This document shows, one piece after another, positions 1 to 64,000 of a stretch of 64,000 bases of DNA. The stretch is from Dechloromonas sp. HYN0024 (GTDB taxonomy: Bacteria > Pseudomonadota > Gammaproteobacteria > Burkholderiales > Rhodocyclaceae), in assembly GCF_003441615.1 (NCBI RefSeq), contig NZ_CP031842.1, positions 1,196,501 through 1,260,500 of the forward strand. Reading direction: 5' to 3'. Position 1 is the stretch's first letter, and every line of letters starts with the position of its first letter. The notes below the pieces were generated by a model. The model was not told where the DNA came from and did no database searches. It was given only the letters and a program-made list of their open reading frames with translations. Made by a program: the position numbers and the translations under genes.

Positions 1-651
1 CTGCTTTCCAAGATTGCCTCCGACCTCGAGAAGCCGAATGGGCTGACAATTCTCACGATGGATGACTTGCCGACGCGGATCTGGCCATTGCCGGCAAAGA
101 AAGTGAACGGGATCGGTCCGAAGGCGAGTGAGCGTCTCGCCCGCCATGGCATTCAGACTATCGGCCAGCTGGCCGCCGCACCTGCCGATTTTCTGGTCAA
201 CAAATTTGGTCAGGCGACAGGTTTGTGGATGCATCGAATTGCGCATGGCCTTGACGACAGGCCGGTGGTAACCGAGTCGGAACCCAAGTCAATCAGTCGG
301 GAAACGACATTCGAGCGGGATTTGCACGCCAGGCTTGATCGGGCGGAACTGTCCGAGGTATTCACGGCCTTGTGTCTGCGCGTTGGGGATGATCTGGTGC
401 GCAAAGGCTACGCTTGCCGGACGGTTGGCATCAAGGTCAGATATTCGGATTTTCATGCGGTGACCCGGGATGTCACCCTGCCACTCGCCGTCAGTGATGG
501 TGCGGAAATTCGCCAGGCGGCAGGACTGTGCCTCAAGCGAATTCCTCTTGATCAGCGGATTCGCCTGCTGGGCGTTCGTGCCGGTGGCCTGGTCGAGCTG
601 GCAGGCGAGAAGTCCATGCCTGTGGCTGTGCAGGCTGAACTGCCCTGGTAG
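1..651 (+). CDS. dinB: DNA polymerase IV (C-terminal part, 5' end outside window)
   Basis: The reading frame is open from the first base, so the start and the catalytic palm lie upstream of the window. What remains is the C-terminal part of a Y-family translesion polymerase. A helix-hairpin-helix segment (KVNGIGPKASERLARHGI) is followed by the little-finger domain that grips DNA, with the typical SISRETTFERDL stretch. Pol IV copies past damaged bases at the cost of fidelity. The gene ends in TAG at 649-651. The family assignment is secure from these motifs; nothing can be said about its promoter or a LexA site. Confidence 0.93.
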   Translation: MLSKIASDLEKPNGLTILTMDDLPTRIWPLPAKKVNGIGPKASERLARHGIQTIGQLAAAPADFLVNKFGQATGLWMHRIAHGLDDRPVVTESEPKSISRETTFERDLHARLDRAELSEVFTALCLRVGDDLVRKGYACRTVGIKVRYSDFHAVTRDVTLPLAVSDGAEIRQAAGLCLKRIPLDQRIRLLGVRAGGLVELAGEKSMPVAVQAELPW

Positions 652-892
652 CGGTGACGAACAGTTGGCCCGACTGACTGGCTAAAGCAGTACCGATAAT
701 TAAACATTTTTGTGTATTTGTATCCGGTTCTATTTGAACTGGCCTGTAAGCGCCTTGTTCTTTAGGGTCTCGTATTTTCCTCGGGCCAAAAAGACGATAC
801 GCCGGATCGGGTAACATATCGCGCTGGTACTCCTGTTTTTCTCGATCGCTGCATACCAGATAGCGCCAATCATCGTGAGCCTTGCCATTCAT
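652..892 (-). other. possible small ORF or gene remnant between dinB and paaX
   Basis: On the minus strand an ATG at 892 opens a frame whose first 50 or so codons have protein-like composition (for example DDWRYLVCSDREKQEYQRD) and cover the whole gap. The frame then runs on into antisense of dinB to 533, where it reads as nonsense. No good ribosome site is visible. It overlaps the proposed GTG start of paaX. It may be the decayed end of a lost gene or chance; the gap is also somewhat AT-rich. I do not recognise it. Confidence 0.2.
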
Positions 893-1825
893 TCCCGCCT
901 CGACCAATTTCGCCAGCAGCGTCGGGTTCAGGCCGGTTCGCTCATCATTACTGTATTTGGTGACGCCGTTTTGCCGCGCGGTGGGCGTATCTGGCTGGGG
1001 AGCCTGATTCGTCTGCTGGAGCCGCTTGAACTCAACGAGCGACTGGTTCGTACCTCGGTATTTCGCCTGGTTAAGGAAGAGTGGTTGCGTACCGAAACCG
1101 TAGGCCGGCGTGCCGACTACGTGCTGACGGCAGCTGGACGGCGGCGTTTCGAGGAGGCGTCGCGGCATATCTATGCCTCACATGCGCCGCTATGGGATCG
1201 TCGCTGGCGGCTCATCCTGGTGGTCGGCGATGTCGATCCCAAGGTTCGCGACCAGCTTCGCCGGGCCCTCTTCTGGCAAGGCTTCGGGGTCCTTGGGGGG
1301 GACTGTTTCGTGCACCCGAGTGCCGAACTGCCGAGTGTCCTTGATGCGCTGATTGCCGAAGGCCTATCCTCGGCCCTGGGCGCCTTGTTGCCGCTGTTTG
1401 CCGCCGATTCACGCTCGGCCCAGTCGGCCAGTGATGCCGATCTGGTCCGTCGGGCCTGGGACTTGGGTAGCCTGGCCGAAGCCTATGACCAGTTTGTGGC
1501 CGGCTACCAACCGATTCTCGACGAATTGCGGCGCGATCATCTGGCTGATGTCAGCGAACAGGATGCTTTCCTCGTCCGCATTCTGCTCATTCACGACTAC
1601 CGTCGCCTGCTGCTGCGTGACCCCGAATTGCCGGAAGTCCTCCTGCCCGGCGACTGGCCGGGTCAGCAGGCGAGATTGCTGTGCAAGGAGTTGTACAACC
1701 GGCTGGAGCCGCTTTCCCGCCGTCATCTTGACCGGATGCTCTGCCTTTCCGATTGCAGTGTGCCCAGCGAGGATGCGACGCTGCCCGTGCGTTTCCCCCA
1801 GTACGATCCGTTAACTGCTTCGTAG
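875..1825 (+). CDS. paaX: PaaX family transcriptional repressor
   Basis: This 316-residue protein matches the PaaX family: an N-terminal winged-helix segment (GGRIWLGSLIRLLEPLELNE, then VRTSVFRLVKEEWL), a central domain beginning near LWDRRWRLILV, and a C-terminal domain with LLIHDYRRLLLRDPELPEVLLP. PaaX represses the phenylacetate degradation genes and is released by phenylacetyl-CoA. It converges on paaG just downstream, which supports the role. The start is a GTG; no ATG occurs in frame near the N terminus, so the exact start is uncertain. The family length is about 300-320 residues. Confidence 0.88.
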   Translation: MSLAIHSRLDQFRQQRRVQAGSLIITVFGDAVLPRGGRIWLGSLIRLLEPLELNERLVRTSVFRLVKEEWLRTETVGRRADYVLTAAGRRRFEEASRHIYASHAPLWDRRWRLILVVGDVDPKVRDQLRRALFWQGFGVLGGDCFVHPSAELPSVLDALIAEGLSSALGALLPLFAADSRSAQSASDADLVRRAWDLGSLAEAYDQFVAGYQPILDELRRDHLADVSEQDAFLVRILLIHDYRRLLLRDPELPEVLLPGDWPGQQARLLCKELYNRLEPLSRRHLDRMLCLSDCSVPSEDATLPVRFPQYDPLTAS

Positions 1826-1867
1826 CCCTGGGTCAGTTTCCGTTGCTGATGAGGGGGGTCTGGGTAG

Positions 1868-2662
1868 TCATTCTCCGGTGAAATTCGGCGCGCGTTTTTC
1901 CATGAAGGCGGCAACCCCCTCGGCGTAGTCTGGGCTCCAGCCAAGTTCGCGCATGAAGCCGCCTTCGAACGAAAGTTGCTGCTCCAGCGTGTGGCTTGGG
2001 GCAGCGTGCATGGCCTGGCGGGTGCGGACGAGCGCCTTGGTCGGGGCGACCGACAACTGCTTGGCCAGGGTATCGATGCGGGCAGCAAAGTTGGCATCCT
2101 CGGTGCATTCCCAGATCAGTCCCCAGTCGGCGGCCTTCTCGGCCGGTAGCTTATCGGCGAGCATGGCGAGGCCCATGGCGCGGGCCATGCCGACGCGTTG
2201 CGGCAGGAACCACGTGCCGCCGGTGTCGGGAATCAGGCCGATCTTGGAGAAGGCCTGGAGGAAGGACGCCGACTTGGTGGCGATGACCAGATCGCAGGCC
2301 AGTGCCACTGAGGCCCCGGCTCCCGCCGCGATCCCATTGACGGCGGCGATGGTCGGTACGCGCAGGCTCTGCAGGCGCAGCACCAGTTGCTTGTAGTTCT
2401 TCTCGACGACATTGCCAATGTCGGGCATTTTGCCGTTGACCACCTGCATGTCCGTATCAGCCAGATCCTGCCCGGCACAAAAGGCACGGCCGGCTCCGGT
2501 CAGCACCAGAACCCGGATAGTGCTATCTGTCTGAATGCTGTCGAGTGCAATACGCAGTTCGGCATGCATTTCACCCGTAAAGCTGTTCAGTTTGTCGGGT
2601 CGGTTCAGCGTTATGCGGGCAATGCCTGATTCGACTGCAAATGTGATTGATTCAAAGGTCAT
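1868..2662 (-). CDS. paaG: enoyl-CoA hydratase/isomerase, PaaG-like (ring 1,2-epoxyphenylacetyl-CoA isomerase)
   Basis: This is a 264-residue crotonase-fold protein. It shows the oxyanion-hole motif region AVNGIAAGAGASVALACDLV and the later segment FSKIGLIPDTGGTWFLPQRVG, both typical of PaaG. PaaG isomerises the ring-1,2-epoxide of phenylacetyl-CoA to an oxepin before ring opening. The facing paaX regulator favours PaaG over a general enoyl-CoA hydratase. The remaining paa genes are not in the window, so this is a detached pair. A general crotonase role remains possible. Confidence 0.82.
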   Translation of the reverse strand: MTFESITFAVESGIARITLNRPDKLNSFTGEMHAELRIALDSIQTDSTIRVLVLTGAGRAFCAGQDLADTDMQVVNGKMPDIGNVVEKNYKQLVLRLQSLRVPTIAAVNGIAAGAGASVALACDLVIATKSASFLQAFSKIGLIPDTGGTWFLPQRVGMARAMGLAMLADKLPAEKAADWGLIWECTEDANFAARIDTLAKQLSVAPTKALVRTRQAMHAAPSHTLEQQLSFEGGFMRELGWSPDYAEGVAAFMEKRAPNFTGE

Positions 2663-2969
2663 CTTGAGTTCTCGTCTATGGCAGTTGCACAGGATAACAA
2701 CGAAGCCACAGTCGATGAAAGTGGTTGTGGAAACGTCGGGGATAACTGTATGGGGCTCAACCTGGGCGATGTTGGTCGGCGTCGGGAACGTGACATTGCT
2801 GTCGCGCCCCAGTGATCTGTGGCCAATTGATTGCGGCGTGGGGTGACTTAAGGATGAAAACGGAGAAATTCACTGCTGATTTTGACTACTTGGCGGTAGA
2901 GGATACTTCTGGAATATTTCGCAGAATGGTGTAGAGTGAGATCAGGAATTCTTGTTTTGAGGTGAAGAA
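2663..2969. other. intergenic region, divergent promoters expected
   Basis: This 307-bp gap separates the divergent paaG and the small gene at 2970. I see no convincing ORF, hairpin or RNA gene. A TTGACT at 2882-2887 could be a -35 element for the downstream gene, but no good -10 follows at proper spacing. The last 20 bases carry a plausible ribosome site (TGAGGTGAAG) for the gene at 2970. Confidence 0.4.
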
Positions 2970-3179
2970 ATGGCTATTCAATCAGTAGCTTCCAGCATTA
3001 GTGCCTACACAAACTCGACAGCTCAGACGGCCCAGTCGCAGCAATCCCAGCAATCGCAACAAGTTGAGCGGCGTGAGCCGCGTCCGGCTGAACGGGTTGA
3101 ACTCAAGGAAGAGGCTCCGCGCCCGGTCAAGAATGCGCAGGGGCAGGTGACGGGCACAATCGTAAACGAGACGGCGTAA
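2970..3179 (+). CDS. small protein with QSQ repeats and conserved tail
   Basis: This is a 69-residue protein of unknown function with a good ribosome site just upstream. The N-terminal half is rich in Ser, Thr and Gln, with a QSQQSQQSQQ stretch. The middle is charged (Glu/Arg/Pro). It ends in NAQGQVTGTIVNETA. The next gene, 36 bp downstream, ends in a near-identical tail (NTSGQATGTLVNVTA), so the two are probably related or serve the same partner. There is no signal peptide or membrane segment. I do not recognise the family. Confidence 0.65.
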   Translation: MAIQSVASSISAYTNSTAQTAQSQQSQQSQQVERREPRPAERVELKEEAPRPVKNAQGQVTGTIVNETA

Positions 3180-3215
3180 TGGTGGCCGGATCGATAACCG
3201 GCGATTGGTGATGAC

Positions 3216-3620
3216 ATGGCAGTAAGCTCGGCAGCAGGCGCTCAATCGGCCAGCAGTGGGCTTTGGGCGCAACTTCAGCTACAACAGGCGCGGCAGGCTG
3301 CCGATCAGGCAGAGCAGCAGGCTGCGGCCCTGCAGGCCAGGGCGCAGTCAGCCCAGACGGTGGCTGACCGGGCACAGGAGAATGCCCGTTCTCTGCAAGT
3401 TCAATCGCGCCAGGCGCAAGGCGATGCCAGCCAGGCCCGGCTCAATCTGGCCAGTCAGGATGTGGCCAGTCAGGTACAAACTCAGTTGGGCGATCTCAAG
3501 GCGCAAATCAGCGAGGTACTCAAGTCCGATACGCTGAGCGCCACCCCGGTTCCTGCACCAGTACCGGTCATCAATACCTCCGGCCAGGCAACGGGAACGC
3601 TGGTGAACGTCACCGCCTGA
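3216..3620 (+). CDS. coiled-coil small protein with conserved tail
   Basis: This is a 134-residue protein of unknown function. Residues about 18-85 form an Ala/Gln-rich heptad-like helix (LQLQQARQAADQAEQQAAAL and onwards), likely a coiled coil. A short proline-rich linker (PVPAPVPV) precedes the C-terminal tail NTSGQATGTLVNVTA, shared with the gene just upstream. It has no signal peptide. A strong terminator follows at 3648-3671, so the two small genes form one transcription unit. Confidence 0.65.
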   Translation: MAVSSAAGAQSASSGLWAQLQLQQARQAADQAEQQAAALQARAQSAQTVADRAQENARSLQVQSRQAQGDASQARLNLASQDVASQVQTQLGDLKAQISEVLKSDTLSATPVPAPVPVINTSGQATGTLVNVTA

Positions 3621-3647
3621 TGGATTTTGTTCCGCAGTTCACCAACA

Positions 3648-3671
3648 AGGCGCCACGGCGCCTGTTTTTTT
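3648..3671 (+). terminator. Rho-independent terminator after the small-protein pair
   Basis: The sequence AGGCGC-CACG-GCGCCT forms a 6-bp GC-rich stem, followed by G and seven T. Confidence 0.75.
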
Positions 3672-3743
3672 GCCGGCTGACTGGCAAAGGCTTTGGTATT
3701 GTTAGGCCCTGATAATTTCAATTGATAAAAAGGAAGCTGACTC

Positions 3744-4127
3744 GTGCTAGCGAATCACTGGTGTGCCTCGGTCGATGCCACCATTCAATTGCGGACCGGA
3801 TGCAATCCGCTGGAAAAACACGGGCCCCAGGCCGTGCTGGTGCACGCCGACGCGTGGGCACCGATGGATGCCGTGGCCGACCCGCATGATATTCGTCAGG
3901 TCGTCGATTACGAGGTGATCTTTCTGGCGATCCGAAAACTTGAAGCCAATGCCCACTGCGAGTGCCTGGAGTCGAGCATTCTTGAGGTCATGGATGCCAT
4001 TTTCGGCATGCCGATTGTGAGTTCGGCCCTTGTTTCTATGCATAAGCCCCATGTGTACAACGGGCAGGGCACGCCTGCCATTTCACTTTCCCTGACGCGC
4101 GAACAGTGGGCAAAGAGTCGGCGGTGA
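3744..4127 (+). CDS. dihydroneopterin aldolase/epimerase-like (FolB family)
   Basis: This 127-residue protein has the FolB/FolX fold pattern: VHADAWAPMDAVADPHDIRQ, then VVDYEVIFLAIRKLEA, an ESSILEVMDAIFG helix, and the strand VSMHKPHVYNGQGTPAISLS with the K-P pair usual near the FolB C terminus. FolB splits dihydroneopterin to hydroxymethyldihydropterin in folate synthesis. It starts at GTG with AGGAAG seven bases upstream. It overlaps the next gene, a dihydrofolate reductase, by 22 bp, which supports a pterin role. The canonical family Glu-Tyr residues are only partly clear, so the exact reaction is uncertain. Confidence 0.72.
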   Translation: MLANHWCASVDATIQLRTGCNPLEKHGPQAVLVHADAWAPMDAVADPHDIRQVVDYEVIFLAIRKLEANAHCECLESSILEVMDAIFGMPIVSSALVSMHKPHVYNGQGTPAISLSLTREQWAKSRR

Positions 4128-4672
4128 TCTCGGCCATCGGGGCGGTGGCGAGCAATGGCATGCTCGGACTGGATGGCTGGCTGCCCTGGGATATTCCCGA
4201 GGAACTGGCCTATTTCGAACAAACCGTGGCGGGTGCGGCGCTGCTCATCGGTCGCCTGACCTACGAGTCGATGGATGTGGTTCCGCCGGATTCGTTCATC
4301 GTCAGCCGGCAGCATGATCTGCCACTGCGCCCGGGATGTGCCGGCGTTAGTTCAGTGGAGGAGGGCTTGCGGGCGGCGCTGGCGACCGGCAAGCCGGTCT
4401 TTGTCATCGGCGGAGCAGCAATCTACGCCGCTGCTTGGCCGTATTGTGATCGCTTCTACCTGACCCGGATCGAGCAGGCATTCGCCGGGGATACACTGTT
4501 TCCGGCCGACATTCCGCTCGATCAGTGGGAGGTGTATGCCGAGTCGATCAAGGTGTTTCGCGAACGCAAAAGCGGCCATGATGTGACATGCCGCTTCCTG
4601 CAATACCGGCAGTCTTCGGTCAGACCCCTGTCGGCAATCGCTGGTAATTCGAATATCATGTGCTCGGAGTAA
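4106..4672 (+). CDS. folA: dihydrofolate reductase family protein
   Basis: This 188-residue protein carries the DHFR core: ISAIGAVASNGMLGLDGWLP, the acidic active-site region PWDIPEELAYFEQT, the NADPH-binding GRLTYES, and VFVIGGAAIYAAAWPYCDRF followed by GDTLFP. It reduces dihydrofolate, or possibly another dihydropterin, with NADPH. It overlaps the folB-like gene, suggesting translational coupling. GTG at 4124 is an alternative start that would remove the first six residues. The last 20 or so residues (after RFLQYRQ) extend beyond the usual family end. Whether it is the sole DHFR of the cell cannot be seen here. Confidence 0.82.
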   Translation: MGKESAVISAIGAVASNGMLGLDGWLPWDIPEELAYFEQTVAGAALLIGRLTYESMDVVPPDSFIVSRQHDLPLRPGCAGVSSVEEGLRAALATGKPVFVIGGAAIYAAAWPYCDRFYLTRIEQAFAGDTLFPADIPLDQWEVYAESIKVFRERKSGHDVTCRFLQYRQSSVRPLSAIAGNSNIMCSE

Positions 4673-4684
4673 ATTTTTAACAGT

Positions 4685-7600
4685 GTGACTGACCAGCGGG
4701 GAGACATGCAGGCAATACCCGGACAGAATGCACGCTATGGCAACCATCTCTGGATAGCCCTGATTTTATTGGCTGTCGGCGGATTCATGCTGCTTGCCTA
4801 TGTGTTGGCATCCGCCTATGACGAGGTTTGGGTCGACGCCAGGTCGACGGCAAGCACGCAGTCAGAGTTGCTTGAAGTCCGTTTTGATGCTGCCTTGCGG
4901 CGTATCGATGTGTCGCTCGAGGAGCTGGCCGGGCGGATTCCGAAGGAATCGCTGAAGGCCTCGGCGAGCAAGTCGTTTCGCGCCGCCATCGAGAGCGATC
5001 TTGAACGTCTGCAGCGGGTATTCCCTGAAATTGCCGGTTTTCGCGTTATCGATCCCGCCGGGAATGTTCTCTATCTTTCGGGGGGCGGCGAGTATGTAAA
5101 CCTGCTTGACCGGTCCTATTTCGAGCGTCCCCGGAGCGGGATCGGTGAGGCGATCGTTTTTTCCGAGGTCCTCAAGTCGCGGATTACCGGACGCTATACA
5201 TTTGTTGCGGCACGGCCCGTTCGTGCCGCCGATGGTAGCTTCCTCGGTCTGGTCAGTGCGGCAATCGAACTTGAGCATTTTCAGAGGCTCCTCGATACGG
5301 CGCCGCTTGGTGCATCCGGGGCCGTGGCCATCCGGCGCACCGATAACCATGCACTGGTCCTGCGCCAGCCGCCTGTGCCGGACGAAATTAACCGTCCGCT
5401 CAATCCCTCGCACCCGATCCATGATTGGATCAAGCCAGGCGTTCGCCATGGCGTTCTCGATTTTTCTGCCCAGGTCGATGGCGTGAAACGGGTGTACGGT
5501 TACCGGGCACTTGAACACTATCCGTTTTATGTCCTGGCCGGCCTGTCGGAGTCCGCTGTGATGGCTTCCTGGGGCCACCGGATCATCATTGTCGGACTGT
5601 TTGCTGCGGCCCTTCTAACTGTCCTGCTGGTCGTGCTCTATGGCCTGCTTCGGGCCCGGCGGTCGGAGTTGGCGGAGTCAGTCAATTGGCGGCGTAATGG
5701 CGAACGATTGATCGCGGCCCAGCGCATTGCCCAGTTGGGGAGTTGGGAGATCGATCTGGCAACCGGTCGGCTCACCTGTTCGGATGAGCTTTACCGGATT
5801 TTTGAGCTGCAGGAGGGTAAGGACGGACTGGATTATCAGGCGCTGCTCGTGGCGACTCATCCCGAGGATCGTCCGATGGTTGAACAGGCTTTCCAGGAGT
5901 CAATCGACAAAGGCCATACGATCTGCCTGAAGCATCGCTTGCAGATGCCCGATGGCCGTATCAAGCACCTGATCGAGTGCTGGGAAACCGAATATGGCAA
6001 GGATGACAAACCTGTACGGGTGATCGGTACCTCTCAGGACATCAGCGTCCAGCACGACACCGAGGCGCAGATGCAGTTGCTGGCTAGCGCCGTTCAATAC
6101 AGCGGTGAGGCCATCCTGATTACCGACGCCAACAACCTGATCATGACCGTTAACCCGGCGTTTACGCGCTTGACCGGTTATTCCGCAGAGGAGGCGGTTG
6201 GACGAAATCCACGTTTTCTGTCGGCCGGGCGGTCCACCCCCGAGGACTATGCGCAGATGTGGCAGAGCCTGGCCGAGAATGATTTCTGGCAGGGCGAAAT
6301 CTGGGATCGGCGCAAGGATGGCGGAATTTATCCGAAATGGATTTCAATATCGGTGATTCGTGATGCGGATGGCAAAACGCTTTATCACATTGCCCACTTC
6401 ACTGACGTTTCATCGGAGCGAGCGGCTGAAGAGCGCCTGCACCATATCGCCCACCACGATGTCCTGACCGGACTGCTCAACCGCCTGAGTCTCAACGGGC
6501 GAATGGATCAGGCGCTGGCCACGGCACGGCGGGATGGTTCACGGGTTGCTCTGATGTTTATCGATCTTGATCGCTTCAAGGTGATCAACGATACGCTCGG
6601 GCATCATGTCGGCGATGAACTGCTCATTGAGGTCGCCCGCCGCCTGCGCAGCAGTGTGCGCGACAGCGACGTGGTGGCACGGCTCGGTGGTGACGAGTTT
6701 GTGATCATGCTGTCCGGTGTCGAACACTCCGGTTCGGTGGCGATGGTCGCCGAAAAACTGGTCTTCAGTGTCGGAAATCCCTACCAGATCGACGGCCACG
6801 ACCTGTACACCTCACCCAGTATCGGCATTGCCATCTTTCCGACCGATGGCGGCGATGGTCAGACACTGATGAAAAATGCCGATGCCGCCATGTATCACGC
6901 CAAATCGGCCGGACGGAACAACTTCCAGTTCTTTGACGCGAGGATGAACGATGCCGCTGTCGATCGACTGAAAACCGAACATGGCCTTCGCCAGGCACTG
7001 GCCCGCGACGAATTCCGGCTGCACTTCCAGCCCATCATTGACATGGCCAGTGGCCGGGTGGCTGCGGTCGAGGCGCTGGTCCGCTGGCAGCACCCCGAGA
7101 AAGGCCTGCTTGCACCGGCTGGCTTCATCGGCATTGCCGAAGATACCGGGCTTATCCAGCCACTCGGTGAATGGGTACTGTGGGCGGCCGGCCGGCAACT
7201 GGCAGAGTTCTACGCGGCGGGAATTTCCGGGGTCAGGATGGGCATCAATATTTCCGCCATCCAGATGCGCAATGGCAACCTGCCGGTGTTGGCTCGGGGT
7301 GTCATTGAAGCCTACGATCTCAATCCGGCCGACCTGATTTTTGAAATCACCGAATCGGTGGCGATGGAGCAGCCAACCGAGACCGTCCGTATCCTGGATA
7401 TCCTGCACAGCATGGGCATTGTGATCGCCATCGACGATTTCGGGACCGGCTATTCATCGCTGAGCTACCTGCGCATGTTCCCCCTCAAGCACCTCAAGCT
7501 GGACCGCACCTTTGTCGAAGAGATCGGCGATGACACTGACGGCTCGGTGATCTGTGACGCGACCATTGGTCTTGCTCACAACCTTGGTCTCAAAGTCGTG

Positions 7601-7735
7601 GCCGAAGGTGTTGAAACCACGGCCCAGTTGGATTACCTGCGTAGCCGCGGTTGCGACCTGATCCAGGGCTATCTGTATAGCCGCCCGGTGCCGGCGGCTG
7701 AAGTGATCGACTATATTCAGACGCGTAACGCCTGA
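4685..7735 (+). CDS. membrane sensor PAS-PAS-GGDEF-EAL protein (cyclic-di-GMP turnover)
   Basis: The order in this 1016-residue protein is: TM helix at about 21-42 (LWIALILLAVGGFMLLAYVL), a periplasmic Cache-like sensor to about 295, a second TM (RIIIVGLFAAALLTVLLVVL), two PAS domains (about 345-455 and 465-580), GGDEF (about 590-750) and EAL (about 770-1010). The GGDEF motif RLGGDEF is intact, as is the EAL signature VEALVRW, so both synthesis and breakdown of cyclic-di-GMP are possible. The start is GTG 4685. An ATG at 4706 has a GGGGAG only two bases away, so the choice is unclear. It is monocistronic, ending at a hairpin. Confidence 0.93.
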   Translation: MTDQRGDMQAIPGQNARYGNHLWIALILLAVGGFMLLAYVLASAYDEVWVDARSTASTQSELLEVRFDAALRRIDVSLEELAGRIPKESLKASASKSFRAAIESDLERLQRVFPEIAGFRVIDPAGNVLYLSGGGEYVNLLDRSYFERPRSGIGEAIVFSEVLKSRITGRYTFVAARPVRAADGSFLGLVSAAIELEHFQRLLDTAPLGASGAVAIRRTDNHALVLRQPPVPDEINRPLNPSHPIHDWIKPGVRHGVLDFSAQVDGVKRVYGYRALEHYPFYVLAGLSESAVMASWGHRIIIVGLFAAALLTVLLVVLYGLLRARRSELAESVNWRRNGERLIAAQRIAQLGSWEIDLATGRLTCSDELYRIFELQEGKDGLDYQALLVATHPEDRPMVEQAFQESIDKGHTICLKHRLQMPDGRIKHLIECWETEYGKDDKPVRVIGTSQDISVQHDTEAQMQLLASAVQYSGEAILITDANNLIMTVNPAFTRLTGYSAEEAVGRNPRFLSAGRSTPEDYAQMWQSLAENDFWQGEIWDRRKDGGIYPKWISISVIRDADGKTLYHIAHFTDVSSERAAEERLHHIAHHDVLTGLLNRLSLNGRMDQALATARRDGSRVALMFIDLDRFKVINDTLGHHVGDELLIEVARRLRSSVRDSDVVARLGGDEFVIMLSGVEHSGSVAMVAEKLVFSVGNPYQIDGHDLYTSPSIGIAIFPTDGGDGQTLMKNADAAMYHAKSAGRNNFQFFDARMNDAAVDRLKTEHGLRQALARDEFRLHFQPIIDMASGRVAAVEALVRWQHPEKGLLAPAGFIGIAEDTGLIQPLGEWVLWAAGRQLAEFYAAGISGVRMGINISAIQMRNGNLPVLARGVIEAYDLNPADLIFEITESVAMEQPTETVRILDILHSMGIVIAIDDFGTGYSSLSYLRMFPLKHLKLDRTFVEEIGDDTDGSVICDATIGLAHNLGLKVVAEGVETTAQLDYLRSRGCDLIQGYLYSRPVPAAEVIDYIQTRNA

Positions 7736-7768
7736 GGCATTCTCGGGTGGCCAGAGCTAAATCTATAA

Positions 7769-7825
7769 CTTCAGTCGGCGTGGCGGGGGTAGATATTCTG
7801 TGCGTGCCATGCCGACTGAGGTTTT
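7769..7825 (+). terminator. long-stem terminator after the GGDEF-EAL gene
   Basis: CTTCAGTCGGCGTGGC at 7769-7784 pairs with 7806-7821 over about 16 positions, two of them wobble pairs beside a third G-T. A 21-base loop lies between the arms, and TTTT follows at 7822-7825. It serves the plus-strand gene. The convergent PEBP gene may use it in reverse, but there is no good T-run on that side. Confidence 0.55.
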
Positions 7826-7843
7826 ATGCCGGTCCTCTACATA

Positions 7844-8401
7844 TTACTTCTGTCGCCCAAATAAACCGGTCAAGGAAGCCTTGCCGATGCTGTTGGCGTT
7901 GATCATGTAACCAGCCAGCGCAGCCGTCGCCCCGGCGGGAAGCTCTAGCTTGTCGACTTTCAGCGCGTGAAGCGTGAAGTTGTAGCGGTGCGGCTTGTCG
8001 CCAATCGGCGGGCATGGGCCGCCCCAGCCAGGGCCACCGAAATCGGTGGTGATCTGGGTAGAGCCGGGAAGGGCGGCCGAACCGTCTGATTTTCCTGCGC
8101 CGCTGGGCAAAGAGCTGGCCGATGCCGGCAAATTGATCACCACCCAATGCCACCAGCCACTACCACCCGTGGGGGCATCGGGATCGTGCACCAGAAGGGC
8201 GAAACTCTTGGTGTCTTTTGGCGGATTTTTCCACGATAAAGCGGGTGAAATATTGTTTCCCGTGCAACCAAAGCCATTGAACACCTGCTCGTTGCTGATG
8301 ACGCTATTCGGCTTGATGTCAGGGCTGGTCAGTTTGAAGCTGTCGGCAAGCGCAAAGGGGCTTGCGACCAGAAGCGAGAGGGCGATAACTGTTTTGCGCA
8401 T
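7844..8401 (-). CDS. YbhB/YbcL-type phosphatidylethanolamine-binding protein (PEBP), periplasmic
   Basis: This 185-residue protein starts with a signal peptide (MRKTVIALSLLVASPFALA). It has the bacterial PEBP pattern: NISPALSWKNPPKDTKSFAL, the ligand-pocket DPDAPTGG, WWHWVVINLP, a GGPGWGGPCPP loop, and HRYNFTLHAL. The family is often called Raf-kinase-inhibitor-like, but its bacterial role is not settled. It stands alone, divergent from the TetR gene. Confidence 0.9.
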   Translation of the reverse strand: MRKTVIALSLLVASPFALADSFKLTSPDIKPNSVISNEQVFNGFGCTGNNISPALSWKNPPKDTKSFALLVHDPDAPTGGSGWWHWVVINLPASASSLPSGAGKSDGSAALPGSTQITTDFGGPGWGGPCPPIGDKPHRYNFTLHALKVDKLELPAGATAALAGYMINANSIGKASLTGLFGRQK

Positions 8402-8503
8402 AGGGAAACCTCCGGCAAGGAAAAAACAGTGGTTTTGAGTGGGATCCAGATTATAGGGTTCAATGGACGTTCACTATCGTTCAGCCTGCCGAAGGAAAAA
8501 CAC

Positions 8504-8532
8504 TTGCGTCGGCCGATTGTTTTCCTTATGAT
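8504..8532 (+). promoter_or_regulatory. putative sigma-70 promoter of the TetR-fadE operon
   Basis: TTGCGT at 8504-8509 and TATGAT at 8527-8532 are 17 bp apart. The -10 end overlaps the palindrome at 8531-8550, a layout suited to repression. Confidence 0.5.
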
Positions 8533-8550
8533 TCAAACGAACGTATGAAT
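8531..8550. promoter_or_regulatory. operator palindrome, site 1 (autoregulation of the TetR gene)
   Basis: ATTCAAACGAACGTATGAAT is a 20-bp palindrome matching 17 of 18 defined positions of ATTCAAACGNNCGTTTGAAT. It lies 16 bp before the TetR start codon and overlaps the likely -10 box. Similar sites occur at 14845-14864 and 16361-16380, all before fatty-acid genes. PsrA-type regulators are known to bind CAAAC/GTTTG palindromes. Confidence 0.7.
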
Positions 8551-8566
8551 CACTCAAGAGGCCATC

Positions 8567-9226
8567 ATGGAAGTCCGTACTGTTGATACCCGCGAAAGAA
8601 TTCTCGATGCCGGTGAGCGCCTGTTCATGGCGCATGGTTACGAGGGCACGTCGATGCGTCAGATCACCGGCGAGGCCGGGGTCAATCTGGCGGCGGTCAA
8701 TTACCATTTTGGCTCGAAGGAGTCGCTGATGCAGGAGGTTTTTCGGCGGCGGCTCGATTGGCTGAACGAGGAACGCATGCGGGCACTTGATGCACTGGAA
8801 GCCGAGGCGGTCGGGCAGGCGGTCAAACCGTCGGCGATTGTCGACGCCTTTTTCGGCACGCTGCTGCGTATGGCGGGCGACGAGCATCACGGCGGCATGA
8901 CTTTCCTGCGCCTGCTTGGCCGGACGCTGACCGAACCCTCAGAATTCATCCGCGCCTTTCTCGCCCATGAATATCAGGCGGTGATGGATCGCTACAAGGA
9001 GGCGCTATTTAAGGCGCTGCCCGAGGTGCCCAAGGCCGAAATCGTCTGGCGCTTTCATTTCATGCTCGGCGCGACGTCCTACGCCATTGCCGGCACCGAT
9101 GCCCTGCGTCTGGTCACCGACTGGCAGATCGAGGACGAGGATTCGACCGACCGTCTGGATCGTCTGGTGCCCCGCCTGATGTCCTTCCTGATCGGTGGTT
9201 TGCGCGCCCCGTTGCCGCAGTTTTGA
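8567..9226 (+). CDS. TetR family regulator, PsrA-like (fatty-acid responsive)
   Basis: This 219-residue protein has an N-terminal TetR helix-turn-helix (RERILDAGERLFMAHGYEGT, then ITGEAGVNLAAVNYHFGSKE), the part most like PsrA of Pseudomonas. The C-terminal ligand domain is consistent with acyl-CoA or fatty-acid sensing. It is the first gene of an operon with fadE 64 bp downstream. It is preceded by a palindrome that recurs upstream of fadL and of the second fad operon. Most likely it represses these genes until long-chain fatty acid is present. The ligand is inferred. Confidence 0.85.
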   Translation: MEVRTVDTRERILDAGERLFMAHGYEGTSMRQITGEAGVNLAAVNYHFGSKESLMQEVFRRRLDWLNEERMRALDALEAEAVGQAVKPSAIVDAFFGTLLRMAGDEHHGGMTFLRLLGRTLTEPSEFIRAFLAHEYQAVMDRYKEALFKALPEVPKAEIVWRFHFMLGATSYAIAGTDALRLVTDWQIEDEDSTDRLDRLVPRLMSFLIGGLRAPLPQF

Positions 9227-9290
9227 GTAGGGCTGGGGTCGGCAGCCAAAAACGACCAAGACCAAAAAAGACATAAAAGGAGACAACAGC

Positions 9291-11645
9291 ATGTTCACCA
9301 ACTTCATCCCTCTGCTCGGGGCCATCGCCCTGGTAGCTTTGGTCGGGCTGGTCATGATTCCGCCCCTGCGGCGAAGTCTGATCACTCGGCCCATTTTTTC
9401 CACTTACCGCAAGGTGCTGCCGCAGATGTCGGATACCGAGCGCGATGCGCTCGAAGCCGGTACCGTCTGGTGGGAAGGCGAACTGTTTCGCGGTCAGCCC
9501 GACTGGCAGAAACTGCATGCCTATCCGCAGCCGACCCTGACCCCCGAGGAGCAGTCCTTTCTCGACAACGAATGCGAGGAAGCCTGCCGTCTGGTTAACG
9601 ACTGGCAGGTGACGCACGAACTCTATGACCTGCCGGCCGAGGCGTGGCGGTACATCAAGGACAAGGGCTTCCTCGGCATGATCATTCCGAAGAAGTACGG
9701 CGGGCTGGAATTCTCGGCCTATGCCCACTCGCAGGTGGTGACCAAGCTGTCGACGCGTTCCAGCGCCTTGTCCGTATCAGTCATGGTGCCCAACTCGCTC
9801 GGTCCGGCTGAATTGCTCCTGCATTACGGCACCGAGGCGCAGAAGAATCACTATCTGCCGCGTCTGGCCAAGGGTATCGAAGTGCCGGCCTTTGCCCTGA
9901 CCAGCCCGTGGGCTGGTTCTGATGCCGCGTCGATCCCCGATAGCGGCGTCGTTTGCAAGGGCCTGTGGCAGGGCAAGGAAGTGCTCGGCATGCGGGTTTC
10001 GTGGGACAAACGTTACATCACCCTGGCCCCGGTGTGCACGGTTTTCGGGCTGGCTTTCCACCTGTATGACCCGGATGGCCTGCTCGGTGATAAGAAGCAC
10101 GTTGGCATCACTTGTGCCCTCGTGCCCTACGATCATCCTGGCGTCGAAACCGGCAACCGGCATTTCCCGCTCAACGCCATGTTCATGAACGGCCCGACGC
10201 GCGGCACGGATGTTTTCATGCCGCTCGATTTCATTATCGGCGGGCCGGAAAAGGCTGGTCAGGGTTGGCGTATGTTGATGGAATGCCTAGCTGCCGGTCG
10301 CTCGATCTCGTTGCCCTCGTCAAACACCGGCATGGCGCAGATGACGGCTCGCGCCGTCGGCGGCTATGCCCGCGTACGCAGTCAGTTCAAGATGGCGGTT
10401 GGCCGGTTTGAAGGTGTCGAAGAGGCGCTGACCCGGATCGGTGCTTACACCTACATGATGGATGCCGTGCGCAAGATGACGGCCGGTGCCGTCGATCTCG
10501 GCGAGAAGCCGTCGGTCGTCTCGGCCATCGCCAAGTATCACGTTACCGAACGCGCCCGGCAGGTGGTTAATGACGGCATGGACGTTATCGGTGGCAAGGG
10601 TATCTGTCTTGGCCCCTCAAATTTCATGGGGCGCGCCTATCAGCAGGTGCCGATTGGTATCACCGTTGAAGGTGCCAATATCCTGACCCGCTCGCTGATC
10701 ATCTTCGGTCAGGGGGCCATTCGCTGCCACCCGTATCTGCTGCCGGAAATGCAGGCGGCGCAGAACCCCGACCAGAAGCGGGGCCTGGTCGATTTCGACA
10801 GGGCGCTGTTCGGCCACATCGGCTTCACCATCAGGAACGGTCTGCGCGCCCTGTGGCTGGGCATGACAGGCTCGCATTTCTCGTCGGTCAATGTCGATAC
10901 GGCCCCCGAAATGCACCGTTACTATCAGCAACTGACGCGTTTCTCTGCCGCCTTCGCCTTCATGGCCGACATTTCCTTGCTCGTTCTCGGCGGCAGCGTC
11001 AAGCGCCGGGAAAAGCTGTCGGCGCGGCTCGGCGACATCCTGTCCCAGATGTACCTGATCTCCTGCACCCTCAAGCGTTACGAGGAAGAAGGCCGGAAAA
11101 TTGAGGATGCGCCGCTCGCCCACTGGGCGATCTGGGATGCCATGTACAAGGCGCAGCAGGCATTCGATGGCGTTATCGCCAACTTCCCGGTGCGCTTCAT
11201 CGCCGCCTTCCTGCATCGCGCCATCTTCCCGTGGGGCCATCCCTATGTCGTGCCTTCGGATGAGGTTGGCCACGCGGTCGCCAAGTCCCTGATCGCCCCC
11301 TCCGCCACCCGCGACCGACTGACGGCAGAATGCTATGTGCCGCTGGTCGACAGTGAGCCGGTCGGTGCCATCGAATTGGCCCTGGCCGCGACGTTGGAGG
11401 CCGAGCCGGTCGAGGCGAAGATTCGTGCCGCCGAGAAAGATGGCCGTTTCGACAACAATCCGCTGGCCAATGTGCGAGACATCGCCATTGTTGCCTTTGA
11501 ATCAGGTGTCATTACGGCAGCCGAGTTCGACGTCATGAAGCGGCGTAATCGCCTGCGCGACATCGTCGTTCGGGTCGATGACTTCCCCTTCGATTTCGGC
11601 GTGGCGACCGCCAACAAGCCGGCCGAATGCCGGATGGCGGCATGA
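9291..11645 (+). CDS. fadE: acyl-CoA dehydrogenase, FadE type
   Basis: At 784 residues this is close to E. coli FadE (814). The N-terminal hydrophobic helix (FIPLLGAIALVALVGLVMIP) anchors it at the inner membrane. The acyl-CoA dehydrogenase core follows, with FALTSPWAGSDAASIPDSGV and the segment VEGANILTRSLIIFGQGA. Glu460 in that last segment is at the place of the catalytic base. FadE makes the 2-enoyl-CoA in the first step of beta-oxidation, passing electrons to ETF. The start has GGAGACAACAGC before it. It overlaps the thiolase by 4 bp. Confidence 0.93.
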   Translation: MFTNFIPLLGAIALVALVGLVMIPPLRRSLITRPIFSTYRKVLPQMSDTERDALEAGTVWWEGELFRGQPDWQKLHAYPQPTLTPEEQSFLDNECEEACRLVNDWQVTHELYDLPAEAWRYIKDKGFLGMIIPKKYGGLEFSAYAHSQVVTKLSTRSSALSVSVMVPNSLGPAELLLHYGTEAQKNHYLPRLAKGIEVPAFALTSPWAGSDAASIPDSGVVCKGLWQGKEVLGMRVSWDKRYITLAPVCTVFGLAFHLYDPDGLLGDKKHVGITCALVPYDHPGVETGNRHFPLNAMFMNGPTRGTDVFMPLDFIIGGPEKAGQGWRMLMECLAAGRSISLPSSNTGMAQMTARAVGGYARVRSQFKMAVGRFEGVEEALTRIGAYTYMMDAVRKMTAGAVDLGEKPSVVSAIAKYHVTERARQVVNDGMDVIGGKGICLGPSNFMGRAYQQVPIGITVEGANILTRSLIIFGQGAIRCHPYLLPEMQAAQNPDQKRGLVDFDRALFGHIGFTIRNGLRALWLGMTGSHFSSVNVDTAPEMHRYYQQLTRFSAAFAFMADISLLVLGGSVKRREKLSARLGDILSQMYLISCTLKRYEEEGRKIEDAPLAHWAIWDAMYKAQQAFDGVIANFPVRFIAAFLHRAIFPWGHPYVVPSDEVGHAVAKSLIAPSATRDRLTAECYVPLVDSEPVGAIELALAATLEAEPVEAKIRAAEKDGRFDNNPLANVRDIAIVAFESGVITAAEFDVMKRRNRLRDIVVRVDDFPFDFGVATANKPAECRMAA

Positions 11646-12934
11646 CGATGCGCAAAGCAATCTATGTAGTCGACGGAGCCCGATCGCCGTTTCTGAAAGC
11701 GCAGAAAGGGCCGGGTGTCTTCGCTGCCTCCGATCTCGCCACCCAGGCGGGCCGGGCGCTTCTGCTGCGTCAGCCTTTTTTGCCCAGCGATCTGGATGAG
11801 GTCATTCTCGGCTGTGCCGCCCCGTCGCCCGACGAAACCAATATCGGCCGTATGGTCGCCCTGCGCCTTGGTTGCGGTAAAAAAGTGCCGGGGTGGACGG
11901 TGATGCGCAACTGCGCTTCGGGCATGCAGGCGATCGATTCGGCCATTGCCAACATCCAGTGCGGGCGCTCGGAACTGGTTCTGGCCGGCGGCGTCGATGC
12001 ATTGTCGCGGGCGCCGCTGCTGTATTCCGATGCGATGGTGCGCTGGTTTGCCGGCATGATGAGCCTGCGGACGGTGGGGCAGAAAATCGGCCATTTCGTG
12101 AAACTGCCCTTCGCCGACTTGCTCAGCCCAGTGATCGGCCTGATGAAGGGCCTGACTGATCCGGTCGTTGGCTTGCTGATGGGCCAGACGGCGGAAAACC
12201 TGGCCTGGAAATTTGGCATCAACCGGCAGCAGATGGATGAATTCGCCGTCAAAAGCCACCTTAAGGCGCTGTCGGCGCGGGCTGCCGGCTACTTCGGTGA
12301 GATCGTCCCGGTGGTTGATGCCCAGGGCAAGGTCTACGCCGAGGATGATGGTGTGCGCGCCGACGCCAGCATGGCCGGCATGGCCAAGTTGAAGCCGTTT
12401 TTCGACAAGAAATACGGCAACATCACCGCTGCCAACAGTTCGCAGATCACCGACGGTGCCGCCTGGGTCATTCTCGCCTCGGAAGAAGCGGTCGAGAAAT
12501 GGGGACTCAAGCCGATCGGCAAGATTGTGGACAGCCAATGGGCCGGTCTCGACCCGGCCCAGATGGGCCTCGGCCCGGTGCATGCGGCGACGCCCATCCT
12601 GCAGCGGCAGGGCCTGGGTCTGGCTGAGATCGATTACTGGGAGCTCAATGAAGCCTTCGCCGCGCAGGTGCTCGGATGTCAGGCGGCCTGGCAGGACGAC
12701 ACCTACTGCCGCGAACAACTCGATCTGCCGGGGGCTCTTGGGCGCCTCGATGACGAAAAACTCAATGTCGATGGTGGGGCGATTGCCATCGGCCATCCGG
12801 TCGGCGCCTCCGGAGCCCGTATCGTGCTGCACTTGTTGCAGGTTTTAAAACGTCAAAAAGCGAAGCGCGGGATTGCCACGATTTGTATTGGGGGTGGTTT
12901 GGGCGGGGCGATGCTGGTGGAGAGCTACCAATGA
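11642..12934 (+). CDS. fadI: acetyl-CoA acyltransferase (FadI-like thiolase)
   Basis: This is a thiolase of about 430 residues. The nucleophile Cys is in MRNCASGMQAIDS, the His in GHPVGASGAR and the second Cys in CIGGGLGGAM. It cleaves 3-ketoacyl-CoA to acetyl-CoA and a shortened acyl-CoA. I place the start at 11642, where ATGA overlaps the fadE stop; 11627 and 11648 are alternative ATGs. Length and context (next to a fadJ-like gene) favour FadI over FadA or a biosynthetic thiolase. Confidence 0.88.
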   Translation: MTMRKAIYVVDGARSPFLKAQKGPGVFAASDLATQAGRALLLRQPFLPSDLDEVILGCAAPSPDETNIGRMVALRLGCGKKVPGWTVMRNCASGMQAIDSAIANIQCGRSELVLAGGVDALSRAPLLYSDAMVRWFAGMMSLRTVGQKIGHFVKLPFADLLSPVIGLMKGLTDPVVGLLMGQTAENLAWKFGINRQQMDEFAVKSHLKALSARAAGYFGEIVPVVDAQGKVYAEDDGVRADASMAGMAKLKPFFDKKYGNITAANSSQITDGAAWVILASEEAVEKWGLKPIGKIVDSQWAGLDPAQMGLGPVHAATPILQRQGLGLAEIDYWELNEAFAAQVLGCQAAWQDDTYCREQLDLPGALGRLDDEKLNVDGGAIAIGHPVGASGARIVLHLLQVLKRQKAKRGIATICIGGGLGGAMLVESYQ

Positions 12935-14832
12935 GACACTGGCAACTAAGCACAGAAAACTTCGGCATTGTCCTGGCCGTTCTAGATAAAGCCGGCGAAT
13001 CGGCCAATTCCCTGTCCGCCGAAGTGATGGCTGAATTCGGTGAAATTCTCGATCATTTCGACAGGCAGCCCCCCAAGGGCCTGATCATCCGCTCGGGCAA
13101 GGAAGCGGGCTTCATTGCCGGGGCCGACATCGAGGAATTTTCGCAGCTCGACACGCCAGAAAAAGGCAGGGCGCTTGTGGCACGCGGCTGGGATCTGTTC
13201 AATCGTCTCGCTGCCGTCTCGTACCCGACCTTGGCGCTGGTCCGTGGCCATTGTCTGGGCGGTGGTCTGGAACTGGCCCTGGCCTGTCGCTACCTGCTAG
13301 CCGTTGATGAGCCCAGTACGAAAATGGGGCTACCGGAAGTCATGCTCGGCATCTTCCCCGGCTGGGGCGGCATGCTGCGTTTGCCCAAACGTATCGGGCC
13401 GGCTGCCGCGCTCGACTTGATGCTGACCGGCAAAACGCTCGATGCCAAACGCGCCAGAAAGATGGGGTTGGCCGATGATTGTGTGCCGCCCCGGGTCATG
13501 GAAATGGCGGCACGCCAACTCCTGCTTTCCGGTCAGCCGCGTCGGGCATTGCCTCTCCTTCAGCGGCTGCTCAATGGTCCCTTGAAATCGGTTGTCGCCA
13601 GCGGTGCCCGCAAGCAAGTGGCGAAAAAGGCCCGGCCGGAACATTATCCGGCGCCCTACGCCATCATCGATCTGTGGGCGCAGCACGACGGCAACGCGCT
13701 GGCTGCGCCGGAGATCGTCGACCGCATCATCAGTTCGCCGACCGCCCGTAATCTGTTGCGCGTCTATCACCTGCAGGAGCGCCTCAAAGGCTTCGGCAAA
13801 GGAGCGGATTTCAAGGCCAGACGCGTTCATGTCATCGGTGCCGGTGTCATGGGCGGCGATATTGCCGCCTGGTGCGTCTTGCGTGGCATGACGGTAACGC
13901 TGCAGGACCAGTCGATGGATCGCATCGCTCCGGCGATCAAGCGGGCGCACGCGCTGTTCGCCAAGCGCCTGCGCGAACCGCTCAAAATCCGCGATGCCTT
14001 CGACCGACTGATTCCCGATCCGAACGGTGACGGCGTGGCGCAGGCCGATGTGGTCATCGAGGCCATCTTCGAAAATGTCGAGGCCAAGCATGCGCTGTTC
14101 CGTTCGCTTGAACCCAAAATGAAAGCCGGTGCCGTCCTCGCCACCAATACCTCCAGCCTCCGGCTGGAAGATCTGCGCCCAGTGCTGAGCCGGCCGGAAC
14201 GACTGGTCGGCATCCACTTTTTCAACCCGGTGGCGATGATGCCGCTGGTTGAAGTCGTCGAAGCCGACGGCGCTGATCCCGCCATGGTGCAGGCTGCGTG
14301 CGCCTTTGTCAGGCAGATCGACAAACTGCCGTTGCCGGTAAAAAGCGCGCCGGGCTTTCTGGTCAATGCCGTGCTGGCCCCCTACATGCTGGCCGCCATG
14401 CGCGCCGTCGACGAAGGCATTGGGCCGGAAACGGTCGATGCCGCGATGCTGGCTTTCGGCATGCCGATGGGTCCGATCGAACTGGTCGATACCGTCGGCC
14501 TCGACATCGCCATGGCGGCAGGCAAGGAGCTGGCCGGTGGGGCCGAAGCCCCGCGGTGCCTGATTGAGCGTGTCGAAAAAAACCAGCTTGGCAAGAAAAG
14601 CGGGCAGGGCTTCTATGACTGGTCATCCGGCCGTGCGGTCAAGGGTGCTGCCGGGACGATCCCGGCCGGACTGGCTGATCGTCTGGTCACACCCTTGATC
14701 GACCGGGTCGACAAACTGGTTGCCGATGGTGTCGTTGCCGGCTCCGATCTGGCAGATGCCGGCGTAATATTTGGTACTGGCTTCGCACCATTCACCGGCG
14801 GGCCGATGCACTTGCGGTCGGCCAATGAATAA
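12931..14832 (+). CDS. fadJ: bifunctional enoyl-CoA hydratase / 3-hydroxyacyl-CoA dehydrogenase (FadJ-like)
   Basis: This 633-residue protein has an N-terminal crotonase domain (GHCLGGGLELALACRYLLA, then LPEVMLGIFPGWGGMLRLPK with the catalytic Glu). From about residue 300 the NAD-binding dehydrogenase follows (HVIGAGVMGGDIAAWCVLRG, ATNTSSLRLEDL, GIHFFNPVAMMPLVEVVEAD). It hydrates enoyl-CoA and oxidises the hydroxyacyl-CoA. It is shorter than E. coli FadJ (714). The start at 12931 is chosen because ATGA overlaps the thiolase stop. Confidence 0.9.
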   Translation: MRHWQLSTENFGIVLAVLDKAGESANSLSAEVMAEFGEILDHFDRQPPKGLIIRSGKEAGFIAGADIEEFSQLDTPEKGRALVARGWDLFNRLAAVSYPTLALVRGHCLGGGLELALACRYLLAVDEPSTKMGLPEVMLGIFPGWGGMLRLPKRIGPAAALDLMLTGKTLDAKRARKMGLADDCVPPRVMEMAARQLLLSGQPRRALPLLQRLLNGPLKSVVASGARKQVAKKARPEHYPAPYAIIDLWAQHDGNALAAPEIVDRIISSPTARNLLRVYHLQERLKGFGKGADFKARRVHVIGAGVMGGDIAAWCVLRGMTVTLQDQSMDRIAPAIKRAHALFAKRLREPLKIRDAFDRLIPDPNGDGVAQADVVIEAIFENVEAKHALFRSLEPKMKAGAVLATNTSSLRLEDLRPVLSRPERLVGIHFFNPVAMMPLVEVVEADGADPAMVQAACAFVRQIDKLPLPVKSAPGFLVNAVLAPYMLAAMRAVDEGIGPETVDAAMLAFGMPMGPIELVDTVGLDIAMAAGKELAGGAEAPRCLIERVEKNQLGKKSGQGFYDWSSGRAVKGAAGTIPAGLADRLVTPLIDRVDKLVADGVVAGSDLADAGVIFGTGFAPFTGGPMHLRSANE

Positions 14833-14844
14833 CAGTGTTGTTTA

Positions 14845-14864
14845 TTTCCAACGAGCGTTTGAAT
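14845..14864. promoter_or_regulatory. operator palindrome, site 2 (before fadL)
   Basis: TTTCCAACGAGCGTTTGAAT matches 16 of 18 positions of the consensus shared with the sites at 8531 and 16361. A half-site (TTTCAAACG) lies just beyond at 14872-14880. It is about 100 bp before the fadL start, so fadL may have its own regulated promoter. Confidence 0.6.
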
Positions 14865-14967
14865 TTCTGCATTTCAAACGGTGTTTCACACGCCTGTTTG
14901 GGATTTAATCGTAGCAGCAGCAAAGAGGGAGTATTTCTCCCAACAAAACAAAACAGGAGACGAATCA

Positions 14968-16266
14968 ATGAACAAAACCAATCTGCGCCTGATCCCGGCG
15001 CTCATCGCCATCGCTTTTTCCGGCAGCGCGGCTGCGGCAGGTTTCCAGTTGCTTGGTGAACAGAACGCCGCGGGCATCGGCAATGCCGGCGCGGGTTCTG
15101 CCGCTTCGGCAGAAAATGCCAGCACGATTTACTACAATCCGGCCGGTATGACGCAGCTTCAGGGGTTACAGGTATCTGGCGGTATCGTTGCGGTTCAGAC
15201 CAAGTTTGAATTTTCAAACACCGGCTCAGTAACGCCGGGTTTGACCGGCAATGGGGGTAATGGCGGGGGCGTGGGCTTTGTTCCTAATGCCTATATCTCC
15301 TGGGGAGTGACGAAGGATATCTATGTTGGTTTGGGAATTGGTGCGCCGTTCGGCCTGAAAACCGAGTACGACAACCCGTGGATTGGGGCTGCACAGTCGC
15401 GTAGCTTCGAAATCACGACTATGAATCTCAATCCGTCTGTGGCGTGGCGTGCAAATGAATGGCTATCGGTCGGGGCTGGTGTGAATTGGCAACAGATCGA
15501 CGCCAAATATGTACGGACGGCCGCAGTTTCGGCAAATCCGGCGGCGACCAGCTGCACCCTGCCATTCGGTGCAGGTTGTTTGACCACTGCAACCTTGAAA
15601 CTCAGTGACTCATCGTGGGGGTGGAACGTCGGTACCTTGTTGACGCTTGCTCCGCAAACCAAAGTTGGACTTTCGTACCGCTCCAAGGTGACATACAGCA
15701 CGAGCGGCGATGTCTCCGTTTCCGGGCCTGCAGCAACACCGACGTCTTCCAGCGGTGCCAACGCCAAAATTGCCTTGCCGGATATGTTTATTCTCAGTAT
15801 TTCGCAGGGGATTGGCGAGCGAATCGAATTACTTGGCGATGTGTCGTGGACAGGGTGGAGCAGTATTCCAAAAGTAGATATTTTTCGTGACTCAGGAACA
15901 CCATTGCAAACACTTGATACCAAGTTTCGCGATACCTGGCGGGTTGCGGTTGGCGCGAATTACAAGCTGAACGATACGATCAAGCTCAAGGCCGGGGTTG
16001 CCTATGATCAGACACCAGTCTCCAGCGCTGACTCTCGCTTGGTTTCCCTACCGGACAACGATCGTACTTGGTTCAGCCTTGGCCTTCAGTGGAAGCCGTC
16101 TAATAACATGACTTTGGATATTGGCGGCGCCTATCTTTACGTGAAGGATGCCAGTATCAACAATGATCAGCGTAGTGCAACGGCAGCCCTAAATAGAGGT
16201 CTGGTTCAGGGTACCTACAGCGACAGCGCCTGGCTGTTCGGTACACAGGTTTCGATGGCTTTCTGA
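14968..16266 (+). CDS. fadL: FadL family outer-membrane fatty-acid transporter
   Basis: This 432-residue protein has a clear signal peptide (MNKTNLRLIPALIAIAFSGS, ending AAAA). The mature start GFQLLGEQNAAGIGNAGAG, with STIYYNPAGMTQL following, is the FadL signature, including the NPA motif of the plug. The rest is beta-barrel with Gly/Tyr-rich strands, and the C terminus is a terminal Phe (VSMAF). It lets long-chain fatty acids cross the outer membrane. The start at 14968 has AGGAGA upstream; an earlier in-frame ATG at 14881 would spoil the signal peptide. A strong terminator follows. Confidence 0.93.
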   Translation: MNKTNLRLIPALIAIAFSGSAAAAGFQLLGEQNAAGIGNAGAGSAASAENASTIYYNPAGMTQLQGLQVSGGIVAVQTKFEFSNTGSVTPGLTGNGGNGGGVGFVPNAYISWGVTKDIYVGLGIGAPFGLKTEYDNPWIGAAQSRSFEITTMNLNPSVAWRANEWLSVGAGVNWQQIDAKYVRTAAVSANPAATSCTLPFGAGCLTTATLKLSDSSWGWNVGTLLTLAPQTKVGLSYRSKVTYSTSGDVSVSGPAATPTSSSGANAKIALPDMFILSISQGIGERIELLGDVSWTGWSSIPKVDIFRDSGTPLQTLDTKFRDTWRVAVGANYKLNDTIKLKAGVAYDQTPVSSADSRLVSLPDNDRTWFSLGLQWKPSNNMTLDIGGAYLYVKDASINNDQRSATAALNRGLVQGTYSDSAWLFGTQVSMAF

Positions 16267-16285
16267 TCCGATATTTTCGGTTTTC

Positions 16286-16314
16286 AATCCCCGGCTGGTC
16301 CGGGGATTTTTTTT
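16286..16314 (+). terminator. Rho-independent terminator after fadL
   Basis: AATCCCCGG-CTGGT-CCGGGGATT is a perfect 9-bp stem followed by six T. It separates the first fad operon from the second. Confidence 0.9.
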
Positions 16315-16334
16315 GAATTTCAGTCAAAAACTGC

Positions 16335-16362
16335 TTGACCCTAGGTGTCGCTCATCTATAAT
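16335..16362 (+). promoter_or_regulatory. sigma-70 promoter of the second fad operon
   Basis: TTGACC at 16335-16340 and a perfect TATAAT at 16357-16362 are spaced by 16 bp. The -10 overlaps the start of the operator at 16361-16380. Confidence 0.75.
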
Positions 16363-16380
16363 TCAAACGTTCGTTTTATT
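16361..16380. promoter_or_regulatory. operator palindrome, site 3 (second fad operon)
   Basis: ATTCAAACGTTCGTTTTATT matches 16 of 18 positions of the shared consensus. It begins on the last two bases of the -10 box, the same geometry as site 1, which argues for repression by the PsrA-like regulator at 8567. Confidence 0.7.
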
Positions 16381-16419
16381 TAACGATACGGAAAATAAGA
16401 GACCAAAAAGGAGATGCAA

Positions 16420-18819
16420 TTGAACAAGTTGATTGTGAGGAAAGCTGCGGTTCTTGGCGCCGGGGTGATGGGGGCGCAGATTGCTGCGCATCTCGCCAAC
16501 GCCAACGTGCCGGTCGTGCTGTTCGATCTGCCGGCCAAGGAGGGCGACAAGAACGGCGTGGTCAAAAAGGCGCTCGATGGCCTCAAGAAGCTTGACCCGG
16601 CGCCGCTGGCCAGCAAGGCCAAGCTGCAGTTCATTGACGCCGCCAACTACGATGAACACCTGCCCCTGCTCGCCGGGTGTGATCTGGTCATCGAAGCCAT
16701 CGCCGAGCGCATGGACTGGAAGAACGACCTCTACGCCAAAATCGCGCCGCACCTCGCCCCGAATGCCATCATTGCCTCCAATACCTCCGGCCTGTCGATG
16801 AATGCGCTGGCCCAGGGCTTGCCCGAGGCGGTCAGGCCGCGTTTTTGCGGCATCCACTTTTTCAATCCGCCGCGCTACATGCATCTGGTCGAGATCATCG
16901 GCACGCAGAGTACCGACGGCAGCACGCTCGATGCGCTGGAAACCTGGCTGACCTCGCGTCTCGGCAAGGGCGTCATTCGCGCCCTGGATACCCCCAATTT
17001 CGTCGCCAATCGCATTGGTGTCATGTCGATTCTGGCGGTCATGCACCACACCCAGGCTTTCGGTCTCGGCTTCGATGAAGTCGATGCGCTGACCGGCCCG
17101 AAGATCGGTCGTCCGAAGAGCGCCACCTATCGTACTGCCGATGTGGTCGGTCTCGATACCCTGGCGCATGTCGTCAAGACCATGCAGGACACCCTGCCCA
17201 ACGACCCGTGGCACCAATACTTCACCAGCCCGGCCTGGTTGCAGGCGCTGATTTCCCGGGGGGCGCTCGGCCAGAAGACCCGCTGCGGCATCTTCCGCAA
17301 GCAGGGCAAGGAGATTCAGGTGCTCGACGTGGCGGCACAGGATTATCGTGCCTCGGCTGGCGAGGTGGCGGAAGAAGTCGCCGCCATCCTGAAGATGAAG
17401 AACCCGGCCGAAAAGTTCTCCGCCTTGCGTGCTTCGGCGCACCCGCAGGCGCAGTTCCTGTGGGCCATCTTCCGCGATATCTTCCACTACGCTGCCGTCC
17501 AGCTGGAGAACGTCGCCGATAACGCCCGCGATCTCGATCTGGCCATGCGCTGGGGCTTCGGCTGGTCGCAGGGGCCGTTCGAAACCTGGCAGGCCGCCGG
17601 CTGGAGCGACATTGCCCAGGCGATTGCTGCCGACATCGCGGCCGGCAAGGCGATGGGCGCCACGCCGCTACCGGCCTGGGTGCTTGAAGCCGGGCGTACC
17701 GGCGTACATACGGCACAGGGCTCGTATTCCGCCAGCAAGAATGCCTATGTCGCCCGGTCGACGTTGCCGGTCTATCAGCGCCAGCTCTTCCCCGAGCGCG
17801 TGCTGGGCGAGAGCGGTGCGACACCCGACAAATCCGGCGAGACCTTGTTCGAGAACGATGGTGTTCGCCTGTGGCGGCTACCGGCGGTTGATGCCGGTAT
17901 CGGCATCATTTCGTTCAAGTCCAAGATGCATACCATCGGCGATGAAGTGCTGGCCGGCTTGATCAGTGCCGTCCGTCATGCCGAGGGGGCGCTGGATGGC
18001 GTCGTCGTCTGGCACGAAGCGCCGTTTGCCGTTGGGGCCAATCTGCAGCAGGTGGGTGCCGCCTGCGCGGCCGGGGCCTTCGAGCAACTGGAGAAAGGCG
18101 TCGAAGTTTTCCAGCGGGCTTCGCAAATCCTTAAATATGCCCAGGTGCCGACCGTGGCTGCGGTACAGGGCCTGGCTCTGGGGGGCGGTTGTGAGTTCGT
18201 CATGCATGCCGGCAAGCGCGTCATGGCCCTGGAAAGCTATATCGGTCTGGTCGAGGCCGGCGTCGGCCTGATCCCGGCCGGTGGCGGCTGCAAGGAATTC
18301 GCTGTGCGCGCGGCCGAATGGGCGGCGCAATCGGCTACGCCGGGCGAGGTCTTCAATTTCCTGCAACCGGCCTTCATGACCATCGCCATGGCCAGAGTGG
18401 CCAAGAGCGCCGTCGAAGCGATCGATCTCGGTTTCGGCAAGCCATCTGACACCATTCTGTTCAATGCCAATGAATTGCTTTTTGTGGCCATCAAGGAGGC
18501 CCGTGCCATGGCTGAGGCTGGTTATGCACCGCCACCCATGCCGCGTGCCATTCCGGTGGCCGGAAAGAACGGCATCGCTACCTTTGAGATGATGCTGGTG
18601 AACATGAAGGAAGGCGGCATGATCTCGGCCCACGATTACAAGGTTGCCCGTTCTGCCGCTGTCGCCCTGTGCGGCGGCGAGGTCGAAACCGGTAGCCTGG
18701 TTGATGAGGAATGGCTGATCACCGTTGAACGCCGACTCTTCGTCGAGTTGCTGAAAACCCCCGAAACCCAGGCCCGGATCAAGCACATGCTGGATACCGG
18801 CAAGCCGCTTCGCAATTAA
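16420..18819 (+). CDS. fadN: 3-hydroxyacyl-CoA dehydrogenase / enoyl-CoA hydratase, FadN-like domain order
   Basis: This is an approximately 799-residue protein with the dehydrogenase first (AVLGAGVMGAQIAAHLANAN, IASNTSGLSMNALAQGLP, GIHFFNPPRYMHLVEIIGTQ) and the crotonase domain last (AVQGLALGGGCEFVMHAGKR, VEAGVGLIPAGGGCKEF). That order is reversed from FadB/FadJ and matches Bacillus FadN. It performs hydration and oxidation in beta-oxidation. Start choice: AAGGAG at 16408-16413 abuts the ATG at 16414 but stands six bases before TTG 16420, so TTG is preferred. It is the first gene of an eight-gene operon. Confidence 0.88.
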   Translation: MNKLIVRKAAVLGAGVMGAQIAAHLANANVPVVLFDLPAKEGDKNGVVKKALDGLKKLDPAPLASKAKLQFIDAANYDEHLPLLAGCDLVIEAIAERMDWKNDLYAKIAPHLAPNAIIASNTSGLSMNALAQGLPEAVRPRFCGIHFFNPPRYMHLVEIIGTQSTDGSTLDALETWLTSRLGKGVIRALDTPNFVANRIGVMSILAVMHHTQAFGLGFDEVDALTGPKIGRPKSATYRTADVVGLDTLAHVVKTMQDTLPNDPWHQYFTSPAWLQALISRGALGQKTRCGIFRKQGKEIQVLDVAAQDYRASAGEVAEEVAAILKMKNPAEKFSALRASAHPQAQFLWAIFRDIFHYAAVQLENVADNARDLDLAMRWGFGWSQGPFETWQAAGWSDIAQAIAADIAAGKAMGATPLPAWVLEAGRTGVHTAQGSYSASKNAYVARSTLPVYQRQLFPERVLGESGATPDKSGETLFENDGVRLWRLPAVDAGIGIISFKSKMHTIGDEVLAGLISAVRHAEGALDGVVVWHEAPFAVGANLQQVGAACAAGAFEQLEKGVEVFQRASQILKYAQVPTVAAVQGLALGGGCEFVMHAGKRVMALESYIGLVEAGVGLIPAGGGCKEFAVRAAEWAAQSATPGEVFNFLQPAFMTIAMARVAKSAVEAIDLGFGKPSDTILFNANELLFVAIKEARAMAEAGYAPPPMPRAIPVAGKNGIATFEMMLVNMKEGGMISAHDYKVARSAAVALCGGEVETGSLVDEEWLITVERRLFVELLKTPETQARIKHMLDTGKPLRN

Positions 18820-18840
18820 TCGGGCCAGGAGACAAGAAAA

Positions 18841-20040
18841 ATGAGCAAACAGATTCAAGACGCTTACATCGTCGCTGCCACCCGTCTGCCGGTGGCCAAG
18901 AAAAATGGCATGTTCAAGAACGTGCGGCCGGATGACATGCTGGCTCATGCCATCAAGTCGGTTGTCGCGCAGGTGCCGGGCATAGATCCCGCCCTGATCG
19001 GCGACGTTATCGTCGGCTGTGCCATGCCAGAAGCTGAACAGGGCATGAACGTCGCCCGCATTGGCCTGCTCCTGGCCGGGCTGCCGATTACCGTGCCGGG
19101 CATCACGATCAACCGCTTTTGCTCCTCCGGGGTGCAGGCCGTGGCTGATGCCGCCAACCAGATTCGTCTCGGCCTGGCCGATGTGATGATTGCCGCCGGT
19201 ACGGAGTCGATGTCGGTGATGCCGCAGATGATGGGCAACAAGATGTCGATGAACCCGGCCATTTTCGCGCGCGAGGAAAACCTCGGCATTGCCTACGGCA
19301 TGGGCCTCACCGCCGAGAAGGTGGCGAACCAGTGGAAGGTCAGCCGTGAAGCGCAGGATGCCTTTGCCGTCGAGTCGCATCGGCGGGCCTGTGCAGCCAT
19401 TGCCGCCGGCCACTTCAAGGCGGAGATCTCACCTTATACCATCCGCGAAAGTCTACCCGATCTGACCTCTGGCGAGATTCGCCTGCGCGAGCGGACCGTC
19501 GATACCGACGAAGGCCCGCGTCCCGATTCGGCGCTCGACAAGCTGGCCAAACTCAAGCCAGTGTTTCATGCCCGTGGTTCGGTGACGGCCGGCAACTCCT
19601 CCCAGATGTCGGACGGTGCCGGTGCGGTGATGCTGGTGTCGGAAAAAATCCTCCGCCAGCACAACCTGACGCCGCTGGCCCGCTTTGCCGGTTATGCCGT
19701 CGGTGGCGTAGCCCCGGAAATCATGGGTATCGGGCCGGTCGCGGCAATCCCCAAGGTCCTGGCGCAAGTCGGCATCACCCAGGATCAACTGGACTGGATC
19801 GAACTCAACGAAGCCTTTGCTGCCCAGTCGATTGCTGTCATGCAGGAACTCGGCATCGATCCGGGCAAGGTCAATCCGCTCGGCGGCGCCATTGCCCTCG
19901 GCCATCCGCTCGGGGCGACCGGGGCCATCCGCATTGCCACGGTCGTCCATGGCCTGCAACGCACGGGCGGCAGGTACGGCATGGTGACCATGTGCATCGG
20001 CACAGGCATGGGCGCCGCTGGCATCATCGAGCGGATTTGA
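18841..20040 (+). CDS. fadA: acetyl-CoA acyltransferase (thiolase)
   Basis: This is a 399-residue thiolase. It has the nucleophile Cys in NRFCSSGVQAVADAANQ, His in GHPLGATGA and the second Cys in CIGTGMGAAG. It is partner to the preceding FadN-like protein, as in the FadNA pair, and completes the beta-oxidation cycle. AGGAG lies nine bases before the ATG. Confidence 0.92.
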   Translation: MSKQIQDAYIVAATRLPVAKKNGMFKNVRPDDMLAHAIKSVVAQVPGIDPALIGDVIVGCAMPEAEQGMNVARIGLLLAGLPITVPGITINRFCSSGVQAVADAANQIRLGLADVMIAAGTESMSVMPQMMGNKMSMNPAIFAREENLGIAYGMGLTAEKVANQWKVSREAQDAFAVESHRRACAAIAAGHFKAEISPYTIRESLPDLTSGEIRLRERTVDTDEGPRPDSALDKLAKLKPVFHARGSVTAGNSSQMSDGAGAVMLVSEKILRQHNLTPLARFAGYAVGGVAPEIMGIGPVAAIPKVLAQVGITQDQLDWIELNEAFAAQSIAVMQELGIDPGKVNPLGGAIALGHPLGATGAIRIATVVHGLQRTGGRYGMVTMCIGTGMGAAGIIERI

Positions 20041-20062
20041 CCATCGGACCGGGAAGCAACGC

Positions 20063-20578
20063 ATGAAACCCGCCTGGCTGGCCAAACTTCCCCCCGTCTG
20101 GCGGGCGCGCATGGTGCGGATGGGATTCAACCTCCATCCCGCCTTTCGCGGCAGCGGCGGGCGGGTGATCCATGTGGCGAATGACCTGCGCCACATCCGG
20201 GTACGCCTGCCCTTGAACTGGAAGACGAAAAACATCGTCGGCTCGCTCTATGGCGGTTCGCTCTTTGCGATCACTGACGGGGCGCATCCGATGATGCTGA
20301 TGGCGGCACTGGGCAGCGGCTACATCGTGTGGGACAAGGCGGCGAGCATTCGCTACTGCAAGCCGGGGTTTTCGACGCTGTATGCAGATTTTGTGCTGAG
20401 TGACGCGGAAATGGCTGAAATCCGGGCCGGGTTGGCGACCAGTCCCGAGCTGGAGCGAACGTATCAGGTCGAATTGAAGGACAAGCAGGGCAATGTGCAT
20501 ACCGTGGTCGAACGCACGGTATATATTGCCGATAAACATTACTACCGACAAAAGAGCGGTGGAGGAGACAAAGCATGA
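20063..20578 (+). CDS. DUF4442 hot-dog-fold protein (thioesterase-like)
   Basis: This 171-residue protein has a DUF4442 pattern, with NIVGSLYGGSLFAITDGAHP as the helix-bearing central segment of the hot-dog fold. The later strands (YQVELKDKQGNVHTVVERTV) are typical of PaaI/YiiD-type thioesterases. The likely substrate is an acyl-CoA, given that it sits between fadA and fadD. It overlaps the next gene by 4 bp. The reaction is inferred from fold and context. Confidence 0.78.
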   Translation: MKPAWLAKLPPVWRARMVRMGFNLHPAFRGSGGRVIHVANDLRHIRVRLPLNWKTKNIVGSLYGGSLFAITDGAHPMMLMAALGSGYIVWDKAASIRYCKPGFSTLYADFVLSDAEMAEIRAGLATSPELERTYQVELKDKQGNVHTVVERTVYIADKHYYRQKSGGGDKA

Positions 20579-21150
20579 TTACATCGACAAGCGTCCGGCG
20601 GGCCGCCCTGATAGCTGCGCTGGTCGCCGCGCCAGGCCTGCATGCGGCCGAGGTGGCCGGCGTCAGGGTGGATGACAGCATCCGGGTGGGCGGTAGCGAA
20701 CTGGTGCTCAACGGCGCAGGCCTGCGCAGCAAACTGTTCATCAAGGTCTATGTCGGCGCGCTTTACGTCGGTCACAAGGCGGCGACGCCGAATGCCATCT
20801 ACGATAGCCCGCAGCCGCGCCGCATGGTGATGCGGATGCTGCGCGATCTCGATGCCGATACGCTGAGTTCGGCCCTCGACGATGGCTTCAAAAGCAACCA
20901 CAGCCCGGCCGAGCTGGCTGAGTTGAAGGGTCAGGCCGTACAGTTGAGCGGCATCATGAAGGGGATCGGCAAGGTCCGCGAAGGCGATACCGTGGCAATT
21001 GATTTTTCGAGCGATGGCGTTGCTGTCAGCCTCAATGGCGAAGGGCGCGGCAAGGTAGCCGGTACTGCCTTTGGGAAAGCGCTGCTCAAAGTCTGGCTGG
21101 GCGAAAAACCGGTAGACGCCTCACTCAAGAAGGCGTTGCTCGGCAGTTAA
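20575..21150 (+). CDS. chalcone isomerase-like protein, exported
   Basis: This 191-residue protein has a Sec signal peptide ending in LHAA. The mature part ([20 protein letters not shown], then [17 protein letters not shown]) is the bacterial chalcone-isomerase-like domain. That fold includes plant fatty-acid-binding proteins, and a lipid-binding role in the periplasm would fit this fad operon. No enzymatic role in bacteria is established for most members. It overlaps the DUF4442 gene by 4 bp. Confidence 0.8.
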
Positions 21151-21176
21151 GCAGGCACAACAAGGAGGAGACAATA

Positions 21177-22835
21177 ATGGAAAAAATCTGGCTACAAAGC
21201 TATCCCAATGGCGTGCCGGCCGAGATCGACATCGACCATATTCCGTCGCTCGTCGCGCTGTTTGAAAAAGCCTGTTCAACCTATGCCGACAAGGTGGCCT
21301 ACCTCAGCATGTGCAAGAGCATGACCTATCGTCAGCTCGACGAGGAGAGCAAGGCCTTTGCCGGCTGGCTCCAGGCCAAGGGGCTGAAAAAGGGCGACCG
21401 TGTGGCGCTGATGATGCCCAACCTGCTGCAATACCCGGTAGCGCTGTTTGGCACGCTCAGGGCCGGTTGTGTCGTCGTCAATTGCAATCCACTCTACACG
21501 CCGCGTGAACTGGAACACCAGCTCAAGGATTCGGGTGCGGTCGCTATCGTCATCGTCGAAAACTTTGCCCATACCCTGGAACAGGTGGTCGCCAACACCG
21601 GCATCAAGCACGTCATCGTTACCCCGATGGGCGAAATGCTCGGCCTGAAGGGCGTCATCGTCAATTTCGTCGTGCGCCATGTGAAAAAGCTGGTGCCGGC
21701 CTGGAAACTGCCCGGTTCGATTGGTTTCAACAGTGCGTTGGCTACCGGGCGGAGTCACGGCTGCCAGCCGGTGCTACTGGTTCAGGACGACATTGCGTTC
21801 TTGCAATACACGGGTGGCACGACCGGGGTTTCCAAGGGGGCGATGCTCACGCATGCCAACATTAGTTCGAACGTGATGCAGGCCTACAGCTGGATCAAGC
21901 CGGTGGTGCGTGAGGGCGAGGAATTCATTATCACCGCCTTGCCGCTGTATCACATCTTCGCCCTGACGGCGAATTGCCTGACTTTCCTGATGGTCGGCGC
22001 GCGCAATCTGCTGATTGCCAATCCGCGGGATATTCCCGGCTTCGTCAAGGAGTGGGCGAAGTACCCGGTGACGGTGGTGACCGGTGTTAATACGCTGTTC
22101 AACGCGCTGCTCAACAATCCGGACTTCGCCGCGCTGGATTTTTCGACCATGCGTGTCACGCTGGGCGGCGGTATGGCCGTCCAGGGGCCGGTCGCCGAGA
22201 AGTGGAAGCAGGTGACGGGGACGCCCCTGCTGCAAGCCTATGGCCTCACCGAAACCTCGCCGGCAGCAACGATCAATCCGCTCGACATGGGCGAATTCAA
22301 TGGTTCCATCGGCCTGCCGATTTCGTCGACCGAGGTGTCGATCCGCGACGATTACGGTCATGAAGTGCCGCAAGGGCAGGTTGGCGAAATCTGCATTCGC
22401 GGACCACAGGTCATGAAAGGCTACTGGCAACGTCAGGATGAAACCGACCTTGCCTTCTATCCGGACCATTTTTTGCGTACCGGTGACGTCGGTTACGTCG
22501 ACAAGAAGGGTTTCGTCTTCCTGGTCGACCGCAAGAAGGACATGATCCTGGTCTCCGGCTTCAACGTCTATCCGAACGAGGTTGAGGAAGTCGTCGCCAT
22601 GCACCCCGGCGTGATGGATGTCGCAGCGATTGGTGTGGCCGATGAGAACTCCGGTGAGGCCGTCAAGATTTTCGTCGTCCGCAAGGACCCGGCGGTGACC
22701 GAACGCATGCTGATTGAGCATTGTCGCGGCCTGCTTACCGGCTACAAGATTCCCAAACATGTTGAATTCCGTGATGACCTGCCGCGCACCAATGTTGGCA
22801 AGATCCTGCGTCGCGCTTTGAAAGAGGGGGCGTGA
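21177..22835 (+). CDS. fadD: long-chain acyl-CoA synthetase
   Basis: This 552-residue adenylate-forming enzyme has the AMP motif [19 protein letters not shown], the A5 motif YGLTETSPA, and the hinge/FadD signature [19 protein letters not shown] followed by [11 protein letters not shown]. It activates fatty acids to acyl-CoA at the inner membrane as they enter via FadL. AGGAGGAGACAATA precedes the ATG, a strong ribosome site. It overlaps the next gene by 4 bp. Confidence 0.92.
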
Positions 22836-23782
22836 TGGCTATTCCGGCATCACTCAACAAGAATCTCGCGCTGCCGGTCATTTGTGCGCCGATGTTCATC
22901 GTGTCTAACCCCGATCTCGTCATTGCCCAGTGCAAGGGTGGCCTGATCGGTTCCTTCCCGGCCCTCAATGCCCGGCCGAAGGAACTGCTCGACGAATGGC
23001 TGATCCGCATCAAGAGTGAACTGGCGGCTGACCCCCTGGCGGCACCGTTCGCCGTCAACCAGATCATCCATCCCTCGAACGACCGCCTCGAACACGACAT
23101 GGGGCTGTGCGTAAAGCACGAGGTGCCGCTGATCATTACCAGTCTGTCGGCACCGACGGCCATCGTGCCGCATGTCCATGCCTACGGTGGTCAGGTCTTT
23201 CATGACGTGATCAGCGTCCGTCATGCCGAAAAGGCGCTTGAGGCCGGGGTCGATGGCCTGATCCTGGTTTGCGCCGGGGCCGGCGGTCATGCCGGGACAC
23301 TCAGCCCGTTCGCCCTGGTAGGTGAAATCCGCAAGTTCTACGATGGCCCGATTGCCCTCTCCGGTTCGATCACCAACGGCAGTGCGATTCTCGCCGCGCA
23401 GGCCATGGGAGCGGATTTTGCCTATATCGGCACGCGCTTCATCGCCACGGCCGAGGCCAATGCCGTCGAAGCCTATAAGCAGGCGATTGTCGATTCAGCC
23501 GCCAAGGACGTGGTCTATACGCCGTACTTCACGGGGGTGCATGGTAACTACCTGAGCAAGAGCATCGTTGCTGCCGGTCTCGATCCGGCCAATCTGCCGG
23601 TCAAGGACAAGACGGCGATGAGTTTCGGCGGCGCCCGTGATGCCAAGGCATGGAAAGACATCTGGGGGGCCGGGCAAGGCGTTGGCACGATCAATGACGT
23701 GATGCCGACGGCCGGGTTGATTGCCCGCCTGAGACAGGAATACAAGGTGGCCAAAGCGTCGCTATGCAGCAATCCATTCTGA
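22832..23782 (+). CDS. nitronate monooxygenase / 2-nitropropane dioxygenase family flavoprotein
   Basis: This 316-residue TIM-barrel FMN protein has an N-terminal [29 protein letters not shown], the active-site [15 protein letters not shown], and the phosphate-binding [19 protein letters not shown]. The family oxidises alkyl nitronates, but many members are enoyl-reductase-like flavoproteins of unknown substrate. Its place between fadD and an acyl-CoA dehydrogenase, overlapping fadD by 4 bp, suggests a lipid or acyl-CoA-related role here. Confidence 0.82.
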
Positions 23783-23803
23783 AGCATTAAGGAGACAGAC
23801 AAC

Positions 23804-25597
23804 ATGAGCGACTATAGAGCGCCCGTAAAAGACATGCGTTTCGTCATGGATGAACTGGCCGGTTTCAAGGAACTGAGCCAGATCGCCGGTTTCGAGGAAG
23901 CGACCCCCGACCTGGCCGATGCCGTACTGGATGAAGCGGCCAAATTTTCCGGTGAAGTCCTCGCCCCGCTCAATCGCATCGGCGACCAGCAGGGCTGCAA
24001 GCTGACCCCCAACGGCGTCACCACGCCGACCGGCTGGAAGGAAGCCTACCGTGCCTTCTGTGAAGCGGGCTGGAACGGCATTTCGTCACCGGCCGATTTC
24101 GGTGGTCAGGGCCTGCCCGATACGCTGGGTATCGCCGTCAAGGAAATGGTCTGCTCGGCCAATCTGTCGTTTTCACTCGGTCCCCTGCTGACGACCGGCG
24201 CGGTCGAAGCCCTGCTGACCTGTGCCAGCGATGAGTTGAAGGCGATTTACCTGGAAAAGATGATTACCGGCCAATGGACCGGCACGATGAACCTGACCGA
24301 GCCACAGGCCGGCTCCGATCTGGCCCTTATCCGCTCACGCGCCGAACCGCAGGCAGATGGGAGCTATCGCGTTTTCGGCCAGAAGATCTTCATCACCTAC
24401 GGCGATCACGACATGACGGACAACATCGTCCACCTCGTGTTGGCCCGCCTGCCCGATGCGCCACCCGGAGTGAAGGGCATCTCGATGTTCCTGGTGCCGA
24501 AATTCCTGGTCAATGCCGATGGTTCGCTCGGCGCACGCAACGACGCCTATTGCGTCTCGATCGAACACAAGCTTGGCATCCACGCCAGCCCGACCTGCGT
24601 CATGGCCTATGGTGACAATGGTGGTGCCGTCGGCTACCTGCTCGGCGAAGCCAATCGTGGCCTCGAATACATGTTCATCATGATGAACGAAGCCCGCCTT
24701 GGCGTTGGCCTGCAGGGTATCGCCCTGGGCGAACGGGCCTACCAGCAGGCGCTCGGCTATGCCCGCGAGCGCAAGCAGGGGCGCGATGCGGTGACTGGCG
24801 AGGCGCTGGTTACGCTCGATCACCACCCCGACATCCGGCGCATGTTGATGCTCATGAAATCCCGCGTCGAGGCCTGCCGCGCCATGGCTTACTTCACCTC
24901 GGGGTTGCTTGACCGGGCGCATGCCGTGACCGATCCGGAGGAAAAGAAACGCAATCTTTTCCTGGCCGAATTCATGATTCCCATCGTCAAGGGTGGTGGT
25001 ACTGAAATGGGTATCGAAGTCACCTCGCTCGGCGTCCAGATTTACGGCGGCATGGGTTTCATCGAAGAAACGGGCGCTGCCCAGCACTGGCGCGACTCGC
25101 GTATCACCACCATTTACGAAGGGACGACCGGTATTCAGGCCAACGACCTGCTGTTCCGGAAACTGATGCGCGATCAGGGGGGCACGGCAAAAATCGTGTT
25201 CGGCGAGGTTTATGCCACGGCCAAGGCCCTCGGCGCGTCGGGCAAGCCGGAACTGCAGGCTATCGGCCAGCGCCTAGGCGTGGCACTCAAGGCTTGGACA
25301 GAGGCCACCGAATGGTTGGCTGCCAATGCCAAAACCGGCCTTTCCGGCGTCCTGACTGCGGCCGTGCCCTACCTGCACCTGGCCGTCACTGTATGCGGCG
25401 GCTGGTTCATGGGCAAGGCGGCGCTGGCGGCGGCGGGTTATATCGACCGGGCCGAAGGCGATCAGGCTTTCTATCGCGCCAAGATTGCTACGGCCCGTTT
25501 CTATGCCGACCAGATGCTGCCCCAGGCAACGTCATACGGTGAAACGGTAAGGGCCGGCGATGCCGCGCTGGCCGGGATGGGCGACGAAATTTTTTAG
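23804..25597 (+). CDS. acyl-CoA dehydrogenase (about 600-residue class with C-terminal extension)
   Basis: This 597-residue protein has the flavin region TGQWTGTMNLTEPQAGSDLA and the catalytic segment ITTIYEGTTGIQANDL (Glu439 as base), followed by a C-terminal all-helical extension. It is soluble, unlike the FadE at 9291, and probably acts on another chain length or on the products of fadD in the same operon. GGAGACAGACAAC precedes the ATG. It is the last gene of the operon. Confidence 0.9.
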   Translation: MSDYRAPVKDMRFVMDELAGFKELSQIAGFEEATPDLADAVLDEAAKFSGEVLAPLNRIGDQQGCKLTPNGVTTPTGWKEAYRAFCEAGWNGISSPADFGGQGLPDTLGIAVKEMVCSANLSFSLGPLLTTGAVEALLTCASDELKAIYLEKMITGQWTGTMNLTEPQAGSDLALIRSRAEPQADGSYRVFGQKIFITYGDHDMTDNIVHLVLARLPDAPPGVKGISMFLVPKFLVNADGSLGARNDAYCVSIEHKLGIHASPTCVMAYGDNGGAVGYLLGEANRGLEYMFIMMNEARLGVGLQGIALGERAYQQALGYARERKQGRDAVTGEALVTLDHHPDIRRMLMLMKSRVEACRAMAYFTSGLLDRAHAVTDPEEKKRNLFLAEFMIPIVKGGGTEMGIEVTSLGVQIYGGMGFIEETGAAQHWRDSRITTIYEGTTGIQANDLLFRKLMRDQGGTAKIVFGEVYATAKALGASGKPELQAIGQRLGVALKAWTEATEWLAANAKTGLSGVLTAAVPYLHLAVTVCGGWFMGKAALAAAGYIDRAEGDQAFYRAKIATARFYADQMLPQATSYGETVRAGDAALAGMGDEIF

Positions 25598-25606
25598 GGC
25601 GTGACG

Positions 25607-25633
25607 GCTGATCGGCGCCGTGCGCCAATCAGC
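25607..25633. terminator. possible bidirectional terminator between convergent genes
   Basis: GCTGATCGGCGC-CGT-GCGCCAATCAGC forms an 11-pair stem with one mismatch between the acyl-CoA dehydrogenase and ppk1, reaching into the ppk1 stop codon. No T-run follows in either direction, so confidence is low. Confidence 0.35.
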
Positions 25634-27710
25634 TGTTGCCCAACGTCAACATCAGTTCGCCTTGGGCATTGTGTGGCTTGGCACGCGATGTGCGGCGACG
25701 CTGGTAGTTCCCCTGGCTGTTCATGTCCCAGCCCTGCTGGTTGTCACCCAGATAGAATTTGAGGCCTTCGGTGATGACCCGCTTTTTCAGCTTGGGATCG
25801 ATAATGGGGAAGGCCAGCTCGATACGTTTGAAGAAATTTCGTTCCATCCAGTCGGCGCTGGACAGGTAAACGGTTTCCTTGCCGCCGGCGAGGAAATAGA
25901 AGATCCGGTGGTGTTCAAGGAAACGGCCGATGATCGAGCGGACGCGAATGTTTTCCGACAGTCCCGGTACGCCAGGACGCAGAGCGCAGACGCCACGGAC
26001 AATGAGGTCGACTTCGACGCCGGCCTTCGAGGCTTCGTAGAGGGCATCGATGACTTCCGGTTCGAGCAGCGAATTCATCTTGGCGACGATGCGGGCCTTG
26101 CCGCCGGCCTTGGCCGTTTCCGTTTCGGCGCGGATCCCGGCAACGACATTGGGTTGCAGCGTGAACGGGGCCTGCCACAGGTGCTTGAGGGTGCGTGCCT
26201 TGCCCAGACCGGTCAGTTGCTTGAAGACTTCGCTGACGTCGTTGGTGATTTCCTCGTTGGCCGTCATCAGACCGAAGTCGGAATAAAGGCGGGCGGTGCG
26301 CGGGTGGTAGTTGCCGGTGCCGAGGTGAGCGTAGCGCTTGAGGCCACCTTCTTCGCGGCGCACGATAAGGAGCGCCTTTGCGTGGGTCTTGTAGCCAACG
26401 ACGCCATAGACCACATGGGCGCCAACGTCTTCGAGCTTGGTAGCCCAGCTGATGTTGGCTTCCTCGTCGAAACGGGCCATCAGTTCGACGACGACGGTGA
26501 CTTCCTTGCCGTTCTGGGCAGCGCGGATCAGCGACTCCATGAGCACTGAGTCGGTACCGGTGCGGTACACCGTCATCTTGATCGCCACCACGGCGGGGTC
26601 GGTCGCCGCCTGGCTGAGGAACTCGATGACCGGCGCGAAGGACTGGTAGGGGTGGTGCAGCAGGACGTCGGTCTTGCGGATGGTGTCAAAAATATTGACG
26701 CCCTTACCGACGGCTTTGGGCAGGCCGGGGACGAAGGGGGTGAATTTCATGTCCGGGCGATCGACCCAGTCCGGGACCTGCATCAGGCGGACGAGATTGA
26801 CCGGGCCATTGACGCGATAGAGATCGGCTGGCTTGAGGTTGAACTGAGCGAGCAGGAATTCGGTCATTGCCTCCGAGCAGTTGTTGGCTACCTCAAGGCG
26901 CACGGCATTGCCGAAATGGCGCTGGGGAAGTTCGCCCTGCAGCTTGGTGCGCAGGTTGGTGACTTCTTCTTCGTCTACGAAGAGGTCCGAGTTGCGCGTG
27001 GCGCGGAACTGGTAGCAGCCGAGGACGGTCATGCCGGTGAACAATTCACCGACAAATTCATGCAGGATCGATGACAGGAAAACGAAGCCATAGGCACAGC
27101 CGGCCAGCTCTTCAGGCAACTGGATAACGCGCGGCAGGACGCGCGGCGCCTGGACGATGGCGGCATTGGAGCTGCGGCCGAAGGCATCCTTGCCTTCGAG
27201 TTCGATGGCGAAATTCAGACTCTTGTTGAGCACTTTCGGGAAAGGATGCGACGGATCGAGCCCAATCGGCGTCAGAACCGGCACCATTTCACGCAGAAAG
27301 TAATTGCGGATCCACTCGCGCTGGGCTTCGTTCCACGACGAACGGCGCAGAAAACGAATGCCTTCTTTGGCGAGCGCCGGCAGGATGATTTCGTTGAAGT
27401 GCTCGTATTGCTCGGTAACGATGGCATGAGCTTCGGCGGAGACCAGCCGGTAGGCTTCCTGGGCGGTCTTGCCATCGGTGGTGACCACGGTGGCATGGGC
27501 TTTGACCTGTTCCTTGAGTCCGGCCATGCGGATCTCGAAGAATTCATCGAGATTGCTCGAAACAATGCACAGAAAGCGCAGCCGTTCGAGCAGTGGCATC
27601 CGCTCGTCCTCTGCCTGAGCGAGAACCCGCCGGTTGAAGGCGAGTAGACCCAGCTCACGGTTGAGATAGTTTTCCGTCGGAAAGCGGGGCTTTGGAAGAG
27701 GATGGGTCAT
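25629..27710 (-). CDS. ppk1: polyphosphate kinase 1
   Basis: At 693 residues this is near E. coli PPK (688). The N-terminal helical domain begins YLNRELGLLAFNRRVLAQ, with SSNLDEFFEIRMAGLKEQ after it. The catalytic His is in VGYKTHAKALL, with HLGTGNYHPRTARLYSD after it, and a second conserved His pair in FLEHHRIFYF. It polymerises phosphate from ATP reversibly. I prefer the ATG at 27710 (MTHPLPKPRF) over one at 27755, matching family length. It is transcribed alone, convergent with the fad operon. Confidence 0.95.
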   Translation of the reverse strand: MTHPLPKPRFPTENYLNRELGLLAFNRRVLAQAEDERMPLLERLRFLCIVSSNLDEFFEIRMAGLKEQVKAHATVVTTDGKTAQEAYRLVSAEAHAIVTEQYEHFNEIILPALAKEGIRFLRRSSWNEAQREWIRNYFLREMVPVLTPIGLDPSHPFPKVLNKSLNFAIELEGKDAFGRSSNAAIVQAPRVLPRVIQLPEELAGCAYGFVFLSSILHEFVGELFTGMTVLGCYQFRATRNSDLFVDEEEVTNLRTKLQGELPQRHFGNAVRLEVANNCSEAMTEFLLAQFNLKPADLYRVNGPVNLVRLMQVPDWVDRPDMKFTPFVPGLPKAVGKGVNIFDTIRKTDVLLHHPYQSFAPVIEFLSQAATDPAVVAIKMTVYRTGTDSVLMESLIRAAQNGKEVTVVVELMARFDEEANISWATKLEDVGAHVVYGVVGYKTHAKALLIVRREEGGLKRYAHLGTGNYHPRTARLYSDFGLMTANEEITNDVSEVFKQLTGLGKARTLKHLWQAPFTLQPNVVAGIRAETETAKAGGKARIVAKMNSLLEPEVIDALYEASKAGVEVDLIVRGVCALRPGVPGLSENIRVRSIIGRFLEHHRIFYFLAGGKETVYLSSADWMERNFFKRIELAFPIIDPKLKKRVITEGLKFYLGDNQQGWDMNSQGNYQRRRTSRAKPHNAQGELMLTLGNS

Positions 27711-27833
27711 CGCGCAAGTTCCATGTGATTCCTGAAGTATATGCCTCAAGATCATAATTTTGTTGCATAAAAATTACAGCACGATGACAGCTGAAGGGCA
27801 TTTGCCGGGATTTGCAAAAACAGCTGATTTTTC

Positions 27834-29174
27834 TCAGGCCCGGCGACTGTCGCCGGATTCAAGTCTGCTTGCCGGGCTCAGCGCGTTGAGCATGGTGTCC
27901 AGCTTGGCATTGGTTTCGGCGAGTTCCTGTAGCGCATCTGAGCCGGCAACAATACCGGCCCCGGCGTGCAACTTGGCGGTATGACCATCGAGCAGGGCGG
28001 AGCGCAGGGCGACGGAAAACTCGCCGTCGCCAGACGCGTTGAGTAGACCGATCCCGCCGCTGTACCAGCCGCTGCGCTGTTCCTTGTGTTCGGCCAGCCA
28101 GGCCTGGGCTGCCAGGACAGGGAAGCCGCCAATGGCTGGTGTCGGGTGAAGTGCCCTGACCAGGTCGAGCAGTGTTGTGTCCGGCCCGACCTTGGCCGAT
28201 ATGCGGCTGCGCAGGTGGTGCAGGTGGCCGGCGGCATGTTCGCTGGCCAGGCCTATGGTCGGCGGCTGGTCGCAGAACGGCAACAGGGCGGCGCAGACCG
28301 CCTCGACGACCAGCGCCTGCTCGTGCCGGTTCTTGCCGGCGGAGAGCGCCAGCGAACCTGGCCAAGAAGTGCCGGCCAGTGCGTCGGCATCGATGCGCTG
28401 GTCGACCAGACGGATCAGACGTTCCGGTGTGGCGCCAAGAAAGTGCTGCTGGCCGTTGCCATAGGCGTACACCAGGCTGGATGGTTGCTGACGGACCAGT
28501 TGCCCGAGAACCCTGCAGGCCGGGAATGGCCCGTCGGCCTCGATGGTTCGGCGACGACTCAGGACGATCTTGGCGACCCGTCCCCCGTCGATGTCCCGCA
28601 GTGCCGCCTTGACGCGGGCCAGCCAGGCTTGTTCGGCCAAACCTTCCGGGCGTTCGCCGCGTTGTTGTGGCAGGTGGGCGGGGGAGGCATTCGCCAACAG
28701 CTTTGGCCATTCGGTGATGGCGTCGGCGAGTCGGCCGGCTGGCGTACTGAGGGTCACCCAGCATTCGCTGGCCACCGTTTCGAGCAGGATGGACGGAATG
28801 GCCAGGAGAGCATTGGGCAGCGGGGCATGGTTGTCGGCAGCGAAGGCGAAGCCGGCAAAGGCGTAGGCCGGCCCGTTGCGCCGCCAGTCCCGGCAGAATC
28901 CGGCGAAAGCGTTGTCCAGTGCGGCGAAGCGGTTGGGGCCGGCGCTCGTGACGTGGAGGGCGTGGCCAATGGCCAGACGATATTCCTGCTGATCGGGCCG
29001 GGCGCGATACCAGTACGGGGTGTCGGCAGGCAGGAGGTTCAGCCAGTCCGTGTCACCGCACCCCAGTGGCAGGCGCAGGCTGACCGGGGCTGCCCCCGGG
29101 GCGCCGGTCGCGAGCGCTTCGAGTTTCGCTAGCGTAGATGGCGCTGTCAGACAGCGGAGCAGGGCATGGATCAC
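27834..29174 (-). CDS. menF: isochorismate synthase (MenF/EntC family)
   Basis: This 446-residue chorismate-binding enzyme has the catalytic-base lysine in GGRVAKIVLSRR, LGATPERLIRL, HPTPAIGGFPVLAAQAWL, and the Mg site region YSGGIGLLNASGDGEF with AGAGIVAGSDALQELAETNA. It converts chorismate to isochorismate. The preceding gene is a MenE-like ligase overlapping by 4 bp, which points to menaquinone synthesis rather than siderophore synthesis. The other men genes are not in the window. Confidence 0.85.
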   Translation of the reverse strand: MIHALLRCLTAPSTLAKLEALATGAPGAAPVSLRLPLGCGDTDWLNLLPADTPYWYRARPDQQEYRLAIGHALHVTSAGPNRFAALDNAFAGFCRDWRRNGPAYAFAGFAFAADNHAPLPNALLAIPSILLETVASECWVTLSTPAGRLADAITEWPKLLANASPAHLPQQRGERPEGLAEQAWLARVKAALRDIDGGRVAKIVLSRRRTIEADGPFPACRVLGQLVRQQPSSLVYAYGNGQQHFLGATPERLIRLVDQRIDADALAGTSWPGSLALSAGKNRHEQALVVEAVCAALLPFCDQPPTIGLASEHAAGHLHHLRSRISAKVGPDTTLLDLVRALHPTPAIGGFPVLAAQAWLAEHKEQRSGWYSGGIGLLNASGDGEFSVALRSALLDGHTAKLHAGAGIVAGSDALQELAETNAKLDTMLNALSPASRLESGDSRRA

Positions 29175-30439
29175 GAGTTGGCCTCGGCAGCCAGACGGCG
29201 CAAGGCGGGGCGTTCCAGCTTGCCGGTCGGGGTGCGGGGCAGGCCGCTGACGCCGAGAACCCGGCGCGGCAAGGCAGCTGACGGCAGGTGTTGGCGGGCG
29301 TATGCGAGTAGTTCGGACGGGGAGGTGGGGCCGACGATCAGGGCGACAATGAGGTCACCCCAGACCGGGTCGGGCTGGCCGGTCACCGCGACATCGACGA
29401 CGCCGGGGCAGGCCGCCAGGCAGGATTCAATCTCCTGTGGATGAACATTGCGGCCACCGCTGATCAGCATGTCATCGGCCCGGCCGAGAATGGTCAGGCT
29501 GCCACAGCTGTCGATCCGGGCGAGGTCGCCGGTGGTCAGCCAGCCATCGGCATCGATGCCGCTGCCGTCGATGTAGCCGGCCATGACCTGCGGACCGCGC
29601 ACGGCAAGGCGGCCATTCTCGCCGATGCGGATGTCGTGGCCGGGCATTGGCTGGCCGACCAGACCAGCATGCCAGGGGCCATCAGCCGGTTTGAAGGTGG
29701 CGAATTGGGCGGCCGTCTCGCTCATTCCGTAGCTGGGGTAGAGCGGCCAGCCGGTGGCCACAGCTTTGTCGTAAAGGGATTGGGCCAGTGCAGCCCCGCC
29801 GATCAGCGCAACGCGCAGGCTGGCCGGTGGTCGGCATCCGATGTCGAGCAGCCGGGCGAGCATGGCCGGGACCAGAGAAATGTGGGTGACCGGATGGCTA
29901 TCCAGGTCGGCGGCAACGTCCTCGGCGGCGAAGCCGTTGTGGAGCAGCATGGTGGCAGAGGCGCGGGCGCAGCGCCAGAGGATTGCCTGGCCGCCGATGT
30001 GGTAGAGCGGCAGGCAGTTCAGCCAGATATCCCCAGGATGCAGGGGGAGGAGGGCATTTGAGGCAGCGGCAGCAGCATCGAGCTGGCGCTGGCCTAGAAC
30101 GACGGCGCGTGGCGTCCCCTCGCTGCCGCTGGTGGCGATGATCAAGGCGGCTTGGTCCGGAATCGTGGCGATGGCTGGTATCGACGGGCCAATTTCAAGG
30201 GGGAAAAACGGCCGGTTGAGGTAGCTGCAGGCATATGCGTGGCGGGCCAGATGCAGGCTGTTGCCTGTCTCGACGATGGCCCACTGACGGCTGGCGATCC
30301 GGGCGGCCAAGCATTCAATGTCCTTGAGCAAGGCGGCAAACGTCACGCTTTCTCCGGCATGCTGCCAGGCGCTGGTCAGCGGATGCTTGGCCGCTGCCTG
30401 CTGCAGATGATTGGCGAGAGAATTCGAAGGGGATGCCAT
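29171..30439 (-). CDS. menE: o-succinylbenzoate-CoA ligase-like AMP-binding enzyme
   Basis: This is a 422-residue adenylate-forming enzyme with LIIATSGSEGTPRAVVLGQ (P-loop), LPLYHIGGQ, YGMSETAAQFAT, TGDLARIDSCGSLTILGRAD and the terminal PRTPTGKLERPAL lysine. The compact length fits MenE, which makes succinylbenzoyl-CoA for menaquinone. I choose the ATG at 30439 because the upstream extension looks non-coding. It overlaps menF by 4 bp. A different aryl-CoA ligase function is possible, but the menF pairing argues against it. Confidence 0.78.
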   Translation of the reverse strand: MASPSNSLANHLQQAAAKHPLTSAWQHAGESVTFAALLKDIECLAARIASRQWAIVETGNSLHLARHAYACSYLNRPFFPLEIGPSIPAIATIPDQAALIIATSGSEGTPRAVVLGQRQLDAAAAASNALLPLHPGDIWLNCLPLYHIGGQAILWRCARASATMLLHNGFAAEDVAADLDSHPVTHISLVPAMLARLLDIGCRPPASLRVALIGGAALAQSLYDKAVATGWPLYPSYGMSETAAQFATFKPADGPWHAGLVGQPMPGHDIRIGENGRLAVRGPQVMAGYIDGSGIDADGWLTTGDLARIDSCGSLTILGRADDMLISGGRNVHPQEIESCLAACPGVVDVAVTGQPDPVWGDLIVALIVGPTSPSELLAYARQHLPSAALPRRVLGVSGLPRTPTGKLERPALRRLAAEANS

Positions 30440-30563
30440 AAGCTTTCGATTATAAATAGGCCCTGCCTTGTTCAAGGCGAGACAGATCAAGAAAATGCCT
30501 TACGATAACGCCTTGGCGCGGGACCGATTTGTCCTGCGGAGAATGGATTTCATGGAGTTTGGT

Positions 30564-31103
30564 ATGGGCAGTAATGACTGGCGATGCGGGGCGCTCAAGG
30601 GGATGGCAGTCGGTCTCTGCCTCATGCTATTGGCTGGTGGGGCGATGGCCGCAACGCCCGGCGAGGTTCCGGTCGGCGCGTTGCTGCCCGAAGCCCAATT
30701 GAATCCGCTGGTCGGCGGCCCCGGCAAGCTCTCGTCATTTCGCGGCAAGCCGGTTCTGATCAATGTCTGGGCTAGCTGGTGCGGCCCCTGCCGGGAGGAG
30801 ATGGGGTCGATCGAGCGTCTCAATCGGCGCTACGGCGGCAAGGCCTTCAACATCGTTGGTATCTCGACTGACGACGATTACGTTGCGGCGGCAAAATTCG
30901 TCAAGGTATCAGGCGTCAGCTTTCCGAATTACATCGACCGTAATCTGGTCCTGGAAAACATGCTGGGGGCAAATCGTTTGCCACTGACCGTGCTGGTCGA
31001 TGGCGATGGTAGGATCATCAAGAAAATTTCCGGGTCGCGGGCCTGGGACAGTCCGGAGGCAATCAACCTGATTACGCAGGCGTTTCGCCTCAAGGCGCAA
31101 TAA
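30564..31103 (+). CDS. TlpA/ResA-like thiol-disulfide oxidoreductase, exported
   Basis: This is a thioredoxin-fold protein with a signal peptide (GMAVGLCLMLLAGGAMA) and the redox site WASWCGPCREEM. It resembles ResA/TlpA proteins that reduce cytochrome c apoproteins or other periplasmic thiols. Starts at 30543, 30552 and 30564 are possible; the last has GGAG six bases away. Near it lie many c-type cytochrome genes (from 34.5 kb), so a heme-attachment role is plausible but inferred. Confidence 0.82.
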   Translation: MGSNDWRCGALKGMAVGLCLMLLAGGAMAATPGEVPVGALLPEAQLNPLVGGPGKLSSFRGKPVLINVWASWCGPCREEMGSIERLNRRYGGKAFNIVGISTDDDYVAAAKFVKVSGVSFPNYIDRNLVLENMLGANRLPLTVLVDGDGRIIKKISGSRAWDSPEAINLITQAFRLKAQ

Positions 31104-31157
31104 ACAGGATTGCGCTATATTGGACTTAGCGGCAGGCCCATCGGCAAGCCTTAGGTT

Positions 31158-32012
31158 CTATTTTTTTGCCACCTTGGTGGCGTCGGTGCTGTAAAAGTAG
31201 ACGCCACAGGTAAAGCGCTTTTTCGACCCGAAATCGAGATCGGCCGGGAACTGGCTGTCATTGTCAGCCCGCTGGGCAGCTAGCGTGTGCAATTGGGTCA
31301 GCGTCTGCATGCCGAGTTTGGCCGCGCGCTCGCGCAGTTCTTCAACCTGGGCTTCACTCAGCGCATCATGGTGCACGCTGCGCTCAAACCACGGATCCCC
31401 GGCTGTCAGCACGTTATCCGCGGCGGCGGCTGCATGATCGCCGAGGTTGTGACCGTAATAGGCGAGCTTTTCTTCCTCGCCTTCCCTCGGCACAAAGGCA
31501 TTGTTGACGAGTACGACTTCGTCCTTCTTGTTGATCTTGACGACGCCCTGGCGCAGCCATTCATCAAGTACCGAGCGCGGGCGAATATCCTGGCTGATAC
31601 TGGCGACCAGCGTTTCAAAGGAGGCCTCGCCGGCCTTGCCGGTCAGCCTGGGCAGCGGGCGTGGCTGGCCGCTTTCATCGAGCCATTGGGCATCGGTGAT
31701 CCACGTTGCAACGACCTGGGCGCTCAGTGAAATCTTGGGTGGCAGATTGGCTTCGACATCGGGCAATTCGCGCAGACGTTTGACATCCTTACGGTGCACA
31801 CCGGTGATCAGACTAATCCGGCTATCGGTAGAGGCCTTGCTGTTGAGCGAAAAGTCACGTTCGGCAACATCGACAAAGACACGCTTGAGCAACTCGATCG
31901 CCATGGGCAGCGTGATCTCGTAAGCCAGCATGACGCGGACGATGGGCGACAGGACTCGATGTATTGCGGAGAGAAGAGCAGAGCGCAGCGGCGACTCGGA
32001 GTTGGCATTCAT
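31158..32012 (-). CDS. DUF6502 family protein
   Basis: This 284-residue protein matches what I know as DUF6502. The N-terminal part has a helix-turn-helix-like look (AIELLKRVFVDVAERDFSLN, ISLITGVHRKDVKRLREL), and the C-terminal part contains WFERSVHHDALSEAQVEEL and a terminal cytochrome-free domain (KRFTCGVYFYSTD). No function is established. It lies 91 bp downstream of the Fe-S/FAD oxidoreductase on the same strand and could be a regulator of that locus; that is inference. Confidence 0.7.
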   Translation of the reverse strand: MNANSESPLRSALLSAIHRVLSPIVRVMLAYEITLPMAIELLKRVFVDVAERDFSLNSKASTDSRISLITGVHRKDVKRLRELPDVEANLPPKISLSAQVVATWITDAQWLDESGQPRPLPRLTGKAGEASFETLVASISQDIRPRSVLDEWLRQGVVKINKKDEVVLVNNAFVPREGEEEKLAYYGHNLGDHAAAAADNVLTAGDPWFERSVHHDALSEAQVEELRERAAKLGMQTLTQLHTLAAQRADNDSQFPADLDFGSKKRFTCGVYFYSTDATKVAKK

Positions 32013-32103
32013 TTGCGGAGAATTTTCCCACTTTCACCGGTAGGGGTAAAGAGGATACCCAGAAAATATGCCAAAAAGCCGAGCTACATCAAATTTCACA
32101 TTG

Positions 32104-33402
32104 TTAATCGCCGTAGCGGGTATTGACCTGAACGCCCATTTTTTTCAGCATCGGTGTCGGCAATTCGCCGCCGGCACAGACGATGACGGCATCGTTCTTC
32201 CGTTCGAGAATTTCATCACCAAACTTGAGGAAGATCTTGTCGGTGGTGATTTCCTTGACCGTGGTTTCGAGCACCTGTTCGATCCGGTTGTCGGCGATGG
32301 CTTCGGCCAGCCGCGTCCGGTTTTTCGGCTTGACCCGGTCGAAGGCCTTGCCGCGATAGCTCAGGGTCACGTGCGTGCCGGCTTCGTTGGCAATGTCGAG
32401 GGCGGCTTCCAGTGCGCTGTCGCCGCCACCGACGACGAGGACGTGCTTGCCACGGTATTGATCGGCCTCGATCAGGCGATAGACCACCTTAGGCTGTTCT
32501 TCGCCCTTGGCACCGAGCTTGCGCGGGGTGCCGCGGCGGCCGATGGCGAGCAGCACACTGGCTGTCGTGTAGGTGGCCTTGTTGGTGCGGATGGTGAATG
32601 CCCCGTCGACCGGGGTGATTTCTTCCATGCGCTCACTGAAATGGATGTTTGGCGTGGCCTTGTTGAGAATGCCCTGCCAGATTTCCATCAGTTCTTCCTT
32701 GCTCACTTCACGTACCTTGATCTCGCCAACTATCGGCAGATTCATCGGGGCTGTCATCACCAGCTTGTTGCGCGGGTAGTGATAGGTGGTGCCGCCGAGC
32801 GAATCTTCCTGCTCAACGGTGACGTAATTCAGGCCGATTTCCTTGGCGGCCAGCGAGGCGGCGATACCGGCCGGGCCCGCCCCGATGATCACCAGATCGT
32901 ACTCGGCCGTGCCGCGCGGCCGGCTCGAAATGGACTTCACAGCCGAGGTGCCCTGGCGGATGGCGTTGCGGATCAGGCCCATGCCGCCGAGTTCGCCGGC
33001 GATGTAAATGCCGGGGATGTTGGTCTGGAAATCCGGATCGACCTCGGGGATGTCCATGCCGCGCTTGGCCGTACCGAAGACCAGCTTGATGGCGCCGACC
33101 GGGCAGGCCGGGGCGCACGCACCATGGCCGATACAGTGGGTGGGATTGATCAGGACACCCTTGCCCTTGATGACCCCGAGGGCATGTTCCGGGCAGGCTC
33201 TGACGCAGGCGCCCGAACCCATGCAGATCGACAGGTCGACCACCGGGTGCAACGATGGTGGCTCGGTCAGGCCAGCTTCCTGGTTTTCCTTGAGAACGGC
33301 GTGGTGGGCGGCTGAAACCTTTTTCTGGGAGCGCAGGTGAAATGCCGCCGGCACCAGTATGAGCAGGGCAGGAAGAATGTAGAAAAGCAGGTCGGAGATC
33401 AT
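32104..33402 (-). CDS. membrane-anchored Fe-S / FAD-NAD(P) oxidoreductase
   Basis: The order in this 432-residue protein is: an N-terminal TM helix (LLFYILPALLILVPAAF), a ferredoxin-like segment (residues 55-110), then a two-dinucleotide-domain oxidoreductase with FAD motif VIIGAGPAGIAASLAA and second GxGxxx motif VLVVGGGDSALEAALDIA. The ferredoxin motifs are unusual: C60-x5-C66-x3-C70 and C90-x5-C96-x3-C100, with Ser63 and His93 where the second Cys usually stands. It may pass electrons from NAD(P)H to the membrane cytochromes encoded divergently. It overlaps the preceding gene by 4 bp. Confidence 0.85.
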   Translation of the reverse strand: MISDLLFYILPALLILVPAAFHLRSQKKVSAAHHAVLKENQEAGLTEPPSLHPVVDLSICMGSGACVRACPEHALGVIKGKGVLINPTHCIGHGACAPACPVGAIKLVFGTAKRGMDIPEVDPDFQTNIPGIYIAGELGGMGLIRNAIRQGTSAVKSISSRPRGTAEYDLVIIGAGPAGIAASLAAKEIGLNYVTVEQEDSLGGTTYHYPRNKLVMTAPMNLPIVGEIKVREVSKEELMEIWQGILNKATPNIHFSERMEEITPVDGAFTIRTNKATYTTASVLLAIGRRGTPRKLGAKGEEQPKVVYRLIEADQYRGKHVLVVGGGDSALEAALDIANEAGTHVTLSYRGKAFDRVKPKNRTRLAEAIADNRIEQVLETTVKEITTDKIFLKFGDEILERKNDAVIVCAGGELPTPMLKKMGVQVNTRYGD

Positions 33403-34361
33403 TCGGCGGCCGCCACAAGTTTGTTTTCCAGCGTGCTGACCGTGCTCATCGGGTCTTCGCCGGGTTGGTGCTGGGCTGTGGCGATGGTGACGGCGAGCGG
33501 TGTTTTCTGGCCAAAATCAAGATGATCAAATGCGTTCCGGATTCCCTGCGCCAATTTGCCGGCCATGGCCTCGGTGGTGTTGGGAAGAAGAATCATGAAG
33601 GTGGTCCGGTCCCACTGGCAGGCGGTATCCGAGGTGCGCAGGCGGTTGGTGATCGTTTCAGCGTATTGGCACAACTGAGCATCTTGGAGCTGGGTCGTGG
33701 CCAGCGGGGTAATCCGGCAGGCCACCAGCGAGAGCGGCAGTTGATGGCGGTCGAAAATCGAGGAGACGTGGGCCAGTTCGGCTTCGAAACATTCAGGTGA
33801 AGGCAGGCCAGTCAGCGGGTCGCGCAGGTTCATGGTGGCGTTGTGATCCGGAGCCGACGACTGAGAGACATAGCGGACGACCAGCGCAACCAGTAGTGAC
33901 AGTATGAGATGTTCGTCCAGGCGTTCGTGCTGACTCGCCATTTGCCAGGTGAGGATGACAAAAAAGCCGCCGAGCAGCAGCCACATCTGACGGGCCATGT
34001 TTTTGTAGCGCCAGGCCCACCAGCCTGCGACAAGGGGCGACCAGAACAATAATGTGGTGGCCAGTTCGGAGGTTGACTGGCTGGGTCCGAAGCGGATGCC
34101 GAGGCTGGCAATGATCAGTACGTAGATGGCGATGTCGACTGCCAGCCCTGCATTGCGCTCGGCAAGCTTCCAGCCGGCCAGATGGGCGATCCAGATAAGC
34201 AGGAGCGGGACGCTGATGGCCAGGTAAATCAAGCCGGTTCCTGTCGGCCAGTGGCGCTGGAATTCAACGCAGGCAATGACGAAGATGCCAAGCAGGCCAC
34301 CCATCGAACCCGCGGAGTTGATTGTGCCGGCTTTTGTCGTGTGCGTGGTGTTTTCGGCCAT
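33399..34361 (-). CDS. membrane protein with degenerate GGDEF domain
   Basis: This 320-residue protein has a 5-6 TM N-terminal half (GGLLGIFVIACVEF, LIYLAISVPLLLIWIAHLAG, GLAVDIAIYVLIIASLGI and further segments) followed by a GGDEF-like domain: NLRDPLTGLPSPECFEAEL is conserved, but the signature reads QWDRTTFMILLP instead of RxGGDEFxxLLP. It cannot be an active diguanylate cyclase by that motif. The start at 34361 has GGAG eight bases upstream. It is the first gene of the operon with the Fe-S/FAD protein. Confidence 0.8.
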   Translation of the reverse strand: MAENTTHTTKAGTINSAGSMGGLLGIFVIACVEFQRHWPTGTGLIYLAISVPLLLIWIAHLAGWKLAERNAGLAVDIAIYVLIIASLGIRFGPSQSTSELATTLLFWSPLVAGWWAWRYKNMARQMWLLLGGFFVILTWQMASQHERLDEHLILSLLVALVVRYVSQSSAPDHNATMNLRDPLTGLPSPECFEAELAHVSSIFDRHQLPLSLVACRITPLATTQLQDAQLCQYAETITNRLRTSDTACQWDRTTFMILLPNTTEAMAGKLAQGIRNAFDHLDFGQKTPLAVTIATAQHQPGEDPMSTVSTLENKLVAAAE

Positions 34362-34520
34362 TTTCGATTTCTCCGGAACGGGGTGTACCTTGCCAAGTAA
34401 ATTTTTTGATATTCTTGAGCCAGTGTGAAATTTTACCTCGCCATGCGGCAACCCGGTAGACTAGTGACAACGGGGCGCTTCGGGCGTCAGGGCTTCGAGC
34501 CGATAACTGAATTGGATTTT

Positions 34521-35432
34521 ATGGATACGAGTGCGCTGGGCCCGATGACTGTGATTTCTACGGAGGGAGAAGCAAAGTCCTCCGGTGAGTCGGTACTGCG
34601 CCTCGTCTGGCGCGTGTCGATCTTGGTCCTCGTCGCTTTGGTCGTCTTTCTCGCCTGGTTGGTCCGGACGGGGGAGCTCTACGCATCCAACTCCGATTTT
34701 GCCTACTATATTGGCCTGGTCGGCGGACTGCTCATGCTCGCCCTTCTGCTCTACCCCTTGCGCAAGCGGATTCCCTCCTGGGAACGTCTGGGGAAAATGG
34801 AGTCATGGTTCAAGTATCACATGGTGGCTGGTATTGTCGGTCCGCTGCTGGTCCTCTTCCATTCGACCTTCAGAACCGGTTCGCTCAACGGGGCAGCGGC
34901 GCTCTACTCGATGCTGCTGGTGGCGATCAGTGGCGTCATGGGGCGCTTTATCTACCGCCGTATCCACCGCGGCCTCTATGGCAAGAAGCTCACTCTCGAA
35001 GATGTGGCGGTGCTGATGGCCGAATGTGCCATCCACGTGCGCTCGATCTATGCCCTGCAGCCGGATATCGAGCCACGGCTCAAAGCTTTTCGCGATATGG
35101 CCTTTGACCAGACCGGGTCCACGTTGTACCGCGTCTGGCGCTTCATGACCTTGCACTGGAAGAGCCGGCGCCTTTCGAGGGAAGTCCGGGCAGATGCCAA
35201 GAACGGCTTGGTCAGGCAGTTTAAGGAGCAGGGTGGGTCGCGCCGCGATGTGATCATGAACTACCGGCTGGCCAAGGACCAGATCGACCGTTATCTCGAT
35301 TCTATCGTCATGGCTTCCCAGCTTTCCGTCTGGGAATTGCTGTTTTCCTATTGGCACATTATCCATATTCCCTTCCTCTATTTGCTGGTTTTCAGTGGAG
35401 TCGTCCATGTCGTTGCCGTCCACATGTATTAA
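34521..35432 (+). CDS. transmembrane diheme cytochrome b-like protein
   Basis: This is a 303-residue protein with about five TM helices. Two helices each carry an HX13H pair: H100/H114 (YHMVAGIVGPLLVLFHSTF) and H282/H296 (HIPFLYLLVFSGVVH). These are the spacings by which four-helix b-type cytochromes and ferric-reductase-like proteins bind two stacked hemes across the membrane. I do not know the family. It probably moves electrons across the inner membrane to the cytochrome c encoded next, whose start codon lies inside this gene (26-bp overlap). The start is uncertain (34425, 34521 or 34545). Confidence 0.75.
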   Translation: MDTSALGPMTVISTEGEAKSSGESVLRLVWRVSILVLVALVVFLAWLVRTGELYASNSDFAYYIGLVGGLLMLALLLYPLRKRIPSWERLGKMESWFKYHMVAGIVGPLLVLFHSTFRTGSLNGAAALYSMLLVAISGVMGRFIYRRIHRGLYGKKLTLEDVAVLMAECAIHVRSIYALQPDIEPRLKAFRDMAFDQTGSTLYRVWRFMTLHWKSRRLSREVRADAKNGLVRQFKEQGGSRRDVIMNYRLAKDQIDRYLDSIVMASQLSVWELLFSYWHIIHIPFLYLLVFSGVVHVVAVHMY

Positions 35433-37239
35433 GCGGCTGTTTTCCGGACTGCTGCTCGCGGCGACCCTGTTTGCCGGTGGCGCGTCGGCGCAGTCGGCTG
35501 TCGAAAAGGCGTTGATGCCGGGTGAGGTGATTACCGGGCACGCCAAATACGAACAAGAGTGCGAGAAGTGCCACCAGCGCTTCGACAAGAAGGCGCAGAC
35601 CAGGCTGTGCCTGGATTGTCACAAGGATGTTGCCACCGACATTCGTGGTAAGACACGTCTACATGGCAAGCTCGACGATAACGCCTGCCGCAATTGCCAC
35701 ATCGAGCACAAGGGGCGGGCCGCCAATATGGCCCCCATCGACAAGAAGACGTTTGATCACGCACGTACCGATTTCAAGCTGCTTGGTGCTCACAAAGAGG
35801 CCAAGTGCGACAGCTGTCACCTGCCGAAGAAGAAATTCCGCGAAGCGCCCAAGCTTTGTAACGACTGCCACAAGAAGATCGACGACGAAAAGGGCCACAA
35901 GGGCCATCTCGGCACGAAGTGCGAGAACTGCCATAACGAAAAGAAGTGGACCGACACCAAATTTGACCACGAAAAGACCAAGTTCTCCCTGGTTGGTGGC
36001 AAGCACGCCGACGTCAAGTGCAAGGAGTGCCACGAGGACAAGACCTACCAGAAGACCCCGCTGACCTGTAACGGCTGTCACAAGAAGATCGACCAGGACA
36101 AGGGCCACAAGGGCCGTTACGGCATCAAGTGCGAATCCTGCCACAACGACAAGGGGTGGAAGGAAATCGACTTCGAGCATGACAAGGACACCAAGTACGC
36201 CTTGAAGGGCAAGCACCGCCAGACCAAGTGCAACGCCTGCCACCTGCCGGAGAAGGGCAACATCTATCAGGTCAAGCTGCCCAACAAGTGCGTCGCCTGT
36301 CACAAGAAGGATGACCAGGAAAAAGGCCACAAGGGCGAACTGGGCGAAAAGTGCGAGTCCTGCCACAACGAGCGGAGCTGGAAGAACTCCATTTTCGACC
36401 ACGACGAGACCGATTTCCCGCTGCGCGACAAGCACAAGGACGCCAAGTGCGAAACCTGCCACAAGGGTGGTGTGAGCGGCCCCAAGGCCACCAAGTTGAA
36501 GGTGGATACGACCTGTTACGCCTGCCACCGCAAGAACGACGATGAAAAGGGCCACAAGGGCCGCTACGGCGAGAAGTGCGGCACCTGCCACACGGCCAAG
36601 GACTGGAAGACCAGCATCTTCAATCACGACAAGGAAACCAAGTACCTGATCAAGGGCAAGCATAGGGAAACCAAGTGCGATGCCTGCCACCTGCCGGAAA
36701 AGGGCAATATCTACAAGAGCAAGCTGGAAAACACCTGTATTGCCTGTCATAAGAAGGACGACAAGCACAAGGGCCAGCTCGGCAACAAGTGCGAAAGCTG
36801 CCACGATGAAACCAAGTGGAAGGACGCACCGTTCGACCATAAACTGTCGCGCTTCCCGCTGACTGGCAGCCATGCCAAGGTCGAGTGCAAGAAATGTCAC
36901 CTGTCGCCGGCCTTCAAGGACGCGCCTCTGACTTGTAACGGTTGTCACGAGAAGGACGACAAGCACAAGGGGGCGTTCGGCAAGAAGTGTGAGAGCTGTC
37001 ACTACACCGGCACCTGGAAATCCTGGGACTTCGATCACTCGAAGACCAATTTCATCCTCGATGGTGGGCATACCAAGGTCGATTGCTACGACTGTCACAA
37101 GCCGCCCAAGCCCGGCGTGGCGAAGGTCAGTAAGCTTTGTGTCAGCTGCCACGTCAAGGATGACGTCCATAACGGCAGTTTCAGTACACAGTGTGAACGT
37201 TGTCACGTGACTGCAAACTGGAAAAAGGTCCGACGGTAG
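35407..37239 (+). CDS. 24-heme c-type cytochrome, lysine-rich, periplasmic
   Basis: This 610-residue protein has a signal peptide (ending GGASAQS). I count 24 CXXCH motifs, from CEKCH near the N terminus to CERCH near the C terminus. The mature chain repeats units such as CNGCHKKIDxDKGHKGRYGxK-CESCH, with TKFxxxGKH spacers that supply extra His for bis-His ligation. It is strikingly rich in Lys and Asp. The ATG at 35407 has GGAG six bases upstream, inside the cytochrome b gene, so the two are probably co-translated. It belongs broadly to the cytochrome c3/doubled-CXXCH group. The role is inferred: a periplasmic electron carrier between the membrane cytochrome b and the giant cytochrome. Confidence 0.9.
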   Translation: MSLPSTCIKRLFSGLLLAATLFAGGASAQSAVEKALMPGEVITGHAKYEQECEKCHQRFDKKAQTRLCLDCHKDVATDIRGKTRLHGKLDDNACRNCHIEHKGRAANMAPIDKKTFDHARTDFKLLGAHKEAKCDSCHLPKKKFREAPKLCNDCHKKIDDEKGHKGHLGTKCENCHNEKKWTDTKFDHEKTKFSLVGGKHADVKCKECHEDKTYQKTPLTCNGCHKKIDQDKGHKGRYGIKCESCHNDKGWKEIDFEHDKDTKYALKGKHRQTKCNACHLPEKGNIYQVKLPNKCVACHKKDDQEKGHKGELGEKCESCHNERSWKNSIFDHDETDFPLRDKHKDAKCETCHKGGVSGPKATKLKVDTTCYACHRKNDDEKGHKGRYGEKCGTCHTAKDWKTSIFNHDKETKYLIKGKHRETKCDACHLPEKGNIYKSKLENTCIACHKKDDKHKGQLGNKCESCHDETKWKDAPFDHKLSRFPLTGSHAKVECKKCHLSPAFKDAPLTCNGCHEKDDKHKGAFGKKCESCHYTGTWKSWDFDHSKTNFILDGGHTKVDCYDCHKPPKPGVAKVSKLCVSCHVKDDVHNGSFSTQCERCHVTANWKKVRR

Positions 37240-37374
37240 CCAAATGCATAATTTGTGTGATAAATTCCCACCCGCAAATGCTTGCAGTTTTGCTGCCTCA
37301 TGTCGTTGTTCGTGCAGTCCCCCGTTTTTTAGCCAAATTGTCGGGAATCCCCGGTGCCACAGGATGATCCGTCC

Positions 37375-37818
37375 ATGAAAAATCTACTACGCATTCTCTT
37401 CGCGCTACTGGCTGCGGCCATAGTGTTCATGGGGCAATGGGGGGAAGCGTTTGGACAGACCGGGGCTGGTGCGGCGCAGAATCTTTCGTTCGATCACGCG
37501 ACAACTGGTGTGTCTCTTGACCCACTCCATAGGGCAGCTCCTTGCGAGTCGTGCCATACCGGTGGGACGTTTAAGGGTACGCCAAGAGTTTGTTCAACCT
37601 GCCATGCAGGTCCGGGATCTCGGGCACTTGTGTGGAATAAGAGTGCAAACCACATTCCGGCTAAAAATATTGAGTGCTCTGTTTGTCATACCTCGGGGGG
37701 GCTGGTGCGATATTGGGGGTTGCGTCTAGTGGAACAATTTCCCAGGCTGCTTCTGGCGGAGCTCCGGGGTTTACTCAAGGGGCATCAGGGCACCCGATTA
37801 ACCCGCTTATCGGGGTGA
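37375..37818 (+). CDS. 5' fragment of the giant multiheme cytochrome (signal peptide and first three hemes)
   Basis: From ATG 37375 this frame encodes a signal peptide (MKNLLRILFALLAAAIVFMG) and three heme motifs (CESCH, CSTCH, CSVCH). After the run of seven G at 37695-37701 it turns into unrelated sequence and stops at 37818. The downstream frame, which has all remaining heme motifs but no signal peptide, overlaps it from 37674. The two are evidently one gene split by a one-base frame difference at the G-run. A run of eight G, or a -1 slip on G-GGG-GGG, would join them into a 2132-residue protein. Confidence 0.8.
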   Translation: MKNLLRILFALLAAAIVFMGQWGEAFGQTGAGAAQNLSFDHATTGVSLDPLHRAAPCESCHTGGTFKGTPRVCSTCHAGPGSRALVWNKSANHIPAKNIECSVCHTSGGLVRYWGLRLVEQFPRLLLAELRGLLKGHQGTRLTRLSG

Positions 37819-40800
37819 CAGCTACTAATTGTATTACCTGCCACAACGGAGCCTTCGTTGGTGCCAATGCATTGACCAAGCCGGCGATGCACATTCAGAC
37901 GGCTCAGCCTTGCAGCACCTGCCATACGACAACCTCCTGGCTTCCTGCTACCAATCCGCACGCTGGCGGTGTGAATGGTCGGTGTTCAACCTGCCACAAC
38001 GGTGTCAACGCAACTGGCAAAACCGCCCGCCATATCCCGACTTCTGCCTCCTGCGACACCTGCCACACCAATTTCGTCAGTTTCGTACCGTCGACGATGA
38101 ATCACACCGGCCTGAATGGCCAGTGTTCTACCTGTCACTCTGGTGCTTATGACTCGCAAAATGCCCAGAGCAAGCCATCGACGCACGTCATTACGACGGC
38201 GCAGTGCGATACCTGTCACGCCTCGACGACGACCTGGGCAACAGGGACATTTGCCCACGCCAATCCTCCAGGTGTTTGTTCAAGCTGCCATAACGGTACC
38301 AATGCCATAGGCAAGCCGCTTAATCACGTTCCGACTTCGGCGACTTGCGATACATGTCACACCAATCAGGTCGCCTTCAAGCCAGCCCAGATGAATCACA
38401 GCAGCACGGCTGGTCAGTGCGCCAATTGTCACAATGGCAGCTATGTCTTTGCCAATGCACTCGGTCGTTCCGGGCGCCATATTCCGACCACCGTCTCCTG
38501 TGACTCCTGTCACACGCTGGGGTTTGTGAATTGGTCGCCGGCTGTGATGAACCATGCTGGGATGGCCGGCAAGTGCTCGAGCTGTCATAGTGGCGGCTAT
38601 CTGCCGCAGAACGCCCAGACCAAGCCGGCAACTCACATCAGCACGACGGCACAATGCGATACCTGCCATAGCTCGACGACGACCTGGGCAACCGGTGTCT
38701 TTGATCACTCCACGGCGAGCCCTGCCGTGGCTGGTCGCTGTTCGACCTGCCACAACGGCACGAATGCGCTCGGCAAGTCGGTTAACCACATTCCGGACTC
38801 CCGGCAATGCGATACCTGTCACAAGACCTTTGCTGGCTTTGCCACGGCGGTCATGGATCACACGGGTACGACAGGAAAATGTTCAACCTGCCATAACGGC
38901 TCCTTTACTGCTGTCAACGCGTTGGGTCAGCCAAAGGCGGGGCATATTCCGACTATCGCGCAGTGCGATACCTGTCACGTCAACGGATTTATAAGCTTTG
39001 CTCCGGCAGCCATGAATCACACCGGCCTCGCCGGCAAGTGCGATACCTGCCACGGTGGTGCGTTCATCGCCGTCAATGCCATGACCAAGCCGGCAACACA
39101 CGTCACGACCACGGCGCAGTGCGATTCTTGCCATTCATCGACGACGACGTGGACGGCCTATATCTATACCCACGATGGCTCGGCATTTGGCAATTGTTCA
39201 AACTGTCACGGTAATGGCATCTCCTTGGGCAAACCAGCCAATCACATCCCGTCTACGGCGCAGTGCGATAGCTGCCACAACAATTTTGTCTCCTTCAAGC
39301 CGGCCATCTTTACCCATACCGTTACCCAGATTGGCGGGAATTCATGTGCTACCTGCCACAGCGGTGCCTTTAACGGGGTCAATGCCCAGTCCAAGCCGGT
39401 AACCCACATCCAGACGCAGCAGTCCTGCGAAATCTGTCATGGCACGACGGCCTGGAAGCCGGCCGTCTTTGACCATACCGGCGTCGCAGCCGGAACCTGC
39501 TCGACTTGTCATAATGGTGTCAATGCCCTCGGCAAACCGACGGTCGGCCATATTCCGACCACGGCACAGTGCGATACCTGCCACAAGAATTACACGACTT
39601 TCAAGCCAGCGGCGATGGATCACACTGGCCTGACGGGTCAGTGTTCGACCTGTCACAACGGCAATTATGTTGCCCAGAATGCACTGGGCAAGTCAGCCGG
39701 CCATATTCCCGTGACGGCACAGTGCGATACCTGCCACGTCAATACCAGCAACTTCAAATTGTGGTCGCCGGTTGCCATGAACCACACCGGTCTGACTGCC
39801 TGTGCATCCTGCCACAGCGGTACCTACCTCGCGCAAAATGCGCAGGTCAAGCCGGCCACACACATTGCTACGACGGCCGAATGTTCGACCTGCCACAACT
39901 CGACTACCACCTGGGCGACCGGCGTCTTCAATCACGCCACCGCCAGCCCGGCTGTGACTGGCCGTTGTTCGACCTGCCACAACGGAACCAACGGGATCGG
40001 TAAGCCGAGCACACACGTCCCGACGACCGCCCAGTGCGATACCTGTCACACCAACTTCACGGCCTTCAAACCGGCGCAGATGAACCACACCGGGATGGCC
40101 GGCCAGTGCGCTAGTTGTCACAATGGTGGCTACGTGGCGATGAATGCGCAGGCCAAGCCGGCTACCCACGTTGCCACGACGTCGCAGTGCGATACCTGTC
40201 ACGGTTCGACGGTGGATTGGAAACTGGCGGTTGCCTACGTCCATGCGCCGACGGTCTATGCCAACTGTACGAGTGCGGGTTGCCATAACGGCGTAACCGC
40301 GACGGGGCAGGGCGCCGGCCATATTCCGACAACTCAGGCATGCTCCACCTGCCACAAGAATTTCGTCAGCTTCAAGCCGGCCCAGATGGCTCACGTCAAC
40401 GTGAATAACACTTGCTCGAGCTGCCATAACGCCACCTATGCCTCGAAGAATGCCTTGCCGATGCCGGCGGCACATATTCAGGTAAGTTCCCAGTGCGATA
40501 CCTGCCATATCAACGGCTATGTCACGTGGTCGCCGGCGGTCATGAACCACACCGGCCTGACCTCTTGCTCGACTTGCCACAGCGGCGCTTACCTTTCGCA
40601 AAACGCACAGATGAAGCCTGCGACGCACGTGGCAACGACCAATCAGTGTTCGACCTGTCACTTGTCGACGACCTCCTGGTCTACCGCCGTCAACTATGTT
40701 CACCCGAATACCGTTGTCCTCGGTGGCGGCGGCTGCTCGACCTGCCACAACAGCACCACGGCGCTTGGCAAGTCGACCAACCACATCCCGACCACTGGTC

Positions 40801-43772
40801 AGTGCGATACCTGTCACGCCACCTTCGTCGCCTTCGCTCCGGCTGCCATGAACCACACCGGTACGGCAGGTCAGTGTGCGACCTGCCATAGCGGTGCCTT
40901 CACGGCGCTCAATGCTCAGGTCAAGTCGGCTGCCCACATTCCGACCACGCAGTCCTGTGATACCTGTCACGGCACCCTTGCCTGGAAGCCGACCACTTAT
41001 ACCCACCAGGGCGTGGTCGCCGGAACCTGTGCAACTTGCCACAACGGCACCAGTGCGCTGGGCAAGACGACCACCCACATTCCGACCACGGCGGCGTGCG
41101 ATACCTGCCACAAGAATTACACGGCATTTGCCCCGGCTACGATGAACCACACCGGTCTGGCGGGGCAGTGTTCGACTTGCCACAGCGGTACCTATGTCAG
41201 CATCAACGCCCAGAAGAAGACGGCAACCCACATCGCCACCAGCGCCCAGTGCGACACCTGCCACAATTCAACCACCACCTGGGCAACCGGCGTGTTCAAC
41301 CACGCCACGGCGACTCCGGCGGTGACCGGACGCTGTTCGAGCTGTCACAACGGCATCAATGCCCTTGGCCTGCCGACGACGCATATTCCGACTCAGGCAG
41401 CCGAGTGCGATACCTGTCACACCAATACGACCGCCTTCAAGCCGGCCAAGATGAACCACACCAGTGGCAACTCGGCGAATAAGTGTTCGTGGTGCCACAG
41501 TGGTAATTACCTCTACGCCAACGCACTGGCCAAGCCGGCCAATCACATTCCGGACTCCCGTCAGTGCGATACCTGCCACAAGAACGGCTTCGTTACTTGG
41601 TCGCCCTCGACCATGGATCACACCGGTCTGACCCAATGTACGACCTGTCACAACGGTTCGTATCTGGCGCAGAACGCGCAGGCCAAGCCGATTACCCACC
41701 AGGTGACGACGGCGCAATGTTCAAGCTGCCATAGTTCGACAACGTCCTGGGCCATCGCCACGCAGAATCACGCGGTCCTCACGCCGCCAGCGACCGGTCG
41801 TTGCTCGACCTGTCACAACAGCATCAATGCGCTGGGCAAGCCGACCAACCACATTCCGACGACCGGTCAGTGCGACACCTGCCACAACACCTTCGTGGCA
41901 TTTGCGCCGGCGGCGATGAACCACACCGGCACCACTGGCCAGTGTGCGACTTGCCACAGCGGTGCCTATACGGCGCTCAATGCGCAGATCAAGCCGGCGA
42001 CGCACATTCAGACGACTGCTTCTTGCGACACCTGTCACGGCACGATCGCCTGGAAGCCCGCTACCTACGCCCACACCGGCGTAGCTGCCGGCACCTGCGC
42101 CACTTGTCACAATGGAACCAACGCGCTGGGCAAGAATGCAACCCACATCCCGGTGACGAGTTCCTGCGATAACTGCCACAAGAATTACGTGGCGTTCTTC
42201 CCGGCACAGATGAGCCACACCGGGCTGAACGGTCAGTGTTCGACCTGCCACAGCGGTGCTTATGTGGCGGTCAATGCGCAGAAAAAGTCGGCTACCCACG
42301 TAGCGACGACGCTGCAGTGCGATACCTGCCACACCTCGACGACGACCTGGGCCAATGCAACCTTTGCCCACGCCACGCCGCCTGGTGTCTGCTCGACCTG
42401 CCACAACGGTACGACTGCGCTGGGCAAACCGACGACGCACATCCCGACCACCGCAACCTGTGATACCTGCCACAAGAACCAGATTGCCTTCAATCCGGCG
42501 CAGATGGATCACACAGGGATGACGGTGTGTTCGACCTGCCATAACGGCACTTATACGTCGATCAATGCGCAGGCCAAGTCTGCGGCGCATATTCCGGTGA
42601 CCAGCGATTGCTTTGCCTGCCACAAGACTTTCGTAACCTGGTCCCCATCGGCGATGAGTCATACCGGATTGACCGCGTGCTCGACCTGCCACAGCGGTGC
42701 TTATCTCTCGCAAAACGCACAGATGAAACCCGTGACCCACCAGGTGACGACGGCGCAGTGTTCGAGTTGCCACACGTCGACTGTTTCCTGGGCGATGCAT
42801 ACGCAGGATCACTCGGTACTCTCGCCACCGGCCACAGGCCGCTGCTCGACGTGTCATAACAGCGTCATCGCCATTGGCAAGTCGACCAACCACATCCCGA
42901 CCACCGGGCAGTGTGACACCTGTCACAATAACTACACCCTGTTTGCCCCGGCGGCCATGAACCACACCGGTACGGCCGGGAACTGTATCAGTTGTCACGG
43001 TGGTGCTTACACGACGCTCAACGCGCAAGCCAAACCGGCAACACACATGCCGACGACACAGCAGTGCGACTACTGCCATACGACGACATTGTGGAAGCCG
43101 ACCAGCTTTGCACACACCGCAACGCAGATGGGGACGAACTCCTGTGCGACCTGCCATAACGGCACGATAGCCTCGGGCAAGCCGGTTTTGCATATTCCGA
43201 CCACCGCCGCCTGTAGTGTCTGTCACCGTACGGGGATTTCTTGGCTGCCACTGATCCTGCCGTATGCCCACACGGGTATTGCCGCCGGAACGTGTTCGAC
43301 ATGCCACCTCGTCAGCTACCCGAGCATGAGCTACAAACCGGCCAGCCACCTGCCAACGACGGCATCCTGCGACGCCTGCCATAACAAGACAGCATGGACC
43401 GGGCCATATACCTTTAACCACATTGGGGTCGTAGCCGGTACCTGTGATTCCTGTCACGTGTCCCCATACACTGGGGTTACGGTCAAGCCGACCAATCACA
43501 TGCCCTATGGCGCGGCCAACAAGTGCGACGCTTGCCATACCACGTCGACGTTTGCCACTTCGACCAAGACGGGTGCCACCTTGCATGCCATGCTTACCGG
43601 AACGCCGTGCTACGCCTGTCACGACCGTAGCTCTACCTATCTGGTTGGAAATGCGGCAAACTTCAGAGTAAGTCGGTCCAGCCATCATAGTGCCGGCAGC
43701 AAGGATTGTTCGTCGAGTGGTTGCCACCGGCCGTTGGGTAGTATCGGTTCGGCCTATACAAAATGGAATTGA
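37674..43772 (+). CDS. giant repetitive multiheme cytochrome c, main part (about 78 heme sites)
   Basis: This 2032-codon frame opens at a GTG that is not a credible own start (no signal peptide). I count 76 CXXCH and two CX4CH motifs (40266-40286, 43707-43727). The chain is a regular array of 20-25-residue units such as CSTCHNGxxALGKPxxHIPTTAQ, CDTCHKNFxxFxPAxMNHTGxxGQ and CSTCHSGAYxxxNAQxKPATHxxTTAQ. Each spacer holds one more His, suiting bis-His hemes. Thr, Asn, Ser and Gly dominate and charged residues are scarce, unlike the neighbouring 24-heme protein. Joined to the 5' fragment it would carry about 81 hemes. It is probably exported and may be surface-exposed. Confidence 0.88.
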   Translation: MLCLSYLGGAGAILGVASSGTISQAASGGAPGFTQGASGHPINPLIGVTATNCITCHNGAFVGANALTKPAMHIQTAQPCSTCHTTTSWLPATNPHAGGVNGRCSTCHNGVNATGKTARHIPTSASCDTCHTNFVSFVPSTMNHTGLNGQCSTCHSGAYDSQNAQSKPSTHVITTAQCDTCHASTTTWATGTFAHANPPGVCSSCHNGTNAIGKPLNHVPTSATCDTCHTNQVAFKPAQMNHSSTAGQCANCHNGSYVFANALGRSGRHIPTTVSCDSCHTLGFVNWSPAVMNHAGMAGKCSSCHSGGYLPQNAQTKPATHISTTAQCDTCHSSTTTWATGVFDHSTASPAVAGRCSTCHNGTNALGKSVNHIPDSRQCDTCHKTFAGFATAVMDHTGTTGKCSTCHNGSFTAVNALGQPKAGHIPTIAQCDTCHVNGFISFAPAAMNHTGLAGKCDTCHGGAFIAVNAMTKPATHVTTTAQCDSCHSSTTTWTAYIYTHDGSAFGNCSNCHGNGISLGKPANHIPSTAQCDSCHNNFVSFKPAIFTHTVTQIGGNSCATCHSGAFNGVNAQSKPVTHIQTQQSCEICHGTTAWKPAVFDHTGVAAGTCSTCHNGVNALGKPTVGHIPTTAQCDTCHKNYTTFKPAAMDHTGLTGQCSTCHNGNYVAQNALGKSAGHIPVTAQCDTCHVNTSNFKLWSPVAMNHTGLTACASCHSGTYLAQNAQVKPATHIATTAECSTCHNSTTTWATGVFNHATASPAVTGRCSTCHNGTNGIGKPSTHVPTTAQCDTCHTNFTAFKPAQMNHTGMAGQCASCHNGGYVAMNAQAKPATHVATTSQCDTCHGSTVDWKLAVAYVHAPTVYANCTSAGCHNGVTATGQGAGHIPTTQACSTCHKNFVSFKPAQMAHVNVNNTCSSCHNATYASKNALPMPAAHIQVSSQCDTCHINGYVTWSPAVMNHTGLTSCSTCHSGAYLSQNAQMKPATHVATTNQCSTCHLSTTSWSTAVNYVHPNTVVLGGGGCSTCHNSTTALGKSTNHIPTTGQCDTCHATFVAFAPAAMNHTGTAGQCATCHSGAFTALNAQVKSAAHIPTTQSCDTCHGTLAWKPTTYTHQGVVAGTCATCHNGTSALGKTTTHIPTTAACDTCHKNYTAFAPATMNHTGLAGQCSTCHSGTYVSINAQKKTATHIATSAQCDTCHNSTTTWATGVFNHATATPAVTGRCSSCHNGINALGLPTTHIPTQAAECDTCHTNTTAFKPAKMNHTSGNSANKCSWCHSGNYLYANALAKPANHIPDSRQCDTCHKNGFVTWSPSTMDHTGLTQCTTCHNGSYLAQNAQAKPITHQVTTAQCSSCHSSTTSWAIATQNHAVLTPPATGRCSTCHNSINALGKPTNHIPTTGQCDTCHNTFVAFAPAAMNHTGTTGQCATCHSGAYTALNAQIKPATHIQTTASCDTCHGTIAWKPATYAHTGVAAGTCATCHNGTNALGKNATHIPVTSSCDNCHKNYVAFFPAQMSHTGLNGQCSTCHSGAYVAVNAQKKSATHVATTLQCDTCHTSTTTWANATFAHATPPGVCSTCHNGTTALGKPTTHIPTTATCDTCHKNQIAFNPAQMDHTGMTVCSTCHNGTYTSINAQAKSAAHIPVTSDCFACHKTFVTWSPSAMSHTGLTACSTCHSGAYLSQNAQMKPVTHQVTTAQCSSCHTSTVSWAMHTQDHSVLSPPATGRCSTCHNSVIAIGKSTNHIPTTGQCDTCHNNYTLFAPAAMNHTGTAGNCISCHGGAYTTLNAQAKPATHMPTTQQCDYCHTTTLWKPTSFAHTATQMGTNSCATCHNGTIASGKPVLHIPTTAACSVCHRTGISWLPLILPYAHTGIAAGTCSTCHLVSYPSMSYKPASHLPTTASCDACHNKTAWTGPYTFNHIGVVAGTCDSCHVSPYTGVTVKPTNHMPYGAANKCDACHTTSTFATSTKTGATLHAMLTGTPCYACHDRSSTYLVGNAANFRVSRSSHHSAGSKDCSSSGCHRPLGSIGSAYTKWN

Positions 43773-46243
43773 TTTTGCGAGATAACGTAATTGTCAGGTT
43801 TGCACATGCTGCGGCATCACCGGTGACGCTTTCAAAGTTGATCTGTCGGATTGGTCTATTCGTGGCGGCGCTGCTGTTTGGCGCCAACGCGTTCGCGAAC
43901 ATTCTCGATTCCATCGATATTGCCCGGGCTGACGAAAAGCACGCGCAGATCACCATCCACTTTGGACCGGAAATCCAGTACGTCAGGCATGTGCCGGATG
44001 CCGAGGGGAAATTTCTGCGCATCTTTTTCCGCGTCAGGAATCCGGGCTTTTCCGAAAGCGAAGTGATGCAGGAAGTCCTGCGTTCGCCGAAGAGCGACCT
44101 GGTGCCGAAATTCACGGTGGCCTATCCGGAACTGGTCAATGGCATGTTGATCACTTTCGCAAAGTCCACTACGTTCAAGGTTCGTCCTGGTGATGACAAT
44201 CACAGTATCGAGATTCTCGTACCCGCTCTGATTGAAGCTAAGGCTCCGCCAGCACCTGTAGTCCTGCCTGTCGCCGAGCCCGCCAAGGCGGTGCCGGCTG
44301 TTGCTGAAGCAGCCCCCAAGGAAAAAGTGGTGGCAGTTTCACCAGCCACAAACAAAAAGAAGGACAAGGAAAAAGCCAAGGCTGCTTTGCCGACCGTCGC
44401 CGTAGCGCCCCTCGTGGTGGCAGCTGTGACCGCCGAGTCTCCGGCAACCCCGGTTACCCAGATTCCGGATGCCAGCAAACCTGATGAAGCGCCGGTCATG
44501 ACAGCGGAAAAAGTCGAAGCAACCGCTCAGGCATTCCTGGCCGATGGTCGTGATGCCTTTGAAAAGGCGGATTATCCGAAAGCCATCAACCGCATGAACC
44601 GTATCCTGAGCCTACCTGGCAACGCCCAGACGCAGGCTGCTCAAGCTTTGCTCGGCGAAGCGCGGGAGAAAAACGGTGAAAACACGAAGGCGAAGGCGGA
44701 ATACGAGCTTTTCCTGAAGCTTTACCCGACCTCCTCCGATGCGCCGAGAATCAAGCAGCGTCTGGCTGCGCTGCCGGTGACCGACACCGTTAAGCGTGTT
44801 GCAAGGGTGCGTGATGAAAAGCCGGCCGAATGGGTGGTGACGGGTAGCCTGTCCTCGTATTTCTTCACCGGCCAATCGCAGCAGGATTCGGGTCCGATGA
44901 AAAAGGACCAGGAGTCGCTGATTTCGTCGATCAATCTCAATGCCCGTCTGCGTAATTCGGTGACCGATACGCGCATCGTTTTCCGTGATGCAGACAGCCG
45001 CAATTTCATGCAGCCGAGCCGTGACTACAATCGCATATATGCGGCCTACGCCGAGCGGACTGACCGTGAAGTCGGTTATTTTGTTCGGGCCGGTCGCCAG
45101 AATCCGAACGGCAGTGGTGTCATGGATCGCTTCGACGGTATTACGGGTAGCTACAACCTCAATCCGGACTTCAAGGTGAGTGCGGTTTACGGTGATGCCG
45201 TCATCTTCAATGCGCCATTCAAGAAGACGTTTTACGGTGGCAGCGTTGAGTTTGCGGCCCAACTGGCTCGCCCAGGCGCCAGCCTGTATGCCATCGAGGA
45301 AAAGCTCGACGGTCTTCTGAACCGCCGTGCTATTGGATCGGAGTTCCGCTATTTTGACGGTGCCTTGAACGGGTACGGCATGCTCGATTACGACCTGCTC
45401 TACAAGGGCATGAATATCGGGATGGGGCAACTCAACTACATGGACAAATCCGGGAACAATTATTTTGTCTCCTACGATTATCGGAAGTCACCGTCCTATA
45501 GCCTCCTGAATGCCCTGCCGTCATCGGGGTACTCGAACGCCAATGATCTGGTTGCCAATGTCGGTATGACCCAATCCCGGCAACTGGTTTCTGACACAAC
45601 GTCAGCCTCTAGCATGTTCGCTGCTGGTGTCACTGTTCCGGTCGGTGAGCGCTGGCAGTTCGGGTTTGACTACCGGATGTCGGAGATTACCGGTACCAAT
45701 GCCACGATTCCCCTGGCCCAGATGTGTAAGGAAATTCAGGACGGTGCCAATCCGACCGACCCCCTTTGTGTCGAAGGTCCGAGGGGTACGATGCGCATTT
45801 CGGAAATGGGTCTCTGTGTAACTGACAGCTACGACATGATTACCAAGACCTGTCGGGCTTCTTCTGATGCATCGGGTCGCACGAACATGTATTCTGCGCA
45901 GGCCATCGCCACCAACCTGTTTGTTCCGAACGGGATCGGCGTCGCCTATCTCGGCTATATTTCCGGGCCGAACTACACCGGCCAGAATCTCGGTCTAAGC
46001 TATATCTATCCGTTTATAGAAAACTGGCGTCTGGAAAACAATATCCGTTATTACAGCCAGCACAGCGACAGCGGACAGAATTCGACCCAATTCTCGCCGA
46101 GCGTCAAATTAGTTCATCAATGGCGCCCCGATCTGTCCATAGAAGGTGAGCTTGGCTACAGCGATTCCAAAAATACTGGGACCACGACGAGCAGTAACAA
46201 GCGTGAATATCTCTATCTCGGCATTCGTTGGGACTATCGCTAA
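43763..46243 (+). CDS. outer-membrane beta-barrel protein with AMIN-like and TPR domains
   Basis: This 826-residue protein is, in order: signal peptide, an AMIN-like beta domain (residues about 47-155), a Pro/Ala/Lys linker (160-230), TPR repeats (about 245-335, FLADGRDAFEKADYPKAINR), then a long barrel of alternating strands from about 350 to the end (YLGIRWDYR). A loop near residues 654-700 holds four Cys. The ATG overlaps the cytochrome stop. GTG 43823 would give a neater signal peptide (TLSKLICRIGLFVAALLFG). It could be the porin that lets the multiheme cytochrome cross or dock at the outer membrane. It does not obviously match MtrB. Confidence 0.75.
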   Translation: MELILRDNVIVRFAHAAASPVTLSKLICRIGLFVAALLFGANAFANILDSIDIARADEKHAQITIHFGPEIQYVRHVPDAEGKFLRIFFRVRNPGFSESEVMQEVLRSPKSDLVPKFTVAYPELVNGMLITFAKSTTFKVRPGDDNHSIEILVPALIEAKAPPAPVVLPVAEPAKAVPAVAEAAPKEKVVAVSPATNKKKDKEKAKAALPTVAVAPLVVAAVTAESPATPVTQIPDASKPDEAPVMTAEKVEATAQAFLADGRDAFEKADYPKAINRMNRILSLPGNAQTQAAQALLGEAREKNGENTKAKAEYELFLKLYPTSSDAPRIKQRLAALPVTDTVKRVARVRDEKPAEWVVTGSLSSYFFTGQSQQDSGPMKKDQESLISSINLNARLRNSVTDTRIVFRDADSRNFMQPSRDYNRIYAAYAERTDREVGYFVRAGRQNPNGSGVMDRFDGITGSYNLNPDFKVSAVYGDAVIFNAPFKKTFYGGSVEFAAQLARPGASLYAIEEKLDGLLNRRAIGSEFRYFDGALNGYGMLDYDLLYKGMNIGMGQLNYMDKSGNNYFVSYDYRKSPSYSLLNALPSSGYSNANDLVANVGMTQSRQLVSDTTSASSMFAAGVTVPVGERWQFGFDYRMSEITGTNATIPLAQMCKEIQDGANPTDPLCVEGPRGTMRISEMGLCVTDSYDMITKTCRASSDASGRTNMYSAQAIATNLFVPNGIGVAYLGYISGPNYTGQNLGLSYIYPFIENWRLENNIRYYSQHSDSGQNSTQFSPSVKLVHQWRPDLSIEGELGYSDSKNTGTTTSSNKREYLYLGIRWDYR

Positions 46244-46273
46244 ACCCAGCTGATCGCCAATCGGCTTTGAACT

Positions 46274-46306
46274 TCTGGCAACTTCCGGGTTGCCAGATTC
46301 GTTTTT
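46274..46306 (+). terminator. Rho-independent terminator closing the cytochrome-porin operon
   Basis: TCTGGCAAC-TTCCGG-GTTGCCAGA is a perfect 9-bp stem, then TTCGTTTTT. It separates the barrel gene from the CcmI-like gene. Confidence 0.75.
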
Positions 46307-46344
46307 ACCCCCACTTCCTTTCAGAATAATTCGGTGAACCCAAT

Positions 46345-47598
46345 ATGACTTTCGTTTACATCGTTCTGGCAAGCATTGCGCTTTCCCTGCTTGTCTTGTG
46401 GGGGCTGGGCAAATACGCAGCCAATAAATCGCCGGCTGTCGCCAAGGTTGATGTTGCTTCGGCCCTGCGTGAATTGCTCCTGGCCAAGGCTGAAGGGCGT
46501 ATCGATCAGGCTGAGTTTGATCGCCAGCAGGCTGTTCTGCATGCTGCCGTGCTCGATCCGGTGCAAACCCAGCCGGCCTTCACCTTGCCGGTCTCAGGCC
46601 AAAAGCTTGGTTTGATCGCTGCCGCTGCTGTGGTCGTCATTGCCGTGGCTGCCATCTGGATGTCTTCGCCTTCCGGCGATGCCCAGAAGCCCGCTGCAAT
46701 CAGTGAGCCGGGCGCCATGCCGGGCGCACCGCATGCGCAGCCGGGGCAGCAGGGTAATACTGGCGGTGACCTCGGTACGGTGGTCAAGAAGCTGGCGGAC
46801 AAGATGGAGAAAGATCCCAACAACGGCGAGGGCTGGTTGTTGCTGGCCAAAACCTACAGCGAACTGCGCCGTCATGCCGAAGCCGATGCTGCCTATACCA
46901 AGGCCTCCGCTCTGGTTACGCTGGATGCACAGACGCTGGCCGACTGGGCTGATGCGCATGTGATGACCAAGGATCGCAAATGGGATGACGAAGGCCGCAA
47001 GATCGTCAAGCGCGCGCTTGCCGCCGATGGCAAGCATGTCAAGGCGCTGGCTCTGGCTGGTAGTGAAGCCTTTGATCGGGCCGATTACAAGGGTGCCATC
47101 GAATTCTGGAAGCGTATGAAGGCCGCCGCGGCACCGGAATCGATGGATGCCAAGCTGGCTGATGCCAACATTGCCGAAGCCAATTCGATGATCTCTGGCA
47201 AGAAGCCGGGTGCCGATGCCACCCCGACAGCCGCCAAAGCCCAGCCGGCGATGGCGCTGGGTGCGGTGGCCGGCGTGGTGACGCTGAGCCCGAAGCTGAA
47301 GGGCAAGGTTGCCGCTGATGATACTGTCTTCGTCGTCGCCAAGGCCCCGGATGGCAGCGGTGCGCCGCTCGCCGTCGGTCGCTACAAGGGCGCAGACTTC
47401 CCTATCGAGTTTCGTCTCGATGACAGCATGGCGCTCATGCCCAATCGCACCATTTCCCAGTTCTCTGACGTTCTGGTGACGGCCAAGATTTCCAAGACCG
47501 GTAGTGCCGATCAGAGTAAGGGCGACATCATCGCCGCCCCGGTCAAGGCCAAGCTGGGCAATACGACGCTGGTCGTGGAGCTGAATACGGAACGTTGA
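46345..47598 (+). CDS. ccmI: CcmI/CycH-like cytochrome c maturation protein
   Basis: This 417-residue protein has two TM segments (FVYIVLASIALSLLVLWGLG and LIAAAAVVVIAVAAIW) flanking a cytoplasmic loop with RELLLAKAEGRIDQAEFDRQ, the CcmI pattern. A periplasmic TPR domain (WLLLAKTYSELRRHAEADAA) and a C-terminal domain with VFVVAKAPDGSGAPLAVGRY follow. CcmI hands apocytochrome to the heme lyase CcmFH. No other ccm gene is in the window. Placement after the multiheme genes suggests a dedicated or additional CcmI for heavy heme loading; that is inference. Confidence 0.85.
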   Translation: MTFVYIVLASIALSLLVLWGLGKYAANKSPAVAKVDVASALRELLLAKAEGRIDQAEFDRQQAVLHAAVLDPVQTQPAFTLPVSGQKLGLIAAAAVVVIAVAAIWMSSPSGDAQKPAAISEPGAMPGAPHAQPGQQGNTGGDLGTVVKKLADKMEKDPNNGEGWLLLAKTYSELRRHAEADAAYTKASALVTLDAQTLADWADAHVMTKDRKWDDEGRKIVKRALAADGKHVKALALAGSEAFDRADYKGAIEFWKRMKAAAAPESMDAKLADANIAEANSMISGKKPGADATPTAAKAQPAMALGAVAGVVTLSPKLKGKVAADDTVFVVAKAPDGSGAPLAVGRYKGADFPIEFRLDDSMALMPNRTISQFSDVLVTAKISKTGSADQSKGDIIAAPVKAKLGNTTLVVELNTER

Positions 47599-47629
47599 TC
47601 GGCGATTGCCAGGATTCAGGATGATTTGA

Positions 47630-47659
47630 TGTCCCCGCGTATGCGGGGACATTGTTTTT
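47630..47659 (+). terminator. Rho-independent terminator after ccmI
   Basis: TGTCCCCGC-GTAT-GCGGGGACA is a perfect 9-bp stem followed by TTGTTTTT. Confidence 0.88.
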
Positions 47660-47736
47660 CAATCCAGATTTTGTGTCTGCGGCGCGATTCGAGGGTCGGT
47701 GTATCATCTAGGCAACCAAGGACAGGAGGCTTTAGC

Positions 47737-47979
47737 ATGAGAACAGTAGGTCAGCGCAAAGAGCGCCCCATTGGTCTTCTTGCGTCCGGAGCACTCCTGG
47801 CCGAAGGGGCTCGCTTCAATGATGAAATGCATCGCTTGCCGACGGGCAATACGACATTCATTGCCAAAGGCGTGTACCGTTTCAAAACACACGAAGACGC
47901 CAACCAGCATCAACTGGACAGCCTGGCCAAGGGAATGGCAAAGCTTGCATTGGAGCGAGTCAATGGCCGAAACGGATGA
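47737..47979 (+). CDS. small protein upstream of a nucleotidyltransferase
   Basis: This 80-residue soluble protein starts at ATG 47737 with AGGAGG seven bases upstream. It overlaps the following nucleotidyltransferase gene by 17 bp. I do not recognise it. The size, good ribosome site and coupling to a nucleotidyltransferase resemble a two-gene toxin-antitoxin or regulator-enzyme pair, without direct motif proof. Confidence 0.7.
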   Translation: MRTVGQRKERPIGLLASGALLAEGARFNDEMHRLPTGNTTFIAKGVYRFKTHEDANQHQLDSLAKGMAKLALERVNGRNG

Positions 47980-48460
47980 GTATTGCCGACCAGCGTCCCT
48001 GGAGGATCTCAAGGCACTGATTGCGTCGTTGAATCGACAACAAGTCGATTACCTGCTTATCGGTGGGTATGCGCTGTTTGTTCATGGCTACCATCGGGCC
48101 ACAACGGACATCGACGTGCTGGTTCCGGCAACAACGGAATCCGGGGTCAAAGTTAAGGCGGCGTTAATGGTGCTGCCAGATCAGGCGGCAAAGGACCTGG
48201 AGCCGGAGTGGTTTGCGGAAGGTGACAACATTCGGGTTGCCGACGCCTTTTTGGTCGATATTATGCTAAATGCATGCGGTGAGACCTACGATTCCCTCAA
48301 ACATTATGCTGTGACCGTTGATCTGGAGGGCATCCCCGTCCGAACGGTCAGTCTCGAAGGTCTGCTGCGAACAAAACAAACCGTGCGCGACAAGGATATT
48401 GCAGACAGGCTCATCCTGGAGCGAGCACTGAATCTGTTCAGGGCGCAGTCCAAGGGTTAG
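47963..48460 (+). CDS. nucleotidyltransferase-fold protein (MNT/AbiEii-like)
   Basis: This 165-residue protein has the polymerase-beta nucleotidyltransferase core: LLIGGYALFVHGYHRATTDI followed by DVLV, giving the GG and D-x-D metal site. A later VDLEGIPVRTVSLEGLLRTK segment with KDIADRLILE is usual in the AbiEii/DUF-type members. It may transfer a nucleotide to a protein or RNA. ATG 47963 lies inside the preceding gene, so the two are translated together. Confidence 0.78.
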   Translation: MAETDEYCRPASLEDLKALIASLNRQQVDYLLIGGYALFVHGYHRATTDIDVLVPATTESGVKVKAALMVLPDQAAKDLEPEWFAEGDNIRVADAFLVDIMLNACGETYDSLKHYAVTVDLEGIPVRTVSLEGLLRTKQTVRDKDIADRLILERALNLFRAQSKG

Positions 48461-48521
48461 CCACGATATCTGATCTTCGTGCCGGGCTGATTGCCTGGCC
48501 GATCCTGCAAGACTGATTTTG

Positions 48522-49490
48522 CTACGCCGGTAGATGCCCGATGAAGAGCGGGGCCCGTCCGGTCGCCAGATAGTTCTTGCACAGGTCGATATAGTCCCGC
48601 GTGCTCTTGGGCATCGCCGTTCTGGCACGGGAAATGTAGAAAATCAGGTCACGGCCCTGACGGATCAGTTGCAGACCGTCGGAGAGGTTGTAGGTGAACG
48701 GCGCGCTATAAACGCCAGGGCCGTTGACCACGGTCAGGCTAGCCAGGCGTTCGCCTGCCGTGACCATGCCGGCCCAGACATCGAAAATGTCGCTGTCGGT
48801 ACGCAGGGTTTCCGTCTTGATCTTGGCGGCAACCGCCAGATCGCGGACCGGTCCTTCGATATCCGAAAAGGCCGGGATGCCGCTGAAATTGTCGATCATC
48901 GCGTTGGAAATCAGGTCGATATCACGCAGGACCTGGCCAATCTTGATGTAGCGGCTCTCGTAAAAGTCTTCGAGCGGGATCGAGAAGGCGCGGAAAGGCT
49001 CGCCCCACAGTTCGTCGATGCCTTCCTCGCCACTGCGATGCATGACGCAGCGGCCGAGTTCCATGGCGTCGAGCAGGCATTTGCCACATTCGCGCATGAG
49101 TGGGTTGTCGCTGAGGATTTCAATGCCGCAGGCCTGCAGTTCAACCAGTTTGCGGAAGATGTCGGCCGCCCGGTTGAATAGGGCGCCGGCCAGCATGGCG
49201 CCCTTGACGCGCTTGCGGGATGGATCGGTTTCGTTCTCGTAAGTGGTACGCGCTTCGTGCAGGCGGGTGCCGGGAATGTTCAGGCCATGTTCGGTGTGGT
49301 TGAACAGGCGGCGGGTCAGTGCCTCGATGAGTTTTTTCTTGGCTTCCAGCGAGTCAGCCGGGACGGGGTAGGTCTTGATCCAGTAACCATCGTAAAACAC
49401 GCGCTCAAGGCCGTCGATGATGCGACGGGTGCCTTCGGGCGGATTGTCGGAGGAGTTGGGGGCTTTTGCCAGTTGGTACTCAGAGGTCAT
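48522..49490 (-). CDS. conserved protein of unknown function
   Basis: This is a soluble, mostly helical 322-residue protein without signal peptide or TM. Features include an N-terminal IDGLERVFYDGYWIKTYPVP, a helical middle (GAMLAGALFNRAADIFRKLV) with Cys in MRECGKCLLDAMELGRCVMH, and a C-terminal FYISRARTAMPKSTRDYIDL. I cannot name the family. It stands in front of a histidine kinase gene on the same strand but 65 bp downstream of its stop, so it could be read through from that operon. Confidence 0.6.
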   Translation of the reverse strand: MTSEYQLAKAPNSSDNPPEGTRRIIDGLERVFYDGYWIKTYPVPADSLEAKKKLIEALTRRLFNHTEHGLNIPGTRLHEARTTYENETDPSRKRVKGAMLAGALFNRAADIFRKLVELQACGIEILSDNPLMRECGKCLLDAMELGRCVMHRSGEEGIDELWGEPFRAFSIPLEDFYESRYIKIGQVLRDIDLISNAMIDNFSGIPAFSDIEGPVRDLAVAAKIKTETLRTDSDIFDVWAGMVTAGERLASLTVVNGPGVYSAPFTYNLSDGLQLIRQGRDLIFYISRARTAMPKSTRDYIDLCKNYLATGRAPLFIGHLPA

Positions 49491-49555
49491 GGTCTTCTAC
49501 ACGAATGCTTCGGCACAAAACGGCCTGCGGCCAGTCACGGATCATAATCCGATAA

Positions 49556-50905
49556 TCAGCGGCCGGGGAATTGTATCGTGACCAATAGGCCTTTTGGCAT
49601 ATTAGATGCGTCGAGCTTGAGCGTGGCACCATGCAGTTCGGCAATGCGTGCCACGATGGCCAACCCGAGGCCACTGCCCGGCTGGCTCCCCTGATTCAGG
49701 CGGTGAAAGCGACGCAGGACGGATTCGCGCTCTTCTGGCGGGATGCCCGGGCCACTATCGCTGACCGAGAGGGTGATCTGCGCCTCGCTTCTGGTGATAT
49801 TGACGCGCACCTGGCCGGCTTCCGGGGTATAGCGAACGGCATTGTCGACCAGATTGCGGATCAGCACCCGTAGCCATTCGGCTTGCCCGGTGACCTGGCA
49901 GGCGGGGCTGGCGGTGAAATCGAAATCGATATTTTTTTCCAGAATTTGCGGGCCGAGATCGGCGCAAACTTCTTCAGCCAGTTCCGGGAGATCGACGGCT
50001 TGCGGATTGGGCAGGCCGGATTCGGGGTCGAGGCGGGCCAGATGCAGCATCTGGTCGACCAGGTGGGCGGCCCGGGTGAGGCCGCTTTGCAGCTGGCTCA
50101 TCGAGCGGTCGCGCTCGTCGCTGTCGCGGGCGCGCTGGGCGACCTGCAACTGGGCCTGCAAGGCGGCCAGCGGGGTGCGCAGTTCGTGGGCCGCATCGGC
50201 AGTAAAGCGGCGTTCGGCTTCGAGCGTGTGTTCGACGCGCTGGAACAGGCCATTTAACGCTTCGAGCAGGGTGCGGATCTCCTCGGGTGCGGTCGACGGT
50301 TGCACCGGCTGTAATTGTTGCGGGTCGCGACTGGCGATCTGGCGGGCGATACCATCCAGCGGTGCAAAGCCCTGCCGGGTGGCGAGCCAGACCCAGAGGC
50401 CGATCAAGGGCAGGCCGAAGAGTGCGGGCAGGAGCAGACGCCAGGCAATGTGACCGATCAACTCGTCGCGGATATGGTGGTTTTCGCTGACCTGGACTTG
50501 CAGGCTGCGATCTTCGTTCCACTGGCTGAAATGACGCCAGTGCCCATCGTCGCCCTGGGTTTCGGAAAAGCCTATGGCATCGGTCAACGGTGTTTCCGGG
50601 GCGTTCTTCGAGCGCATCAGCAACCGGCCGTCGGCGCGCCAGATCTGGAAACGCAGGCGGCGCTGGTATTTGTGCGAGGCGTCGCCGAGATCCTCAATGT
50701 CGTCGCCCTCATCATGGCTGGCCAGGGCGAGCAGGGTCTGGGCGGCCTGACTGAGCTGGGCATCGAACAGTTCATCGACTTCGTGGTGGGCGTCGATATA
50801 GCTGAACACCATGGTCACCAGCCAGGCGGCTGCAACGCCGCCAAGCAGCAGACCGAGCAGGCGATGACGCAGGGAGAACCAGAGGGTGGTGGCCGGCTGG
50901 CTCAT
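49556..50905 (-). CDS. sensor histidine kinase (QseC/PmrB-like)
   Basis: This 449-residue kinase has two TM helices around a periplasmic sensor, HAMP, then the H-box FTADAAHELRTPLAALQAQL, N-box IRNLVDNAVRYTPEAG, G1 SDSGPGIPPEE and G2 GSGLGLAIV. It overlaps the response regulator gene by 4 bp and is last in an operon with SHP, DHC and cytochrome b561 genes. The signal is unknown; the operon mates suggest a redox or oxidant cue. Confidence 0.92.
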   Translation of the reverse strand: MSQPATTLWFSLRHRLLGLLLGGVAAAWLVTMVFSYIDAHHEVDELFDAQLSQAAQTLLALASHDEGDDIEDLGDASHKYQRRLRFQIWRADGRLLMRSKNAPETPLTDAIGFSETQGDDGHWRHFSQWNEDRSLQVQVSENHHIRDELIGHIAWRLLLPALFGLPLIGLWVWLATRQGFAPLDGIARQIASRDPQQLQPVQPSTAPEEIRTLLEALNGLFQRVEHTLEAERRFTADAAHELRTPLAALQAQLQVAQRARDSDERDRSMSQLQSGLTRAAHLVDQMLHLARLDPESGLPNPQAVDLPELAEEVCADLGPQILEKNIDFDFTASPACQVTGQAEWLRVLIRNLVDNAVRYTPEAGQVRVNITRSEAQITLSVSDSGPGIPPEERESVLRRFHRLNQGSQPGSGLGLAIVARIAELHGATLKLDASNMPKGLLVTIQFPGR

Positions 50906-51558
50906 TTCGGGATGGTGTAGCCGACCCCGCGCAGGGTGCGGATGAGGTCGCCGCCGAGTTTCTTGCGCAGATGGTGGATGTGTACTTCGAGGGCATTGCT
51001 GTCCGGCTCGTCACGCCAGCCGTAGACCGATTGCTCAAGCTGGGTCCGGGTCAACACGCGGCCGGCGTTCTCAAGGAGCATCTGGAGCAGCGAAAATTCG
51101 CGGCCGGACAGGTCAATTTCATCCCCCGACAGCGTAACCCGGTGTGCGGCCAGGTCCACGCTCAGTTCGCCCCGCGTCAGCAGTGGGGCGGCGCGGCCGG
51201 CGCTGCGCCGGGTCAGGGCGCGGATGCGGGCGCTCAGTTCGTCGAGGTCGATCGGCTTGACGAGGTAATCGTCAGCCCCGGCATCGAGACCGGAAACCTT
51301 ATCACCGGTGGCGTCACGGGCAGTGAGGATGAGAATGGGCATGGTCTGTCCCCGGCCACGGGCGCGATTCAGGACATCCATGCCGGAAAGTCTGGGCAGG
51401 CCAAGGTCGAGGACCACCAGGTCGAAACTTTCTGACTGCAAGGCCTGGTCGGCGGAGTTGCCATCGCGCAGCCAGTCGACGGCAAAGCCGAACTGGCGCA
51501 GGCCGATGGTCAGGCCATCGCCGAGTTCGGGGTCGTCTTCAACAAGCAGGATGCGCAT
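50902..51558 (-). CDS. OmpR-family response regulator (QseB/PmrA-like)
   Basis: This 218-residue protein has an N-terminal receiver with the acid pair (LLVEDDPELGDGL), the phospho-acceptor Asp in DLVVLDLGLPRLSG and Lys in YLVKPIDLDEL. The C-terminal winged helix ends in YGWRDEPDSNALEVHIHHLR plus a typical GVGYTI. It lies 12 bp downstream of the cytochrome b561 gene. Its probable binding site is the set of three 11-bp-phased repeats at 53098-53124. Confidence 0.92.
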   Translation of the reverse strand: MRILLVEDDPELGDGLTIGLRQFGFAVDWLRDGNSADQALQSESFDLVVLDLGLPRLSGMDVLNRARGRGQTMPILILTARDATGDKVSGLDAGADDYLVKPIDLDELSARIRALTRRSAGRAAPLLTRGELSVDLAAHRVTLSGDEIDLSGREFSLLQMLLENAGRVLTRTQLEQSVYGWRDEPDSNALEVHIHHLRKKLGGDLIRTLRGVGYTIPK

Positions 51559-51570
51559 GCTTTTATTCTA

Positions 51571-52176
51571 TCAGCTTGCCAGCCACCAGCTGGCAGCAGC
51601 CACCCAGACGAGGAGAGCGATGGCAGCCAGTGGGCGGGCCGAGGGGATGGCATCGTCGGGCGAACCCTGTTTGTGGCCGGTTAGCATCGCCCGCACCAGG
51701 TTTTCACCGTGCAGCAGGCTGCCCGAAATGACTCCGGCGACGTGGATGACAACCACGGTCAGCATGGTGACGGCCAGGCCTTCGTGGAGCTCTTCCAGCC
51801 ATTCGCCACCCGATTCGTTATACATCGCCCAGCCAATGAGGCCGGTGGTGATGCCGAGACCGAGCAGTAGCATGATGGCCCACCCGCCGGCCGGATTGTG
51901 GCCGGTATGGTGATCCGGTTCCAGGCGCAGCAGGCTGCGCAGGTAGCCAATGACCGAGCCAGGGCCGCGCAGGAAGTCGACAAAGCGGGCGTAACGTGAG
52001 CCGATGAAGCCCCAGGGCAGACGGAAGAGCGCTGCGGCAACGACCACCGAGCCAGAAGCGGCATGGACCAGGCGCCAGCTTTCGCTGTCCGAGGTCAGCC
52101 AGGCAATGACGAAGCCGCCGACCATGAGCCAGTGGCCGAGGCGAACCGGCCAGTCCCAGACGAGTATTTTTTGCAT
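51571..52176 (-). CDS. cytochrome b561-type membrane protein
   Basis: This 201-residue protein has four to five TM helices and His ligands in WPVRLGHWLMVGGFVIAW, HAASGSVVVAAALFRLPWGF and TMLTVVVIHVAGVISGSLLHG, the pattern of Ni/Fe-hydrogenase-type b561 proteins. It likely feeds quinol electrons to the diheme cytochrome and SHP encoded just upstream, as in the SHP-DHC-b561 clusters known from Rhodobacter and Shewanella. Confidence 0.9.
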   Translation of the reverse strand: MQKILVWDWPVRLGHWLMVGGFVIAWLTSDSESWRLVHAASGSVVVAAALFRLPWGFIGSRYARFVDFLRGPGSVIGYLRSLLRLEPDHHTGHNPAGGWAIMLLLGLGITTGLIGWAMYNESGGEWLEELHEGLAVTMLTVVVIHVAGVISGSLLHGENLVRAMLTGHKQGSPDDAIPSARPLAAIALLVWVAAASWWLAS

Positions 52177-52181
52177 GATGA

Positions 52182-52643
52182 TTACTCCCTCAATTCAGGA
52201 ATGGCGATGTCACGTTCGCTGTAATTGCCCTTGGCGGCACCGCCATGACAGGCTTCGCAGTTAGCGGCCGACTTGACGCGCGGGTCGCGCCAGAAGCGGG
52301 CCGGGATTTCATCGTGTTTGCCGAAAAAGCGGGCCGTCTTGGTGATGCGCGGCGGATTGCCGGCATTGCCCAGACGGCTGGGATCGCCGGCGTTACGCTC
52401 AAGAAAGGCGGTGATTTCCTGCGCTTTCTTGCTGTCCACCGTCGCATCGGTGCCGAAATGGTCACTCAGACCGCTCATCAGCTTGCGCCAGTCCTTGGCC
52501 GGCAGTAGCGCCGGCTGGTAGGCAATATGGCAACTGCTGCACTCCGCGCTGAAACTGGCCGGGGCGTTGGCCGGCATCGGCAGGCGGTCCGCCAGGGCCG
52601 GGAAGGCGCTGCCGAGCAGGGCGATCAGTAAAATGTGTTTCAT
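52182..52643 (-). CDS. dhc: diheme cytochrome c (DHC)
   Basis: This 153-residue protein has a signal peptide (LLIALLGSAFPALA) and two heme motifs, CSSCH near the N terminus and CEACH near the C terminus, with KTARFFGKHDEIPARFWRDP between, a match to the DHC family. It is known as redox partner of SHP. It sits between SHP and cytochrome b561 genes with gaps of 1 and 5 bp. Confidence 0.88.
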   Translation of the reverse strand: MKHILLIALLGSAFPALADRLPMPANAPASFSAECSSCHIAYQPALLPAKDWRKLMSGLSDHFGTDATVDSKKAQEITAFLERNAGDPSRLGNAGNPPRITKTARFFGKHDEIPARFWRDPRVKSAANCEACHGGAAKGNYSERDIAIPELRE

Positions 52644-52644
52644 C

Positions 52645-53049
52645 TCAGCGTACCTCGCTCAGGTAGGTCACGAAATCGGCCTTCTCGCCCGGCGTGCAGG
52701 CGCGACCGACGACTTCCTTGCAATTGCGGCCGAACCACTTTTCAACTTTGGCCGGATCGCTGAAACGTTCAGCATTGGCGGCCACGGCCAGCGGCCGGAT
52801 GTTCTTGCCGGTTACCGCATGTTGGCCGGCCTTGAGCGGACTGTCTGTGTGGCAACTGGTGCACGCCGGCATCTTGTCGTTGATGGCAAAGCGTTGGCGG
52901 AAAAAGGCCTCACCGCGCTTGGCAGATGGGGTGAAACCGGCTTGCTGGGCGCTGGCTTCGCTGACATAAATCTGACGAACTTGCTGCGGCGTCTCGGCAT
53001 GGCTGGCCAGGCTGACCAGCAGCAGGCCGATGGAGGGGATCGCTTTCAT
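52645..53049 (-). CDS. shp: SHP-type monoheme cytochrome c (DUF1924)
   Basis: This 134-residue protein has a signal peptide (MKAIPSIGLLLVSLASHA). A single CTSCH heme motif is followed by TDSPLKAGQHAVTGKNIRPL and the Cys pair in NCKEVVGRACTPGEKADF, as in Sphaeroides heme protein. SHP hemes bind O2 or small ligands at a site with a labile ligand. The start at 53049 has AAGGAG well placed (an upstream ATG at 53073 lies before the ribosome site). It is the first gene of a five-gene operon. Confidence 0.87.
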   Translation of the reverse strand: MKAIPSIGLLLVSLASHAETPQQVRQIYVSEASAQQAGFTPSAKRGEAFFRQRFAINDKMPACTSCHTDSPLKAGQHAVTGKNIRPLAVAANAERFSDPAKVEKWFGRNCKEVVGRACTPGEKADFVTYLSEVR

Positions 53050-53097
53050 TGTTCTTCTCCTTGGTGTGTTCATGGAGAAGCAGTGTAGGGAGCGAGC

Positions 53098-53124
53098 CTT
53101 AAAGGTGCCTTAGGCGAAACTTAA
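53098..53124 (-). promoter_or_regulatory. three direct repeats at 11-bp spacing, likely response-regulator box
   Basis: CTTAA (53098), CTTAG (53109) and CTTAA (53120) recur at exactly 11 bp on the plus strand, i.e. TTAAG/CTAAG/TTAAG toward the SHP gene. The repeats cover the place of a -35 box; a TACACT (53087-53082 on the minus strand) is a plausible -10. OmpR-family regulators such as PmrA and QseB bind such TTAA repeats in tandem. Confidence 0.6.
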
Positions 53125-53209
53125 GGGGTGATTAACGCTAAGATTCAGAGCGAAGGGCCTTCTACGCGCCCCGTTCGCTCAATTTGGAAAGCATTACCGG
53201 AAACCCGTC

Positions 53210-53518
53210 ATGAAACTTCAGCATCTGGCCATCGGCGCCCGCTTTGAATACGAGGGACAGGTCTTTGTCAAAACCGGTCCATTGACGGCATCCTCCGAGG
53301 ATGGCGGGCAACGCATCATTCCCCGTCATGCCGTGCTGAGGCCGCTCGACTTACCCTCTGTCGAAGGCAAGGGACGGCTTGAGGCACCCGTCGTGCGCAT
53401 GGCCTTCAACGCTTTTGTCGAGACCTGTGAGCAGTTGGTCGGCGAGGCCGGGCAGGCTGAACTGGAGCAGGCGCGGCAAAGGTTCCTTAAGGCTATCGAT
53501 TCGTCACGACCTCTGTAA
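53210..53518 (+). CDS. small protein of unknown function
   Basis: This is a 102-residue soluble protein. The N-terminal half resembles a small beta barrel (LAIGARFEYEGQVFVKTGPL), and the C-terminal half is a helix (MAFNAFVETCEQLVGEAGQA). No family is recognised. It ends just before a bidirectional terminator. Confidence 0.6.
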   Translation: MKLQHLAIGARFEYEGQVFVKTGPLTASSEDGGQRIIPRHAVLRPLDLPSVEGKGRLEAPVVRMAFNAFVETCEQLVGEAGQAELEQARQRFLKAIDSSRPL

Positions 53519-53550
53519 AGCAAGGGGCGACGCCCGCAGCCATGACAAAA

Positions 53551-53576
53551 AAATGGAAGGCATCTGCCTTCCATTT
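53551..53576. terminator. bidirectional Rho-independent terminator
   Basis: AAATGGAAGG-CATCTG-CCTTCCATTT is a perfect 10-bp stem. The minus-strand side (for the gene at 53599) is followed by a run of seven T in all; the plus side by TTTT counted into the stem. Confidence 0.85.
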
Positions 53577-53598
53577 TCGTCAGTCATCGGCGAGGTGC

Positions 53599-54153
53599 TT
53601 AGAAGTTGATGCCAACCTTGGCCATCAGCGCCCAGTTTTCAAAGCTGACGCCATCGCTTTGGCTGGTGTTCAGGTAGCGCAGGTCGAGGCCCGAGTAGTA
53701 CATGCCCTTGCGGTAGTTGGCCCCAACCACCGCGCCGTAGCCGAACAGGCTCTTGTCGTTACGGCCGTTGTCGGCCAGGACGACACCGAGCACCGGGCCG
53801 GCGCCGAGCGAGAAGCCACTGCCGAGCGGCACGGTGTAACGCGGCGATAGTTCGAAGGAGGTGGCTTTCATCCCGGATTCGTCGACGTGATTGATCTGAA
53901 CGTGGGTGCGAATACGGTTGTCCGGGGTCTGGATCAGGCCGCAGTTCATGTTGAAGTCGAGGCCATAAACGAACATCGAGTCACTGTTGGTGGCCGCGGC
54001 ACCCATGACGCCAGCCGAGAGAGCCAGTGAAGGCTCTGCCTTGAAGTCCTTGTCGAGACCGGGGAAAAACCTGAGGCCGTCGGCGTGGCTGGCCGTGGTG
54101 CCGAGCGCAAGGCCGGCGAGCAGGAGGGTGGATGCGAGGCGGTTGATGGTCAT
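53599..54153 (-). CDS. small outer-membrane beta-barrel protein (YfaZ-like)
   Basis: This 184-residue protein has a signal peptide (STLLLAGLALGTTASHA). The mature part has alternating barrel strands, FELSPRYTVPLGSGFSLGAG, GYGAVVGANYRKGMYYSGLD and the terminal strand ENWALMAKVGINF ending in Phe, as in small outer-membrane barrels of the YfaZ type. The start at 54153 has GGAGA six bases away. The function is unknown. Confidence 0.72.
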   Translation of the reverse strand: MTINRLASTLLLAGLALGTTASHADGLRFFPGLDKDFKAEPSLALSAGVMGAAATNSDSMFVYGLDFNMNCGLIQTPDNRIRTHVQINHVDESGMKATSFELSPRYTVPLGSGFSLGAGPVLGVVLADNGRNDKSLFGYGAVVGANYRKGMYYSGLDLRYLNTSQSDGVSFENWALMAKVGINF

Positions 54154-54266
54154 GGATTCTCCGAAAGCAAATTGTTGTCGATAGCCCGGGCACAAGGGCC
54201 GGGCGCAATCGGGGCAACTATATCGGACGGCTTTGGGCCGGTCTGTGACCTGGGTCGCTTAAGGAC

Positions 54267-54761
54267 CTATTTCTTCAGCAGCGCTTCCTGCACAGCATCG
54301 AAATCGGCTTTCTTGAGGACGCCCAGCTTTTTCTGGACGACCTCGCCGTTGCGGTCGATGAACAGCGTGTAGGGCAGGCCGCCCCGGGTATTGCCAAGCG
54401 CCTGCATGAGCGGGATACCCTTGTCCTTGGCGACGAAGACCGGGTAGTTCATGTCGTAGGCCTTGGCAAAATCCTTGGCCGGCTCGGCGTTGTCTTCAAT
54501 GCCGATGCCGAGGATTTCAACCTTTCCCTTATGGGCGGCGCGGAACTTCAGCAGTTCGGGAATTTCAGCCCGGCAGGGGCCGCACCAGCGGGCCCAGAAA
54601 TTAACCACGAGCGGTTTGCCACGGTACTGCTCGAGGGCGACCGGCTTGTCGCGGAGGTCGTTGAGCGTGGCGGCAAACAGCGGGGCCGATGAGGTGGTTT
54701 CCTGCGCAGTGGTCAGGCCGGAAAACAGGCTAAAAACGAAAACTGCAAACAGCTTTTTCAA
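54267..54761 (-). CDS. TlpA-family thiol-disulfide oxidoreductase, end of nos operon
   Basis: This 164-residue exported thioredoxin-fold protein has a signal peptide (LFAVFVFSLFSGLTTA) and the redox motif WARWCGPCRAEIPELL. It overlaps nosY by 4 bp and so is the last gene of the nos operon. It may keep copper-site or heme-site cysteines reduced during NosZ, NosL or NosC maturation. That role is inferred from position. Confidence 0.87.
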   Translation of the reverse strand: MKKLFAVFVFSLFSGLTTAQETTSSAPLFAATLNDLRDKPVALEQYRGKPLVVNFWARWCGPCRAEIPELLKFRAAHKGKVEILGIGIEDNAEPAKDFAKAYDMNYPVFVAKDKGIPLMQALGNTRGGLPYTLFIDRNGEVVQKKLGVLKKADFDAVQEALLKK

Positions 54762-55585
54762 GGCAGATCACCACGACGGAAGATGAAGTAGCCAATGGTA
54801 GCACTGACCATGCCGAGGGTTGCCGGGTAGACCAGCGCAAAGATCTTGTAGCCGGTCGCACCAAAGAGGTCGAGGATGACATAGGCCGAGGGGCCGAGAA
54901 CGATCAGTTGCGGGTCGAACAGTGCCAGCGCGGCGGTCCGGAAGACTTGCAGCGGATTGGCCAGGGCCAGCGTGACGGCGAGTTCCGGCGCGACCTTGCC
55001 CTGGATCATGACGCCGAGCAGGATGAGGTCAAGGAAGAGTAGCAGGAAGAGCCAGACCATGAAGGCTGCACCCTGGGCCATGTCGGTGCTGCGAGCAACA
55101 GCCGAAATGAGCATGCCGATGCCGAGGAAACACAGGGCCATGACGGCGAGGAGGGCGGTGTAGTAGCCAAACATGTCCCACGGCACTTCGATGCCCTGGA
55201 TGGTGGCCCAGATTACGGCCCCAAGCATGGCAAGGAAGACCGGGGTGAACACCACGATGTAGCGACCGACAATCTTGCCCCAGAACCACGCCGAGAGGGA
55301 TACCGGCAGCGAGAGCAGATATTCGAAAACGCCGGCCTCACGGTCGCCGGCTACCGAGCGTACGGTGGTGATGAGGACGAAGATGGGCAGAATGGCCATG
55401 GTCAGCTGGATGTAGGTGACAAGTAGACGGGACAGGCCGATGAAGCCGAGGACGCGCGATTCGGTCAGGCCGAAGAGAAAGAGCAGGGCCACAATGCCAC
55501 CGAAGACCAGGGTGTAGATCTGGAACCAGCGGGCACGCAGGGATTCGACGATATCGAGTTTGGCGGTGAGCCACAGTTGTTTCAT
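54758..55585 (-). CDS. nosY: NosY, ABC transporter permease of the NosDFY complex
   Basis: This 275-residue protein has six hydrophobic helices (among them YTLVFGGIVALLFLFGLTES and VWLFLLLFLDLILLGVMIQG) and the SVAGDREAGVFEYLLSLPVS cytoplasmic loop typical of NosY. With NosF and NosD it forms the transporter needed for assembly of the CuZ site. nosL ends one base before its start. Confidence 0.93.
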   Translation of the reverse strand: MKQLWLTAKLDIVESLRARWFQIYTLVFGGIVALLFLFGLTESRVLGFIGLSRLLVTYIQLTMAILPIFVLITTVRSVAGDREAGVFEYLLSLPVSLSAWFWGKIVGRYIVVFTPVFLAMLGAVIWATIQGIEVPWDMFGYYTALLAVMALCFLGIGMLISAVARSTDMAQGAAFMVWLFLLLFLDLILLGVMIQGKVAPELAVTLALANPLQVFRTAALALFDPQLIVLGPSAYVILDLFGATGYKIFALVYPATLGMVSATIGYFIFRRGDLP

Positions 55586-56077
55586 TTACTTGCCTTTGGC
55601 CAGTGTGTGCTGGCGCATGTCGGTGAAATCGAGGCTGCCCGGCATGGGCATGGCAACGGCTGCGAAGTTGTAGCCCATCGGCGATTGCTTGGTGATGAAC
55701 TGGGCGCGTTTCGGATCGAGCCAGCTCATCTCCTCGCGGCTCTTGCTGTTGTAGTCGGCGATCCAGATACGGGTCGCGGGGTCGGTCAGCCACGGGAATT
55801 TCTCGCTCTTTTCCTTGAGCCAGAAGGCGAGACAGCCTGGGTCGTCGAATTTGAATACGGCGTTGTCCGGGCCGCCCCGGATTTCGGCCGCGAAGCGACG
55901 GTCGGAAATGACCATGCTGCAGCGGGTGCAGGTGTCGCGGTCCCACTTGATCTCGGCCATCCCGTCCGGCCAGCCACCCTTGTTACTGCAGCCCGATAGG
56001 GCGGTGGCGAGCGGGGTGAGCATAAATCCGCCGAGGCCGAGGCGGCTGATGAAGTGGCGGCGTTGCTGGTTGCACAT
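55586..56077 (-). CDS. nosL: NosL, copper chaperone lipoprotein
   Basis: In this 163-residue protein the N terminus combines a twin-arginine-like stretch (RRHFISRLGLGG) with a lipobox (ALSGC), so it is likely an outer- or inner-membrane lipoprotein in the periplasm. DTCTRCSMVISDRRFAAEIR holds the Cu(I)-binding CxxCxM motif. It delivers copper to apo-NosZ with NosDFY. nosF is 2 bp upstream. Confidence 0.92.
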   Translation of the reverse strand: MCNQQRRHFISRLGLGGFMLTPLATALSGCSNKGGWPDGMAEIKWDRDTCTRCSMVISDRRFAAEIRGGPDNAVFKFDDPGCLAFWLKEKSEKFPWLTDPATRIWIADYNSKSREEMSWLDPKRAQFITKQSPMGYNFAAVAMPMPGSLDFTDMRQHTLAKGK

Positions 56078-56079
56078 GG

Positions 56080-56931
56080 TCAGTTCTCGGATAGCGACAG
56101 GTCACTGACCAGCGCCGTGTAGCGGGAAATGATGCCGAGGAAGCGGAGGCGGTCAGGGCCGGCGATGTCGCCTTCCCAGACCCGGTTGTCGTCACTGCTG
56201 CACAGGTTCCAGCCAGCCAGTGCCTTGGCGAAGGCTGGTTCAAAGCGGCTGAGGACGACGCGGCAGGCCAGGCGGGCCGTCAGGGTTACGGCATCGGCCA
56301 CCTTGTCGTCGAGGACGACCTTGCCCATGTCCATTTCGATGACCCGGTTGACCAGGGCCGAGACCTCGTCGAGGCGGTGGCTGGAGATGATCATCGTGGC
56401 ATCGTCGAGACGCTCGGCCAGCAGGTCGAAGAAAATCTTGCGCGCTTCGGGGTCGAGATTGGCGGCCGGTTCGTCCATGATCAGCACTCTGGCCTCGCGG
56501 CCGAGGGCGATGGCGATCAGCAGTTTTTGTTTCATGCCGCCGGAGAGGCGGACGAACTGGCGGGTGAGGATGGCGTCGATGTCGAGGCCAAGGCGTCGGG
56601 CTATGTCGTGGATACGCTGGGGGTCAGTGCCGCACAGGGCGGCCGAAAAATCGATCAGCTGGCCGACCGGCATTTTCAGCGGCGGCGGCAATTGCGGCAC
56701 GAAACCGATGTTGCCGAGCACTTCCGTCCGGTTGCTGCGCGGGTCGAGGCCGTTGATCGTTACTTCGCCATGGTGCGTGTATTCACCCAGCAGGCACCGA
56801 ATCAGCGTGGTCTTGCCGGCACCGTTCGAGCCGATCAGCGCGACGCGCTCGCCAAGGTCGATGTCGAGGCTGATGCCATCCAGGATGCGGGCACGGCGAA
56901 AGTCTTTTACCAGATTCGTAAATTTGATCAT
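56080..56931 (-). CDS. nosF: NosF, ABC transporter ATPase
   Basis: This is a 283-residue ATPase with Walker A GSNGAGKTTL, signature LSGGMKQK, and Walker B VLIMDEPAANLD. It powers the NosDFY complex. The start is placed at 56931 (MIKFTNLVKDFRR) where the ABC fold begins; an upstream ATG at 56979 would add 16 non-homologous residues. It has no clear ribosome site. Confidence 0.92.
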   Translation of the reverse strand: MIKFTNLVKDFRRARILDGISLDIDLGERVALIGSNGAGKTTLIRCLLGEYTHHGEVTINGLDPRSNRTEVLGNIGFVPQLPPPLKMPVGQLIDFSAALCGTDPQRIHDIARRLGLDIDAILTRQFVRLSGGMKQKLLIAIALGREARVLIMDEPAANLDPEARKIFFDLLAERLDDATMIISSHRLDEVSALVNRVIEMDMGKVVLDDKVADAVTLTARLACRVVLSRFEPAFAKALAGWNLCSSDDNRVWEGDIAGPDRLRFLGIISRYTALVSDLSLSEN

Positions 56932-56982
56932 GGGCAAATTATAGGTGGGGGACTTTGGTCGGCCCTGAATCTGCGTCAAATT

Positions 56983-57960
56983 TCAGGCCAGTTTGGACAG
57001 GCCCTTGACCTCGAAACTCAGCGAACCGGTCGGGCAGGTGTCGACACAGAGTCCACAGCGCGTACAGTCGGGGCCAATCGGTACTTCCTTTTCGACGGCG
57101 CGGCCCTTGATCACCGTGTCCAGCACGTGCGGCACGAGGCAGACCTTGCGACAATCGCCTTCGTGGAAGCAGGCATCGAGCTTGTAGATGATGCGGACCG
57201 GTGACACGATGCCGACGACGCCGTAGGTCAGGCCGATCGGGCAGGCATAGCGGCACCAGGCGCGGCGCGAGAAAAAAACCTCGAAGAAGAGCAGGGCCAG
57301 CACCCAGAGCAGTGCCAGGCCGGGGCCATAGATCAGGGCGCGCGACAGGATGCCGGTTGGCGAGATGGCTTCATAGACGGTGTAGCCAGTGGCCAGCGCG
57401 AGCAGGGCGAAAATGGCCCAGAACACGGTGCGCAGGCGGCGGTCCATGGTCTGGTCGGTGACCAGTTTCTTTTTGGCCAGATAGAGATGGATCTTTTCGG
57501 CCCATTCGGCCAGCAGGTGGTAGGGGCAGACCCAGGAGCAGAAGGTGCGGCCGCCAAGCAGTACCCAAAGAACGAGCACGGTGCCGGTGCCAATCAGCAG
57601 ATTGTTGATGATGTGCTTGTGGGCGAGCATCACTTGCAGCGCCGAATTGAGGTCGATCAGGTGGAAACCGACGAAGCGCGAGGCAGTCAGCGCCCCTTCG
57701 AGAATCTGGATGTCGAGGAAGAAGGACAGCGTGAATAGCAGGTTGGCGAAAATCAGCGTCGCCCAGCGGCGATTGCGCCATTTGTTGCTGTGCCCGGCAT
57801 GGGCGCGGGCATGCAGATTTTCGGCAATGAGGTCGCGGTTGCCTTTCTTGTAGAAATGAATCTGCTGGGCGGCCGGGCTGATTTCCTTCGGTTTCGAAGG
57901 TTCGGCACCAAACATGACCTTGATCTGATCGACAAAGCGGCGTTTGAGAAGGGCGCTCAT
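56983..57960 (-). CDS. nosH: NosH, polyferredoxin-type quinol dehydrogenase membrane subunit (NapH-like)
   Basis: This 325-residue protein has four TM helices. It carries the two CX3CP motifs of NapH proteins (FCSWVCPYHLL and WCRYACPIGLT) and a C-terminal 4Fe-4S ferredoxin site (CTRCGLCVDTCP, preceded by an EGDCRKVC stretch). With NosG it is thought to draw electrons from menaquinol for N2O reduction. The start at 57960 is chosen over an upstream frame extension that overlaps nosG and has no similarity. Confidence 0.9.
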   Translation of the reverse strand: MSALLKRRFVDQIKVMFGAEPSKPKEISPAAQQIHFYKKGNRDLIAENLHARAHAGHSNKWRNRRWATLIFANLLFTLSFFLDIQILEGALTASRFVGFHLIDLNSALQVMLAHKHIINNLLIGTGTVLVLWVLLGGRTFCSWVCPYHLLAEWAEKIHLYLAKKKLVTDQTMDRRLRTVFWAIFALLALATGYTVYEAISPTGILSRALIYGPGLALLWVLALLFFEVFFSRRAWCRYACPIGLTYGVVGIVSPVRIIYKLDACFHEGDCRKVCLVPHVLDTVIKGRAVEKEVPIGPDCTRCGLCVDTCPTGSLSFEVKGLSKLA

Positions 57961-57979
57961 CGGCGGGGATTCCTGTTGG

Positions 57980-58888
57980 TCATATTTTCCAGACCTCGCC
58001 GGCTTCGACGGTGATACAACCTGGCTCCACCGGGCAGACCATTTCGCAGACACCACAACCAACACAGGGTTCGTGGATGACCGGCGATTTGCGCTTGCTG
58101 CCATCCGGGGCGAACACGGTTTCGATCGAAATGGCCCCCTTGACCGGACATTCGCGGACGCACAGATCGCATTCGGCGACATCGTAGGGATGGCTGCTGA
58201 CCTTCACCGGCTTCCAGCGGTCTACGGACATGTAGCGCAGCTTGCCCCTGAAGTCGGCCCCTCGCGTCAGCCCCTTGAAGCCCTTGCCCTGAATGGCCAG
58301 GCAGGCCTCCGGGCGGGTCAGGCGGGCGACGCCGATGCGTTCGTGCAGATTGAGCGTCGGCTCGGCGTCCTTTTCCTTGGCGATCAGGATGGGTTTGGCG
58401 GCCAGCGCGGCACCCGGGCGCACGGGGAGAAAATCGGGCTTGTGGTAGGTCAGCGAGCCGGTCGGGCAGGCCAGGATGCACTGCACGGCATCGCAGGAGA
58501 AGTCGCAGGCTTGCTGGCGTGGGTCGATGTAGGGGGTGCCAACGCCGACGCCGTCGATCAGGTCGGCCAGCTTGATGGCCGAGACCGGGCAGACCTGGAC
58601 GCACTGGCCGCATTTGATGCAACTGCCGAGGAAGTCCTTTTCATCGAGGGCGCCGGGTGGGCGCAGACGTTTCTTCTGGGCATAGACGAGGGGCAGGAAG
58701 CCGGACAGCGCGGCGCCGAGGACGCCGCCGGTGAGCAGGATCGTGCGCAGGACGCGACGGCGGTTGGTTTGCCGTTTGGCAATGGATACCGCCGGCTTGC
58801 CGGCTGGCGTCGACGGGCGCGGCGTCGGCTCGGCCGGAGCGACGTCCAAGGCGTCGTCGGTGCTGCGGTCGTGGTCGAGATCGCTCAT
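57980..58888 (-). CDS. nosG: NosG, periplasmic ferredoxin (NapG-like)
   Basis: This 302-residue protein has an RRRVLRTILLTGGVLGAAL Tat-type signal and four Cys-rich 4Fe-4S segments: CIKCGQCVQVCP, CDFSCDAVQCILACP, CDLCVRECP and CVGCGVCEMVCP. It partners NosH as a periplasmic iron-sulfur electron carrier. It overlaps nosD by 4 bp. Confidence 0.92.
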   Translation of the reverse strand: MSDLDHDRSTDDALDVAPAEPTPRPSTPAGKPAVSIAKRQTNRRRVLRTILLTGGVLGAALSGFLPLVYAQKKRLRPPGALDEKDFLGSCIKCGQCVQVCPVSAIKLADLIDGVGVGTPYIDPRQQACDFSCDAVQCILACPTGSLTYHKPDFLPVRPGAALAAKPILIAKEKDAEPTLNLHERIGVARLTRPEACLAIQGKGFKGLTRGADFRGKLRYMSVDRWKPVKVSSHPYDVAECDLCVRECPVKGAISIETVFAPDGSKRKSPVIHEPCVGCGVCEMVCPVEPGCITVEAGEVWKI

Positions 58889-60243
58889 GCGCGGGCCGCT
58901 CTTTGCGGTTTGATGAAGCGTGGCTGTTCATCGCGCAGGATCAGGTCGGGCGTCGAGAAGGGGGCCAGGCGTTCGAGAAAGTCGAGGAGTTCCATCACCG
59001 GTGAACTGCGGAAGAAGCGGGCAATTGGTAGTTCCATCCAGATCTGGTCGGCATAGGCATAGAGCTCGTGGGTCTTGTCGCCGAAGCCGTCACCATCGCG
59101 ATCGAAGCCCTGGTAGTCGTCCCAGTAATTGCCGCGCCAGACGTTCTTCGGGCTGTTGTTGTTGTCGCCGTGACCGCCATAGGCAACCTGCGTCAGGTTG
59201 CCCTCGAAAATGTTGTCGATCATGTTGTTGCCGCCGGTTTCGCTGTTGAACAGGATGCCGGTACCGTTGTAGGCGAAGCGGTTGCCCCGAATCTCGATGT
59301 TGCTGTCGGGCTGAAAGGGGGACAGGTCGGAGCCGATGCCGACGCCGCAGTAGATGATTTCGTTGTTCTCGATGATTGTCCCCGAGGCTTCCTTGAAACC
59401 GATGCCCATGCCGGTGGCACCGGTGGCGTGCGAGATGACGTTGTCGCGCACGATGCCGCCCTCGGTGTACATGAAATAGACGCCGACGGCGTTGTCGTAG
59501 AACTCGTTGCGTTCGACGACGTTGTCGTTTGCGAACATGAAATGAATGGAATAGCGGCTGCGTCGGCCGAGATTCTCCCGGAAGATATTCTTGTGCGAGT
59601 ACCAGGCGACCATATCGCGCGAGTCGATGATCCGGTTCTTCTCGATCAGGTTGTCATTGCTGTACCACAGGCGCAGGCCGTCGCCCCGAACGCCGAGCTC
59701 GCGGTCCTTGGAGTGGATACTGTTACCGCGGATGATGCTGTGATTGGACTGCTTGAGATCGAGACCGAACAGGCAGTTGTCCATCGTCAGGTTCTCGATG
59801 GTATTACCGTCACCCCGTACATCGAGGCAGGAGTCGTCGGAATCGTGCGAGTCGCCGGAGCCGGTCAGACGCAGGCCGCGTAGAGTCGAGTTGCTGGCAT
59901 TGAGGATCATGACCGTGCCGCGGTCGCCGGCATCGATGCTGACCTGGCCGCCACCGTCGATGGTCAGCGGCTTGTTGATGACGACCGGGCCGGCATAGCT
60001 GCCGGCCGGCGGTTTGAGGACGGACCCAGCCGGTGCCTTGTCGACGAGATCCTGGAAGGGTTTCAGGCCATGCACCCGCTTGTCGCGCTCATGCAGCATG
60101 AAGGTCGGCTTCGGCCGATCGACATCGGCTCGTGCGCCCATGCCGGCCGGAACGCCGCCTTGCGGCTCGGTCTGGCCGGTGGTCAGAACAAGGAGCAGGG
60201 CAGCAGCCAGGCTCAGCTTGGCCAGATGGTTCAGATGGTGCAT
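58885..60243 (-). CDS. nosD: NosD, periplasmic copper-delivery protein
   Basis: This 452-residue protein has a signal peptide and a right-handed beta-helix of parallel repeats (NSTLRGLRLTGSGDSHDSDD, NTIENLTMDNCLFGLDLKQS, NIFRENLGRRSRYSIHFMFA). It is the periplasmic part of NosDFY and is required for copper loading of NosZ. It lies 5 bp after nosB. Confidence 0.94.
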   Translation of the reverse strand: MHHLNHLAKLSLAAALLLVLTTGQTEPQGGVPAGMGARADVDRPKPTFMLHERDKRVHGLKPFQDLVDKAPAGSVLKPPAGSYAGPVVINKPLTIDGGGQVSIDAGDRGTVMILNASNSTLRGLRLTGSGDSHDSDDSCLDVRGDGNTIENLTMDNCLFGLDLKQSNHSIIRGNSIHSKDRELGVRGDGLRLWYSNDNLIEKNRIIDSRDMVAWYSHKNIFRENLGRRSRYSIHFMFANDNVVERNEFYDNAVGVYFMYTEGGIVRDNVISHATGATGMGIGFKEASGTIIENNEIIYCGVGIGSDLSPFQPDSNIEIRGNRFAYNGTGILFNSETGGNNMIDNIFEGNLTQVAYGGHGDNNNSPKNVWRGNYWDDYQGFDRDGDGFGDKTHELYAYADQIWMELPIARFFRSSPVMELLDFLERLAPFSTPDLILRDEQPRFIKPQRAARA

Positions 60244-60248
60244 ACGGC

Positions 60249-61223
60249 TTACTCGGCCGTCCCTTCGCGCAACTGTTTGCGACGGATCAGCAAGGCCAGC
60301 ATCATGCAGACGAAGATGGCGACGAGCAGACCATAGCCCCAGTATGGATAGGAGAAGGTCGAGAACTGGGCGACCTTGCCTTCACCGAAGACGGTGGGCA
60401 TGAAGGGCTTCACGGTAAAGGCGCCCCAGGGGTGCATGTTGTGGCCGAAGAACCACAGCCAGCCGGCGTAGGTGATGACGAAGAAGACCGGCAGGAGGGC
60501 GGGAACGAGGGCGAGCAGGAGTTGGAAGGGGCGAATCCTGGCCACCCCGGCAATGACGATGCCCATCACCGCGATGAGGCCGAAAATGACGATGGTCGAG
60601 ACATTGCGCACATTGTCGCCCCAGGCGTTGATGCGCTCCATATCCTTGAAGAAGGTGCCGGACTCCTGCATGTAGGCCTGAACGTGGCTTTCCAGATGGC
60701 CGAGAACGAACTGGTCGATGATCATCCAGGCGGCAACGGCGGCGAAGCCGGCAGCCAGCACGAGCAAGCGGGGCTTTTTCCGGGGCATGGCAAAGGCTGC
60801 CAACATCACCGCGAAGAAACCGAAGAAGAACTTGGCGAGCGGTTTTTCAACCGGCGCCCCGGTGGCGATGGGGAACATGCCGACGTAGTGGTTGATGGTG
60901 TTCATCTCATGGACGCAGTCGAGGCCTTCGGCGCCCTTGTCGACGTTCTTGGCGGCGTCGGTGATCGGGTTGTAACGCTCGTCTTCGTGGGAGAGATCTT
61001 TCTGAATGATCTCGTTGGCCATGCGGGTGCCCTTGCCGGCCGCCTTGCAGCCGTTATAGACGCCGTCGAAATGGAAATGGATGCGGATGCCATCGGGGAA
61101 GGCATCGGGCGGGTAATTCGGGGCGGTCAGCGAGACCCACCAGATCGGGGCGAAGTAGGCGGCGATCAGGCAGACCAGTGAAATCAGGGTCAGGCCACCA
61201 ATGATTTTATTTTGTTTTTCCAT
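60249..61223 (-). CDS. nosB: NosB, membrane protein of clade II nos clusters
   Basis: This is a 324-residue protein with about six TM helices: an N-terminal one (IIGGLTLISLVCLIAAYFAP), a periplasmic loop of about 110 residues, and later ones (FFFGFFAVMLAAFAMP, STIVIFGLIAVMGIVIAGVA, LLLALVPALLPVFFVITYAG, LLVAIFVCMMLALLI). Position between the nos cytochromes and nosD matches NosB of Wolinella and Dechloromonas. NosB marks clade II clusters; its role is still unclear. Confidence 0.85.
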   Translation of the reverse strand: MEKQNKIIGGLTLISLVCLIAAYFAPIWWVSLTAPNYPPDAFPDGIRIHFHFDGVYNGCKAAGKGTRMANEIIQKDLSHEDERYNPITDAAKNVDKGAEGLDCVHEMNTINHYVGMFPIATGAPVEKPLAKFFFGFFAVMLAAFAMPRKKPRLLVLAAGFAAVAAWMIIDQFVLGHLESHVQAYMQESGTFFKDMERINAWGDNVRNVSTIVIFGLIAVMGIVIAGVARIRPFQLLLALVPALLPVFFVITYAGWLWFFGHNMHPWGAFTVKPFMPTVFGEGKVAQFSTFSYPYWGYGLLVAIFVCMMLALLIRRKQLREGTAE

Positions 61224-61265
61224 GTTGCTGCTCTCTGTTGAATGCCTCCGGTTGTCGACTGGAAA

Positions 61266-61294
61266 TGGTTGCCTGAAGCAGGTTCAGGCAACCA
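61266..61294 (-). other. 12-bp intergenic hairpin between nosC2 and nosB
   Basis: TGGTTGCCTGAA-GCAGG-TTCAGGCAACCA is a perfect stem. No T-run follows, so it is more likely an mRNA processing or stabilising element than a terminator. Confidence 0.55.
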
Positions 61295-61304
61295 GTCTAA
61301 AGCG

Positions 61305-62069
61305 TTACTTCTTTTTGCCGGCTTTCGGTTTGCACATATTGCCCGGCATGACCAGGCTGGCCTGATAGGCCGAAATGGAAATCAGCTGATCGTCGGTGTA
61401 CTTCTTGATGATCTTGACCATGTCCGGATTGGCATTGCGGCGATGGCCGTTGCGAATTTCGGTCATCTGGCGCAGCAGGTACTTGTAGTGCTGGCCGGCG
61501 ATGACGGGATAGAACTTTTCCTTGTTGCCTTCGCCGTTCTTGCCATGGCACTCCAGGCATTCCTTTTCGTACAAGGCCTTGCCGTCGGCGATGCGCTTGT
61601 CGGTATCGGCCGGAGCCTTCCAGTTCTTGTCCATGTTGTCGCCCGGCTTCGAGTCGTAATGACCGTGGTCGAGCGGAATGCACAGCTTCTCGATGTAGGC
61701 GGCAACGTTGGCCAGTTCCTGGGCATCGGTCAGGGTGGCGGCAAACGGGTACATCGTCGGGTTGTCACGCAGACCGGCGCGAATGTCGGCCATCTGTTTG
61801 ATCAGCACGGTGGTGTGCTGGCCGGCGAGTTGCGGGAAAGTGCCGTCCGGACGACCAGCGCCAGAGGGCAGGTGGCATGCGCCGCAGGTTTCGTAACCTT
61901 CTTCGCCAGCTTTGGCGTCGCCCTTCTTGTTCAGTGCCTCGCTCTTTTCGCCACCCTGGGCATTCCACTTGTAATCCTTGCCCTCGATGCCTTCGGATTT
62001 CGGGGCTGGCGGTGCGGCAAAGGCAATGCCTGCCGTGAGCAAGCTGATCAAAAGCAGTGATGCTTTCAT
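61305..62069 (-). CDS. nosC2: NosC2-like diheme cytochrome c
   Basis: This 254-residue protein has a signal peptide (MKASLLLISLLTAGIAFA) and two c553-like domains with CGACH and CLECH heme sites, and Met ligands probable in PTMYPFAATL and similar segments. It ends in a Lys-rich tail. It likely carries electrons toward NosZ. The start at 62069 has AGGAAA upstream; a longer frame from 62129 lacks a signal. Confidence 0.86.
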   Translation of the reverse strand: MKASLLLISLLTAGIAFAAPPAPKSEGIEGKDYKWNAQGGEKSEALNKKGDAKAGEEGYETCGACHLPSGAGRPDGTFPQLAGQHTTVLIKQMADIRAGLRDNPTMYPFAATLTDAQELANVAAYIEKLCIPLDHGHYDSKPGDNMDKNWKAPADTDKRIADGKALYEKECLECHGKNGEGNKEKFYPVIAGQHYKYLLRQMTEIRNGHRRNANPDMVKIIKKYTDDQLISISAYQASLVMPGNMCKPKAGKKK

Positions 62070-62099
62070 GTTTGGTTTCCTTTTATGGCAGGTGATTCG

Positions 62100-62175
62100 G
62101 AACGCTGAAAGCATTGTTTCACTGCGCATATCAGCGTTCTTTGATGTTGGTCAGAAGCGGGAAAAACCGGCTTCT
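62100..62175 (-). other. two hairpins in the gap between nosC1 and nosC2
   Basis: GAACGCTGA (62100-62108) pairs perfectly with TCAGCGTTC (62131-62139) around a 22-base loop. AGAAGC (62153-62158) pairs with GCTTCT (62170-62175). No T-run follows. Together with the hairpins at 61266 and 62514 they give every gap of the nosZ-C1-C2-B stretch a structure. Confidence 0.45.
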
Positions 62176-62180
62176 CCTGT

Positions 62181-62489
62181 TTATTTCAGTTTCGACAGGT
62201 ATTCCGAGATGGCCTTGATCTCCTCGTCATTGACGAGGTGCAGGACGCCCTTCATGGCGGCCGTCTGGCCGTTGTTGCGGGCACCGCTCTTGATGTCCTT
62301 GATCTGCTGTTCCGAGTAGGCGGCGTTCTGGCCGGCCACCTTCGGGTAATTCGGCATCAGCGGCTTGTCGCCCTTCGGGCCGTGGCAGGCGTTGCAGGTC
62401 TTTTCGGCATAGAGTTTTGCGCCATCAAGTGCGGCGAAGGCCGGGGTGGTGATGAGCCCGGCGGCGAGCAAAGTCATTACAAATTTCAT
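62181..62489 (-). CDS. nosC1: NosC1-like monoheme cytochrome c
   Basis: This 102-residue protein has a signal peptide (MKFVMTLLAAGLITTPAFA), one heme motif (KTCNACHGPKGDKPLM) and a class I cytochrome c ending (AISEYLSKLK). It is a likely electron donor to NosZ. AGGAGG stands seven to eight bases before the ATG. Confidence 0.9.
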   Translation of the reverse strand: MKFVMTLLAAGLITTPAFAALDGAKLYAEKTCNACHGPKGDKPLMPNYPKVAGQNAAYSEQQIKDIKSGARNNGQTAAMKGVLHLVNDEEIKAISEYLSKLK

Positions 62490-62513
62490 GGGTATTCCCT
62501 CCTTAATGTGAAA

Positions 62514-62540
62514 CGGGGAACAGATTGGCTCTGTTCCCCG
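62514..62540 (-). other. 11-bp hairpin between nosZ and nosC1
   Basis: CGGGGAACAGA-TTGGC-TCTGTTCCCCG is a perfect GC-rich stem 33 bases after the nosZ stop, without a T-run on the transcribed strand. It could protect nosZ mRNA or attenuate the downstream genes. Confidence 0.6.
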
Positions 62541-62573
62541 CTGAATGCCTTAAGTCAGATCAAGACTTTTGGC

Positions 62574-64000
62574 TTACTTGACCTTCTTGGCGCCGTTCTG
62601 CTCAAGGTAGGTCTTGGCGCGCAGGCCGATGTCGGCGGCCTTGACCTGGTATTGCCAGACTTGCTCGGCCCACAGGTTAGCCTGGTCCCAATCCTTCTTG
62701 GCCGCTGCGGCTTCGTGCTTGGCCTTGGCTTCCTTGATCTTGCCGAGTTGGTCGGTAGCGTCGTCAACCATGTTCACGACATCTGGGAAGTCCTTGAAGT
62801 TGACGCTGGTGATGTAGCCAACGACGGAATCAATGACAACCTGGGTATCAACGACCTTCTTCACCGTGGCCTTGTAGTCGGCTTCGGTATAGACGGCCTT
62901 GGCCGCTTCACTCTTGCCCGGCTTCCAGCCCTTCGGCTTGACCAGTAGGTAACCCTGCATTTCAAGGTGGAGGGCGGAGCAGAACTCGGTGCAGTAGTAC
63001 GGATACACCCCTTCCTTGTCAGCCTTGAACTTGACGGTCACCGTCTTGCCCGGCTCAACCGAAGCGTGCACGTTCATGGTCGACACGGTAAAGCCGTGGG
63101 TTTCATCCTGGGCGCGTTCGAGGTTGGTCAGGTGGATGGTCACTTCGTCGCCAACTTCGGCTTCGATGGTTTCCGGCGTGATGTGCGAACGGATCAGCGT
63201 ACCCTTGACCTCGATCTTGTTGCCCTTCTTGGTGGTGACTTCCTCACCGGCACGGACGGCACCCGGATGGGGCTTGTCGGTACGGGAGTCGGTGCCGACC
63301 TTGTAGCGGACGCCCGGCTTCAGCTTGGTGGCGTCGATAGCCACGGCGTAGTGCGGCTCACCGAGCGGCAGCGGCATGTCGTACAACAGTTGCATCTTGT
63401 CGTTCGAAATGTCGATCAGCTGGTGGTTTTGCGGGTGCAGCGGGCCGACCGGGACAAAGCGGTCAATCGCCAGCTTGTTGAGGGCGACCAGGTAGCGGCC
63501 CTTCGGATCGACGGAATCACCTTCCATGGTCATCAGGTGACCGATGTTGTAATGCACGGAGATTTTGTCGAGCACCTTGCCGTCACAGTAGTTCCACTTG
63601 GCAACCTGGGAGTCGACGTAGAGCGAGGTGTAGGCGATGCAGGATTTCGAGTCGTACTGTGTGTGCAGGGGGCCGAGGCCAAGCTGAACCTGCTTGTCCA
63701 GCGCGTCCTTCATGGCGATCACGGGAATGCCGTAGGGGTCCTTGGATTCGAAATTGCCGGCCTTGATTGCGGCCTGGATCTTGTCGAAGGAATAGACGGA
63801 AACGTGCGTGTCGAGCTTGCCGGCGACGATCAGGCGGGTGCCGTCGGGGGTCACGTCAACGCCGTGCGGCGATTTCGGTTCCGGCACCAGGAAGAGAATG
63901 CCTTCCTTGATCGCCGTTTCCATCATCAGCACCTTGTGGCCGTTGATGACCTTGGCCTTGCCGGCGGCAACCAGTTCGGCCGCCTTCTTCCAGTTGATCA
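62574..64000 (-). CDS. nosZ: nitrous oxide reductase NosZ (C-terminal part, 5' end outside window)
   Basis: The frame is open to the window edge, giving about 475 residues of the C-terminal part. The seven-blade propeller holds copper-site histidines (SPHGVDVTPDG, GPLHTQYDSKS, GEPHYAVAID). The cupredoxin domain has the CuA ligands in YYCTEFCSALHLEMQGY (CxxxCxxxHxxM) and SHITPETIEAEVGDEVTIHL. There is no C-terminal heme, unlike Wolinella NosZ. It reduces N2O to N2 in the periplasm. Clade II is inferred from nosB and the C1/C2 genes, not from a signal peptide, which is outside the window. Confidence 0.95.
   Translation of the reverse strand, partial: INWKKAAELVAAGKAKVINGHKVLMMETAIKEGILFLVPEPKSPHGVDVTPDGTRLIVAGKLDTHVSVYSFDKIQAAIKAGNFESKDPYGIPVIAMKDALDKQVQLGLGPLHTQYDSKSCIAYTSLYVDSQVAKWNYCDGKVLDKISVHYNIGHLMTMEGDSVDPKGRYLVALNKLAIDRFVPVGPLHPQNHQLIDISNDKMQLLYDMPLPLGEPHYAVAIDATKLKPGVRYKVGTDSRTDKPHPGAVRAGEEVTTKKGNKIEVKGTLIRSHITPETIEAEVGDEVTIHLTNLERAQDETHGFTVSTMNVHASVEPGKTVTVKFKADKEGVYPYYCTEFCSALHLEMQGYLLVKPKGWKPGKSEAAKAVYTEADYKATVKKVVDTQVVIDSVVGYITSVNFKDFPDVVNMVDDATDQLGKIKEAKAKHEAAAAKKDWDQANLWAEQVWQYQVKAADIGLRAKTYLEQNGAKKVK

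Follow-up and report, generated by a model that had tools for sequence, protein, structure and literature searches.

The closest described relatives of the locus analysed here are the PCC3 porin-cytochrome complexes of Sideroxydans, Leptothrix and Agromonas oligotrophica S58, the last with 85 heme sites; they occur in Fe(II) oxidisers and have been modelled as passing electrons inward to quinone (He et al. 2017, PMC5566968). MtrCAB, MtoAB and PioAB likewise join a porin to multiheme cytochromes for electron transfer through the outer membrane. Geobacter OmcS and OmcE also place long heme chains outside the cell, as filaments polymerised from small subunits. The 113-heme protein of the archaeon Methanoperedens manganireducens has a very high heme count on one chain; the portion of the source cited here presents it as an S-layer fusion and does not mention a porin cluster (Leu et al. 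2020, PMC7082337).

The window, by which we mean the whole 64,000-nucleotide stretch of DNA that was analysed, comes from a soil or water bacterium of the Rhodocyclaceae (Azonexus-like) and holds the features collected in Table 1. Its genes for an inner-membrane protein (IMP), a 24-heme periplasmic cytochrome, a cytochrome with 81 heme sites and a porin stand in the order of the published PCC3 clusters (PMC5566968). Since these are the published partners in the published order, the 81-site protein belongs to a known kind, and we regard it as almost certainly the extracellular subunit of a PCC3 complex. It adds a member to this kind, which itself had already been described. An initial annotation of the same DNA had proposed a giant electron-conducting surface cytochrome; that remains the best reading and coincides with the published PCC3 model, although the operon, the partners and the known kind had escaped it.

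Table 1. Features of the PCC3 locus and its surroundings, in window positions
Feature	Coordinates	Strand	Remarks
Membrane-anchored 4Fe-4S flavoprotein, divergent	32104..33402	-	432 aa; hydrophobic anchor at the N terminus, a pair of 4Fe-4S motifs, oxidoreductase domains of the FAD/NAD(P)H type
GGDEF-domain protein between the two divergent units	33399..34451	-	Pfam GGDEF; close relatives only
PCC3 inner-membrane protein (IMP), likely di-heme b	34425..35432	+	WX3HX13H twice and SGXXG; true start may be internal
Periplasmic multiheme cytochrome	35395..37239	+	614 aa, 24 CXXCH
81-site cytochrome, N piece	37375..37818	+	Signal-like sequence, conserved 3-heme N-cap, then out of frame
81-site cytochrome, C piece	37674..43772	+	2032 aa; repeat array, conserved C-cap; the coordinates delimit the open frame and imply no separate gene
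Run of seven G	37695..37701	+	Inside the overlap of the two frames
Tandem 14-heme super-repeat in the array	40727..42318	+	~40727-41250 versus 41795-42318, 1068 nt apart
PCC3 porin	43763..46243	+	TPR-like helices and a long beta-barrel region, preceded by an N-terminal domain
CcmH/CycH-like cytochrome c maturation protein, adjoins porin	46345..47598	+	Pfam Ig_CycH, TPR_CcmH_CycH

The likeness to the complexes of He et al. extends from gene content and order to the IMP motifs, the large porin, a periplasmic cytochrome of 21-27 hemes and a repetitive extracellular cytochrome rich in T, S, A and G, whose roughly 26 residues per heme motif in the window compare with a published range of 22-39 and median of 26. 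The IMP (335 aa from its longest start) carries both WX3HX13H motifs and SGXXG; the His pairs, two Trp and SGxxG are invariant in 6/6, and all 35 named loci with the double WX3HX13H motif also have SGXXG. It has no Pfam match at E <= 0.001, and a simple hydropathy profile gives four separate peaks, the segment of the first His pair (residues ~128-146) lying below threshold, where the PCC3 definition has five transmembrane helices. Among relatives, 24 CXXCH is the commonest count for the periplasmic cytochrome (26 of 35, one of the 35, L086 with 11 hemes, really being a second extracellular cytochrome). The porin start codon overlaps the end of the cytochrome gene by 10 nt, and the porin model (mean pLDDT 71.2, pTM 0.49) places many strands in residues 356-825, interrupted by helices at 581-612, mostly at pLDDT >70. 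The locus differs from the published complexes in that its array cytochrome is frame-broken, that its 81 sites lie above the published median of 34 and below the published 85, and that its flavoprotein, GGDEF and CcmH/CycH-like neighbours fall outside the published definition. Among loci L023-L104 the GGDEF protein has matches only in L025, L027-L031 and L037, and of the 13 loci L025-L037, 12 have the CcmH/CycH-like gene; L032, the sole miss, is cut at a contig end.

Motif counts give 3 CXXCH in the N piece and 76 CXXCH plus two CX4CH (CTSAGCH, CSSSGCH) in the C piece, and hence 79 CXXCH and two CX4CH, or 81 motifs, over the two frame pieces, in agreement with the initial estimate of about 81 heme sites. 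Across the whole window the three forward frames hold 106 CXXCH (28, 1 and 77), of which the C piece accounts for 76 and the N piece, together with the 24-heme gene upstream, for most of the remainder; the three reverse frames hold 0, 3 and 6. Chance or a misread frame is ruled out by 76 motifs in one frame within 6 kb. The CDTCH and CSTCH units and their fixed phrases, first noticed in the initial annotation, recur on counting in the C piece (CDTCH 23 times, CSTCH 21, HIPTT 10, MNHTG 9, KPATH 7), and the reported one motif per 26 residues holds over the whole protein, the median spacing within the C piece being 25 residues. The extra His reported for each unit stands in the following linker for 77 of the 78 C piece motifs; among 58 aligned 12-heme segments it is invariant in 8 units and nearly so in 3 more. 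Each heme attached to the array would probably be bis-His ligated, and such hemes would probably form one unbroken, closely spaced chain. Charged residues are few in the C piece (D 2.3, E 0.1, K 3.3, R 0.8%), and the adhesin-like composition first pointed out is a published PCC3 trait (PMC5566968) that does not itself speak for adhesion. The C piece also passes the NCBIfam cut-off for the DmsE/MtrA-family decaheme TIGR03508 (263.8 versus 192.2 bits, 14 stretches), and that for TIGR04257. We tentatively read these scores as summed CXXCH repeats; in heme count and partners the C piece differs from the DmsE/MtrA-family decaheme.

Membership in MtrAB was rejected on the porin. The same genome has a separate MtrB/PioB-family porin with a 10-heme protein, to which porin the window porin shows no homology that hhalign can detect (probability 1%), and the window porin has no match to NCBIfam TIGR03509 at E <= 0.001. 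A polymer of the OmcS type was rejected as well: in a phmmer search of solved chains at E <= 0.001 the C piece finds only 8k9e and 6f0k, both weakly and neither named OmcS or OmcE, and the window array lies on one chain, unlike the Geobacter filaments. The wire-like surface filament first imagined for this protein is plausible as one long chain at its own porin, and we saw nothing in favour of an OmcS-kind polymer. Nor is 81 a record, given the published 85 and 113 and relatives that reach 106 CXXCH for a PCC3 locus and 129 for a database protein among the matches listed; the "usual 4-40" against which the count was first set leaves out both of those published proteins.

Our survey of homologues found 1102 database proteins, with heme counts for the 120 listed; an unbroken homologue with 60 CXXCH in 1627 aa carries the name Ferribacterium limneticum, in favour of our best explanation below. 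Among 80 named loci, 43 gave a complete extracellular cytochrome; of the others, some are cut at a contig end, some lack a frame of this kind within the stretch, and L041, L046, L068 and L083 were excluded as ambiguous or frame-split. Some records match (L031, L035 and L037 correspond to G029, G002 and G012) or are near-duplicates (L027-L029), and are therefore not independent; the class draw and the phylum draw share G134. The N-cap pattern found in the window N piece is present in all 43 complete relatives, which span 10 to 106 CXXCH, and the C-cap pattern in 26 of the 43; since both patterns were composed after inspection of the same proteins, these counts describe rather than test. We propose that the array consists of one-heme units of about 25 residues, lies between a fixed three-heme N-cap and a conserved C-cap, and would have grown by internal duplication of multi-heme blocks. 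One clear block of 14 is seen, its copies 72-81% identical per 150 nt over 40800-41249. A fresh tandem expansion of the whole array was rejected on module similarity. The 17 window modules that we compared resemble one another (0.51-0.81) about as closely as they resemble modules of seven other proteins (0.58-0.80), which makes the array mostly old.

What is the state of the gene? The break follows the third heme motif; the two frames are open together over 37674-37815, and the first stops at 37816-37818. Because this copy is broken by the frame shift, the full-length array cytochrome may not be made in the host. We give about an even chance to the run of seven G having been misassembled or misread, in which case the gene would be whole. 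The homopolymer sits at the break (the window holds two runs of at least seven G or C, and this is one of them), the array downstream is pristine, the arrays of L041, L046 and L068 in metagenome assemblies also look frame-split, and He et al. describe a homopolymer error that had wrongly split the gene of a PCC3 porin (PMC5566968). However, the host genome is a single contig rated 100% complete with 0.49 contamination, a quality that argues against wholesale indel errors. That quality, together with the two frames and the early stop, lends some weight to a second reading, which we hold to be a real if lesser possibility, namely a recent pseudogene whose shift after heme 3 would leave a 147-aa secreted stub and an unexported remainder. 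Against it, the downstream frame runs through 2032 stop-free codons with all motifs intact, the neighbouring genes are open and close relatives are unbroken, so any pseudogenization must be very recent. Three same-genus versions are unbroken, with 76, 84 and 89 CXXCH, and the decay in all relatives that had been named as grounds for dismissing the protein is not seen. Phase variation or programmed frameshifting at the G run, setting the amount of the giant cytochrome, would suit a tract near the 5' end of a surface-protein gene whose remainder is intact, but it is very improbable, since tracts known to switch are typically longer than seven G and none of the three unbroken relatives compared there has such a run (G002 has five G nearby).

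The flavoprotein has a hydrophobic segment at residues 5-23, Pfam matches to Fer4_10, Pyr_redox_3 and Pyr_redox_2, and an NADPH-type site; its closest solved chains are YpdA/Bdr and ferredoxin-NADP reductases. Each of its 4Fe-4S motifs is without one canonical Cys, and an invariant His stands where the Cys is expected. It is almost always paired with the PCC3 IMP, a linkage that is new as far as our literature searches show, these having found no published mention of the flavoprotein as a PCC3 partner. With the host genome excluded, 30 of the 31 genomes that match the IMP strongly carry it, versus 1 of 244 without such a match (five weak IMP matches, E 1e-11 to 1e-17 in G137, G155, G197, G208 and G275, were not scored as carriers); with the host included, the two genes lie <3 kb apart in 25 of the 31 genomes holding both. 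By hand count the flavoprotein gene is divergent from and adjoins the IMP gene in 29 of 31 named loci with room, the exceptions being L056 and L080. Among near relatives 7 of 8 porin carriers have it versus 0 of 51 others, and in the class draw it is missing from 5 of 34 porin carriers (G198, G201, G230, G325, G327), of which G198 and G201 match the porin weakly. Fisher values overstate this linkage, because related genomes are not independent.

We propose that the flavoprotein is the cytoplasmic electron donor of the PCC3 complex. The ferric reductase/NADPH oxidase (FRD) family offers a parallel: according to the literature it shares the two HX13H pairs of the IMP, and in the window a separate FAD/NAD(P)H-type protein lies beside the IMP. 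The parallel is not complete, as the window flavoprotein is YpdA-like. The FRD family's own domain is FNR-like. In the route that we envisage, NAD(P)H would reduce the flavoprotein, which would load the two b hemes of the IMP; electrons would then run along the 24-heme periplasmic wire, through the porin and into the 81-heme extracellular wire, to reach minerals, electrodes, humics or cells. That the 81-site protein would be an extracellular electron wire we consider very likely. Outward flow fed by the flavoprotein, presumably with NAD(P)H as donor to the PCC3 chain, is put forward more tentatively, at a little under an even chance. As a whole, a PCC3 subunit with a capped, duplicated array on an outward, flavoprotein-fed route is our best explanation, and we judge it moderately probable.

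In favour of our best explanation, an Azonexus isolate produces anodic current, according to the portion of PMC4876122 cited here. The opposite direction, in which Fe(II) minerals or other cells would supply electrons to the wire, for the IMP to deliver to the quinone pool as modelled by He et al., with the flavoprotein serving reduced-carrier formation or regulation, appears rather unlikely. PCC3 was discovered in Fe(II) oxidisers and drawn inward, and the literature reports a complete predicted PCC3 in 26 genomes of Fe(II)-oxidising Gallionellaceae and, for Sideroxydans CL21, a rise of one PCC3 inner-membrane gene with Fe(II)-oxidising ability. On the other hand, in Sideroxydans ES-1 the PCC3 genes decrease on Fe(II) instead of increasing, according to the cited portion of PMC8788666; the host genome has no match to the RuBisCO large chain PF00016, which argues against Fe(II)-fed Calvin-cycle autotrophy; and an NADPH-type partner would be an odd end point for Fe(II) electrons. 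The outward route has its own difficulty, in that one extracellular PCC3 cytochrome of ES-1, Slit_1448, reads 0 throughout the eight columns of a proteome table. This counts against our best explanation, as do the frame break of the host's copy, the missing Cys of the two 4Fe-4S motifs, the IMP loci and porin carriers that lack the flavoprotein, and the scores of the C piece with TIGR03508 and TIGR04257. That the array is mainly an electron store (a capacitor) instead of a wire is unlikely: 81 redox centres on a single chain would suit storage, and storage by PCC3 has been suggested in the literature, but storage alone does not account for the fixed partners and end caps, and it is compatible with a wire.

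More generally, and more speculatively still than the outward direction itself, PCC3 may be a five-part NAD(P)H-driven trans-envelope reductase, a functionally split counterpart of the ferric reductase/NADPH oxidase, which would bypass quinone and dump cytoplasmic reductant outside. A His-liganded 4Fe-4S flavoprotein would load the di-heme IMP, the periplasmic 24-heme wire would be of near-fixed length, and the extracellular wire would be free in length, from 10 to over 100 hemes.

A 2025 paper notes that PCC3 function had not been tested. PCC3 is widespread, and its near-obligate flavoprotein partner would give a direct handle on the point at which electrons enter or leave. Moreover, with a fixed N-cap, a near-fixed periplasmic count and a freely varying extracellular array, PCC3 would provide a natural series of single-chain heme wires, from 10 to over 100 sites, for the length dependence of conduction.

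Our analysis indicates that the flavoprotein encoded beside the multiheme cluster (see table) is almost always paired with the inner-membrane protein (IMP) of PCC3, the porin-cytochrome complex type of He et al. 2017 (PMC5566968). Judged from its sequence, the cluster itself has the traits of PCC3, bar the unconfirmed number of IMP helices, since a simple hydropathy scan gives four peaks versus the five helices of the PCC3 definition. The porin, whose start overlaps the end of the giant cytochrome by 10 nt, has no detectable relation to MtrB/PioB in a family model search and profile alignment; its structure model, built on nine sequences, is of middling confidence. Distinct from it, a separate MtrB/PioB-family porin and a 10-heme cytochrome sit elsewhere in the genome, in a second outer-membrane conduit (locus L107 1-4956, G000:C1 around 2511786) where the porin scores over the cut-off and a 272-aa protein is, from a reading of its start, a likely cytochrome b.

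Genes of the PCC3 cluster and its surroundings
Feature	Position	Strand	Remarks
DUF6502 gene	31158-32012	-	adjoins flavoprotein gene
Flavoprotein, 432 aa	32104-33402	-	divergent from IMP; hydrophobic N-terminal anchor, two 4Fe-4S motifs, FAD/NAD(P)H domains
GGDEF protein	33399-34451	-	between flavoprotein and IMP genes
IMP	34425-35432	+	first of head-to-tail row
Cytochrome, 614 aa	35395-37239	+	24 CXXCH; head to tail after IMP
Giant cytochrome, N piece	37375-37818	+	3 heme motifs
Giant cytochrome, C piece	37674-43772	+	76 CXXCH + 2 CX4CH
Porin	43763-46243	+	
CcmH/CycH-like maturation protein	46345-47598	+	last of head-to-tail row
Sensor kinase + response regulator	49556-51558	-	2-4 kb downstream of cluster

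Among the 31 named loci whose sequence extends 1.6 kb or more ahead of the IMP, a hand count places the flavoprotein beside the IMP in 29, the exceptions being L056 and L080. In a draw of 276 genomes from the class (strong IMP match at E <= 1e-40, flavoprotein at E <= 1e-60), each protein occurs in 32 genomes and 31 have both; in 25 of these 31 the two genes lie 3 kb apart at most, 24 times with opposite orientations. Leaving out our own genome, the flavoprotein is found in 30/31 IMP carriers versus 1/244 non-carriers, and with the porin as marker instead in 29/34 versus 2/241, although these genomes are related and such counts are not independent trials. Near relatives agree (7/8 carriers, 0/51 others), and within the genus the flavoprotein and PCC3 are present or absent together, the one exception in both cases being G001, a 70%-complete genome. 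In a phylum draw of 299 genomes, own genome again left out, it occurs in 3/3 strong IMP carriers (one, G134, also in the class draw) versus 0/295 others, a weak IMP match (G485) being counted among the latter. We found no earlier description of this pairing in the PCC3 passages of the papers covered: these give the cluster as four parts wherever they describe it, and a term search in most of the papers returned no passage tying to it a ferredoxin, flavoprotein or flavin, pyridine nucleotide or thioredoxin reductase. The 15 ferredoxin mentions in a Gallionellaceae paper concern Rnf and other proteins.

By sequence, the solved structures nearest to the flavoprotein are chains of YpdA/Bdr type and of ferredoxin-NADP/thioredoxin reductases. 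Across 15 aligned sequences (the window and 14 relatives), C60, C66, C70, C90, C96, C100 and H93 are invariant, as are basic residues at the nucleotide site, and no conserved CXXC active site was found. Compared with the classical pattern, both 4Fe-4S motifs are without the second Cys, one having His there.

Around these core genes, the CcmH/CycH-like heme-ligation gene adjoins the porin in 12/13 close loci, which fits a heavy heme demand. The GGDEF protein, at this position in the close clade only, is a possible c-di-GMP link to the making of the predicted surface wire, and the DUF6502 gene also turns up in some of the distant PCC3 loci (L068, L085, L094, L098, L099). Downstream of the cluster, the sensor kinase and its response regulator, whose best-matching models (QseC and PmrA/QseB) stay under cut-off, are possible regulators.

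Our recount of the giant cytochrome agrees with the initial annotation at 79 CXXCH and 2 CX4CH, or 81 heme motifs, and bears out the repeat phrases and the composition described there. The extra His claimed for each unit is present in 77/78 C-piece units of ~25 residues, each with one CXXCH, as would be expected for bis-His ligated hemes. General models also match (Pfam Cytochrome_C7 in 27 stretches, NCBIfam TIGR03508 and TIGR04257 over cut-off). Spacing often follows 23-24-27-24/28 residue steps, a four-heme module, and a 14-heme block is tandemly duplicated around 40727-42318. Among nine proteins examined, unit similarity is highest at a 14-heme offset in the window, L030, L031 and L035 and second-best there in L026 and L037 (together 6/9); the offset was not seen in L025, L027 and L044. 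Conserved end patterns flank the array, the N-cap in 43/43 complete relatives whatever the array length and in the window, where it holds three heme motifs, and the C-cap in 26/43 and the window. In 34/35 cases the heme count of the periplasmic partner is 21, 24 or 27, whereas that of the extracellular cytochrome ranges from 10 to 106 (median 23, n=43). This suggests that the width of the periplasm constrains the periplasmic wire and that the outer one can vary freely in length.

A count of 81 is high, not unique. In the data of He et al. (PMC5566968), PCC3 extracellular cytochromes have a median of 34 sites and at most 85, and Leu et al. 2020 (PMC7082337) named an archaeal protein with 113 sites as the record holder. 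Among the best 120 of 1102 database relatives, 22 have at least 79 CXXCH, 12 more than 85, and the highest count among these 120 is 129, all counted irrespective of gene context. The highest count beside a PCC3 porin, exceeding the published 85, is in L026 (1341-9707; 106 CXXCH and 1 CX4CH in one open frame). A metagenome record labelled Bordetella parapertussis, a doubtful-looking species label, has a 26-heme PCC3 locus (L096).

The frame break lies between the third heme motif, read in the first frame, and ~37780, from where comparison with G002 by eye shows the second frame to be correct; in between, both frames are open across a run of seven G. It may be an error, or it may be a recent real break. 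The C piece runs 2032 codons downstream without a stop, and the assembly, one contig of 3.26 Mb, has a completeness rating of 100%. Three same-genus relatives with whole arrays have single open frames (G002, 89 CXXCH; G012, 84; G029, 76), the arrays of G001, G007 and G035 being cut by contig ends and outside this count. All nine complete arrays in named loci with a porin at least 52% identical (L025-L031, L035, L037; three are those same genomes, and L027-L029 are near-duplicates) are likewise single-frame, with 58-106 CXXCH. These unbroken copies indicate that the family is not decaying, so the concern that the gene is a decaying pseudogene in all relatives does not hold. In other metagenome assemblies (L041, L046, L068), extracellular cytochromes also look split into overlapping frames.

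In which direction would electrons flow? The published PCC3 model has them run inward, PCC3 hosts include Fe(II) oxidisers, and the PCC3 inner-membrane gene of Sideroxydans CL21 counts against outward flow. However, several observations favour the outward direction: the partner is of NADPH type; the RuBisCO large chain, our one check for carbon fixation, has no match in the own genome; PCC3 transcripts of Sideroxydans ES-1 fall on Fe(II); and an Azonexus isolate, which may or may not carry PCC3, gives anodic current. Tentatively, we propose an outward route, in which NAD(P)H would reduce the flavoprotein, and electrons would pass to the b hemes of the IMP, to the 24-heme wire, through the porin to the 81-heme wire, and on to an acceptor. 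Solved heme wires advance by ~8 Å per heme; at roughly this spacing, 81 hemes would, if extended, reach ~60 nm.
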